This document shows positions 1 to 64,000 of a DNA stretch of 64,000 bases, one piece after another. The position numbers and the translations under genes are program-made. The notes under the pieces were generated by a model, which worked only from the letters and a program-made list of their open reading frames with translations, was not told the origin of the DNA and ran no database searches. Every line of letters begins with the position of its first letter. The first letter of the stretch is position 1. This stretch comes from Loxodes magnus (taxonomy: Eukaryota > Ciliophora > Karyorelictea > Loxodida > Loxodidae), in the NCBI GenBank assembly GCA_946699065.1, contig CAMPDV010002032.1, positions 1 to 64,000 on the forward strand, in the 5' to 3' direction.

Positions 1-1760
1 AGATAAATTAAGACTAAATATTTTACAAAATGCATCTTTTTATCAGTTTTCCAAACAAAAGTTAATTACAAAAGATAGTTAATAAAAATGAATATATAAA
101 TATAATTTAAATTTATGAAAATTATAAATAATCTAAAAGTCTAGCTTATTTTAATACCTAAGTTTCAATTAATTCTATAACTATCTATATTTCTTTTTAT
201 ATTTAATCCTTTGTAATAAGATTAATAAATGATTATGTGCTAAGCAAAACATGTAGAATTGTTTATTAGGAACAATAAGATATAGAATAATAGTAGACTA
301 ATAAAATTTGTTAAGAGTAAATAATAATCTGTTAGATTAGTTTTAAAATAACTTATACTAGCTAATATAATACTTATATTATCTCATGCTACAAAGAAGC
401 ATGTTATGTTAAGTTTACTCTTTCTATTAATTCAGAAAATAATAATAGAATATATTTAAAATATGTTTTCTTTCTTAAAAAAGCTTATAATTTTATTAAT
501 ATCAAACAACTTATTTTAATAAAGAGAGTATTAATAGTGATAACTATGCTTTTTAGATTTGTATATAATATAGAATTAAGTTTTTATCTTTAAATAATCT
601 AGAATAATTTAGGTATTATTAATTTGAATGATAATTACAAAAATAACATAAATAATAAATATAATATTAGTTTGCTATAAAAAGAGAAAGTTATCTAAAT
701 GTATTAATTATAACTAATCTAATATCTTTATTAATTAAAGAGAAATTAATTAATAACTAATAAAGCTAAAAGGATAAAATATTAAGTATTTAATATACAT
801 AATTAAACATATTAAAGCTTATTTTAATAAAATTAAATATTACTATTTAATAATTGTAAGATATAATTAGTGATACACCATTTATAGTTAGTTTAAATAT
901 TTACTTTCTACTACTTATATTTATTACATTTATATATTTTGCTTAGAATCAACATTAAAAGTAATAAATTATATTAGTTTATTATTATAAGAGATATCTT
1001 TATAAATAAAAAGTTTTAATGAAATAGTAGTAAGAAAGTGGATAATTAAAAGAATTTATCTTTATAAATACTAAAAATGTTTTTTTTTAAATAATTTGAT
1101 GTTTTTTTAATCTCTATTCAAACTAATTAATAAGAAACTTATTTTATTTCCTTTTTTCCTTTTTTCCTTTTTTCCTTTTTTCCTTTTTTCCTTTTTTCCT
1201 TTTTTTCCTTTTTTCCTTTTTTCCTTTTTTCCTTTTTTCCTTTTTTCCTTTTTCCTTTTTTTCCTTTTTTTTAATTAGTAAAACGCTTAATGAAATAATT
1301 TTTTGATTAAATGTAAGTGAAAAATAATAATTAATAACAATAGTTTTTTAAAAAATGGTAATATTTTATTTATCATTTATAAGGGTCTACAACGAAATAA
1401 GGTTTATTTATTAAGAGTTTTTTATTTAAAGCACAAATAAGTTGTAATTAATAAATGCATATTAAAGTTATTATAATAAGGATATAATTCTTCGTTATAA
1501 AACTTTTGATATAATAATTTATCCTTTTATTTAAAAGTAAAAAAATATAAAATAATTAAAATTGAAAAAGTTTGTACACTATTAGTTTAATATCTCGTCT
1601 TGTTTTAAGACAAAATAGAATTAATAAATCAATGTTTTAGAAGATATTTTTAAATATGCTTAATAAATAATTTAATTGTTTAATTTTATTGAAATTAAAT
1701 CAGTAAAATTTATTGAGCTATTTTAATTAAATATTTATTGAAGTAAGTTATAAAAAATAA
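1..1760 (+). other. AT-rich upstream region of WD40 gene A, no gene recognised
   Basis: This stretch has long AT-only runs, the CCTTTTTT array and no recognisable protein motif in any frame. It is strongly conserved in blocks B, C and D, which may reflect recent duplication rather than function. A promoter for the WD40 gene is presumably here, but no specific element can be named. Confidence 0.5.
1150..1272 (+). repeat. Homopyrimidine minisatellite, (CCTTTTTT) x about 15
   Basis: There are fifteen CC dinucleotides, nearly all spaced 8 bp apart, on one strand upstream of WD40 gene A. The same place in block B (22630-22646) has only two units, and blocks C and D have a plain T-run or A-run. 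The expansion is therefore specific to copy A and probably recent. Confidence 0.9.
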
Positions 1761-2847
1761 ATGGAGAAAAATTAAATGGAGAAAAAAGAAAAGCAATTTA
1801 CTAAAAGTATTTTTTTAAGAAAACTCTTAAGAGCGAGAAACCACATTCTAGGGAAAGTATCTCTACTTCATTTTAAGTATGAAATTCTGCCCAATTTATG
1901 CTACTAAAAGCTAATAAACAAGATCAGTTATGACCAAAGTAAAGGTATTTCTTTAATATTTTTTAGACTAAATCCTTACTGGTCACACTTCACGTGTTTG
2001 GTCGGTAGCCACATCAAGTGACCTGAATTGAATTATATCAGGTTCAGGAACTCCTGAAAATTCGATAAATATCTGGAATTTATAGACTGGTTCTCTCATA
2101 AGAACTTTAACAGGAAATACTGGCTCAGTTTACTCGGTAGTAATCTCCCCTGACTCTAACTATATCGTATCAGGATCTGAAGACACAACTATAAAGATCT
2201 GAAACTTATAGACTGGTGCTCTCATAAGAACTATAACAGGACATACTTCATATGTTTTATCGATAGTAATCTCCCTTGATTCTAAATGTATTATATCGGC
2301 ATCTGGTGACCAAACCATAAGGATCTGAAATTTCCACAATGGTATTCTCATAAGAACTATAACGGGACATACTTCTATAGTTAGATCGGTAGTAATCTCC
2401 TATGACTCTAGATATATTATATCGGGATCTGGTGATAACACTATAAAGATTTTGGATTTCTAGACTGGTCAGCTTGTGCGAACTCTTACTGGGCATTCAG
2501 AATTAGTTTTATCGGTGATAGTGTCTAAGGATAATAGATATATAGTATCTGGTTCTCGGGACAGTACTATTAAGATATGGGACTTCTCTTCTGGTTAGTG
2601 TATTCGTACTCTTTAAGGTCATGCAAGAGGTGTATCAAGTATTCAGTTAAGTGTTGATTCAAGTGTTATATTTTCTGGTTCATGGGATAAAACAATCAAG
2701 ATATGGAACTTTGATAAGGGTGAGTGTATCTAGACTTTGTAAGTTCATACAAGTTCAATAGAATCTATAGCATTGAGTGTTGATAATAGATGGTTGATAT
2801 CGGGAGGATATGACAAGACGATAAGAAAGTGGAGGGTTTCGAGTTGA
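1761..2847 (+). CDS. Seven-bladed WD40 protein, copy A (one 22-nt intron)
   Basis: Read with TAA/TAG = Gln and TGA = Trp, this is a 354-residue protein. Exon 1 (1761-1944) gives a basic N-terminus of about 60 residues. A 22-nt GT..AG intron (1945-1966) joins it in frame to exon 2 (1967-2847). Exon 2 has seven WD40 blades, each with G-H-T, S-G-S-x-D and I-K-I-W signatures; several of the motif Trp codons are TGA. The last blade ends K-W-R-V-S-S then TGA (2845-2847). That TGA is kept in all four copies, and the sequence after it carries a frame-breaking 2-nt difference in copy C, so I take it as the stop. Two in-frame ATGs lie 15 bp apart (1761, 1776). The protein is probably a binding scaffold; no enzyme domain is seen. 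The residues expected on the propeller's top face vary between blades and copies. Confidence 0.85.
1945..1966 (+). other. 22-nt spliceosomal-type intron in WD40 gene A
   Basis: The segment starts GTATTT and ends TTTTAG. Removing it joins the exon 1 frame (ending S-Y-D-Q-S-K) to the WD40 frame as K-D-Q-I-L-T-G-H-T. The equivalents in B (23306-23327) and D (56741-56762, minus) are also 22 nt. In C (43620-43640) it is 21 nt, yet the spliced frame is the same length as in A and D. A length change tolerated only if the segment is removed supports splicing. Confidence 0.75.
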
Positions 2848-4782
2848 GTAACTTATGATTTGACTTAATTTAATTTTACGATTAAAGATATAAGATATTG
2901 GTGATGCATTTAAATGAATGTTTAATGTTAATAATGTTTTAGTTTTATGAAGTGCTTGTTTTTTATTTATTTATTTAAAATTTGTATATTCTTAAATATT
3001 CTTGGTTTAAAATAAAGGTTGAGTAAATAATATAGGTTATTAAATTAGTGAGGTATGTTGATTTAAAGTGGGTAATGTTTAAAAATATAAAAATATAATT
3101 TTGTTAAATGAAAATGTATAATAAATTTAAGCTTAATTTTATTCTATAAAATTTTATAGATTTATTTTTAGATTTTGCAAAAATTTAAAGTTAAGTAAAA
3201 ATTTTAATTTTTTTTGTGAAGTAATTAAAATATTATTTATAAGGTTAAAGTTAGTTTATAATTCTGATTATTAATTAAAAAATTTAATTAAGTATTGTAT
3301 TTATTTTATTTTAAATTTTGTTTTTTATTATTTATTTTTTACGATTGATATTTAATATTGATTATTATTATAATTAATTAAAATTAATTATTAGTTATTT
3401 ATTATAATTATTAATTTTAATATTTAAGTTTAATATTTTTAGTTTCCGATTGGAAAATTAATTTTTCCGATGGTAAGTTTTTATTTTTCAATTTTCGAGT
3501 ATGGATTTCATGAAAATAAAAAAATTTGTTTCTTGCTCAGCGTTTTACACTACCAAAGATTTTTGGAACGGAATAAATTTAATTATTTCGGGATAAAAAT
3601 TGTGAATAGTAATAATTTTTTTATTTCGGAATAAAAAATTTTAAAATTGGAATAAAAATTTTGAAAGTAGTTTTTAAAAAAGTTTTTAAAATTTCTTAGA
3701 AAAGCGTTTCTAAAATAATTTTGAAAATAGTTATCTAAAATCGTTTTGGAAATAAAATTTGGAAACTAATTTTAAAAATCTTTGAATTGATTTTAAGGAA
3801 TTGTTTTGAAAAATTTTTTTTGATAAATATTTCTGGGACGGGATACATTTTTTTTAATATGTAAAAAAGGGTATTTTTTTTAATAGAATTAAACTAAAAA
3901 AATTTGAATTTTTGGATGCTAATTTAATTTTTTAAGTTATATGTTAATAAATATAATTAAATATGTTTATTCTTGTGTTTAAGTTCAATAATAAATTTTA
4001 ATTTTAATGTTTAATATGTTTCGTTTTCGATTGGAAAATAAAATTTTCTGATATTAGGTTTTTTATTTATCATTATCTTTCAATTTTAGAGTTTAAATTT
4101 CATGAAAACAAAAAATTTGTTTCTTGCTCAGCGTTTTACACTACCAAAGATTTCTGGGATGGAATAAATTTTTTGATTTCGGGATAAAAAATCCTAAATA
4201 GGAATAAAATTTCAAGAAAAAATTCCAAATATAAACAATTTTTGAGAAAAAAATAGGAATTAAAAAAAATTGTATATTAAAATAGAATTTGGAAATTTTT
4301 TTTGTTGAAATGGTATTTTGTAAAAATAAAATCATTTTTTTGTTTTTGGTAAATTTTTTTATTTGAAAAATTTTTAGCCAAATTTTTTTGTTTTTGATTT
4401 AAAAATATATTTAAATAAGGTAAATTATTTTTGAAATGATAAAAAAAATTATTGCTTATGCTTTGGAAAAAAATACAATTTTTAATTTTTAAATTCTTTT
4501 CGAGTAAATGAAAAAACTCGCTTCAAAAATTTTTAATATTATAAGAGTTTACTTAAATGAAAAGGATCTCAAGAAAAAAGGGGATATAATAAAATAAACC
4601 ATTAAATTGTGAAAAATTGTCCTTTTTTCGCTCTGAGTTATTCGCTATAAAAGATTTTCGGGATGGATAAATCCTTTTCTTAAAGGGATAGAATTTTAAA
4701 AGATTTGAAAAGTTTTCTAAATAACCTTTAAGAAGTAATTATAAAAAATAAATGACAATTTTAGGAAGAAATAAAATCAGTA
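2848..4782 (+). repeat. Non-coding 3' region of WD40 gene with internally repeated motif
   Basis: A segment of about 120-150 bp occurs twice (about 3440-3600 and 4018-4200). Both copies contain TTTCTTGCTCAGCG then TTTTACACTACC and AAAGATTT, followed by a GGAACGGAATAAA or GGGATGGAATAAA stretch. Weaker versions lie at about 3828-3850 and 4630-4695. The block is kept in B (about 24,715-25,960) and, inverted, in D (54,600-55,300). It is richer in G+C than its surroundings. Its function is unknown; a regulatory element or a decayed transposon end are both possible. Confidence 0.6.
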
Positions 4783-4795
4783 AAAACAATTTTTC

Positions 4796-5113
4796 ATTTT
4801 TTAATTAATTTCAACTAAAAAGGTTTTGGACCGGAAACTCCTTTCCGATTGCAAGACCCGATGCTCTCTTTTTATGGAATAACGGGGATATCCTGTTGTG
4901 CTCCAGGCACAGCTGATAGGGAGCTCCATCGCTATGAGCAGCCAGGCTTCAAGCCCCTACCAAGAGCGGATAATCTCAAAGACAGTGTTCCCTTCAGAAA
5001 ATGACTCTGAGCAGGGACTTTCTCAGCGACAGGAAAGGAACTTGTTCCTAGCCATAAAACCAGAAAGTGTTGTCACGAAGGTCATTCTCAGCTCCGACAA
5101 TCTTTTCAACTAT
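4796..5113 (+). mobile_element. 318 bp GC-rich SINE-like element, copy in block A
   Basis: This is an island of near-balanced base composition in very AT-rich DNA. It is flanked by a 13-bp direct repeat (AAAACAATTTTTC at 4783-4795 and 5114-5126). Block D has the uninterrupted target once, so this is an insertion with a target-site duplication. Inside, GCTTCAAGCCC (4946-4956) fits the RNA polymerase III B-box consensus in 10 of 11 positions, and TGGAATAACGG (4875-4885) fits an A box in 10 of 11. The ends resemble each other only weakly as inverted repeats. A SINE moved by a LINE is the best reading. The long frame across it is probably not a gene, because the C copy has single-base indels. Confidence 0.75.
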
Positions 5114-5126
5114 AAAACAATTTTTC

Positions 5127-6604
5127 TATAAGAATGCTTAAAACTAACTTTTTAATAGATATTGCGAATTTTAAAAAATAACTAATATGAAAAGAGCTAA
5201 AAAATCTCTTTATAAAAATATGATCAATCAAATAGAAAAAATTAGGTACAATACATCTGTAATAATAAATTTTAGGCCAATTTACAAAGAATCTAAAAAA
5301 AGTAATTAAACAAGGATCTAAATAATATATCTAACCTAACTATATAAAATATAGAAACAAAAATTTATTAATCAAGTTTAAAAATATTCTGCTTTATTAT
5401 AATAATTAGAAAAACATTAAAAATCGAAAAGATGAATAAAAGAGTTTTGAAAAGAGCTTACTATGACTAACTATCTGTTTTTAGTTTGCAAAAATATGTT
5501 AATTTAGAAGAGAAAAACGAGTTTTTAAGAAAAATTGTTATATTAAGTATTTTTTCTCATTTCGTAATATTAAAGAGTAGCTTTAAAGATAAGCTTTCTG
5601 ATTTAAAGCAACTTGAATATATCTACTATGTATATAGAAAATTGATTTTATTTATTAATCTTAAAATTTGAATTTCTATTGAAGCTATTTTATTAAAGTT
5701 GAAAGCTTTGCTAAAAAAATTGATTGGTTATTTAACATAAAAAACATTTGCTAGTAAACTATATAAATAATTTGAATATATGCAAAATAATAAAAATCTT
5801 CACTTTCTTGTAAATTATCTTATATTTCCATCTAAAATAAGAATAAAATGATATTCTAATATTAAATAATAAGAATTAGCAAAATGAAAGTGTAAATAAT
5901 TAAGAATTCAATATAGTTTTCATTATATCAAAAAAGGTTAAAAGAAAAGCTTTAATCTTTTGTATTAATTAAAATAATATACAAAGTGTAATTTAATAAC
6001 TATTATAATTATATCTATAAAAAATGGCAAATATTTCGTACAATATAAAAAGAAACATATATAGCATAATAAAAGCAAAGTTTCTACTAAGCCGATAATG
6101 CTAATAGTACACAATTTCATAAATAACCTTAAAATTGAGCTATTTTTGTTATATGCTAAATTATTAGACAACTAAATTATAATTTATAATTTAAGCATTC
6201 CTTTAATAAATGTTTGATTTAATATACAATATAGTATTTTTTAATTTAAGATACTAAATATTCATAGACATAAAAACATTTAAAGTGGTTTAATAAATAG
6301 GATTTTTAAAAGATTAAGCACTTATTTAAATTTAAAATATCTTATCAAGAAATTAAATTAAAATGTTTTCATATTCATTTTATAATTAAAAATAGTCATT
6401 ATTTTTTGTTCACTGATCTATTTTATTTATATTTTAAAGATAGTAATTATATTTATTCATAAAGTATGATATCAACTAAAAATTGCTAGATTATTTAAAG
6501 ATAAAAACTTAATTCTTAAAATAATTCTTTAATAAGATAAACAGTAATAAGATTTTATTATAGCTTAAAATTAAATTTTTTCTTACAAATTGATTTATAA
6601 AACA
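5127..6604 (+). other. AT-rich stretch between SINE and LINE-1, no gene recognised
   Basis: The sequence is conserved in block B (26,382-27,860) and inverted in block D (53,050-54,520). Short charged frames are visible, such as one at 5486-5671, but they carry no motif and the copies differ by indels. I do not call a gene. Confidence 0.4.
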
Positions 6605-7840
6605 AAACTTAATTTTATATGAGATTAATTGAAGATGTGCAAGAATTGGAGGAAATATAAAATAAATAGGTTATAAGATGCAATATATCGTCAAAAATAT
6701 TTAGAATATTTTCCTGCAAACTTATCTAGAATTCTTTTAGATAGATTAAGATAATCTTGAAGTTTAATATGAATTTATCAAAAATAACATATAATACAAT
6801 GTTGATTAAACATTAGGATCCTTTATTCCAGACAAGTTATAACAAATTTCCTCGAGATTTTATTAAGAAATATGCAGGTCTAAAAGGGCTAACTTAGTAT
6901 ATAAAGAAGCATACATTATATCTGGAAGAATAAGCTAATAAGTTACTAATCTTCATGAAAAAGTGAAACGACATTCTGAATAACTTCAAGTCTAATTTGT
7001 GAAAGTTTGAAAAAAAAGCAAAAAAGAAACTTTTACTTCTAAATGGAGATACTAAAGAAATATTTTCATATACTAAGAGAATTAAAAAGCCTAAAAAATA
7101 AATTAAATGAATTTTAATTCTAAGATTAGTACAAATTAAAATTATTTTACTAAATATATAAGAGACAAAATACAATAATATTTCTATAATACAGCTACTC
7201 AAAAGTTTAAGAGAATGAAAAAGCTAAAATATATACTGAACAGTTTAGTAATCTTAACCAATTTCTAGTAATTAATTACATTAAATTGAACAAATAATTT
7301 AGACAAGAAATTATCAGTATATATAAGCTTAGAACCCAATCTTATAATTTTCGAAAATATCTTTAAGCTTGTCATTATCCTATTGATAATCCCTACTGTA
7401 TGTGTAGAGAGTATGATACATTTGAGCACATTTTTAAATGCATATACTATTCTAATATAAGAGATTGACTATCGTAAAAGATTGTGAATTATGACTTAAG
7501 ATGCTTTATATTATATGATTAAGGACTTATAAACTTCTTTCCTAAGTCTTATTTGGGATATTTAGATTTATAAATAAAAGTATTTCACAAGAAACTTATA
7601 TCAAGAAGATTAGAATTATTAGAAATGGAAAAAGTAAAAAAGGAAGAAATAAAAGAGAGACTATAACAAGAGTAATTAAAAATTGATGAGATCAAGATTA
7701 TAATTAAAAAGCATTAAAAACATTTACTAATGTCTATAATTGAAGGAAGCAATTCATGCAGTTATAGATGTCAAAAAACTCTTTTAATTTAAAATTTAAA
7801 TAAACAGTTTCGTGCAATAACTCTTTTACTAAAGTGAAAT
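6605..7840 (+). mobile_element. LINE-1 fragment in block A: 5'-truncated, RT domain deleted
   Basis: With UAR = Gln and UGA = Trp this encodes the pre-RT linker and then the C-terminus of a non-LTR retrotransposon ORF2. The linker has R-L-Q-D-A-I-Y-R-Q-K-Y and F-I-K-K-Y-A-G-L-K-G. The C-terminus has a CxC..H..C finger, Y-C-M-C-R-E-Y-D-T-F-E-H-I-F-K-C at about 7386-7435, and a charged tail. The reverse transcriptase between them is missing: block D carries about 1.65 kb more at this point, including the A-D-D motif. The deletion joint has short AATT-type microhomology. The reading frame shifts several times, so this is a dead copy. No endonuclease domain lies upstream. Confidence 0.75.
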
Positions 7841-9959
7841 ATTATTACTAAATAGCTTTAATTTATACCATTTATTTTTATAAATAAATATTAAAATTTA
7901 AATTTAAATTCTAAAAACTAATTAAATTGCTAATGAAGCCATTTAAAGAAATCTCTATTCAACTATAATTAATAAAACATAGATAATATAAAGGAAGAAA
8001 TATCTAAAAGGAGTTTAAGTTCTAAGTAAGCAAAAGGAAACTTTAGCTTTATTACTTTAATAATATAAAATTCTAAATAATAGCAAAATATAGTTTAAAA
8101 TAATCCTTTATAATAGTAAGATATTAATATTAAAAATACTATATCAAAAATCTAAAATAATTCAATAATTATATGCTAGAATTAATTATCTTTGTTTAAT
8201 TCAAAACTAATAAAGAGGATGCTTTTCATAATTTTGATAAGAGTTTAAATAATTGGTTAACATTAAGCATTTGATTACTAGATTATAAAAATATAAAGGT
8301 TCACATTTGATAATTAATGTCTACAATAATTAAAACAATAATTTAATTAATTAAAAAGTAAATATAGTTAAACATACCTTTAGAGATAACTGTATAAAAT
8401 AAAATTAATAAAGAATTATCAATAATTATAAATTTAATGAATGTATAATTTTTAGTTCTAAGTAATATAAGTAATTATAATAATAATCTTAACTAACTTT
8501 TATTATATTTTAAAGTTAAGTATAAATTATTAATTTATATAAATTTAATTAAACTTATTATGTAAAATTAATTATTTATAATTGTCAGTTAAATAAATTT
8601 AAATATAAGCCATTATTATTAATTTGCTAATAAAAGAAAATTATACTTACATAAAATATTTAACTATAATTAAATTACTTTATTTCTTTTATTTAAAAAC
8701 ATATTTTAACTAAAACTATTCTTTAATATTTAAATTACTAAATGATTAAATTTTATTTTCCTATCATTTTTATTATTTATATATATATCAACAATTATAT
8801 TAGAAAATTTTCATATTTTAGCTTAAAAATAATAAAATAAATTATAATTATTAAAATAATTTATTTTAATTTTAAAAATTAATAAATAAAAAATCTTATT
8901 TACTATTTAAAAGTTTAATCAATAAATCATAATAATAAACTATAAGAGTTTAAATATTTTGAGTATTGAGACATAATTGTATAATTATTGGCATTTAACC
9001 AGGCAAATTACGCTAAATTTAAAAGTTTATATATTTCATTCATTGTTCTCTTTCACTCTCATCTTGATAAAGAATTTTTTAGCTCATTAAATCTGTTAAT
9101 AGGTTTTTAATATAATCTATTTTCTCTTGACTCTAGTTCTTAAAAATCTTTGATGGTCTTCTAAATATTATTGATGAAATATTTTTATGTACTTATCTAA
9201 TTTAATTATCTTATATTTTGTAAACTATTTATTAATATAGTTTTAGTCATATAAAACAAGTCTTTTACACTATTTTCATTAATTATTTTAAGTTTATTAA
9301 AAAATTTTAAATATTTGTAAAAAATTACACTTGAAAATGTACTCAAATATATCAAATTCCTATCTACTTAAGCAAAGTTTATTGAATTGAGTTTTGATAT
9401 ATCGATGATTCAGTTCATATTTAAAATTATAAATATAAGTAATTAATTTTTAGATTGAAATAGTTTTTTAAATTAGATGTCTATTGTATTTAGCGTATAT
9501 TATTAAAGAGTAAACGTTTTATATATTTTTTATTAAATCAGCAAATCTTTTTGCTGTTGATATGACTTTATTTCTTTAAAGGCAATCTTAGAATAAACAT
9601 GTTTATTTAAATATTGCTATGCTTATTAAACTCTTTGAAATCATCAATTATAATAACTATTTGCAAATATTCATAATTAAGCAAGGTTTCGATTATCTTG
9701 ACATTTCTTAATTTTTAATAAATAGATATCTTACTTCAAATTTATTTCTTCGCTCTGATTTTGAGATTAAAGATTAAATGATGTAATTTTTATCTTTTTA
9801 CTAAGTAGAATTATTTTTGTTAAATTGGAGCTAGCATTGCTGATATTATAATGAAAGGTAAAAATCAACTATTATTCCCAACACTAGTGCAATATTTAAT
9901 GACTTATAGATAGCTAATCTAAATCTTTCTCTTACACATGTTGTTCTTAAATTTAAATT
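7841..9959 (+). other. AT-rich spacer between convergent LINE-1 and LINE-2 fragments
   Basis: No gene motif is seen. The sequence is shared with block B (29,086-31,207) and inverted in block D (48,125-50,180). It is probably the 3' untranslated DNA of the two convergent LINE copies, perhaps with older insertions. Confidence 0.4.
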
Positions 9960-12018
9960 TAACTAAAAGAGTCTTGAGACATCTTTTCATTGTTGGAATT
10001 ACTTCCTTCAATTAAAGATGTTATAATTTTTTTTAAAGTTTTTCAACTCAAACACTTCCTACTTCATCTTCTTCTTCAGCTTTATTATCTTCGTTATCAG
10101 TTTATTCATTCTAATCTTCCACTTGCTCATCTTTTTTTTTCGTTCTTCTTTTCCTTCCTAATTTTCATTATTCTCTTCATCTTTATCTTGCTCTTTCGCT
10201 TTTTTACCCTTAGTCTCAGAATTTTCTTATTATAAGTTTTTTTCTAATTCAAATAATTCTAATCTCCTTTTAAGTAACATCCTATGGAAAATTTTAATTT
10301 GTAGATCAATGTATTCTAATTTGTTTTTTGGAAATTAATCGATATAATTTGGTCATAGGTTATTAATTTTCTAATGTCGCATTTTCCAATTTTTGCTATT
10401 AACCATTCTCGCATATCTATATAGCAATCGCATTCTAGAATATGTTCAAATTAATCAAATCTCCGCATATACAATGGGAATTCTCAACTAAATAATGTCT
10501 GTCTTAAAGATCCTTGCGAAAGTTGAAACTTTAGGTTCTGAGTTTGTATATACTAATTATTTCTTTTCGATACTATTTATTTAGTATTGGATAGGTAATT
10601 TACGGGAATTATTATTATTATTCTAATTATTCTATAAATAACTTTGCAGTGGGCATCCTTTTTAGTCTTTAATAGTTACTTCATAAAATTTATGTTGAAT
10701 CTTAATTTTAATATATTTTGTAAAAGTATTAAAGCTACTATTATATTCCTAATTATTAATATCTATTTCGTAACTTTCAGATAGTTTTGTTGCTTAATCT
10801 CTATATTAATATCCTTCTTACCAATTGTTCTTAAAAAGGGAATTACTTATTAATTAATTCTTCCAAACTACGCGTGAGTTAATTTATATACTTGATTAGC
10901 TCTTTTAACTTCAATATACTTCTTTATGAGGTCTTTTGTAAGTTTATTATATTTAGAGTCTGGAATAAATGAACCTAATATTACATCTGCATTATATTAT
11001 ATATTGCGTTTAATACATTAGTATTAATCCTCTAAATTATTCCTATCAGATTAAAAAAATTCATTATAAGTTTCAAAAAAAGATTCTTAATATTTTTATC
11101 TGTCAATAGGGTCTTGCAGCCTGCTAATTTTATATTTTCTTTAGGTAATTATGTCCAAATAGAGAATTGTGTTGAAGAGAAAATTTACCATATTTGGTAT
11201 GTAGTCAGTAAATAGTTGGTTATAATGAGCCTAGAAGTTTTCAAATTAATTAATATTCAGGTGATTGTTTATTACAATATAGTCATTGCAATACATAAAA
11301 TCTGTTCCTTTATGTATGCAAATGTTGCTGTTCATATTATTTACTATTCAAGATACTTCTGAATAATAAATTCCTAGAATCTGTTTGTATTATCATAGTC
11401 ATTATTAGGATTATCTCCATAATCTTATAGAGGAGCATTGAAATCTCCCATTAGAATATGTGGGCTATTTGGGAATTGATTAAGTAGCAAATTAATATAG
11501 TCATATGCTTGGTCTTTTATGTTCTCATTTTAGCTATTATCTGGCATGTAACAGGACGTAATAAATATATTATCTAGTTTGGCTATGATAAATCGATTCT
11601 AGGATACATCAATAATATTAGTTTCTTCAATACTACTAAGTTCTTCTTAAATAACTAGACATACACCTCCTCCTTTTCCTGAATTTTTGTAATAAGTCCT
11701 ATAACCTTATATTAATATTGAATGGAAATCTTGTTTTTACCAAGTTTCATTAATTGAAAAAATGTCAATACTATTTTCTCTTATGAATTCTTCTACTTTA
11801 TATAGTTTACTTGCTAATCCATTTATGTTGACATATCCAATCTTAATTTGATTGATGCTACTTCTTTTTTAGTGATTATCTTGATTTAAAATAATTTGTT
11901 TTCCTTATTGATTTAGTTAAAAGTCTCCTTTCCACCCAGGTTCATAAATTAAAATTTCTTTTTTTTATTCACTGATTTCAAGATGAACTTATTTTTTAAT
12001 GTTATTTATTTTAGTCAT
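9960..12018 (-). mobile_element. LINE-2: AP-endonuclease domain, linker and C-terminal finger, RT missing
   Basis: Reading the minus strand from an ATG at 12018, the protein begins M-T-K-I-N-N-I-K-K. It shows the APE-type endonuclease motifs in order: N-I-N-G-L, S-I-N-E-T-W (catalytic Glu), C-Y-M-P-D-N-S, M-G-D-F-N-A-P (about 11431-11452), then D-F-M-Y-C-N-D-Y-I and F-T-D-Y-I-P. A frame change falls near 11345. The pre-RT linker (R-L-Q-D-P-I-D-R-Q-K-Y) runs straight into post-RT sequence (K-R-M-P-T-A-K-L-F) and a C-terminal finger (C-x-C-G..F-E-H-I-L-E-C) with an acidic tail. The polymerase is therefore deleted. An almost identical, further truncated copy is at 46,672-48,125. Confidence 0.75.
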
Positions 12019-13550
12019 AAAATTAAATTATAATATAGAGATATTTTCTGCTATATATCTTTAATAATCTCTTATCAATGTTAATTTTAACTACTTGACT
12101 GTCAATCTATCCTTTATCAAGTTCCTATCAAGTAAAAATTATCTGTTTTAAATTATAGTTTATAAATTAGTTCTTCTTCAAAAGTTAGATAATATAAAGT
12201 CTCTTAGCTATTTTGAATTAACATTGTAATTTTTTATGAAAGCCTAATTTTCTTCCATTTTATTGGTATGTTATTTAGTAGATGGAAAATATGGATCTGG
12301 ATATTTTCTCTTTAATTAATTTATAGAATCTTATTCCAAAGAATTTCTTAAGTATCCTATTTTAGATTTTATGAATGAGAGTTGTTGAAAATCTAAAAAG
12401 ATTATTCACAGAATTTTATGGATAGAAATGTTAAATTGGAAGAAATTTACTACTTAAAACTTTGGATCTATTTCAGATTTTCCATTAAAGTACATTTTTC
12501 TGATGCAACTTTATCAAAAGCTTTGATTTAATTGATTAGTTGCTCATTTAGTTTATCATATTATTTCTACAATTTTATGTATTTAGAATCAATAAAATCG
12601 CACTAAGAAATTTAATCCAAATATAGTAGGTCTGTTCCAGTAGCAGTATCTAAAGTCAAAGTAGCTTTTTGAATTTTTTAATCACTGGATTAAATTTCAA
12701 GCTGTGTGTAATCATTCTATAGTTAAGTTATTTTTTTATATGAAAGAATTTTTAAATTTTTGTATATATTTATTTTTTTACAAATGTAATTAACTTAATA
12801 TGCTTTAATAATCCGATTCTTTAAGTTATAGATTCTATTAAAGATTATTACATAAATCCTATTTTTAAGAATATTTCTTTTCTCATTCAAATTTCAAAAT
12901 TTAAAGTTAGCTTTATAATATTTATACTTAATCAGTTACTTTTTAATTTTAAGATTTCAATTATTAATTATAATTAAAAATATAGTTTAATTCAAGTTCA
13001 ATATTATCAAACTTCTTAAAGTAGTTACCAAATGTTTTGTTATCCAGAAAATTACTATTAGTAGAATGAAATTTATTATTTTAAATATTCCTATTTTGAA
13101 TATAATAATGATTCTTCAGTTTATGTTTGATCCATTTCTAATTTATCTATTGCATATACGCTTCTTAATTTATAAAATCTCTATTGTTAGTTTAAGTTCT
13201 TTATTCAATACATTTTATTATAAAATCTGTTTAAACAGTTATCTCTTTAGAATTGACATAAGTTGTTAATACTGATTATTCGTGAACTCTTATTTACTAT
13301 TTGGATTAAAATGAAAACTAATTCCTCTCAAATTTTTATTGAAAAATGTTCTAAAGTAGTTATTAATTATATTTTACTAAAGAAAGATATTATTTATAAG
13401 TAGCATTATCTAATGAAATTGTTCAGTTTACTCTTCTACTTTAAAATTATTAATAGGTTATTTTTATCTGTTATAATATTTAATTATTTTTTCAATAGCT
13501 TTTCCTAATAATATTATAAGTCAAATTAAATAAGTGTTAAAAAAAAAAAA
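12019..13550 (-). other. Possible coiled-coil ORF1 upstream of LINE-2, then AT-rich spacer
   Basis: On the minus strand at about 12,290-12,690 one frame reads as a Gln/Lys-rich amphipathic helix (K-Y-I-K-L-Q-K-Q-Y-D-K-L-N-E-Q-L), as expected for a LINE ORF1 just 5' of the endonuclease ORF. Other frames in the same place also look protein-like, so the frame is not secure. From 12,700 to 13,550 I see only AT-rich sequence. Confidence 0.3.
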
Positions 13551-14352
13551 ATGGATTAATCTCTTCGACTCTCAAAAAATTAACTTAGAAACCTAAAGAG
13601 AAAAGCGGCAAAAGAAATTTAGAAAAAATAATAACAATAGGAGGAGTCAAGCTCTTCTTCAGAAGGTAAAGTTATGGTAGGATAAATAGAGATAAGTTAG
13701 CCTAAAAACGAAACTAATCAAAAACTTTAAATTTAATTAGACCAAATGTAAAAAGTAATCTCAAATTATGAAGAAACAACTTACAACTTAGGCGAAAAAA
13801 TACGGGAACTAATGAGTAATATAGAAGATTAGAACAACGAATTACTAATACTTAGAAGATAACTTATTTGTAGCAAATTAATAACGGAAGAATAACTCTG
13901 AACTTAATCATAATAAAATTTTAAATACGACACAAAAATGGAAATAGAAAAAATACCAATAGAATTAAAAACAGAATTGAATCCAGAAAAAGAAATGATT
14001 GCTACAAGTTTCATTAAAAGATTAGAAAATATAGAAAATAAATTATCATAAAAAAGAACGAAATAAAGACAATAATACAAACTTTGTTGATGTTGCAAAT
14101 CAAATCAACATATTTTAAAAAACTGTTGATAGTGAAAGAAAATAAACGAATAAGAGCAGAAAAGAACATGGAGACAACTCAATAAACTATGAATAACTCC
14201 AACAGGGATCTACAAATAAAAGCTTTTTGCAAGACCACTTGAACGGTTACAGTGGTAACCTTCCACTTAATAAAAAGGTCGTGGATCACACCCACGTTAA
14301 AAAAGCTGTCCGCAGGAACTGGTTGCAATTCCAGAGAATGCAAAACTCTACT
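13551..14352 (+). CDS. CCHC zinc-knuckle ORF1 (Gag-like), copy 1
   Basis: From the ATG at 13551 the frame is Gln-rich and charged (Q-K-K-Q-Q-Q-Q-E-E-S-S-S-S-S-E-G-K). It runs through helical sequence to a zinc knuckle C-W-C-C-K-S-N-Q-H-I-L-K-N-C at 14085-14126, a perfect C-x2-C-x4-H-x4-C in which the Trp codon is TGA. Downstream are N-E-Q-E-Q-K-R-T-W and L-P-L-N..G-R-G-x-H-P-R segments. Copy 2 at 32,485 is well diverged but keeps the knuckle and these segments. CCHC proteins of this kind are nucleic-acid-binding ORF1/Gag proteins of retroelements. No ORF2 follows directly, and the final part changes frame relative to copy 2. The end is set at the limit of shared sequence; no clear stop is seen. 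Confidence 0.65.
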
Positions 14353-14363
14353 AACTTTAAGTA

Positions 14364-14384
14364 TATTATTATTATTATTATTAA
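14364..14384 (+). repeat. (ATT)7 microsatellite
   Basis: A trinucleotide run sits directly after the zinc-knuckle ORF1, at the point where it stops matching its second copy. It could be a decayed element tail. Confidence 0.8.
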
Positions 14385-14795
14385 ATAAGTGTTACAGGAA
14401 TAATAGTTTAAAAGAAGAATAAAATGCTACGTGTGCAATAAATAACACCAATGAAAATACTGCTACTAACTAAGCGAAATTTAAAGAAAGAATAAATAAG
14501 ATATTTTTAGAAAACTATTTAGGATATATCCAACATAAAGCGGAAACATTTATAGAAAAAAATTCTTTAATTCAAATCTTAATCCTTGGATAAATAATTA
14601 GGAACGCTACACGCAAGATGAAAACTATTCAGAATATTAAAGGATGGTGCGCTAATGAAGTGCTACACCGCCTAACTAAGCCTAGTAGAAATTCAAGACA
14701 AACTAATGGAGACAAGCTGATAGAATAGGTCAGATGGCTGACTACTAAGGCTTTAACAAAGATTTTTAACTTTAACTTTTAACTTTATCTTAAAA
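14385..14795 (+). repeat. Segment shared, inverted, with 45,790-46,190
   Basis: About 400 bp match the reverse complement of 45,790-46,190 with few substitutions, one single-base indel (in a TACTGCTACTA run) and one short divergent patch. Translated, it gives a Trp-containing charged sequence (K-G-W-C-A-N-E-V-L-H-R-L-T-K-P-S-R-N-S). The indel means at least one copy is broken. It ends in a TTTAAC-type short repeat in both places. Probably part of a retroelement ORF; the family is not recognised. Confidence 0.6.
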
Positions 14796-17700
14796 TATTA
14801 GAAAGATACAAAAAATTTGAAAAGAAAACAAGCAAACTATTGAGCTTGATACATAGCTAGAATAAACGAATAAAAGAAATATAGATCTAATCACTAATAT
14901 AGCAAACTATGGTAAATTTATTTACCTAAAGTATTTAAATAGCGTCTTTATTTTGGATATAAGATTGAATAATAGAATATACAAGTTAAAACTTAATTAT
15001 TTATAGTTCACATAACTAATAATTAAAATAAAATTAAGTTAGACTTATAAACTTAGAATAGCAAAAATAAACTTAGAACATTAAAACTAGAGTGAATTTT
15101 TATTTATGAAGAACTAAAGTTTTCCTTTAATTTAATATTATTTTTGATATTAAATATAGTAGCTTAACTAAATCACTTTAATTATCTTTTAACTTTAACT
15201 CATTAAATGCTTTAGATGTAATCTAGCTTAATAACTTTTTTAATTTTAGTTAATCTTAAAATTTTAAAGCCAAATAAAATGGAAAATATTCAGCCAAAAC
15301 TAAAAAACACTTATCTATATCAAAAATAAAGACTAATAAATATTTAAAAAATAAAGAAGAGATGAAAGATGAATCTTTCTATTTAAAATAATCAAATTGA
15401 TAAAAGATTCTTATTCTATAGCACATTTGATTCTTTCGCTCGAAAAAAATACTAGGAGGGTTTTATCTGCGTAAAAAGATCTATAGCTAAAATAGAAAGA
15501 AGAAATTAAGAGATGTCTTTAACGTATCTACTTCTGATTAATCAAGAAGGAAATTACCTTTTAATCCTAAAAAGAATATTCTTAAAAGCACGACATTTCA
15601 GTATTCAGAGCGTGAAAAGAAATGAATTCTGACTACCTTTCAATCAAAAATAAGTATTGAAAAAAGGTGATAAGGTCCGAATATTTTAATCCGAGCAGAA
15701 CTAGTTCAGTGACTTTAAGTATCTTTAAATAGTCATTAAAAAATAAGATTTTTTTAACAAGTTCGATTTCAAGTGTTCTTAATTCCTCACTAGTGATTCA
15801 ACTTAAATAGATTATTTTAGCATAAAAATTTTAATTTTTGTTATATCGAATATCTCCCTAATGATTATTATTCTAAGCCGTTCTATTTTACTAGCTATTT
15901 CTTATTATTTATTTTTTACGCTGCTGCTCAGCTTGTACTAGTAGAAATAGGATTTTAGATAAGGTTTTTAAGTATTCCGAATTTTTTTTTAATTAAAATA
16001 TTTTATTTGTTTATTTAATAAGAACTCTTTTTAATTAAAATTAAATTTATTAATAATCTTCAAAGTATTAAATGATATAAGCAATATAGTTAACTATGTT
16101 TAATTAAGCATTATTTTACTTATTATTATTTTGCTTTATTTATAGTTCTTTGAACAATCGCTTTTATTAATTATTATTATAGCTACTTCTTAAATTAGCT
16201 TCTTTTCGTCACTATTTTAATAATCATACTACCATTTTGCTTTTAAGATTTTAAATTAAAAGAGACAATAAGCTAGCAAGAATATTTATAATTAAGGCTT
16301 TTAATGTGAAGAATGTTAAGATAAAGGCTATCTAAATGCCCGTAAAGGAAAAAAATTGTTGTTTAATGTATAACTTTTTCCCAGATATTTGCCTTTCTTT
16401 GCTTCTTTTTATTTATTTCTTTAATTGGAACTAATGTTTCCCTAGCTTAAGACTTATATCTTATATTTCTTATTAACAATTTTATTAACTGGACAGATTG
16501 CTTTAATCTTTTTTAGCTTAGTTGTACTTTAATTTAGACATAGTGCTCTTAGAAGCGAATATTCTTCTAAATTCTAAGAGATAATATTTATAAACTAGTT
16601 TTCGAATATGTAGTAATTTAGATTTCTAATATTAGATAATTCTATTACTCTATAAAGCTATATAATCTCTGTGGTTAATATTATCTTTGTGCTTATCTAA
16701 CAAATATTTTTATTTTTGCTTTAAAGGTTCATATTTAGCTTTTCCTGGCTTCTTATTTAATACAACCTCTTTTAATATAAAAAAATGTAAATAGTTATTA
16801 AACAACATATAACAAAAAAACCTCATCACTAACACTATTACATCTATATCTTTGATAAGCCAATTTTTTAATTCATACTCAAAGTCTCTAGCATTTACAC
16901 TAAAAAGATAGTAAAAATAAAATTCGTTCGAAAATAAATAAATTAGAACATTTAAATCCTAAACAGAACTTTCATTTAGAAATTCTTCATATGAGCTAAA
17001 TACAAAGAAAAATTTACCAAAAACAGAGCTTTTACAATATAAAAGTAAAATAAAACTTAATAATTAACAAAAGATTAAAATAATAAGTAACCATTTGCTA
17101 AATTAAAAAATTGAAAAACTAAATCTTAATAGAAGTTTAGATACTTTAGTAACTAAGAAAGTTTAAAAGCATGATAATAAAAAAATCTCCTAATAAAGAG
17201 AATAAAAATTCTAAAAATCATAAGAAAAATGAATTTTTAAAAAAATTAAGAAAGTAAATATAAAATAATAAGAGTAAAAATTTCAAACCTATTTTATAGA
17301 TTTAATTATTATAATTTAAAAAAAATCTGTCTCATTCTCATTCTTATATTCATTCCTTTTCTTAATTTAACCTTAAAAATAAATTATCTTTTAAATAATA
17401 AGAAATGAAAACAAGATAAAGGCTTCAACTATGATACATAAGAGAAAAGGATTGAAAATTAAGGCTGTTTAGAAAAAAGACATTTTTGGGGGAAAAAATA
17501 GAAAACTAAAAGTGCCAAAACATAAAGAAAACAACGTATTTTTTTAATTTTAATTTTAATATGACCTATATTCGAAAAAGCACCAAATAAATAACACTTT
17601 TCTTAGATAATTAATTAGAAAGTATCTAAAACATTTTTTTTAATATTAGATAATATGTCTCAATTCGAAAAATTCCTAAAATAAAGAAATTAAAAAAAAT

Positions 17701-18240
17701 AAAAAAATCTATTTGAAAGAATCTTTAAAAAAAGTTAAACATAAAAGAAGCAAAATTAAATAAAAATTAACGATTTTTAAAATAATTGTTTACAATGAAA
17801 ATATTGTATATGTAAACATTAAAAAAACGAAAAAAAAATAATCAATAAATCTATAAATCAAACACCTTATTTTAAAAAAAACACTAATCTAAAAAAATAG
17901 TAGATCCATTAAAAAAAAATAAAGAATACAAAATCTATATGTCAAATCAATAAAAATAAAAAAATTTAAAAATTGAAACGAAGAAAAAAAAAAGATTAAA
18001 AAAGTAGTCATAAAAAAGAATCAAAAAATCTGGAAAAAGTAAAAAAAAAGAAGTATACAAAGAAAAAAAAAAAATTAAAAAGAAAAGAACCAAAAATTAT
18101 GAGAAAAAAATACAGAAAAATACAAAAAAATTAAAAAAAATAAAAAAAATAAAAAAAAAACGTAAATTATATTAACATTTAAAAATATTGAGAATAAAAC
18201 AAATAAAAATTATTTAAGAAAGATGAGTTATAAAGAATAA
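14796..18240. other. AT-rich unique region, one weak ORF candidate
   Basis: Mostly very AT-rich, with A-rich runs from about 17,500 to 18,170. At 15,281-15,960 (+) a frame beginning M-E-N-I-Q-P-K-L reads protein-like (S-F-A-R-K-K-Y-Q-E-G-F-I-C-V-K-R) and the DNA is less AT-biased, but there is no homology or motif to confirm it. The rest shows nothing I can name. Confidence 0.25.
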
Positions 18241-18296
18241 GCCCGGCTATCTCAGTCAGACTCTTAATTTGGTGGGTTTGAGCCCCACGTTGGGCG
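18241..18296 (+). pseudogene. Truncated tRNA-Lys(CTT)
   Basis: The acceptor halves GCCCGGC and GTTGGGC pair, with two G-U pairs. The T arm is complete (GTGGG, loop TTTGAGC, CCCAC) and the anticodon loop CTCTTAA gives anticodon CTT. Against a normal tRNA-Lys(CTT), about 17 nt are missing from the 3' side of the D arm and the 5' side of the anticodon stem, plus part of its 3' side, so it cannot fold as a normal tRNA. A T-run follows directly, as for RNA polymerase III termination. Confidence 0.75.
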
Positions 18297-18324
18297 TTTT
18301 TATTTTTGTCAGTTAATAAAAAGA

Positions 18325-18393
18325 TAATATGAAGACTTGAACTCGGGACTTTCGAGTTATAGTAGAATATTCTAACCACTGGACATTTGAATC
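18325..18393 (-). pseudogene. Degenerate tRNA-like sequence facing the tRNA-Lys fragment
   Basis: On the minus strand a D-arm/A-box sequence (GTCCAGTGGTTAGAAT) and a B-box-like sequence (GAGTTCAAGTC) are spaced as in a tRNA, and the layout resembles tRNA-Glu. The T stem and acceptor do not pair properly, and the loop at the anticodon position reads ATA, which is not a normal Glu anticodon. I treat it as a tRNA pseudogene or the head of a SINE. Confidence 0.45.
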
Positions 18394-20100
18394 TTTTTAG
18401 TGCAAAATTATTTCATATGAGTATCTATAAGGATGTTATTTTTAAAAACAGCAAACTTAGTCATTTTAGTAGTTGTTATAAACTTGAAATCATAAGTTTT
18501 GAAGGCATATTTAAAATGCTCTAATATTTTTAAAAATATTTTCAAATAACATTTATTTAACTAAGATTTTGGTCTAAAAAAAATTTGTAAAAAAAAGATT
18601 TAATCTCAGAATATTTCCTGCCATATACAGTCATCTTTAACTTCCTAAAAAGTAAAAAGTTTAATATAGTTAAAAATAAGCACATCTTTATGGCCCGTTT
18701 TCTTTTGGTATAACTATTACGATGTTTAAGTTGTAAAACTGGTTCAAATATATACAATTTAGTTAAAAAAATATGTGAATATACTTTAGTAATGAAAATC
18801 AGTCGTAAAAGTTAGTGTAGGGTAGAATAAAGTTGACATAGAAACATAAGTTTCTACTATGTGATCGAATGTAAAATTAGTTATTCCAATCTTATCTTCA
18901 GGTTTTTACCATTAGTGATGAAATGAATGCCCGTAACGATTTAAAAATTAGATACTATGTGATGCTCTATGCTATGTATACCACCAAAGTTCAAAACCTA
19001 GCATCCATAACAGAATATACGAATGACAGACTAAAAATATGTGCGACCCGTAGTGACTTTCGTTATACCCTATAAGATAGTCCAATCGATGAACGTTTGC
19101 ATCAAAGATAAAACCAACATATTGACTGAAATAGACTTTATTCACTTTTTGAAACTATCGTTAGATATATCTTTATCTAAAACTTTAATAATAATATATA
19201 GGAAAGCAGTGATCGACGATATTGAAGCCAAGTCAACGATCCAATAAATGAGTCACATTGCCCAAGGAGAAGATACTTTAAAACAGTTGATATTCTGTGC
19301 TATCTACTTTATATCTTCTTAATTAGATATTTCTGGATTTTTATAAATTCCAATAAGATACAATGAGAGGAATACACTTGTGATCCACAGGTAATCAGTC
19401 TTCTTCTTCTGAATTTTCATATTTGATTATAAATAGAGTGATATACCGATTTAGGTGGATCCACGCTAAAAATTTTTTATTTTATTTGCTCGAAGCTAAA
19501 TGTAGGCGGATACTCGTTAGAGCCTTTCCTTTTAATGAAAATAGTTAAATTAATAGTATTAAGTATTTAAAAAGTCTTTAAAATAAAAATAATAAAATGA
19601 CACTTAAAAAAATAAACATCATATGCATTAAAGCTATTCAAATGCATGAGCATAAAACCCTTTTTCCCATCAAATACTATATCATAAACTTATTGATCAT
19701 ATTCCATCATCTTTAATAGCCTTCTTACTGAAATTACTTTTAATAGCTTAGACCATATAGCATTCTTTATACCTTTTTCATAATCCAAGAGACAATTTAA
19801 TTTGTTTCGTTTCATTTTAATTAAAGTATATATTTAAAGGATTAAAAGTAATAAAAAACTGAAAGTATTTAGTTTTGTCTACTTTGGAAAGTTAAATCTA
19901 GTTGGGTTGAAATTGCTTCATCCAAATAAGTTAAACTTCTATATTAACTTTTCTAGATAAGCAGTATACTAGAATTCATTCATTACTATTAGGATTCAGG
20001 TGAGATTGGAAATAGAGGAGGTTAATTCCAAAACAGTCTGTAGTATAATTGATTTGTAAAAGGGTACGCTACAATGAGGAGTTTAATCTAGCAGTAAAAA
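18394..20100. other. Unique region; 18,840-19,550 is less AT-biased and coding-like
   Basis: Between about 18,840 and 19,550 the sequence has far fewer A/T runs and all three plus-strand frames give protein-like text; one includes D-E-M-N-A-R-N-D-L-K-I-R-Y-Y. Without usable stop codons I cannot choose a frame or a product. The remainder shows nothing recognisable. Confidence 0.25.
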
Positions 20101-21839
20101 GATACTAAGAAACTATCTTTAAAAGGGAAGAAAAAAGCAAAAAAAAAATCTAAGCTATAAGATTTAAGGATTAATGAACATGTATATCATTTACTTACCT
20201 AATAAGTAGAATCTGGAGCTTAAAACGAAAAGCATTTGATAGATTTATTTTAAAGCTTTTCGTAAAAGAAAATAGACAACTTCATATTATTCTTTTTTAG
20301 AAGATTTACAATATTGAGGCTAGGAAGTAGATTTACCCTTAATTTAGCTGCTTGCTTATATGAATCAATTAAGATAGTTAAGTTGTTGGTTCAGTTTCTT
20401 TCAGCTTATCTAATTAAAAAATTTATGTTAAAGAAAGAAAAACTAAGTGTAAGAGCGAGGAACTACATATCAATGAGCAGTAAATTGAAATGATTAGAGA
20501 AGAAAGCAAGTTCAAACTGAGCAAAAAACAACTTTAAAGTACTAGTCTTAGAGTTAATAAATTAATTAAAGTATTTAATTGATTATTTATTATATTGGAG
20601 CATTACTAGTTAAATTAATAAATTATTAAGATTACTAGACTCAGCATCTTTAATTAAAGATAATTTAATTCTGTATAATACTTCTTATTTATTATCTTAA
20701 TAAATTAACAAGATACTTTAAACCTTTAAATATACGATATATTTCATTCTAAGCTTTTATTTACAAGAGATTTGCTAATAAGTATCATTAAACTAATTTA
20801 AAAATAAAATTTAGCTTTAATGCTTTTTTATGGTAGTTAATATTTTAGGTTTATTTTAGCTTAGAGATATAAGGAAAATCAAAATAGAGTAAAAAGACCT
20901 AAATTAAGAAAAGGGAAGTTAAGCAGATAGAGTTTTAAAAGATTTGATAGATAATGTTTTCAAGAGACTAAAGTATGAATGTTGTTGTAATTTTGGGTTT
21001 AAATTTATGCCTATTGAATAGTGTAGTGAATGAAGCAGCAAATTCAATCTAAGATATTGCAAAGTTGGAGAAAAAGACAGCAATTTTTTAATTCCTAAGA
21101 ATATAAAAAATAAACTCATCTGAATATTTTTGATTTAAGATAATCAAGAAATTGAAAAACTTAAAGAGTGTGTACAATTATGCTACTTTGAGAATTTAAA
21201 TCTCAAATTATTGCATGAATATTTCAATCTAAATTTTATAAAGGCCATTGGATACTTGTAGTTCTAGAAGGATTTACAATTTTTTGTTTTTTCAAAAGGA
21301 TAATTCTTAGATTTATAAGTTCAAAGTAGACATTTTGGCAACCACTTTAGACATGTACATTTCTCATTTAATCGCAGCTTTTTTATTTAAGAATTTGATT
21401 AATTAAATTTTAGTGACTTCTTTTTTATTCATTTAGAAACACTGGAATTCTATAATTATTAAATTCTTCTGTAAAACTTTTGCTATTTTATTTTATCTTA
21501 AGAAAAACTTGCTAAACCACGCTCAATATCCAATCTGTAACTACTTGAAAGCTTAAATATTTTTTGAAAATCAAGCATGCCTTTTGGTTGCAATTGATTA
21601 TTTTAATTTATTCAGAAAAAAATTGTAATTTAGCGGCTATTTCATTCTAGTTCGTAAGTGATAGTCTTGAATCTTTTAATTAATAAGCTTCAATTTAAGA
21701 TTTAAAACTCTTATCTTGTAGGTTTTATTTTTTCTCACTTTCATTATGTCTATTTAAGTCCTTTCTTATTACTACTAAAGACTGTATTCTTTTTAAATTT
21801 TATAACTAAAGTCAACTAGAATTTCTTGTGACATTCATT
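20101..21839 (+). other. Coding-like unique region upstream of block B
   Basis: Plus-strand frames read with the altered code give a plausible Lys/Gln-rich segment at 20,130-20,560 and, at 20,920-21,800, a longer segment with a cysteine cluster (Y-E-C-C-C-N-F-G-F-K-F-M-P-I-E-Q-C). The best frame changes along the region, which could mean short introns, frameshifts or chance. No family is recognised. Confidence 0.25.
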
Positions 21840-23136
21840 TTAGTTTTAAATAACTTATACTAGCTATATAATACTTATATTATCTCATACTACAAAGAAG
21901 CATGTTATGTTAAGTTTACTCTTTCTATTAATTCAGAAAATAATAATAGAATATATTTAAAATATGTTTTTTTTCTTAAAAAAGCTTATAATTTTATTAA
22001 TAGCAAACAACTTATTTTAATAAAGAGAGTATTAATAGTGATAACTATGCTTTTTAGATTTGTATATAATAATAGAATTAAGTTTTTATCTTTAAATAAT
22101 CTAGAATAATTTAGGTATTATTAATTTGAATGATAATTACAAAAATAACATAAATAATAAATATAATATTAGTTTGCTATAAAAAGAGAAAGTTATCTAA
22201 ATGTATTAATTATAACTAATCTAATATCTTTATTAATTAAAGAGAAATTAATTAATAACTAATAAAGCTAAAAGGATAAAATATTAAGTATTTAATATAC
22301 ATAATTAAACATATTAAAGCTTATTTTAATAAAATTAAATATTACTATTTAGTGATACACCATTTCTAGTTAGTTTAAATATTTACTTTCTACTACTTAT
22401 ATTTATTACATTTATATAACTTACTTAGAATCAACATTATAAGTAATAAATTATATTAGTTTATTATTATAAGAGAGACCTTTATAAATAAAAAGTTTTA
22501 ATGAAATAGTAGTAAGAAAGTGGACAATTAAAAGAGTTTATCTTATAAATACTAAAAATGCTTTTTTTTTAATAATTTGATGTTTTTTAATCTCTATTCA
22601 AACTAATTAATAAGAAACTTATTTTATTTCCTTTTTTCCTTTTTTTTAATTAGTAAAACGCTTAATGAAATAATTTTTTGATTAAATGTAAGTGAAAAAT
22701 AATAATTAATAACAATAGTTTTTTAAAAAATGGTAATATTTTATTTATCATTTATAAGGGTCTACAACGAAATAAGGTTTATTTATTAAGAGTCTTTGAT
22801 TTAAAGCACAAATAAGTTGTAATTAATAAATGCATATTAAAGTTATTATAATAAGGATATAAATTCTTCGTTATAAAACTTTTGATATAATAATTTATCC
22901 TTTTATTTAAAAGTAAAAAAATATAAAATAATTAAAATTGAAAAAGTTTGTACACTATTAGTTTAATATCTCGTCTTGTTTTAAGACAAAATAGAATTAA
23001 TAAATCAATGTTTTAGAAGATATTTTTAAATATGCTTAATAAATAATTTAATTGTTTAATTGTATTGAAATTAAGTCAGTAAAATTAATTGAGTTATTTT
23101 AATTAAATATTTATTGAAGTAAGTTATAAAATTAAA
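21840..23136 (+). other. Upstream region of WD40 gene B
   Basis: AT-rich counterpart of block A upstream DNA, with only two CCTTTTTT units at 22,630-22,646. No gene is seen. Confidence 0.5.
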
Positions 23137-24205
23137 ATGGAGAAAAAAGAAAAGCAATTTACTAAAATTATTTTTTTAAGAAAACTCTTAAGAGCGAGAA
23201 ACCACATTCTAGGGAAAGTATCTCTACTTCATTTTAAGTATGAAATTCTGCCTAACTTATGCTACTAAAAGCTTATAAACAAGATCAGTTATGACCAAAG
23301 TAAAGGTATTTCTTTAATATTTTTTAGACTAAATCATTACTGACACTTCAGCTGTGTTATTGGTAGCCATATCAATTGACCTGAATTGAATTGTATCAGG
23401 TTCAGGATATCCTGAATGTTCGATAAGGATCTGGAACTTCCAGACAGGTGCTCTCATAAGAACTATAACAGGACATACTGATTATGTTAACTCGGTAGTA
23501 ATCTCCCCAGACTCTAGCTATATAGTATCGGGATCTGAAGACACAACTATAAAGATCTGAAACTTATAGACTGGTGCTCTCCAAAGAACTTTAACTGGTC
23601 ATACTTCTACTGTTTGATCGGTAGTAATTTCCCCTGACTCTAGCTATATTGTATCGGGATCTTATGACACTACTATAAAGATCTGAAATTTCCACAATGG
23701 TGATCTCCAAAGAACTTTGTCTGGGCATACTTCATATGTTATATCGGTAGTAATCTCCTATGACTCTAGATATATTATATCGGGATCTGAAGATACAACT
23801 ATAAAGATTTGGGATTTCTAGACTGGTCAGATTGTGCGAACTCTTACTGGGCATTCAGACTGAGTTAGATCGGTGATAGTGTCTAAGGATAATAGGTATA
23901 TAATATCAGGTTCTGTTGACAGTACTATTAAGATATGGGATTTCTCTTCTGGTTAGTGTATTCGTACTCTTTAAGGTCATGCAGGTGGTGTACCAAGTAT
24001 TCAGTTAAGTTTTGATTCAAGTGTAATATTTTCTGGTTCAAGGGATAAAACAATCAAGATATGGAATTTTGATAGGGGTGAGTGTATATAGACTTTACAA
24101 GGGCATGCAAGAGGAATATATTCTATAGCATTGAGTATTGATAATAGATGGTTGATATCGGGAGGATATGACAAGACGATAAGAAAGTGGTGGGTTTCGA
24201 GTTGA
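23137..24205 (+). CDS. Seven-bladed WD40 protein, copy B (one 22-nt intron)
   Basis: The protein has 348 residues. Exon 1 is 23137-23305, the intron 23306-23327 and exon 2 23328-24205, ending K-W-W-V-S-S then TGA. It differs from A by a single start ATG (the 15-bp duplication is absent) and an in-frame 3-bp deletion in blade 1 that removes the G-H pair (T-D-T-S-A-V instead of T-G-H-T-S-R-V). No frameshift is present. The H-T-x-x-V-x-S residues by blade are SAVL, DYVN, STVW, SYVI, DWVR, GGVP and RGIY. The W of STVW is TGA at a site where gene C uses TGG. Role as for copy A: a binding propeller with a diversified face, ligand unknown. Confidence 0.85.
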
Positions 24206-26037
24206 GTAACTTATGATTTGACTTAATTTAATTTTACGATTAAAGATATAAGATATTGGTGATGCATTTAAATGAATGTTTAATGTTAATAATATTTTAG
24301 TTTTTATGAAGTGTTTGTTTTTTATTTATTTATTTAAAATTTGTATATTCTTAAATATTCTTGGTTTAAAATAAAGGTTGAGTAAATAATATAGGTTATT
24401 AAATTAGTGAGGTATGTTGATTTAAAGTGGGTAATGTTTTAAAAATATAAAAATATAATTTTGTTAAATGAAAATGTATAATAAATTTAAGCTTAATTTT
24501 ATTCTATAAAATTTTATAGATTTATTTTTAGATTTTGTAAAAATTTAAAGTTAAGCAAAAATTTTAATTTTTTTTGTGAAGTAATTAAAATATTATTTAT
24601 AAGGTTAAAGTTAGTTTATAATTCTGATTATTATTATAATTAATTAAAATTAATTATTAGTTATTTATTATAATTATTAATTTTAATATTTAAGTTTAAT
24701 ATTTTTAGTTTCCGATTGGAAAATTAATTTTTCTGATGGTAAGTTTTTATTTTTCAATTTTCGAGTATGGATTTCATGAAAATAAAAAAATTTGTTTCTT
24801 GCTCAGCGTTTTACACTACCAAAGATTTTTGGAACGGAATAAATTTAATTATTTCGGGATAAAAATTCTGAATAGTAATAATTTTTTTATTTCGGAATAA
24901 AAAATTTTAAAATTGGAATAAAAATTTTGAAAGTAGTTTTTAAAATTTCTTAGAAAAGCGTTTCTAAAATAATTTTGAAAATAGTTATCTAAAATCGTTT
25001 TGGAAATAAAATTTGGAAACTAATTTTAAAAATCTTTGAATTGATTTTAAGGAATTGTTTTGAAAAATTTTTTTTGATAAATATTTCTGGGACGGGATAC
25101 ATTTTTTTTTAATATGTAAAAAAGGGTATTTTTTTTAATAGAATTAAACTAAAAAAATTTGAATTTTTGGATGCTAATTTAATTTTTTAAGTTATATGTT
25201 AATAAATATAATTAAATATGTTTATTCTTGTGTTTAAGTTCAATAATAAATTTTAATTTTAATGTTTAATATGTTTCGTTTTCGATTGGAAAATAAAATT
25301 TTCTGATATTAAGTTTTTTACTTATCATTATCTTTCAATTTTAGAGTTTAAATTTCATGAAAACAAAAAATTTGTTTCTTGCTCAGCGTTTTACACTACC
25401 AAAGATTTCTGAGATGGAATAAATTTTTTGATTTCGGGATAAAAAATCCTAAATAGGAATCAAATTTCAAGAAAAAATTCCAAATATAAACAATTTTTGA
25501 GAAAAAAATAGGAATTTAAAAAAATTGTATATTAAAATAGAATTTGGAAATTTTTTTGTTGAAATGGTATTTTGTAAAAATAAAATCATTTTTTTTGTTT
25601 TTTGGGAAATTTTTTTATTTTAAAAATTTTTAGCAAAATTTTTTTGTTTTTGATTTAAAAATATATTTAAATAAGGTAAATTATTTTGAAATGATAAAAA
25701 AATTATTGCTTATGCTTTGGAAAAAAAATACAATTTTTAATTTTTAAATTCTTTTCGAGTAAATGAAAAAACTCGCTTCAAAAATTTTTAATATTATAAG
25801 AGTTTACTTAAATGAAAAGGATCTCAAGAAAAAAGGAGATATAATAAAATAAACCATTAAATTGTGAAAAATTATCCTTTTTTCGCTCTGAGTTATTCGC
25901 TACAAAAGATTTTCGGGATGGATAAATTCTTTTCTTAAAGGGATAGAATTTTAAAAGATTTGAAAAGTTTTCTAAATAACCTTTAAGAAGTAAATATAAA
26001 AAATAAATGACAATTTTAGGAAGAAATAAAATCAGTA
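24206..26037 (+). other. Non-coding 3' region of WD40 gene B
   Basis: Copy of block A 2848-4782, including the repeated TTGCTCAGCGTTTTACACT motif (about 24,800 and 25,380). No gene is seen. Confidence 0.5.
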
Positions 26038-26050
26038 AAAACAATTTTTC

Positions 26051-26368
26051 TTTTTTTAATTAATTTCAACTAAAAAGGTTTTGGACCGGAAACTCCTTTC
26101 CGATTGCAAGACCCGATGCTCTCTTTTTATGGAATAACAGGGATATCCTGTTGTGCTCCAGGCACAGCTGATAGGGAGCTCCATCGCCATGAGCAGCCAG
26201 GCTTCAAGCCCCTACCAAGAGCGGATAATCTCAAAGACAGTGTTCCCTTCAGAAAATGACTCTGAGCAGGGACTTTCTCAGCGACAGGAAAGGAACTTGT
26301 TCCTAGCCATAAAACCAGAAAGTGTTGTCACAAAGGTCATTCTCAGCTCCGACAATCTTTTCAACTAT
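26051..26368 (+). mobile_element. SINE-like element, copy in block B
   Basis: Same element, same site and same 13-bp flanking repeat (26038-26050 and 26369-26381) as in block A. The sequence is almost unchanged, with a few substitutions. It was inherited through the A/B duplication, not inserted independently. Confidence 0.75.
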
Positions 26369-26381
26369 AAAACAATTTTTC

Positions 26382-27864
26382 TATAAGAATGCTTAAAACT
26401 AACTTTTTAATAGATATTGCGAATTTTAAAAAATAACTAATATGAAAAGAGCTAAAAAATCTCTTTATAAAAATATGATCAATCAAATAGAAAAAATTAG
26501 GTACAATACATCTGTAATAATAAATTTTAGGCCAATTTACAAAGAATCTAAAAAAAGTAATTAAACAAGGATCTAAATAATATATCTAACCTAACTATAT
26601 AAAATATAGAAACAAAAATTTATTAATCAAGTTTAAAAATATTCTGCTTTATTATAATAATTAGAAAAAACATTAAAAATCGAAAAGATGAATAAAAGAG
26701 TTTTGAAAAGAGCTTTACTACGACTAACTATCTGTTTTTAGTTTGCAAAAATATGTTAATTTAGAAGAGAAAAACGAGTTTTTTAGAAAAATTGTTATAT
26801 TAAGTATTTTTTCTCATTTCGTAATATTAAAGAGTAGCTTTAAAGATAAGCTTTCTGATTTAAAGCAACTTGAATATATCTACTATGTATATAGAAAATT
26901 GATTTTATTTATTAATCTTAAAATTTGAATTTCTATTGAAGCTATTTTATTAAAGTTGAAAGCTTTGCTAAAAAATTGATTGGTTATTTAACATAAAAAA
27001 CATTTGCTAGTAAACTATATAAATAATTTGAATATATGCAAAATAATAAAAATCTTCACTTTCTTGTAAAGTATCTTATATTTCCATCTAAAATAAGAAT
27101 AAAATGATATTCTAATATTAAATAATAAGAATTAGCAAAATGAAAGTGTAAATAATTAAGAATTCAATATAGTTTTCATTATATCAAAAAAGGTTAAAAG
27201 AAAAGCTTTAATCTTTTGTATTAATTAAAATAATATACAAAGTGTAAGTTAATAACTATTATAATTATATCTATAAAAAATGGGAAATATTAATATAAAA
27301 AGAAACATTTATAGCATAATAAAAATCAAAGTTTCTACTAAGCCGATAATGCTAATAGTACACAATTTCATAAATAACCTTAAAATTGAGCTATTTTTGT
27401 TATATGCTAAATTATTAGACAACTAAATTATAATTTATAATTTAAGCATTCCTTTAATAAATGTTTGATTTAATATACAATATAGTATTTTTTAATTTAA
27501 ATACTAAATATTCTTAAACATAAAAAAATTTAAAGTGGTTTAATAAATATAATTTTTAAAAGATTAAGCACTTATTTTAATTTAAAATATCTTATTAAGA
27601 AATTAAATTAAAATGCTTTAATATTCATTTTATAATTAAAAATAGTCATTATTTATTGTTCACTGATCTATTTTATTTATATTTTAAAGATTGTAATTAT
27701 ATTTATTCATAAAGTATAATATCAACTAAAAATTGCTAGATTATTTAAAGATAAAAACTTAATTCTTAAAATAATTCTTTAATAAGATAAACAGTAATAA
27801 GATTTTATTATAGCTTAAAAAGAAAATTTTTTCTTACAAATTGATTTATAAAACAAAACTTAAT
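26382..27864 (+). other. AT-rich stretch in block B between SINE and LINE-1
   Basis: Counterpart of 5127-6604. No gene is seen. Confidence 0.4.
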
Positions 27865-29085
27865 TTTATATGAGATTAATTGAAGATGTGCAAGAATTGG
27901 AGGAAATATAAAATAAATAGGTTATAAGATGCAATATATCGTCAAAAAATATTTAGAATATTTTCCTGCAAACTTATCTAGAATTCTTTTAGATAGATTA
28001 AGATAATCTTGAAGTTTAATATAAATTTATCAAAAATAACATATAATACAATGTTGATTAAACATTAGGATCCTTTATTCCAGACAAGTTATAACAAATT
28101 TCCTCGAGATTTTATTAAGAAATATGCAGGTCTAAAAGGGCTAACTTAGTATATAAAGAAGCATACATTATATCTGGAAGAATAAACTAATAAGTTACTA
28201 ATCTTCATGAAAAAGTGAAACGACATTCTGAATAACTTCAAGTCTAATTTGTGAAAGTTTGAAAAAAAAGCAAAAAAGAAACTTTTACTTCTAAATGGAG
28301 ATACTAAAGAAATATTTTCATATACTAAGAAAATTAAAAAGCCTAAAAAATAAATTAAATGAATTTTAATTCTAAGATTAGTATAAATTAAAATTTTTTT
28401 ACTAAATATATAAGAGACAAAATACAATAATATTTCTATAATACAGCTACTCAAAAGTTTAAGAGAATGAAAAAGCTAAAATATATACTGAACAGTTTAG
28501 TAATCTTAACCAATTTCTAGTAATTATTTACATTAAATTGAACAAATAATTTAGACAAGAAATTATCAGTATATATAAGCTTAGAACCCAATCTTATAAT
28601 TTTCGAAAATATCTTTAAGCTTGTCATTATCCTATTGATAATCCCTACTGTATGTGTAGAGAGTATGATACATTTGAGCACATTTTTAGATGCATATATT
28701 ATTCTAATATAAGAGATTGACTATCGTAAAAGATTGTGAATTATGACTTAAGATGCTTTATATTATATGATTAAGGACTTATAAACTTCTTTCCTAAGTC
28801 TTATTTGGGATATTTAGATTTATAAATAAAAGTATTTCACAAGAAACTTATATCAAGAAGATTAGAATTATTAGAAATGGAAAAAGTAAAAAAGGAAGAA
28901 ATAAAAGAGAGACTATAACAAGAGTAATTAAAAATTGATGAGATCAAGATTATAATTAAAAAGCATTAAAAACATTTACTAATGTCTATAATTGAAGGAA
29001 GCAATTCATGCAGTTATAGATATCAAAAAACTCTTTTAATTTAAAATTTAAATAAACAGTTTCGTGCAATAACTCTTTTATTAAA
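27865..29085 (+). mobile_element. LINE-1 fragment in block B, same RT deletion as block A
   Basis: Pre-RT linker and C-terminal CxC..H..C finger (about 28,640-28,692) of a non-LTR ORF2. It has the same 5' truncation and internal deletion as block A, so it is a copy by duplication rather than transposition. Frames are broken. Confidence 0.75.
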
Positions 29086-32000
29086 GTGAAATATTATTAC
29101 TAATAGCTTTAATTTATACCATTTATTTTTATAAATAAATATTAAAATTTAAATTCTAAAAACTAATTAAATTGCTAATGAAGCCATTTAAAGAACTCTT
29201 TATTTAACTATAATTAATAAAACATAGATAATATAAAGGAAGAAATATTTTAAAGGAGTTTAAGTTCTAAGTAAGCAAAAGGAAACTTTAGCTTTATTAC
29301 TTTAATAATATAAAATTCTAAATAATAGCAAAATATAGTTTAAAATAATCCTTTATAATAGTAAGATATAAATATTAAAAATACTATATCAAAAATATAA
29401 AATAATTAAATAATTATATGCTAGAATTAATTATCTTTGTATCAATTTAAAACCAATAAAGAGGATGCTTTTCATAATTTTGATAAGAGTTTTAAATAAT
29501 TGGTTAACAATAAGCATTTGATTACTAGATTATAAAAATATAAAAGTTCACATTTAATAATTAATGTCTACAATAATTAAAACAATAATTTAGTAAATTA
29601 AAAAGTAAATATAGTTAAACATATCTTAGAGATAACTGTATAAAATAAAATTAATAAAGAATTATCAATAATTATAAATTTAATGAATGTATAATTTTTA
29701 GTTCTAAGTAATATAAGTAATTATAATAATAATTTTAACTAACTTTTATTATATTTTAAAGTTAAGTATAAATTATTAGTTTATATATCAAATTTAATTA
29801 AACTTATTATAATTATGTAAAATTAATTATTTTATAATTGTCAGTTAAATAAATTTAAATATAAACCATTATTATTAATTTGCTAATAATAAGAAAATTA
29901 TACTTACATAAAATATTTAACTATAATTAAATTACTTTATTTCTTTTATTTAAAAATATATTTTAACAAAACTATCCTTTAATATTTAAAGTGCTAAAAA
30001 GATTAAATTTTAATTATCCTATCATTTTTATTATTTATATATATCAACAATTATATTAGAAAGGCCCATATTTTAGCTTAAAATTAATAAAATAAATGAT
30101 AATTATTAAATAATTTATTTTAATTTTTTTAAATTAATAGTTAAAAAATCTTATTCACTATTTAAAAATTTAAATAATAAGTCATAATAATAAACTATAA
30201 GAATTTAAATATCTTAAATATTGAGACATAATTGTATAATTATTGGCATTTAACCAGGCAAATTACGCTAAATTTAAAAGTTTGTATATTTCATTCATGG
30301 TTCTCTTTCACTCTCATCTTGATAAAGAATTTTTAAGCTCATTAAATCTGTTTATGGGTTTTTAATATAATCTATTTTCTCTTCACTCTAGTTCTTAAAA
30401 ATCTTTGATGGTCTTCTAAATATTATTGATGAAATATTTTTATGTACTTATCTAATTTAATTATCTTATCTTTGTAAACTATTTATTAATATAGTTTTAG
30501 ACATATAAAACAAGTCTTTTACACTATTTTCATTATTTATTTTAAGTTTATTAAAATTTTTTTAAATATCTGTAAAAAGATTACATTTGAAAGTGTGCTA
30601 AAATGTATCAAATTCCTATATACTTAAGCAAAGTTTATTAAATTGAGTTTTGATATATCGATGATTCCGTTCATATTAAAAATATAAGTATAAGTAATTA
30701 GTTTTTAAATTGAAATAGTTTCTTAAATTAGATGTCTATTGTATTTAGCGTATTTTATTAAAGAGTAAACTTTTTATATATCTCTTATTAAATCAGCAAA
30801 TCTTTTTACTGTTGAAATGACTGCATTTCTTTAAAGGCATTCCTAGAATAAATAATTTTTTTATTTAAATATTGCTATGCTTATTAAACTCTTTGAAATC
30901 ATCAATTATAATATTTATTTGCAAATTTTCATGAGTAAGCAAGATTTTGATTATCTTGGTAACTCTTAATTTTTAAAAAATATTTATCTTACTTCAGATT
31001 TATTTCTTTGCTCTGATTTTAAGAATAAAGATTAAATGGAGTAATTTTTATATTTTTACTAAGTAGAATTATTTTTGCTTAATTGGAACTATCATTGTCG
31101 ATATTAAAATGAAAGGTAAAAATAAACTAGTATTCCCAACACTTGTGCAATATTTAATAACTTATAGATAGCTAATCTAAATCTTTCTCTTACACATGTT
31201 GTTCTTATGTTAAAATACTATTTTAGGAAATAATAGTATGTTACATTATAGTAAAGCAAATAATTAAAGTAACAGTTATTAAGGAGGAAACTTTGAAACA
31301 AATATTTTAAATTTCTAAATTTTAATTTCAGAAGTACCTTTAAACTATTGCTGGCTTTCTTTTTAAACATTATTATTCATTAAAAATCAATATAATCATT
31401 AAATCATTAGTCTATTATTCATTAACTACTTTAAGTCAAAATACTAACAAATCATTTTATCCTTTTTAATCAAATTCAATTATCATTTATTAAATAATCC
31501 TAATTTACTTTTATTTCCCACTTTAAATATTCAAAAATTATCACTAAATCATATTAAATTTATTAAAAAGCCTAATTTAAAACTTTCATAATCAAGGAAT
31601 CCCTTTTAGAATATTTAACTATATATTAATCAAAGTATTTTAAATCTATTTTATTTATTAAACTTAAAGAACTAATTTTATATTATATTTTCAGTTCATT
31701 ACATTTTAGCTAGTTTAAACTAAATCAAATAATTTTGTAGCATAAGAAGTAATTATTAATAATAATAATAAAACTTTAGAAATTATTTTTTACTTAATAG
31801 ATTCATTAATATCCTATAAATATTATCTCTTTAATTTCAACGTTTTACTATTAGATATCTTTATCGCTCTATTTATTAAATTAAGATAACCTTTTAATTT
31901 TAGAATTTAAAGCCAAAATTTGCTAAAAATAAGAATATTTATGTAATTTTTAGTTTAAATGTTTTAGTAATTGTATATTTATTTATAATTTTCTAAACAC

Positions 32001-32484
32001 TAAACTTTTTTTAAGAAAAGTTTATTTGTAATTGTCTTACACATTTTAGAAATTTTTTAATTCTTTAATATATATAAAAATATTTATTTAATTTTAGAAA
32101 TAGTTCTTTAATTTATATAAGAATTTAGCTTTTTTAAAATATGTAAAATTTATAGAAATTTGTAGTTAAATATGTTTAAATTGTAATTCATTTTAGGACT
32201 GAGTTTTAATATTTTCTTCATAAATTTAATAAAAAATCTTAAAATTTGTGACTTTCTTTCTCTTTACTAACTATTAACTAGAAATATTATTACTAAAGAA
32301 ACCTTTAAGATTTTACTAATTTTTTACTTCTAATATTTTTAGATTATAACATTAATTAAAATATCTTTTTATTTATTTTATTTTAAGAGGATTCAAATTA
32401 AAAAAATTGGATTATCTGTTAATTGAATAAAATTTTACTTTTTTAATTTTATTTATTATAAAATCTAAAATAATATTTAAAAAA
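29086..32484. other. AT-rich tail of block B and unique AT-rich spacer
   Basis: Up to 31,207 this matches block A; the LINE-2 copy found after the same point in A is absent. From 31,208 to 32,484 the sequence is unique and very AT-rich, with nothing recognisable. Confidence 0.4.
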
Positions 32485-33300
32485 ATGGAAAATTGCGCGG
32501 TAAAAACTGAATAGTCGATTCGCCTTTCTAGAAACTAAAATAGAAAAGCCAAAAGAAAGGCGGGCAAAGAAAAATAAAAGTAGATTACTATATCAGAATC
32601 TAGTTCTTCTTCCAAAGGTAAAGTGATGGTTGGAATGTAATAAATAGAAGAATAAAAAATGACCCATATTAAAAACTCTAAAATTAAGTCGAACAAATGA
32701 AAAAATAAATTTCCCAATACGAAGAAACCATATATAACAAAAGCATATAAATAAGAGAACTTATGAGTAATATTGATTTTCAGGATAATGAATTAACAAT
32801 CTTAAGAAAATAACTAATATAAAATCAATTAATAACAGAAGAATAATTATGAAGATAATCTTAATCAAACTTACCCAATAATCAAATAATGGAATTAGAA
32901 AAAACTCCAACTTAAATAAAAAAAGAAGAAATCTCATAAATCGAAAATTTAAGATCAGAATATAATAAAAAGATTAGAAAAGATAGAAAACAAGATATTT
33001 ATAAAAAATTAATACAGATAAGAACTTAAACTATGTTGATACTGCAAATCAAGATTTCATTTATTAAGGAAATGTATAACCTGAAAAAAACTGAACGAAA
33101 AAGAACAAAAAAGAACATGAAATTAAATTAACAAACTTTGAATTACATCAAATGGAATTTATAAGAGAAAAATATTTGCTGGATAGACTGAGAATCAATA
33201 GTGGTTACCTACCACTTAATCAAGAAGGTCGTGGTATCCATCCTCGTTAAGAAAATGGCAGCAAGTACCTGGTTGAAATCCCAAAGTATGCTAAACTCTT
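32485..33300 (+). CDS. CCHC zinc-knuckle ORF1 (Gag-like), copy 2, frameshifted
   Basis: Diverged homologue of the ORF at 13,551. The knuckle is C-W-Y-C-K-S-R-F-H-L-L-R-K-C at 33034-33075, again with TGA for Trp. After it, N-E-K-E-Q-K-R-T-W-N-Q-I-N-K-L-W-I-T matches copy 1; the Trp after R-T is TGA here and TGG in copy 1, direct evidence that UGA is read as Trp. The C-terminal L-P-L-N-Q-E-G-R-G-I-H-P-R segment is also shared. The middle needs two compensating frameshifts, so this copy is probably inactive. The end is set where similarity to copy 1 stops. Confidence 0.6.
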
Positions 33301-33397
33301 TTTTACATTTATTTTATAATTAATTAATTATAAATTCCAAAGTTTATCTTGCATTTTATCTTTATAAATTATTATCTTTTAAATTTATTTAAAAAAA

Positions 33398-33960
33398 GAT
33401 GTCAGTATTCAAACCAGGATTCTTCGCGACGCCTAAAAGTAGAAGTTAACGGCATCCTAGAAAGGCTAGAACCAGGAAAAAGGTAGCAAAAAGGTCACCC
33501 ATCAGGATGAATCTCCCGCCTTTAAAGAAAAGCCTAGGAAATAGGCTAAGAATATTATGCGCTCGGAAGTTTAGAATCTCACCACATAATAGTAAATAAG
33601 CTATGATTAGCTGATTAAAGTGGTGCTAGACCTCCAAGAATAGGTAAAAAAGTTGAAGAAAGACAATAAGAAGTTGATGGAAAAACTTGAACTTGCAGAG
33701 GAAATAGAATCGAGATTCATGATCTAAGAGAGAGACCTTAACGCATTTTGAAATATATCATAAAAATAGAGTAATTAATCTCAAAGCTAACAATAGAAGC
33801 AGAAAGAACTGATCAGCAAATTAGAAAAAATAGAAGAAAATCAGTACAAATTGCAGCTTTAAATGGATTTGAGAGAATAAAAGAATAATACAATGATAAT
33901 TGAAGGTGAAAATAACTCAAGATTTAAACCTAAACTTTTATTTTTATTGTTTATTATTTA
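33398..33960 (+). CDS. Coiled-coil protein, unrecognised, possibly an ORF1
   Basis: From an ATG at 33,400 the sequence is unusually GC-balanced for this window. One frame gives a clear heptad-like coiled coil (L-D-L-Q-E-Q-V-K-K-L-K-K-D-N-K-K-L-M) followed by a Gln/Ser stretch and a second helix (L-I-S-K-L-E-K-I-E-E-N-Q). The N-terminal part is basic. The frame with the ATG and the frame with the coiled coil differ, so a frameshift, a short intron or another start is needed. A basic region plus coiled coil next to LINE debris suggests a retroelement ORF1, but no family match is claimed. Confidence 0.4.
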
Positions 33961-34269
33961 TAATTAATTAAAAATTTTGCAGGATTTTAATTAAAAAAAA
34001 AGATTGCTATGCTTAAAAAACAATTTTTAATCTTGATATAATATGAAAATGATAACTAATTACTAATTTAATTAAAAAAATTATTTAATTATGAAAACAT
34101 TAGCTTTCATTTTTGAAGCCTTAATTTTAATAATATTTTCAATTATAATTCTAATTTAAATTAAAATTTTTTGATATATAATTTAAAAACTAAGTTAAAA
34201 ATTAAAAATGGTTATTTTTTTGATTTATATTGATTAAAATATATAATAATTAAAATTTATATGTGTTTA

Positions 34270-35170
34270 CCATATTTTATAGGTAATAAAAAATGTATTA
34301 CAACTTCCATCTCAATAATCTTGATTTAATTTTCTTTAATCTTTTTCTTCTTCGCTTGCTCACAAGCCAAATTATTCCATTAACTCTTCCTCTTGTTCGT
34401 TTTTTTACACTAAAATTTAAATTCTTGTTTGAAGCAATTTTGAATGAAAGTATTTAATTCTTAAGTCAATTTTTTAAAGTTATCTTAGAGTATGGAAGTT
34501 AGGATTAATTTAATTTTTTTGTAAGTTATAAGTTTAAGCAAATCATAATTTTTCAAGTCTTTAAATTCTTCCATTAAATCTTGCAGAGCTTCACATTAAG
34601 AAATATGTTAATAAGTTTCTTATTCTCCGCAAATGCAAATTTCAGAGTGTTTTATTAAATAGTACCTATATTTCAAATAATACTAAAAATTGTAACTAAA
34701 GATCATTAATTTGAAAATTGATACTATTTCTCTAATCATCGTCTTGTTTAATATTGTGTAAGTATAAGTTGGAAATTTCTATTAATCAATGTTATTATTT
34801 TAATCTTTAAAATAAAGGTGTGAAGTAGGCATCGCACTCAACCTTCCTATTGCATCTTAATAAAATTTTCATTCTATTTTATTTAAAATTATTTGCTACT
34901 ATTAGCATCTTAAAGTTCTATTTGAAAATGTTAAGTCATTTATTTTAAATTCTTTAAATATTTAAGGTTACTGTTCTTTGTTAAAAAGAAATGCTACATC
35001 AGAGTTGTGATCCGTTTAAGATTCAGTGTAAAGTTTTATAAAGAATTTGAAATAATACATTGCAATGTAATTTTAAAAGAATAACCAATTCAAGACAAAA
35101 AAGTAAGATTCATTAAAAGTAGAATTAAGACTTTGTAAAGCACATCTTGCTACTTATCTTTAGCTAGTGA
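34270..35170 (-). mobile_element. LINE-3 C-terminal fragment with CxC..H..C finger
   Basis: On the minus strand, post-RT sequence like that of LINE-1/2 is seen (G-R-L-S-A-M-P-T-S-H-L-Y-F-K-D), then E-I-C-I-C-G-E-Q-E-T-Y-Q-H-I-S-Q-C (Cys codons near 34,628-34,640, His/Cys near 34,593-34,607). A Lys-rich tail follows. This is the C-terminal finger typical of these ORF2 proteins. It lies outside the repeated blocks and differs clearly in sequence, so it is a separate insertion. It contains frame changes and no RT or endonuclease. Confidence 0.6.
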
Positions 35171-35430
35171 TTATATCATTTTATTTTTTATCTCTGAAGA
35201 ATAGTTCAAGGAATTACTTCTGACCCAAACCGCGCCTTTGGTAGTATAAATATTCTAAAAGTCTATTATATATTAATTAACACTTTTTATTGCCATTAAA
35301 TTTACAGTCCCTGTACTTTTTATATCTTATTAAGATTGCCTGTCTCCAATAATTAATTATTAAATACCATCTCCAACGTAGTGAGCTGCAGAGAGATAAA
35401 ATTTATTGAGATAAAATGTAGGATTTGAAA

Positions 35431-36590
35431 TGCTTAATGATATCTTTAAAGCTCATGATGGAAAAACTGAAGCTGATGTCTATTTAGTGCTCGTTTTTTA
35501 ATTACCAGAAACAGACGTAACATTACAAACGGGAATTGTACCTATTTGTATTGTAGAACAAATAATTGGGTCTGGATGAAGTGTGTAAATTAGCGAGGTG
35601 TTTTAGGATTATTACCTTGCAGTATAATTAATAATGCATTTTGGAGAAAGAAACATCCTGAGAACTAAAACTGATTAAAATCATCTTTCTTACATCTAGA
35701 GCCTGATGCATAGAATAAGTTTTTAAGATTAGAGGGGAAATAAAAGATATATGCTCTTGAAATGGTTTAGTCTTACCTAGCATGTATTCATGGTACTTTA
35801 ATGGCTTATTATAGATCAGGAGAAGACAAATATTAAACCTATATATTGGCTATGATAAACACTGTATAAATAATTCTAAGAAAATAATCCGTGAAAGTTA
35901 CAAACTTGGTAAGCTTTTAGTAGAAATTGTAAGGAATATAGCTATTGGAAGAATTGATGATGAAAAGAAATAGCTCTCTTGAAGCAGCTTTAAAGTATAG
36001 AGATTATATAAATTTTCTTCATCCTAGTGACTATGACTTCATACTTTATAATATGAGAAATTTTGAAATAGCAAAGCATTCTTAAATAACTGACTTATGG
36101 TGTTTTGTCTATGGTTTATTTTTTACTTATCAATAAAATATAACAGTTGATGGATTATCTGACTAAATCCTAAGAATGATTTGGGTAAGATTTGCTAGAA
36201 ATATTCCAAGTCTTTAAATGAAAAGCATATTTGAAAGAGACTAACTGATTGAATATTTACAAGAAAAAGTATAAAGTTCAGTGTAAAATACGACAATAAG
36301 CTGAAATTTGTATTAAGTTGCTTCAAAACAGTATTTTAGAGACCGTGAAGAATGCCTAGCTTATATGCTACTTAGAAGAATTTATCTTTAGTAAGGTAAA
36401 ATTGTAAAAATTTGAATGGAATTACTATTCCATTTTTAACAATCTTTCCACGTGTGAAAAGCTTCTTAAGTGATGCAGGAGTTACCGAATTTATTCTAGG
36501 AGCTAGTAAATTTAATAGATGTGCTGTTTGAACAGGAGAGTGGATGCTTAGATTAGTATAATAAAGTGCTCCCATACATCTTTAGATTAA
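35431..36590 (+). CDS. Unrecognised protein-coding-like region
   Basis: A first frame from an ATG at about 35,431 reads M-L-N-D-I-F-K-A-H-D-G-K-T-E-A-D-V-Y-L. From about 35,760 another frame stays plausible to 36,590 (for example I-T-D-L-W-C-F-V-Y-G-L-F-F and F-R-D-R-E-E-C-L-A-Y-M-L-L-R-R). The DNA is less AT-extreme than its surroundings, and several Trp would be TGA. The change of frame near 35,750 needs a frameshift or a small intron. No domain is recognised; most of it looks helical and soluble. It could be a decayed gene. Confidence 0.3.
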
Positions 36591-36736
36591 AAAATACACT
36601 AAAATACTTAAAATGTTCTTAGTACTTAATAAATTGAATAAGAAAAAGTAAATCAAACTAAATAAATGTTAAATATTTATCATATCTTAAGATCTCCCTT
36701 TTCAAATCAAATTTATACAACTTAAAATAGCAAAGA

Positions 36737-37340
36737 ATGAAAATTATTTTTTTGGCTTGCTAAAAGATTGAACTGAAAAAAATATTCGAGCTATCTAAGA
36801 GAAAATTAGATGGTTGTAAAGAAGAAAAACCTACGCCACCTTTAGGAATCAAATTTATTTTACTTATAATTGCAAGAATAGTTTCTTAAAATAGCGCAGT
36901 ATATGAGGTTTTCAAGGAAAGATTTCCTAAGCTTAACAGTTACGATATGAATTGGAGAAATAGAAGCAAATCAAGTAAAGAATAAGTAAGTCTTATAGCA
37001 ATGTAATTAGGATAAACTACAAGAACAAATCAGAATTTATAGAAAAAATATATAGATGAAAGTGAAGAAAAGCAGGAAGAATATAAGAGGAAACGTAAGA
37101 AGAAATCGAGCTTATTCCTTCAGAAAAAGCTATTCAAATAGTAGTATCTTCGACAAGAAAAAGAAATAATATAGGAACAAATGGAAGATGAGGCAGGATA
37201 TCCTATATGTTTTACATCTTTCTCATAAATTTAGAAAGATACTTTGCATGGTGATCAACGTAATTTGAAATGTGAAATAAGTTTATAGAATTTTAGTATT
37301 TTCCTCTTTGTGGAAAGAAACTTAAAAAAGACTTTTAATT
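36737..37340 (+). CDS. Unrecognised charged protein, about 200 residues
   Basis: From the ATG at 36,737 one frame gives M-K-I-I-F-L-A-C-Q-K-I-E-L-K-K and then F-K-E-R-F-P-K-L-N-S-Y-D-M-N-W-R. A strongly charged helix follows (D-E-S-E-E-K-Q-E-E-Y-K-R-K-R-K-K-K) and a Cys/His-containing end (P-I-C-F-T-S-F, H-G-D-Q-R-N-L-K-C) that loosely recalls a zinc-binding fold but lacks a full RING pattern. The end is set where composition returns to background; no TGA stop was found. The frame is uninterrupted, which in this code is weak evidence by itself. Confidence 0.35.
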
Positions 37341-38640
37341 AAACTATCTATCTTTAATTTTTATATTCTAAAACTAATTGCAAGCTCTTAATGAAGCAAT
37401 ATTAAAAGCTAAAATTAATTAAGATTATTTACTTTAACATATTTAATTTAATAATTTAATTTAAAATAAAATTTAGTTTTCAAAACTTAAAATAAAAAAT
37501 GTTTAAGATGCTTTCTTAAAAGCAATAATATTTAGTAAGCTTATTTGAAAACTAAATTTTATTTAAAAAGGTTAAATCTAATAATTAAATGATTTTAAAT
37601 TATTAACTTTATAAAATTTTAAGTTTTTTCTAGTTTGGATAATTATAAATTACATCTATTTACATGAAATTCAAAAAATACCAAACATCCAATAGGGCTT
37701 CTTTACTACCTCTTCAAAGATAAAAAGGAAGAGAACAAGCGAGATGCCATTTCTTCTAACCTCACGTCTTTGCTTTATTAGATTAACCTTTTGATTAGAA
37801 AAAAAACTTAATAATGGATCTAACAACTTCCAAAGCCGAGTAAACGACAGAAACAAACTTGGTAAACTCCAAACACGGAAGAGAGGTCTCGAAGGCAGTA
37901 GGAGATGGTATTGCGTGACTAGGAACGATCCTTTGGCTTTAACTCTTAGCAATTTGATGTAGCGTAGTTTGCATTAAGGGTGGTGAACTTCAATGAAGAG
38001 GTTTAAAAGTTGAAATACTAGAACAAAAAGCTAATTTTCAAGCCACAAAGAAAAGAATTAAATGGATGGGGATCGTATAGATGACTATGAACGCTAAATA
38101 GATGCGTTCTTCAACATTCAATACCATTAAGATAAGAATAAAACTTAGCTGAATGATTAAGTATTGAAATAAGAATAGAAAATTCAACTCTTAAAAGAAT
38201 CAAGAATGGAATAGCTAGATACTGGATCGATCTCAATGGTCGCCAAACCCTAAGCTTAACCTCGAATGAGACTAATTCCGATCAAGAAGAGATACTTTCG
38301 CTGCTAAAACCAATAAAAGCTATATCGGAACTGTAAGAAGTTTCAATAGAAATAAAGAGATTTCTGATAAGCAAAGCGAACATAAAAAATTGGGCTGAAT
38401 AAGATTTTTTGCAATAACAATGGAAGTACGTACAAGAGGAAGAATATGGAGTTATAACAAAGCCCGACAGGAATGTAGAAAGGTAAAACTATTTAAAAAA
38501 ATCGCGGATGGGAACGCGAAATCATAAAATTGCCCCAAACATTTTAACGAACAGCGAGGAGCTTGAAACGCTGTACTTCTTGAAATTCCTTAATAATAGA
38601 GAAACAATTTCATATAATTATAAGTACATGAATTATTATT
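37341..38640 (+). other. Coding-like region with shifting frame (37,660-38,640)
   Basis: After a short AT-rich gap, 37,660-38,640 has balanced composition. It contains protein-like segments in successive frames: a Gln/Arg-rich part (R-R-Q-Q-E-M-V-L-R-D-Q-E-R-S-F-G-F), a coiled coil (D-D-Y-E-R-Q-I-D-A-F-F-N-I-Q-Y-H) near 38,060-38,200, and a helical part (Q-E-E-I-L-S-L-L-K-P-I-K) near 38,280-38,480. It is either a gene with short introns or a frameshifted retroelement ORF1. No family is recognised. Confidence 0.3.
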
Positions 38641-40187
38641 TGATGTTTTATCTAAAATAAATATAAAATCAAATAGTTTCATTTAAATATGCATTTTCTT
38701 CTCATTAATTCCATAGATACTCCAAAAGTTAGAAATTTTTATAAAAAAGAAGGGATTCGATAATACTAATGAAAAGATAAAATTATTAAATAAACTATGA
38801 ATTTTATTTAAACTTAATCATTCGATTCTAGTTGAAAAAAAAACCGGATCTGATACTGAGATAAATAAGATTTTGGCCAAATTTTTCTTGATATAAAAAA
38901 ATGCAAGTGAAAAAATGAGCAAAAAAATAACTTTTCTAACTTTATTAAGCACCATCGTAATTTTTTAATAGAATATGCCAATTTGAAAGAACATAATTTA
39001 AAAATATAAAAAATAGATTAATTTATTAGTGAAGAAACTTAGTTTATTGGAAGATATTTGCTAGAATTAAATTAATTGGAGCCTAAATTTTAAGTAATAT
39101 AATTACGATATAATGAAAGAATTTAACAAGTATAAGATAATATTTAATCAAAAGAATATGATAAAAATTATAAATGACAAAATTTAATAATAAAATTATA
39201 ACATAGAAAAATGTATTGAAACAAATAAAAACTAAATATAAAATTTTACTATTAAAAATATTTAGAATCTAATAATAAAAACTATAAATAAATAAGCCTA
39301 AACAATAAAAATAATAAGAAATTAAAATACTATTAAATAAAATTTAAAATAATTATATAAATTTAATTATTTAATTTATAATTTTTATTAAAATAATAAT
39401 ATTTACTTCTATATATAACTTAAAATTATTTAAAGCTATGTTTAAAATGTTTAAAAATAAAGAAAATTATTTTTTAATCTATTTAATTATATTAAATAAG
39501 TTTGACTATAATTTTTAAATAGGATACATAAATTTTATAATTTCTTTAATTTCTAATTATATCTTAAAATAATATGATATTTTTATTACATTTTTAATCA
39601 TTTTACAAATTAAATATTTTAAATTTGATATCTAAATATTTTTTAATTTATAAAGATTTTGCTAAAGTTTAATGAAAAATTAATTAAAACTATTTTATAA
39701 ATATAAAAAATATATTATTTTAATATATAATAAGACATTAAAATTTTTTATAATAGATAAAAAGAATCCATCCATGATGCAAAATTATTTATTATATTCT
39801 TTATTTACTTTATAATTTCTTGTTTAAATTAATTTCTATAAAATACATTTTTTTATAGTGCTAGTCTCACTTATATTTTAATTTTTATATATATTTGAAA
39901 GTATGATAACCACTTGCTATAATATAATTAGAAAAAAATTATTTTCGATAAAAGTATAAATACTACTTATCAACTTGATAGAGTTTTTAATTGATTACAA
40001 AAAATAACTTTGCAATTAGTTTCGTAGAAAATGTTTAAAAAATTATTTTTAATAGAAAGGGATATTGTAAACTAAATTAAGAAGGGATTTATACTCTATT
40101 GATATAATTTATTTTATAAATAAATAATTTTTTCTTATGTAATTTTAATTATCTATTTTAAGTAAAAAATAGCATTTTCCAATTTCT
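38641..40187. other. Extremely AT-rich spacer
   Basis: Apart from a few mixed-composition stretches near 38,700-39,100, this is almost pure A/T with no recognisable motif or long repeat. Confidence 0.4.
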
Positions 40188-43100
40188 CTATAATTAGACA
40201 ACTTTGATTTCAATTATAAATTAGAAACAATTGCATTAATTATTAAATACTAATCATTATTAATTATTTTTCTATGAAATTAAATTTATAAAAATAATAA
40301 ATATAAGATACGTAAATAAATTATAAATAGTATTATTATAATTATATTATTTTTCGCTTATAATTTGTAATTATAAATGAGTAAGTTTTATAAAATTTAA
40401 TAACAACAAAATTTTGTTTTAAATTCAAAAATTTAAATAATTATAAATTTTAAATAATCAAGAATGATATTCAAATTTACTATAATTTATAATTTATTTT
40501 TTTAATTAGAAATTTATCAACAAATTTATTCTTATTTTATTTGCATTTCTATTGTTCTTAAATAAACTTTAAATCTTCTTTTAATAGAAAATGCTCCTAT
40601 TTTCATATTTTTTTAATTTATAGGTATATTTTAATCAATAAAATTAAAAAATAAATATGTTTTCAATTCAAAATTTTAATTAATTTTGCTACTTTACTTA
40701 ATATTTAAAGTTAGAATCTTAATATTTAAAGTTAGAATCTTAATATTTAAATAATTAAATTATTTTTAAAGAAATTTTACGGGATTTCATATTAAGTTTA
40801 GAAAATAAAAAATTAAATAATTTGTTTACTTATTTATTCAAATATTTAAAAGTTTTCATTTAAGCTGAACTTAAAATTTTAGATTAGTAAAATAATTAGT
40901 ACTTTTACCATATATACATCCATAATTGATGAAAAATAGTAAAAATAAACTATCTTCGAATAGGCTGATTATAAAAATCTGAGAGTTAGAGAATTTTTTA
41001 GCATTTTTAACATTTTTAATTTTTTATATTTTTTTGTTGAATTACTTTATTTAAAAAGTCAATCGATGCTATATTTGTAAGATTTTTATTTATAATATTT
41101 ATCTTAGACACAAATATTGTTAAATATAAAATTTTAAATTATAATTTTTTTAATTTTTTTAATTAATTAAATTATACTTTATTTTTTTCTTTTAGTAATA
41201 TTTTTAAATAATTTAATAAAACTGATAGTATCAATTAAATAATTAGTAAATTTTATATTCATTTTTTATAGAAAAATTTAATTTCTTAAGTTTTCCTTAT
41301 AATTTTTCATTTAACTTTTAAATATCTTTTACTACATTTCTAAGGTTAAAATCTAGATTACATAATTTATTATATGTTTTATCTAAAAATGAATAAAGTA
41401 TTTAAAATATTTATTTATAATATCATTTAGAATTATATATTTTCTTAATATTTTCAAATTATATTTAATTAATGTTTTTGCATTTACTTTAGGTTTTTAT
41501 AAAATATTAAGAGATTTTATATAAAATATTTTAAATTTTTATTAAGCAAATAGAAAAATATTAATTTTCCTTATTTTAATTTAAAATATTATTCTTCATT
41601 AATAAGAAATGAAATCACAGTTTTATTAAATATTTTATCTAGAGGATAAGAAAATTTCTTATTAGTCTCTAATTAAACCTATCTTTAACTAGTTAAAGTA
41701 CTTAGAATATTTGCTGTACAGTTAAAGTAAAAAGGAATTTTCTTTTAAGTTTTTATGAATTAATATTACTAAATGAGTTAGTAAAGGAGGCTATAAAATA
41801 TTAAACACTTAATTTAAAGATAAATAGAGGATTTTAGATATGTAAATAATTGACTCTATAGAAGATTTAAGCTAGCTTTTCTTTATTTAATTATATAAAA
41901 GAATAATGTTTTCTTTTGATTATTTATTTTAGTACATATAATTACCTAAATGTTTAGAACTAGTATCATTAATACTTTAAATTTAATATATTCTTATACT
42001 CAGAAAAATAAACTTAGATAAATTAAGACTAAATATTTTACAAAATGTATCTTTTTGTCAGTTATCCAAACGAAAGTTAATTACAAAAGATAGTTAATAA
42101 AAAGGATATATATAAATATAATTTAAATTTAGGAAAATTATAAATAATCTAAAATTAAAACTTATTTTAATGCCTAAGTTTCAAATAATTCTATAATTAT
42201 CTATATTTCTTTTTAGGCTTAAATCTTTTGTAATGTATAATTAATAAATGAGGATATGCTATAAAGAAAAACATGAAGAATTGTTGATTAGGAATAATAA
42301 GATATAGAATAATAGTAGGCTAATAAAATGTATTAAGAGTACATAATAATCTTTTAGATTAGTTTTAAATAACTTATATTAGCTAATCTAATACTTATAT
42401 TATCTAATACTTATTGCAAAGAAGCATGTTATGTTAAGTTTACTCTTTCTATTAATTCAGAAAATAATAATAGAATATATTTAAAATATGTTTTCTTTCT
42501 TAAAAAAGCTTATAATTTTATTAATAGCAAACAACTTATTTTAATAAAGAGAGTATTAATAGTGATAACTATGTTTTTTAGATTTGTATATAATAATAGA
42601 ATTAAGTTTTTATCTTTAAATAATCTAGAATAATTTAGGTATTATTAATTAGAAATGATAATTACAAAAATAACATAAATAATAAATATAATATTAGTTT
42701 GCTATAAAAAGAGAAAGTTATCTAAATGTATTTATTATAACTATCCTAATATCTTTATAAATTAAAGAACTATATTAGTTTATTATTATAAGAGATATCT
42801 TTATAAATAAAAAGTTTTAATGAAATAGTAGTAAGAAAGTGGATAATTAAAAGAATTTATCTTATAAATTCTAAAAATGCTTTGATTTAAATAATTTGAT
42901 GTTTTTTAATCTCTATTCAAACTAATTAATAAGAAACTTATTTTATTTTTTTAAATTAGTAAAAAGCTTAAATAAATGTTTTTTTTGATTAAATGTAAGT
43001 AAAAAGCAATAATTAATAACAGTAGATTTAAAAAATTGTAATGTTTTATTTATCATTTAAAAGGGTCTACAAAGAAATAATTTTTTCTTATTAAGAGTCT

Positions 43101-43435
43101 TTGATTAAAAGCACAAATAAGTAGTAATTAATAAATGCATATTAAAATTATTATAATAAGGATATAATTCTTCATTATAAAACTTTTGAAATAATAATTT
43201 ATCCCTTTATTTAAAAGTAAAGGATATAAAATTATTAAAATTATAAAAGTTTGTACACTATTAGTTTTATATCTCGTCTTGTTTTAAGACAAAAATAGAA
43301 AAATCAATGTTTAAGAAGATATTTATAAGTATGCTTAATAAATAATTTAATTGTTTAATTTTATTGAAATTAAGTCAGTAAAATTAATTGAGTTATTTTA
43401 ATTAAATATTTATTGAAGTAATTTATAAAATTAAA
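40188..43435 (+). other. Upstream DNA of WD40 gene C
   Basis: Very AT-rich. A 21-bp unit (TAATATTTAAAGTTAGAATCT) occurs twice in tandem near 40,700-40,742, while block D has it once. No gene is seen. Confidence 0.5.
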
Positions 43436-44521
43436 ATGGAGAAAAAATAAATGGAGAAAAAAGAAAGGCAATTTACTCAAATTATTTTTTTAAGAAAACT
43501 CTTAAGAGCGAGAAACCACATTCTAAGGAAAGTATCTCTACTTCATTTTAAGTATGAAGTTCTGCCTAACTTATGCTACTAAAAGCTTATAAACAAGATC
43601 AGTTATGACCAAAGTAAAGGTATTTCTTTTATATTTTTAGACTAAGTCATCGCTGGTCACATTTCACGTGTTTGCTCGGTAGCCATATCAAGTGATCTGA
43701 ATTGAATTGTATCAGGTTCAGGAACTCCTGAAAATTCGATAAAGATCTGGAATTTCCAGACAGGTACTCTCCTAAGAACTTTAACGGGACATACTAATAT
43801 AGTTAGATCGGTAGTAATCTCCTAAGATTCAAGCAATATTGTATCAGGATCTTGGGATAACACCATAAAGATCTGAAACTTATAGACTGGTGCTCTCCAA
43901 AGAACTTTAACTGGTCATACTTTATATGTTTTATCGGTAGTAATTTCCCCTGACTCTAGCTATATTATATCGGGATCTTATGACACTACTATAAAGATCT
44001 GAAATTTCCACAATGGTGCTCTCCAAAGAACTATAAAGGGACATACTAATGCAGTTTGGTCGGTAGTAATCTCCTATGACTCTAGATATATTATATCGGG
44101 ATCTGGTGATACAACTATAAAGATTTGGGATTTCTAGACAGGTCAGCTTGTGCGAACTCTTACTGAGCATTCAGACTAATTTTCATCGGTGATAGTGTCT
44201 AAGGATAATAGGTATATCATATCAGGTTAGGATGACAGTACTATTAAGATATGGGACTTCTCTTCTGGTTAGTGTATTCGTACTCTTCAAGTTCACGTAG
44301 ATGGTGTATGCAGTATTCAGTTAAGTGTTGATTCAAGTGTAATATTTTCTGGTTCTGATGATCATCTAATCAAGATATGGAATTTCGATAAGGGTGAGTG
44401 TATATAGGCTTTGTAAGGTCATACAAGTTCAATATAATCTATAGCATTGAGTATTGATAATAGATGGTTGATATCGGGAGCTAATGACAAGACGATAAGA
44501 AAATGGAGGGTTTCGAGATGA
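43436..44521 (+). CDS. Seven-bladed WD40 protein, copy C (one 21-nt intron)
   Basis: The protein has 354 residues. Exon 1 is 43436-43619, the intron 43620-43640 (21 nt) and exon 2 43641-44521, ending K-W-R-V-S-R then TGA. The intron is one base shorter than in A, B and D, but the spliced frame has exactly the length of A and D. Two in-frame ATGs lie 15 bp apart. Hypervariable residues by blade are SRVC, NIVR, LYVL, NAVW, DQFS, DGVC and SSIQ; the residue before the blade Asp is W, Y, G, D, D or N in blades 2-7. The Trp in NAVW is TGG, matching TGA at the same site in gene B. Role as for copy A. Confidence 0.85.
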
Positions 44522-45019
44522 GTAACTTATGATTTGACTTAATTAAATTTTACGATTAAATATAAGATATTGGTAATGCATTTAAATAAATGTCGAATGG
44601 TAATAATGTTTTTTGTTATATGAAGTGTTTGCTTTATTTATTTATTAAAAGGTTGTATATTCTTAAATATTCCTGGTTTAAAAAAGGTTGAGTAATATAG
44701 GTTATAGAAATTAGTGAAGTATGTTGATTTAAAGTGGTAATGTTTAAAAATATTTTAAATATAATTTTGGTAAAAGAAGACGTAAAATAAGTTTAAGTTT
44801 AATTTTATTCTATAAAATTTTATAGATTTATTTTTAGATTTTGTAAAAATTTAAAGTTAAGTAAAAATTTTAATTTTTTTTGTGAAGTAATTAAAAAATT
44901 ATTTATAAGGTTAAAATTAGTTTATAATCTTGTTTTTTAATTAAAAAATTTAATTAAGTATTTTAATTTATTTTAATTTAAATTAAATTTTATTTTGTTT
45001 TTTTATTATTTATTTTTTA
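44522..45019 (+). other. Non-coding 3' region of WD40 gene C up to the SINE
   Basis: Matches the start of the 3' region in block A. Small indels relative to A, including a 2-nt deletion about 40 bp after the TGA, support the view that translation ends at that TGA. Confidence 0.5.
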
Positions 45020-45334
45020 ATTAATTAATTTCAGCTAAAAAGGTTTTTGGACCGGAAACTCCTTTCCGATTGCAAGACCCGACGCTTTCTATTTATGGAA
45101 TAAGGGGATATCCTGTTGTGCTCCAGGTACAGCTGTTAGGGAGCTTCATCGCTATGAGCAGTCAGGTTTCAAGCCTCTACCAAGAGCGTATAATCTCAAA
45201 GACAGCGTTCCCTTCAGAAAATGACTCTGACCAGGGACTTTATCAGCGACAGTAAAGGAATTTGTTCCTAACCATAAAACCAGAAAGTGTTGTCACAAAG
45301 GTCATTCTCAGCTCCCACCATCTTTTCAATTATT
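45020..45334 (+). mobile_element. SINE-like element, independent insertion in block C
   Basis: About 315 bp, clearly the same element as at 4796 and 26051 but more diverged. It is flanked by a 15-bp direct repeat ATTATTTATTTTTTA (45005-45019 and 45335-45349). Block A carries this 15-mer once at 3327-3341 with continuous flanks, which is the empty site. It therefore inserted here separately. Single-base indels against the A copy break the long frame, which argues against a protein. Confidence 0.8.
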
Positions 45335-45438
45335 ATTATTTATTTTTTATGATTGATATTTATTATTGCTTATTATTATTTATTAATTATAATTAATTAT
45401 AATTAATTAGTATTTATTATTATGAAAAAATATATAAA

Positions 45439-45775
45439 ATGGCTTCTAAGAAATAACAGAACTTTGAACAGAACATTTAAACAGGAAAATTCTCTAAAAA
45501 ATAAAAAAGCGAAATAATTACAATGAGTGAAAGTGAGAAATATGATTGATATGACGAACATTAACCACTTGGAAATCCAGAATTAAAAAAACTTCCGACA
45601 CAAACTCAAATAGAAATATTATTTAAGTAATTAAAAGAGTTTATGTTTAAAAATAGATACCTCACTGATAAAGTAGAAAAATTAGAAAAACTAATAACGT
45701 CTTTACTTGAGAAACAATATTAATAATCATAAGAAATAGAAAACAAACTGGAACAAATAATTCTTTAGATTTAAT
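45439..45775 (+). CDS. Small coiled-coil ORF in left arm (duplicated in right arm)
   Basis: The frame starts M-A-S-K-K-Q-Q-N-F-E-Q-N at 45,439 and includes K-Y-D-W-Y-D-E-H-Q-P-L-G-N-P-E-L-K-K (TGA for the Trp). It continues into a leucine-rich coiled coil (Y-L-T-D-K-V-E-K-L-E-K-L-I-T-S-L-L-E). The same frame is present on the minus strand at 46,651-46,310 with only substitutions. Acidic linker plus coiled coil fits a retroelement ORF1; the C-terminus is not defined because the arm ends. Frame confidence is moderate, since both arms conserve it without indels over most of the length. Confidence 0.45.
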
Positions 45776-46309
45776 AAAAAAGTTAAAGTTAAAGTTAAAG
45801 TTAAAAAGCTTTGTTAAAGCCTTAGTAGTCAGCCATCTGACTTATTCTATCAGCTTGTCTCTATTAGTTTGTCTTGAATTTCTACTAGGCTTAGTTAGGC
45901 GGTGTAGCACTTCGTTAGTGCACCATCCTTTAATATTCGGAATAGTTTTGGTCTTGTACTTAGAATTCCTAATTGTTTATCCAAGGATTAAAATTTGAAT
46001 TAAAGAATTTTTTTCTATAAATTTTTCCGCTTTATGTTGGATATATCCTAAATAGTTTTCTAAAAATATCTTATTTATTCTTTCTTTAAATTTCGCTTAG
46101 TTAGTAGCGTATTTTCATTGGTGTTATTTATTGCACACATAGCATTTTATTCTTCTTTTAAACTATTATTCCTGTAACACTTATTTAATTTAAATTTACT
46201 ACTTATTTTAAATAAACGTTTACTGTTTATTTTAATTTGAGGCTTCATTTTCTATTTCCATAGGATCTGATTAATTCTGTTAAATCGAAAATGGCGTAAC
46301 CTGAATTTA

Positions 46310-46651
46310 TTATTAAATTTAAAGAATTCATTGTTCCAGTTTGTTTTCTATTTCTTATGATGATTAATATTGTTTCTCAAGTAAAGACGTTATTAGTTTT
46401 TCTAATTTTTCTACTTTATCAGTGAGGTATCTATTTTTAAACATAAACTCTTTTAATTACTTAAATAATATTTCTATTTGAGTTTGTGTCGGAAGTTTTT
46501 TTAGTTCTGGATTTCCAAGTGGTTAATGTTCGTCATATCAATCATATTTCTCACTTTCACTCATTGTAATTATTTCATTTTTTTATTTTTTAGAGAATTT
46601 TCCTGTTTAAATGTTCTGTTCAAAGTTCTGTTATTTCTTAGAAGCCATTTT
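46310..46651 (-). CDS. Small coiled-coil ORF in right arm
   Basis: Mirror copy of the ORF at 45,439, with the ATG complement at about 46,651. It differs by a few substitutions and a small change near the distal end (A-T-G-A-A-T-T-C instead of A-A-A-T-A-A-T-T-C), where the similarity stops. Confidence 0.4.
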
Positions 46652-46671
46652 ATATATTTTTTCATAATAAT

Positions 46672-48125
46672 ACAAACAGATTCTAGGAATTTCTTATTCA
46701 GATGTATCTTGAATAGTAAATAATATGAACAGCAAAACTTGTATACATAAAGGAACAGGTTTTATGTATTGCAATGACTATATTGTAATAAATAATTACC
46801 TGAAAATTAATCAATTTGAAAACTTCTAGGCTTATTATAACTAACTATTTACTGATCACATACCAATTATGGTAAATTTTCTCTTCAACACAATTCTCTA
46901 TTAGGACATAATTACCTAAAGAAAATATAAAATTAGCAGGCTGCAAGACCCTATTGACAGATAAAAATATTAAGAATCTTTTTTTTAAACTATAATGAAT
47001 TTTTTAATCTGATAGTAATAATTTAGAGGATTAATACTAATGTATTAAAGGCAATATATAATATAACGCAGATGAAATATTAAATTCATTTATTCCAGAC
47101 CCTAAATATAATAAACTTACAAAAGACCTCATAAAGAAGTATATTGAAGTTAAAAGAGCTAATCAAGTATATAAAGAAACTCACGCGTAGTTTGGAAGAA
47201 CTAATTAATAAGTAATTCCCTTTTTAAGAACAATTGGTAAGAAGGATATTAATATAGAGATTAAGCAACAAAACTATCTGAATGTTACGAAATAGATATT
47301 AATAATTAGGAATATAGTAGTAGCTTTAATACTTTTACAAAATATATTAAAATTAAGATTCAACATAAATTTTATGAAGTAACTATTAAAAGACTAAAAA
47401 GGATGCCCACTGCAAAGTTATTTATAGAATAATTAGAATAATAATAATAATTCCCGTAAATTACCTATCCAAAACTAAATAAATAGTATCAAAGAAATAA
47501 TTAGTATATACAAACTCAGAACCTAAAGTTACAACTTTCGTAAGGATCTTTAAGACAGACATTATTTAGTTGAGAATTCCCATTGTATGTGTGGAGATTT
47601 GATTAATTTGAACATATTCTGGAATGCGATTGCTATATAGATATGCGAGAATGGTTAATAGCAAAAATTGGAAAATGCGACATTAGAAAATTAATAACCT
47701 ATGACCAAATTATATCAATTAATTTCCAAAAAACAAAGCAGAATACATTGATCTGCAAATTAAAATTTTCCATAGGATGTTACTTAAAAGGAGATTAGAA
47801 TTATTCGAATTAGAAAATACTTATAATAAGAAAATTCTGAGACTAAGGGTAAAAAAGCGAAAGAGCAAGATAAAGATGAAGAGAATAATGAAAATAAGGA
47901 AGGAAAAGAAGAACAAGAAGAAAAAGATGAGCAAGTGGAAGATTATAATGAATAAACTGATGAAGAAGATAATATAGCTGAAGAAGAAGATGAAGTAGAA
48001 AGTGTTTGAGTTGAAAAACTTTTTAAAAACATTAAAGCATCTTTAATTGAAGGAAGTAATTCCAACAATGAAAAGATGTCTCAAGACTCTTTTAGTTAAA
48101 TTTAAATTTAAGAACAACATGTGTA
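46672..48125 (+). mobile_element. LINE-2 fragment in block D, RT missing, 5' truncated
   Basis: Plus-strand copy of the minus-strand element at 9960-11,395. It starts inside the endonuclease domain just after G-D-F-N and retains F-T-D-H-I-P-I, the linker R-L-Q-D-P-I-D-R-Q-K-Y, the post-RT part, the C-x-C-G..H-I-L-E-C finger (about 47,580-47,640) and a long Lys/Glu-rich tail (47,777-48,000). It has the same RT deletion as in block A. Confidence 0.7.
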
Positions 48126-50179
48126 AGAGAAATTTTAGATTAGCTATCTATAAGTCATTAAATATTGCACTAGTGTTGGGAATACTAGTTGATTTTTACC
48201 TTTCATTATAATATCAGCAATGCTAGCTCCAATTTAACAAAAATAATTCTACTTAGTAAAAAGATAAAAATTACATCATTTAATCTTTAATCTCAAAATC
48301 AGAGCAAAGAAATAAATTTGAAGTAAGATAACTATTTATTAAAAATTAAGAAATGTCAAGATAATCGAAACCTTGCTTACTTATGAATATTTGCAAATAG
48401 ATATTATAATTGATGATTTCAAAGAGTTTAATAAGCATAGCAATATTTAACTTAAAAAAAATAATTCTAAGAATGCCTTTAAAAATACAGTCATGTCAAT
48501 AGAAAAAATTATTTGTTGATTTAATAAAAGATATAAAACATTTTCTCTTTAATAATATACGCTAAATACAATAGACATCTAATTTAAAAGCTATTTCAAT
48601 CTAAAAATTAATTACTTATATTTATAATTTTAAATATGAACTGAATCATCGATATATCAAAACTCAATTCAATAAACTTTGCTTAAGTAGATAGGAATTT
48701 GATACATTTGAGCACATTTTCAAACGTAATCTTTTTACAGATATTTTAAAATTTTTTAATAAACTTAAAATAATTAATGGAAATAGTGTAAAAGACTTGT
48801 TTTATATGACTAAACTATATTAATAAATAGTTTACAAAAGATAAGATAATTAAATTAGATAAATACATAAAAATATTTCATCAATAATATTTAGAAAACC
48901 ATTAGAGATTTTAAGAACTAGAGTGAATAGAAAATAGATTATATTAAAAACCTACTAACAGATTTAATGAGCTAAAAAATTCTTTATCAAGATGAGAGTG
49001 AAAGAGAATCATGAATGAAATATAGAAATTTTTAAATTTAGCTTAATTTGCATGGTTGAAAGGCAATAATTATACAATTAAGTCTAAATATTTAAACTGC
49101 TATAGTTGATTATTATTACTTATGATTTAAACTTTTAAATAGTGAATAAGATTTTGAAATGATTAATTTTTAAAAATAAAAATAAATAATTTTAATAATT
49201 ATAATTAATTTTATTAATTGTAAGCTAAAATATGGGCCTTTCTAATATAATAGTTGATATATATATAAATAATAAAAATGATAGGATAAAATTTAATGTT
49301 TTAGCATTTATAATATTAAAGGATAGTTTTAGTTAAAATATGTTTTTAAAGAAATAAAGTAATTTAATTATAATTAAATATTTGATGTAAGTATAATTTT
49401 GTTATTATTAGCAAATTAATAATAATGGCTTATATTTAATTTTCTTTAAACTGACAATTATAAAATAATTAATTTTACATAATTATGTTTAATTAAATTT
49501 ATATAAATTAATAATTTATACTTAACTTTAAAATATAATAAAAGCCAGTTAAGATTATTATTATAATTACTTATATTACTTAGAACTAAAAATTATACAT
49601 TCATTAAATTTATAATTATTGATAATTCTTTATTAATTTTATTTTATACAGTTATCTCTAAAGATATGCTTAACTATATTTACTTTTTAATTCACTAAAT
49701 TATTGCTTTAATTATTGTAGACATTAATTATCAAATGTGAACTTTTATATTTTTATAATCTAGTAATCAAATGCTTATTGTTAACCAATTATTTAAAACT
49801 CTTATCAAAATTATGAAAAGCATCCTCTTTATTAGTTTTAAATTGATACAAAGATAATTAATTCTAGCATATAATTATTGAATTATTTTATATTTTTGAT
49901 ATAGTATTTTTAATATTAATATCTTACTATTATAAAGGATTATTTTAAACTATATTTTGCTATCATTTAGAATTTTATATTATTAAAGTAATAAAGCTAA
50001 AGTTTCCTTTGGTTTACTTAGAACTTCAATTCCTTTTAGATATTTCTTCCTTTATATTCTCTATGTTTTATTAATTATAGTTAAATAAAGAGTTATTTAA
50101 ATGGCTTAGCAATTTAATTAGTTTTTAGAACCTAAATTTTAATATTTATTTATAAAAATGAATGCTATAAATTAAAGCT
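48126..50179. other. AT-rich spacer of block D between LINE-2 and LINE-1
   Basis: Reverse-complement counterpart of A 7,841-9,959. No gene is seen. Confidence 0.4.
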
Positions 50180-53045
50180 ATTTAGTAATAATATTTAACT
50201 TTAATAAAAGAGTTATTGCACGAAACTGTTTATTTAAATTTTAAATTAAAAGAGTTTTTTGACATCTATAACTGCATGAATTGCTTCCTTCAATTATAGA
50301 CATTAGTAAATGTTTTTAATGCTTTTTAATATAATCTTGAACTCATCAATTTTTAATTACTCTTGTTATAGTCTCATCTTTTATTTCTCCATTTTTACTT
50401 TTTCCATTTCTAATCATTCTAATCTTCTTGATATAAGTTTCTTGTAAAATCTTTTTATTTATAAATCTAAATATCTAAAATAAGACTTTAGAAAGGAGTT
50501 TATAAGTCCTTAATCATATATTATAATGCGTCTTAAGTCATAATTCTCAATCTCTTATATTAGAATAGTATATACATTTAAAAATCTGCTCAAATGTACA
50601 ATACTCTCCACATATACAGTAGGGATTATCAATAGGATAATCAAGATCTTAAAGATCTTTTCGGGGATTAAAAGATTGGGTTCTAAGTTTATATATACTG
50701 ATAATTTCTTGTCTAAATTATTTGTTCAACTTAGTGTAAGTAATTACTAAAAATTGGTTAAGATTACTAAACTGCTTAGTATATATTTTAGCTATTTTCA
50801 TTCTCTTAAACTTTTGAGTAGCTGTATTATAGAAATATTGTTGTTTTTTGACTCTTATATATTTAGTAAACATTTTTTAATTTATACTAATCTTGGAATT
50901 CTACAGGGCGATACTATAGATGTCTGATAATCGCTAAACTTTATCATAGCATTGAAATCAAATTTTTCAGTTGGTAATGAAAAGAGAGCCTATTGTCGAT
51001 GTTGGAAAATTAATGCTTTCTTATTTCATTTTATAATAGAATTTAAAAAACTTTATTGTCATAATGTGTTTGAAAGATAACCAGTTTAAATCTATGAAAC
51101 ATAATTTATTAATTGCTGAAGTTGCTGCTTAAAATGCTTTTCTTGAAATCATTCTCATACTTGATTCAATTCTATTCAAAAATCAAGTTATTCCTCTCTG
51201 AATACACCATGGTACTAGTTCTCTCCATATTCTGCTTTAGGTAATGTAAAAAGTTTGCATAAAGTTTTAAAATGCCAATAAATCACATTCTTATATCTAA
51301 TTAGTTAAAAAAACAGCTTTTTTCATTGCAGCTAAATACTTGAACGCGACTTCTTTACAATGAGGATTAAAATTTTTCTTCTAATGTAGCATTACATCTA
51401 AATATGTGTCTTTTTCCTTTTAAATAATTGGTTAATTATCTAATCATAAATTTAAATTTTATTATTTATAATGTTTCTTTAAAATTTAGATGCATTCAGA
51501 TTTTATAAATTTTATCTTTAATTGAGTTTATGTAAAAATACTTACTTGTTTCATTTATTAACTCCTTCATCTACTTTGCAGTTTTGGGAAGAAGAATCAA
51601 ATCATCTGCTCATCGTCTACGTGCGAAGATAATACTCCAACCCTGGCATTTGAATCCCAATCAGGTATTTTTACTTTCCAAATATCTAATTACTATGTCA
51701 TATGGTCCATGTGACTTTCCTTACATAACTCCATTGTTGTATTATAATGTTCTGATGTTCTTTCCTCTATTTTAAATGAAGAATTTAGGTTTTTGTAAAA
51801 CGATTCTAAGGCTATTATTATTCCAAGTGGTAGTTTAACTCTCTTTAATTGATCAAATGAAAGTCTTCTTTCTATTGAGTCAAACATTTTTTCAACATCT
51901 ATCAGTGTTGCTATCAATTTAGTCTTACTTTTAGCACTTTTCCGATAGTTATCAATTATTTGTTATATTATTCAAATTTATTAAGTTGCTTATCTAATTT
52001 TCATAAATCCCATTTATGAAGAACGAATCAAATTTCTCTAATAAATCAGATTGTATAGCCTTTTTGTTAAATCTTTATCATATAGTTTTATAATAATACT
52101 AATAAGAGAAACAGGTAGTCAGTTTTTCCAGTCATCTTTATTTCCTTTTTTAAATATTGGAATTACCGACAATGTATTTAATTCCTAAGGATTTATTCCA
52201 AATCTTAACATATTATTTAGAAAAGAGTGAAGAATTATTAACAATTATTATCCACCATATTTCAGAAATTCACTTTTATTCTGTCTTGACCAGCTGCCTT
52301 TCCATTCGTAATTTCTTTTATAATTTCTTGTATTTCTTGTATGGTAAAAAGATAAAATCTTTATAAATATGAGAGTTGATAATCTTTAATTTCCTAAATA
52401 CTATCTTATATTTTATCTATTTTTTAATTAATGAGAATTATATTATTTAGTTAGATTAAAATTTTTGTTAAAAATAAATTCTTCCATGACTCAATGGATT
52501 TATTTTTGATTTCTTAATTAAAATTCATTTAATTTATTTTTTAGGGTTTTTAATATTCTTAGTATGTGAAAATATTTCTTTAGCATCTCCATTTAGAAGT
52601 AAAAGTTTCTTTTTTGCTTTGTTTTTTCAAACTTTCACAAATTAGACTTGAAATCATTCAGAATGTCATTTCACTTTTTCATGAAGATTAGTTACTTATT
52701 TGTTTATTCTTCCAGATATAATATGTGCTTCTTTATATACTGAGTTAGCCCTTTTAGGCCTACATATTTCTCAGTAAGATCTTGAGGAAAATTGTTATAA
52801 CTTGAGTCTGGAATAAAGGATCCTAATGTTTAATCAGCATTGTATTAGATGTTATTTTTGATAAATTCATATTAAACTTCAAGATTATCTTAATCTATCT
52901 AAAAGAATTCTAGATAAGTTTGTAGGAAAGATTCTAAATATTTTTGATGATATATTGCATCTTATAACCTATTTATTTTATATTTCCTCCAATTCTTGCG
53001 CATTTTCAATTAATCTCATATAAAATTAAGTTTTGTTTTATAAAT
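50180..53045 (-). mobile_element. LINE-1 in block D with reverse transcriptase domain, frameshifted
   Basis: Minus-strand non-LTR ORF2 from the pre-RT linker (about 53,045) through a full RT region to the C-terminal finger (about 50,590-50,645). RT motifs visible are G-N-K-D-D-W-K-N..P-V-S-L-I-S-I (about 52,105-52,155), A-T-L-I-D-V-E-K-M-F-D-S-I-E-R-R-L (about 51,860-51,910), G-V-M-Q-G-K (about 51,715-51,735) and the catalytic A-D-D-L-I-L-L-P-K at 51,583-51,609. The frame changes between the second and fourth motifs, so the enzyme is not intact. No endonuclease precedes it. Segment 50,900-52,545 is what A and B have lost. Confidence 0.8.
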
Positions 53046-55859
53046 CAATTTGCAGGAAAAAATTTTCTTTTTAAGCTATAATATCATCTTATCACTGTTT
53101 ATCTTATAAAAGAATTGTTTTAAGAATTAAGTTTTTATCTTTAAGTAATCTAGCATTTTCAGTTGATATCATACTTTATGAATAAATATAATTACAATCT
53201 TTAAAATATCAATCAAATAGATAAATGAACAATAAATAATGACTATTTAATTAGAAAATGAATATGAAAACATTTTAATTTAATTTCTTGATAAGATATT
53301 TTAAATTTAAATAAGTGCTTAATCTTTTAAAAATCATATTTATTAAACCACTTCAAATGTTTTTATGTTTATGAATATTTAGTATCTTAAATTAAAAAAT
53401 ACTATATTATATATCAAAGTAAGCATTTATTAAAGGAATGCTTAAATTAAAAATTATAATTTAGTTGTCTAATAATTTAGAATATAACAAAAAGGCTCAT
53501 GTTTAAGATCATTTATGAAATTGTGGGCTATTAGCATTATCGGCTTAGTAGAAACTTTGATTTTATTATGCTATATATGTTTCTTTTTATATTGTACGAA
53601 ATATTTGCCATTTTTTATAGATATAATTATAATAGTTATTAAATTACACTTTGTATATTATTTTAATTAATACAAAAGATTAAAGCTTTTCTTTTAACCT
53701 TTTTTGATATAATTAAGGTATATTGATTTCTTAATTATTTACACTTTCATTTTGGTAATTCTTATTATTTAATATTATAATATAATTTTATTCTTATTTT
53801 AGATGGAAGTATAAGATAATTTACAAGAAACTTAAGATTTTTATTATTTTGCATATATTCAAATTATTTATATAGTTTACTAACAAATGCTTTTATATGA
53901 TAAATAATCAATCTATTTTTTACAAAAGCTTTCAGCTTTAATAAAATAGCTTCATTAGGAATTCAAATTTTAAGATTAATAAATAAAATCAATTTTCTAT
54001 ATATATAGTAGATATATTCAAGTTGCTTTAAATCAGAAAGCTTATCTTTAAAGCCATTCCTTTTAATATTACGAAATAAAAAAAATTTTGAAGAGAAAAA
54101 ATACTTAATATAGCAATTTTTTCTTAAAAACTAATTTTTCTCTTCTAAATTAACATCTTTTCGCAAACTAAAAACAGATAAATTACTTGTAGTAAGCTCT
54201 TTTCAAGGCACTTTTGCTAATCTTTTTAAATTTTTAATGTTTTTCTTATTATTATAATAAGACAGTTTTTTTAAACTTGATTAATAAATTTTTTGTTTCT
54301 ATATTTTATATAGTTAGGTTAGATATATTATTTAGATCCTTGTTTAATTACTTTTTTTTAGATTCTTTGTAAATTGGCCTAAAATTTATTATTACAGATG
54401 TATTGTACCTCATTTTTTCTATTTGATTGATCATATTTTTATAAAGAGATTTTTAGCTCTTTTTAGATTAGTTATTTTTTAAAATTCGCAATATCTATTA
54501 AAAAGTTAGTTTTAAGCCCTCTTATAGAAAAATTTTTTTACTGATTTTGTTTCTTCCTAAAATTGTCATTTATTTTTTATCTTTACTTCTTAAAAGTCAT
54601 TTAAAAAACTTTTCAAATCTTTTAAAATTCTATCCCTTTAAGAAAAGGATTTATTTATCCCGAAAATCTTTTGTAGCGAATAACTCAGAGCGAAAAAAGG
54701 ATAATTTTTTCACAATTTCATGGTTTATTTTATTATATCTCCTTTCTTCTAGAGATTCTTTTCATTTAAGTAAATTCTTATAACATTAAAAATTTTTAAA
54801 GCAAATTTTTTCATTTACTCGAAAAGAATTTCAAAATTAAAAAATGTTTTTTCTTCAAACATAAACAATAAATTATTTTATAATTTCAAAAATAATTTAC
54901 CTTATCAAAAATATATTTTAAAATCAAAAACAAAAAATTTTTTTTACAAATTCTTCAAATCAAAAAATTTTCCTAACAAAAAAAATGTTTTTTATTTTTA
55001 CAAAATAACATTTCAACAAAAAAGATTTCCAAATTCTATTTTGAATATAAAATTTTTTTTATTCCTATTTTTATCTCAAAAATCTTTTATATTTGGAATT
55101 TTTTCTTGAAATTTTATTCCTATTTAGGATTTTTTAACCGAAATAAAAAAATTTATTCCGTGCCGAAAATCTTTGGTAGTATAAAACTCTGATCAAAAAA
55201 CAAATTTTTCATTTTTTGAGAATATCATGCTTTAAACCTGAAAGATAAATAAAAAAACTTACCATCAGAAAAATTAATTTTCCAATCGGAAACAATAAAT
55301 GTTAAACATAAAATTAAAAATTTTATATTAATAATAAATAATAATAATAATAATAGTTAATAATAATTAATTAAAAAATAAATAATAAAAAAACAAAATT
55401 TAATTTAAAATAAAATAAATAAAATACTTAATTAAATTTTTTAATTAATAATCAAGATTATAAACCAGCTTTAACCTTATAAATAATATTTTAACTACTT
55501 CACAAAAAAAAAAAAAAATTTTTACTTAACTTGAAATTTTACAAAATATAAAAATAAATCTATAAAATTTTATAGAATAAAATTAAACTTAAACTTATTT
55601 TACGTCTTCATTTAACAAAATTATACTTTTAATATTTTTAAACATTACCCACTTTAAATCAACATGCCTCGCTAATTTCAATAACCTATATTATTCTTTT
55701 TTTAAACCAATAATATTTAAGAATATACAACCTTTTAATAAATAAAGCAAACACTTCATAAAATTACAAACGTAATTACCATTAAACATTCATTTAAATG
55801 AATAACTAATATCTTATATTTTTAATCTTAAAATTTAATTAAGTCAAATAGCAAGTTAC
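53046..55859. other. Block D counterpart of A 2848-6604 (inverted), no SINE
   Basis: Contains the inverted 3' region of the WD40 gene with the repeated motif (for example TTTGGTAGTATAAAACTC near 55,170). The uninterrupted SINE target lies near 54,520-54,545. No gene is recognised. Confidence 0.5.
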
Positions 55860-56946
55860 TCAACTCGAAATCCTCCATTTTCTAATTGTCTTGTCATTAG
55901 CTCCCGATACCAACCATCTATTATCAATACTCAATGCTATAGATTATATTGATCTTGAATGCCCTTGTAAAGTCTATATACATTCACCCTTATCAAAGTT
56001 CCAGATCTTGATTGCTCTATCCAATGATCCAGAAAAGATAACACTTGAATCAACACTTAACTGAATACTTGATACACCACCTGCATGACCTTGAAGAGTA
56101 CGAATACACTAACCAGAAGAGAAGTCCCATATCTTAATAGTACTGTCACCAGAACCTGATATTATATACCTATTATCCTTAGACACTATTACCGATGAAA
56201 CAGAACCTGAATGCCCAGTAAGATTTCGCACAAGCTGACCAATCTAGAAATCCCAAATCTTTATAGTTGTATCACCAGATCCCGATATAATATATCTAGA
56301 GTCATAGGAGATTACTACCGAGTTAACTATATCAGTATGACCCGTTATAGTTCTTTGGAGATCACCATTGAGGAAATTTCAGATCTTTATGGTTTTGTCA
56401 TGAGATCCTGATACTATATAATTAGAGTCAGGGGAGATTACTACCGAGGTAGCATAGAAAGTATGCCCCGTTAAAGTTCTTATGAGAGCACCAGTCTATA
56501 AGTTTCAGATCTTTATGGTTTTGTCACTAGATCCTGATACGATATAATTAGAGTCAGGGGAGATTACTACCGATCTAGCTGAGGAAATATGCCCCGTTAT
56601 AGTTTTTAGGAGAGTACCTGTCTGGAAATTCCAGATCTTTATCGAATTTTCAGGATATACTGAACCTGATACAATTCAATTCAGATTACTTGATATGGCT
56701 ACCGAGTAAACAGGATAAGTGTGATCAGTAAGGACTTAGTCTAAAAAATATTAAAGAAATACCTTTACTTTGGTCATAACTGATCTTATTTATTAACTTT
56801 TAGTAGCATAAGTTAGGCAGAATTTCATACTTAAAATGAAGTAGAGATATTTTCCCTAAAATGTGGCTTCTCGCTCTTAAGAGTTTTCTTAAAAAAATAC
56901 TTTTAGTAAATTGTTTTTCTTTTTTCTCCATTTCTTTTTTCTCCAT
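55860..56946 (-). CDS. Seven-bladed WD40 protein, copy D (one 22-nt intron)
   Basis: The protein has 354 residues on the minus strand. Exon 1 is 56,946-56,763, the intron 56,762-56,741 and exon 2 56,740-55,860, ending K-W-R-I-S-S then TGA. Its length is identical to A and C, with no frameshift. Two in-frame ATGs lie 15 bp apart. Hypervariable residues by blade are YPVY, SSAR, FYAT, DIVN, GSVS, GGVS and RSIQ; the residue before the blade Asp is S, H, G, G, L or N in blades 2-7. The conserved frame in the oldest-looking block, next to heavily frameshifted LINE DNA, argues that the gene is maintained by selection. Role as for copy A. Confidence 0.85.
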
Positions 56947-59900
56947 TTTAATTTTTATAACTTAATTCAATAAATATTTAATTAAAATAACTCAATAAAT
57001 TTTACTGACTCAGTTTCAATAAAATTAAACAATTAAATTATTTATTAAGCATACTTATAAATATCTTCTTAAACATTGATTTTTCTATTTTTGTCTTAAA
57101 ACAAGACGAGATATAAAACTAATAGTGTACAAACTTTTATAATTTTAATAATTTTATATCCTTTACTTTTAAATAAAGGGATAAATTATTATTTCAAAAG
57201 TTTTATAATGAAGAATTATATCCTTATTATAATAATTTTAATATGCATTTATTAATTACTACTTATTTGTGCTTTTAATCAAAGACTCTTAATAAGAAAA
57301 CTTAATTTCGTTGTAGACCCTTTTAAATGATAAATAAAACATTACAATTTTTTAAATCTACTGTTATTAATTATTGCTTTTTACTTACATTTAATCAAAA
57401 AAAACATTTATTTAAGCTTTTTACTAATTTAAAAAAATAAAATAAGTTTCTTATTAATTAGTTTGAATAAATATTAAAAAACATCAAATTATTTAAAATA
57501 AAGTATTTTTCGAATTTATAAGATAAAATCTTTTATTTATCCACTTTCTTACTACTATTTCATTAAAACTTTTTATTTATAAAGATATCTCTTAAAATAA
57601 TAAACTAATATAATTTATTACTTTTAATGTTGATTTTAAGCAAATGTAATAGATATAAGTAGTAGAAAGTAAATATTTAAACTAACTATAAATGGTGTAT
57701 CACTAATTATATCTTACAATTATTAAATAGTAATATTTAATTTTATTATTAAAATAAGCTTTAATATGTTTAATTATGTCTATTAAATACTTAATATTTT
57801 ATCCTTTTAGCTTTATTAGTTATTAATTAATTTCTCTTTAATTAATAAAGATATTAGATTAGTTATAATTAATACATTTAGATAACTTTCTCTTTTTATA
57901 GCAAACTAATATTATATTTATTATTTATATTATTTTTGGAATTATCATTTCTAATTAATAATACCTAAATTATTCTAGATTATTTAAAGATAAAAACTTT
58001 ATTCTATACTTATCCAAAAAACATAGTTACCACTATTAATACTCTCTTTATTAAAATAACTTGTTTGATATAAATAAAATTATAAGCTTTTTTAAGAAAG
58101 AAAGCATATTTTAAATATATTCTATTATTATTTTCTGAATTAATAGAAAGAGTAAACTTAACATAACATGCTTCTTTGTAGCATGAGATAATATAAGTAT
58201 TATATTAGCTAGTATAAGTTATTTAAAACTAATCTAACAGATTATTATTTACTCTTAACAAATTTTATTAGTCTACTATTATTCTATATCTTATTGTTCC
58301 TAATAAACAATTCTACATGTTTTGCTTAGCACATAATCATTTATTAATCTTATTACAAAGGATTAAAATATAAAAAGAAATATAGATAGTTATAGAATTA
58401 ATTGAAACTTAGGTATTAAAATAAGCTAGACTTTTAGATTATTTATAATTTTCATAAATTTAAATTATATTTATATATTCATTTTTATTAACTATCTTTT
58501 GTAATTAACTTTTGTTTGGAAAACTGATAAAAAGATGCATTTTGTAAAATATTTAGTCTTAATTTATCTAAGTTTATTTTAGTGAGTATAAGAATATATT
58601 AAATTTAAAGTATTAATGATACTAGTTCTATAAAACATTTAGGTAATTATATATACTAAAATAAATAGCAAAGAGAAAACATTATTCTTTTATATAATTA
58701 AATAAAGAAAACCTAGCTTAAATCTTCAATAGAGTCAATTATTCATATATCTAAAATCCTCTATTTATCTTAAAATCAAGTGTTTAATATATTATAACCT
58801 CCTTTACTAACTCACTTAATTATATTAATTCATAAAAACTTAAAAGAAAATTCCTTTTTACTTTAACTGTACTTGGAAATATTCTAAGTACTTTAACTAG
58901 TTAAAGATAGGTTTAATTAGAGACTAATAAGAAATTTTCTTATCCTCTAGATAAAATATTTAATAAAACTGTGATTACATTTCTTATTAAGAATAATATT
59001 TTAAATTAAAATAAGGAAAATTAATATTTTTCTATTTGTTTAATAAATATTTAAAATAATTTATTATAAAATCTATTAATATTTTATAAAAAACCAAAGT
59101 AAATACAAAATAATTAATTAAATAATTATAAATGATATTATAAATAAATATTTAAATATTTTATTAATTTTTAGATAAAACATATAATCAATTATGTAAT
59201 CTATATTTTAACTTAGAAATGTACTAAAATATTTTTAAAAGTTAAATTAAAAATTATAAGGAAAACTTAAGAAATTAAATTTTTTTATAAAAAATGAATA
59301 TAAAATTTACTAATGATTTAATTGATACTATCAGTTTTATTAAATTATTTAAAATTATTACTAAAAGAAAAAAATATAAATTAATTAATTAAAAAAATTA
59401 TAATTTAAAATTTTATATTTAACAATATTTGTGATAAAGATAAATATTAAAGAATATTAAACATTTTACAAATCTGGCATCGATTGACTTTTAAATATAG
59501 AAATTCAACATAAAAATAATTATTCTTAGAAATTTTCAGTTTCAAAATATAAAAAATTAAAAATGTTAAAAAATTCTCTAACTCTCAGTTTTTTATAATC
59601 AGCCTATTCGAAGATAGTTTATTTTTACTATTTTTCATCCTTTAAGGATGTATATTATGGTACAAGTACTAATTTTTTTATTAGTTTCAAATTTTAAACT
59701 TCTACTTAAGTGGAAACTTTTCAATATTTGAATAAATAAGTAAAAATTATTTAATTTTTTATTTTCTAAACTTAATATGAAATTCAGCTTCATTTTTTTA
59801 AAACAATTTAATTATTTAAATATTAGAATTCTAACTTTAAATGTTAAGTAAAGTAGCATAATTAATTAAATTTTGAATTAAAAGCATATTTATTTTTTAA

Positions 59901-60351
59901 TTTTATTGATTAAAATATGCCTATAAATAAAATATGAAACTAGGAGTATTTTTTATTAAAAGGAGAGTTAAAGATTGTCTAAGAACAATAGATATACAAA
60001 TAAAATAAGATTAAACTTTTTGATAAATTTGTATTAAGAAAATAAAATATAAATGATAGTAAATTTGAATATTATTCTTACTTATTTAAAAATTTAATAT
60101 TATTTAAATATTTTAATTAAAATTAAAATTTCTGGTAATTAAGTTTTATAAAAATTACTCATTTATAATTACAAATTATAAGCTAAAATAATATAATTAT
60201 AATAATAGTATTTATAATTTATTTACGTATCTTATATTTATTATTTTTATAAATTTAATTTCATAGAAAAATAATTAATAATAATTAGTATTTAATAATT
60301 AATGCAATTGTATCTAATTTATAATTAAAATCAAAGTTTTCTAATTCTAGG
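56947..60351. other. Upstream DNA of WD40 gene D
   Basis: Very AT-rich; matches block A 1-1760 and block C 40,188-43,435 in reverse. The CCTTTTTT array is absent. No gene is seen. Confidence 0.5.
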
Positions 60352-62100
60352 TTTAAGACATCTTAAATAATTTAGTGAAATCATTGTTAAAAATCCCTCA
60401 GTCCCTTTCTATCAGTACATGCTAACAAAAAATTTACTAGACAAAATAAAAATTGGCTTTCTAGATTGAATTTGATTTATAGATACTTTTTATTTGAGTC
60501 TTATTTCCTAAACTGTTCTTATTCTCTACATTAAAGATCTTTCTCTAAATTATAATTTTCACTTCCCATTTATTGAACTTAAGGCTGTAGCTCATTCAAT
60601 GGTCTTTAATTATTTTACTTTATCTATTTTTTGCCACTTTTGTAATGAATTAATGAGGTATTTCTTTATTTTGTGAAGATTTTTCTGAATCCTCAAATTC
60701 ATAATTAAAACTGATTATAATATTTCCTATTTGTTTATTTTATACTTCTTAGATTTTACTTTTGGCAGGTATTTTATAGCGTTTTACACTAATTCTGCTC
60801 AGTTAGTCCTTTTTCTCTTTCAAATAAAAATAATTTCTAATAGCTTCAGTAAATCATAAAGTCTTAAGATTTTATTTTTGATATCTATTAATATCTTTTT
60901 GATTTATGACTTATACTTTCTTATTTACTAATAATCATAATTATTCTTATTTATTTGGTAAATCTAAAGTTCTAATTTTGAAATAAATTCTCAATTAGTT
61001 TAGATGGAGTTAAGACTTTAGTGAAGTTTAGAAGGTATTAAAACATTTATTGTTCCCAGTTAATTTCTTTATTTCTTTAATTTAAATGAAATAGGAAGTT
61101 TTCTTTTATTTAATTAAGATTTATATTAAATTAAAGATATTTAATTAATATATTTATTAATAGAAATACTTTTAGTAGAAATCTTCTAATATTATTATTT
61201 TTCTTATTCTTAAAATTATATTAATTCTCTTTTATCTAAACTTGAGTCTTATCATTATTATTTTAATCCACTCCTTATTTTTAAATAAGATGATACTATG
61301 ATTTTGCTCTAATGTTTTATAGCTAAAAAATTAAAATTTAAATATTATTAAAAGATAATCAAGCAAACTAATGTTCTTATTTTAAATAATTCAATGAATG
61401 TTAAAGGTATTAGATAAATCAAGTTCACTTGAAGGCTTAAATTATTATTTCATATCTATAACTTGCTCCTAAACTCTTCCTTTTACCGCTTCTATTCCCT
61501 TTAGTTATTTTTGCTTTTTGGAGTTCTTGATGTTCAGGCCAATGGAGAATTGACTTCTATAAAATCCTTGAATTTAAATTACAAATTTCAGCTAGACTCT
61601 TTAATTAACTTCAATGCTTTTAAACATCTTATTTGAAATCTTCTTTTCTGCTTAAAAATAGTCTCTTTAAGTTAAGTCCTTGTATTTTTAAGAATTGATA
61701 TTTCAGCATGATACCATTTAAGAATTTTCAGTGAAGCTTGAAATTTACACCTTTAAGTTGTATTCAATTAGGTTATAATTATACATATTAGTGATATTAA
61801 AGTGTTCTTACCTTAGTCTTCATTTGTTACTTCTAATGTTTATATTATTCTATCAAGAACTAAATCTCTTACTCAATCTTGCAAGTTAACTGTTCACTAC
61901 TTGTTTATGATTAATATCACAAAAATAGAAGGTTTTACTGATTCTATAAATCATTTATAATGACATTTAATCTCTAGAGCTAATACAATTATTTAGTAAC
62001 TTTTATTAAGTTGATAATGATTTACTTGCTTCAATAAATCAAGGATTAGCTTTTCTTTTTTTTAATAAATTTAATTAAAAAATTAATAAAATATAAGTGT
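60352..62100 (-). other. Possible minus-strand coding region, unrecognised
   Basis: Outside the repeated blocks. Minus-strand frames give Lys/Gln-rich, protein-like text (for example K-K-Q-K-Q-L-K-G-I-E-A-V-K-G-R-V near 61,480-61,530), but two frames look equally good at several places and no motif is found. Treat as unresolved. Confidence 0.2.
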
Positions 62101-64000
62101 TTATTTATTAAAATAGAGCCAAGAAAAGAGTTCATTAATAACTCTTCATTACAGTTAAATCTTAAATTATTAAAATTTAATAAAGTAATTTAAGCTTTTT
62201 AAATAAACAGAACATAGATAGTCAAAGACTCCAATTAAAAAAATAGCCTGAATATTTACCTATACAGCTAAACATTCCTATAGAAATATCTCATTGGAGA
62301 TTAGATGAGAAATAAAGATTATAAAAGACGGAACTGTATAAAAAGTGTAATAATATGAAAGAAAATCTATATTGCACGAGGCTTAAAATAAAAGAGTAAG
62401 TATTTGTAAATTTAGAAAAATTAGAAGCATAAAGCTAATTAGAATCTTAATTAGTAAGATAATAAGACTAATTAGTTCATCAATTGAAGAAAGTTTTAAT
62501 AAAGAAAGTAAAATTTATAATAGATCAGAGGAAGATTAATTATTAAGGAAATTTAAGAAAATAAGCTAATTCCTATAGGTACTAAAAGATAATAGCCTAC
62601 TTATATAAATTAGTCTTCGTTGATCTTCAAATTAATATCCTAAGATTTATTCTTAGATATTATATTTCTCAGCTGTTGGAATTTTTTAATGCAAAAATTA
62701 TAAAGTTAAGAAATAGAAGAGCTATGAAAATGTACAAATTTAATTGAGAAACACTTAAGAAATAAAAGAATATGCAATTAATTTTGTTAGAATAATTAAA
62801 GGCAAAAAAATAAATTAAAATTTAGGCTTGAAAAAACTCTAAAGGCTTAAATAAGCCAAAGCATGCACTCAAAATTATTATAACATCTTTATAAATCGCA
62901 ATTAGAGATATAATTCTTGTTCTTTTAAGTTTTGTTCGAATTTCTACAGTGATATATCGAATGTAAGTTCTACTCATTAGAAATAAATATTGCTTGAATT
63001 TATGGCTATTCAACTTTTATTCTAGTTTTCTTTTCATAGTTATGCTTATATTCAGCATATATTATATTTCTTTTTCTTTTAGCGTTGATATCTAGCAGAA
63101 AAATTACACAAAACAACTTTCTCAATAGATTTAGGTCTTTTTTTAATTTTATAGCATCTCAGTTTTTTTCTTAAATTTATCTTTTTATTATTGTTGTTTC
63201 TCTCATTTTATCTTTTGTTTTATTCTATTTATCTTTCCTAAAATTGTTTTATGCAATAGTTATTTCATACAATTTTTCAGCTTTTGAAGGTAATTTTCAT
63301 CAAAATTACAATCTAAAATTCCAGCTTTAACTTAAATATAACTTACTTAGTTATAAATTTTCTAGGTGTAATTTATTTAGGTTGATTTAATGAAGTTCTT
63401 ATTTTATTAGATTATAGATTTTCATTAGCTTTTTATTATATTATCCCTGTTATCCTTTTCTTGAATAATGTTTAACTAGCTTTAATTTTATTGTTTAACA
63501 GCAACACCTAGAATGATTAAAAATGAGATCCTTAATTATATAGTAAAATAATTTATTAATAGAATAAATTGTTAGTCTTAGTTAAAGAGATGTAAATTGA
63601 GTTAAAGCTAAAGGCTTAATATTAAGAGAGATAGTAAATTTAGTATAAATAAGTAATTTTTAAAGGTTTAATCCATAGCTATTATATATGGTAGCCCCTT
63701 TTTAGTTGTTAGAGACTTAATTTTAGTTTGAAATAGATTGATTAAAATAATTAGAAACTTAATTTTAGTTTAGTTGATTGATTTTATAATGGTAATTGAT
63801 ATGAGTATCTGATTAGTAGAAATGAGATAATGCAATCTAATACAATTTAAATAAAGATAAGTGGTTAAAATAAGATAATAATTTTAGCTTATGATTGGCT
63901 TTTAATTAAGCATAATATAATTAATTAATTTGAAAAATTTTTTTACGCTTAATTTTAGTTCTTAATTCATTTTCACTATCCGTTAATCTTTTTTACACTT
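62101..64000. other. AT-rich end of window, nothing recognised
   Basis: A few mixed-composition stretches (62,220-62,780; 63,660-63,900), but no motif, repeat or RNA gene that I can support. Confidence 0.3.

Follow-up and report, generated by a model that had tools for sequence, protein, structure and literature searches.

A family of stand-alone WD40 propeller genes with hypervariable top-face codons in the ciliate Loxodes magnus

Loxodes magnus carries about 1,300 copies of a WD40 gene in which the propeller framework is under purifying selection and the top-face residues are more diverse between copies than non-coding DNA. Closely related copies differ by clustered changes, and some copies have lost blades. 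The family is probably an inherited recognition repertoire whose diversity would be maintained by selection together with exchange between arrays. The gene product would consist of a seven-bladed WD40 propeller preceded by a short helix at its N terminus. Short tracts would be swapped between copies through gene conversion, and each copy would display a different binding surface. The propellers may act as intracellular recognition heads on a common stalk; possible targets are proteins of parasites, symbionts or mobile elements, or variants of a host protein.

Gene architecture and family size

The window, a 64,000-nt stretch of L. magnus DNA (assembly GCA_946699065.1, contig CAMPDV010002032.1, positions 1 to 64,000), holds four copies, A to D, each open in frame from ATG to TGA. 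In copy A (forward strand), exon 1 (1776..1944; 56 codons plus 1 nt) is strongly conserved, the intron (1945..1966; GT...AG) has 22 nt, and exon 2 (1967..2847) encodes seven WD40 blades of 42 aa and ends at the TGA at 2845-2847. Copy B (23137..24205, forward) consists of exon 1 at 23137-23305, an intron at 23306-23327 and exon 2 at 23328-24205; copy C (43451..44521, forward) of exon 1 at 43451-43619, a 21-nt intron at 43620-43640 and exon 2 at 43641-44521; and copy D, on the reverse strand (55860..56946), of exon 1 at 56763-56946, an intron at 56741-56762 and exon 2 at 55860-56740. In these genes in-frame TAA and TAG are read as Gln. TGA has two roles: at conserved internal positions it fits Trp, and at the end of the frame it is the stop. 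We take this to be the karyorelict code (NCBI table 27). The L. magnus genome paper (PMC11441545) gives a macronuclear assembly of 706 Mbp, UGA as Trp or stop, and introns of 19.3 bp on average; the length of the copy A intron lies inside the range reported there. The diversity of that intron (0.035) was the lowest among the regions measured.

Exon 2 of copy A consists of WD40 repeats that form a closed propeller: seven stretches matched Pfam WD40 (E 8.3e-75), and the structure was predicted with a pLDDT of 94.8. Exon 1 was predicted as one helix (pLDDT 90, pTM 0.46). Neither Pfam nor PDB sequence comparison revealed an F-box or other known adaptor domain in exon 1, the best PDB sequence match having an E of 0.061, and assignment to the zinc knuckles was rejected (zf-CCHC_4 sub-threshold, 16.2 bits against a cut-off of 27). 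NACHT was absent from a Pfam search of exon 1 and from the best 25 of 63 families for exon 2, all of which were beta-propeller families. No HET domain matched exon 1 in Pfam, and no signalling domain able to report binding was found. The initial annotation had described the propeller as standing alone without NACHT, which agrees with these searches; the remainder of the gene is the 56-codon exon 1 with its single predicted helix. Weak NACHT-like matches occur elsewhere in the genome (31 places, best E 6.7e-7, e.g. C104:483712-484215) and could be other P-loop ATPases.

The assembly searched comprises 705,730,643 bases in 7,843 contigs. Genome-wide, a last-blade pattern was found at 626+668 = 1,294 places with up to 1 mismatch and an exon-1 pattern at 612+648 = 1,260 places with up to 2 mismatches; both reversed controls gave 0. 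One hundred last-blade places, all exact matches, first in contig order and on 27 contigs, were listed and fetched together with the eight best matches to copy A, which include copy A itself, giving 108 loci, 100 of them picked through an exact 25-nt last-blade match. The gene search gave 103 matches longer than 900 nt, spread over the window and 99 of these loci; the other nine had none. One locus (L039, match under 80%) was dropped, leaving 95 distinct gene bodies; four are from the window, and the selection statistics rest on the other 91. Repeat number varies between loci: blades have been lost at 10 of the 108, nine with about six blades and one with about five, and these ten are the nine loci without a match above 900 nt plus L039.

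Most sampled copies appear intact. The terminal TGA is present in all 95 distinct full-length copies, and 88 of 102 full-length matches keep the reading frame of copy A, whereas 14 are frameshifted; near-identical copies of A account for several of the 102. Alignment gaps, with insertions relative to A excluded, amount to 0.2-0.5% in exons versus 3-11% in flanks. In several close pairs the only differences are substitutions dispersed outside the variable codons, and many of these alter an amino acid. Such pairs would fit some copies drifting as pseudogenes, released from selection.

According to PMC11441545, the published assembly was collapsed for heterozygosity at a 96% threshold and is not phased; near-identical copies may therefore be alleles if they lie on different contigs. 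Copies sharing one contig are paralogues. By eye, several of the 100 listed places lie near contig ends (C35, C41, C69, C83, C127), a pattern that assembly-breaking arrays or chromosome-end regions would both give; the genome's authors detected no Loxodes telomeres. Contigs C1 and C2, the two longest-numbered, have no copy among the 100 listed places. WD40 occurs 0 times in the main text of the genome paper (PMC11441545). Among the open-licence PMC papers listed, none described a hypervariable or diversifying WD40 family of ciliates, and none of the ten listed for Loxodes magnus joined the species with WD40.

Diversity on the top face of the propeller

Variation was measured at 27 codons: H+2, H+3 and H+5 of the seven blades and D-1 of six. 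In the 91 copies outside the window, piN at these codons was 0.540 and piS 0.359, a piN/piS of 1.51 (bootstrap over copies 1.43-1.58); this and the following ratios are rough, because synonymous diversity is also elevated at the variable codons and the counts are pairwise, not tree-based. The other 259 exon-2 codons gave piN 0.073, piS 0.188 and piN/piS 0.39 (bootstrap 0.37-0.40), about eight of them being invariant by construction because loci were chosen through the exact 25-nt match. Exon 1 gave piN 0.033, piS 0.191 and piN/piS 0.17. A ratio near 1 throughout, which would have refuted the initial annotation, was not observed. Diversity (pi) in the non-coding flanks is 0.09-0.19, and the piN of 0.54 at the variable codons is about three to six times higher.

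Mean amino-acid entropy was 2.54 bits at the 27 variable codons versus 0.43 at the other 259 (Mann-Whitney p 5.7e-17). Change had been said to be concentrated at the same codons of each blade on the evidence of 28 four-residue strings read at H-T-x-x-V-x-S in the window genes; all 28 are present in the translated sequence, and the entropy contrast confirms the concentration in the 91 copies outside the window. Nor are the variable sites evenly scattered. Among the 33 highest-entropy codons, 25 belong to the set defined by the initial annotation, five are D+1 and three are others (2092, 2149, 2623). D-1 is variable, as was claimed, and the list was incomplete: the six D+1 codons are also hypervariable (piN 0.408, piS 0.205, piN/piS 2.0). 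H+2 is not variable in every blade, its entropy being 0.49 in blade 1 (1990) and 1.29 in blade 3 (2248). The statement that all three positions of the variable codons change does not hold in general, because the third base hardly varies in some blades (1993, 2509, 2629). Near identity of the flanks is true of some close pairs such as A and B, with flanks about 2% different; family-wide, median flank differences are 9-12% and exon 1 differs by 6%.

In copy A the blade-2 cassette of H+2, H+3, Val and H+5 (2122..2133, forward) covers the d-a loop and the start of strand a, and its equivalents start at 1990, 2248, 2374, 2500, 2626 and 2752. The blade-2 cassette of D-1, Asp and D+1 (2179..2187, forward) lies in the b-c loop, with equivalents starting at 2305, 2431, 2557, 2683 and 2809. 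When DSSP strand positions of the confident predicted structure were combined with the published loop convention, 24 of 33 variable sites fell in top-face loops. Mean entropy was 1.47 in b-c and 1.30 in d-a loops versus 0.42 in a-b and 0.53 in c-d loops; the bottom-face loops, likewise exposed, are conserved. R1-2, R1 and D-1 are known top-face hotspots of WD40 complexes, and the variable sites coincide with them. The proposed top-face location is thus borne out in the predicted structure.

The variable sites are rich in Tyr (12.7% versus 2.4%), Trp, Ser, Gly and Asp and depleted in Lys, Ile and Val. Antibody binding sites have a similar composition. The 95 copies carry 81 distinct 27-residue surfaces, with a median pairwise difference of 21 out of 27.

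Exchange between copies, and neighbouring repeats

The movement of diversity was followed in 18 independent close pairs, each having between 1 and 30 differences in exon 2; differences lying within 30 nt were called clustered. Only 3 of 61 isolated differences fell in variable codons (expected 6.9, at 11.3% of sites); with a p of 0.15 this depletion is not significant, and therefore only the lack of an excess is claimed. Clustered differences fell in variable codons in 56 of 148 cases. The clusters often include linked silent changes, and single codons are swapped at two or three bases together. The lack of an isolated excess together with the clustering therefore would fit gene conversion plus selection rather than targeted hypermutation. 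To judge from the sequences, the clusters look like imports of short tracts from other copies and not like local point mutation, but part of the clustering could reflect successive selected substitutions, and multi-base codon changes are counted as clusters.

Other comparisons bear on exchange. Twelve-base cassettes are common to blades 2, 3 and 4 in the sampled copies (12-24% of cassettes); sharing of these with blades 1, 5, 6 or 7 was not seen in the sample. Linkage disequilibrium among common exon-2 sites falls from an r2 of 0.12 within 6 nt to 0.02-0.03 beyond 24 nt (null about 0.01). Similarly low values in the flanks (0.02-0.06 beyond 24 nt) mean that exchange extends beyond exon 2, and an exon-2-specific recombination hotspot was dropped from consideration. 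When only pairs with a similar flank on the upstream or the downstream side were considered, exon-2 divergence showed no clean excess. Copies A and B diverge mainly from about 1975 to 2780; outside exon 2 the difference stays at 0-4% in most 100-nt steps as far as about 8.7 kb, in a profile whose exon-2 and 3.3-4.2-kb values are inflated by extra repeat alignments. Compared directly, A and B differ by 43% at the variable nucleotides, 8.5% at other exon-2 sites and about 2% in the flanks. The segment exchange and repeat shuffling suggested by the initial annotation are in keeping with the clustered differences and with blade loss at 10 of 108 loci. In a separate pair of loci about 128 kb apart on C294 (L107 and L102), the aligned exon 2 is identical and the flanks are 2.4% different, as recent gene conversion would leave them.

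WD40 units also form giant arrays. A Pfam WD40 search of the genome gave 98,918 loose candidates; 150 were scored, and every one listed was above the cut-off. The candidates are arranged in long arrays, for example on contigs C1503, C119, C9, C1832, C272 and C620. Pieces at C1503:16500-17800, C119:732300-732960 and C272:335240-335900 consist of 126-bp tandem units that are 94-95% alike. Each piece keeps the frame throughout, and TGA codons occur at some of the Trp or variable positions. These units represent two other WD40 families, without a blastn match to the window gene (E up to 1e-5). The unit patterns occur 523+3,522 = 4,045 and 88+1,964 = 2,052 times, with controls of 0. At five codons (H+2, H+3, H+5, D-1, D+1) the per-site difference was 0.182 versus 0.030 elsewhere in the first family (14 units) and 0.356 versus 0.019 in the second (4 units); agreement with the variable codons is partial and the sample tiny, since in the first family H+2 hardly varies and H+39 and H+40, which lie outside the five, match the most variable positions. 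The C17 array, at listed positions 35,509 to 47,227, advances in steps of 126 or small multiples, 93 unit lengths in register. The C9 array also has steps of 125, 127 and 191, so not all giant arrays keep the frame. The arrays may be giant genes, satellites or donors of blades.

Several repeats surround the window genes. A and B lie in a common unit (1251..9958 around A) made of the WD40 gene and downstream DNA, 96% alike from 3353 on. Downstream of copy A, a LINE endonuclease remnant occupies 11332..12177 on the reverse strand (Exo_endo_phos E 3.9e-12, Exo_endo_phos_2 E 2.4e-8), and upstream of copy A a microsatellite of TTTCCTTT units spans 1147-1270. An element of about 320 nt, GC-richer by eye, occurs at 4789-5113, 26047-26368 and 45005-45333 in copies 91-99% alike. 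The element (near 4850-5110 in the first copy) was rejected as part of the WD40 system and treated as a separate repeat because a 29-nt pattern of it occurs at 3,913 places genome-wide and Rfam gave no match. It is possibly a repeat of SINE-like or non-coding RNA type.

Alternative explanations and relation to known systems

The strongest rival holds that the family consists of adaptors or scaffolds, e.g. ubiquitin-ligase substrate receptors, whose diversity arose through ordinary neofunctionalisation and which have no part in immunity or in telling self from non-self. Many WD40 proteins do contact partners through the same top-face residues, and the conserved predicted helix of exon 1 could dock to a common complex. 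Exon 1 lacks an F-box or known adaptor domain, although a divergent adaptor is possible; about 1,300 copies with 81 surfaces in 95 exceed the diversity known for adaptors, and non-synonymous diversity at the surface is above non-coding diversity, so that we consider this explanation unlikely. It is still less likely that the exposed loops merely diverged under relaxed constraint as in ordinary paralogues, or that the family is decaying in a satellite-like manner. The giant arrays do behave like satellites, 14 of 102 matches are frameshifted, and close pairs gain amino-acid changes outside the variable codons. Relaxation alone is nevertheless insufficient, because a piN of 0.54 exceeds the non-coding 0.09-0.19 and so lies beyond its reach; furthermore, the bottom-face loops are exposed yet conserved, and exon 1, the intron, the frame and the stop are all conserved.

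The gene might also be cargo of a mobile repeat unit with LINE-related DNA, its variation serving the element, e.g. in evading host control, since the window copies lie in common units of about 10 kb that contain such DNA. We regard this as very unlikely: the unit boundaries vary (homology of B starts at 21840, that of others extends further), LINE-related domains number thousands genome-wide (PMC11441545) and outnumber the WD40 copies, and an unsystematic look found no transposition feature of the WD40 unit. Least credible of all, and very nearly discounted by us, is targeted hypermutation by a process like that of diversity-generating retroelements or deaminases. The heavy change at fixed codons of each blade would suit it, as would the abundance of reverse-transcriptase elements in the genome (PMC11441545) and the endonuclease remnant in the window. 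Against it, isolated differences show no excess at variable codons, and the differences found there are multi-base, clustered and often accompanied by linked silent changes. Diversity-generating retroelements vary fixed codons of a binding scaffold whose framework is conserved, and are marked by a template repeat, a dedicated reverse transcriptase and adenine-specific changes. Loxodes variation is similar in its fixed codons and conserved framework and differs in the behaviour of isolated changes.

An inherited recognition repertoire therefore remains our preferred reading. We infer the recognition role itself, which may lie in defence, symbiosis, mating or control of mobile DNA, and some 1,300 loci in one genome would fit an inherited repertoire better than a single polymorphic mating or allorecognition locus. 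Fungal NLR genes that govern non-self recognition are the best-known case of hypervariable WD40 surfaces shaped by diversifying selection. The trait of fungal HNWD, HET-D and HET-E genes is control of incompatibility or cell death upon recognition of a partner. According to PMC1805685, the HNWD/NWD genes of Podospora anserina (HET-D, HET-E, HET-R) form a family of 10 NACHT proteins with positive selection at codon pairs 7/9 and 25/27, around the conserved 8 and 26. These pairs match H+3/H+5 and D-1/D+1 of the Loxodes genes, and the 26 codons equivalent to the selected set of HET-E gave a piN/piS of 1.77 (bootstrap 1.68-1.88; pairwise counts, not tree-based), in line with the HET-like pattern that the initial annotation had pointed out. 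As in HNWD genes, WD40 repeats are kept alike by exchange, repeat number changes and variable sites lie atop the propeller. Unlike the HNWD genes, the roughly 1,300 Loxodes genes each encode a stand-alone propeller plus a helix, most sampled copies are seven-bladed, and cassettes are shared only among blades 2-4 in the sample. The Loxodes family is not placed in the fungal HNWD family because NACHT and HET were not found. HNWD repeats are defined by internal conservation of over 85% identity over 100 aa; the blade arrays of the window genes show 78-81% matches over about 3.2 units, counted in nucleotides and not amino acids. By this analogy the Loxodes gene appears to work like the sensor part of HNWD receptors. 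The initial interpretation as a whole is partly supported.

Other systems offer looser parallels. Highly-Repetitive WD40 proteins, with high internal identity and diverse hotspots, are reported from prokaryotes, protists and fungi (Hu et al. 2017, PMC5587647). The giant Loxodes arrays, 94-95% alike between units, fit that description. The survey deals with single proteins, its available text describes no family of the Loxodes copy number, and the word 'ciliate' is nowhere in its main text. Brown algal ROCO genes are reported as candidate immune receptors with exon shuffling (PMC11378527) and are, like the Loxodes genes, candidate receptors diversified outside animals, plants and fungi; unlike these GTPase-linked, exon-shuffled genes, each Loxodes gene has one intact propeller exon with codon-level variation.

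A broader and more tentative possibility is a genome-scale recognition system that evolved independently of NLRs, with over 1,000 inherited propellers bearing antibody-like surfaces and with the giant arrays, which vary at the same positions, as possible further repertoires or blade donors. If the recognition reading is true, the convergence would be striking: the same codons as in fungal NLRs would have been used without the NLR part and in about a hundred-fold more genes. Recognition or immunity in a single-celled predator would become directly testable, and more than 1,000 natural variants of one propeller framework would form a data set from which the specificity of WD40 top faces may be learned.
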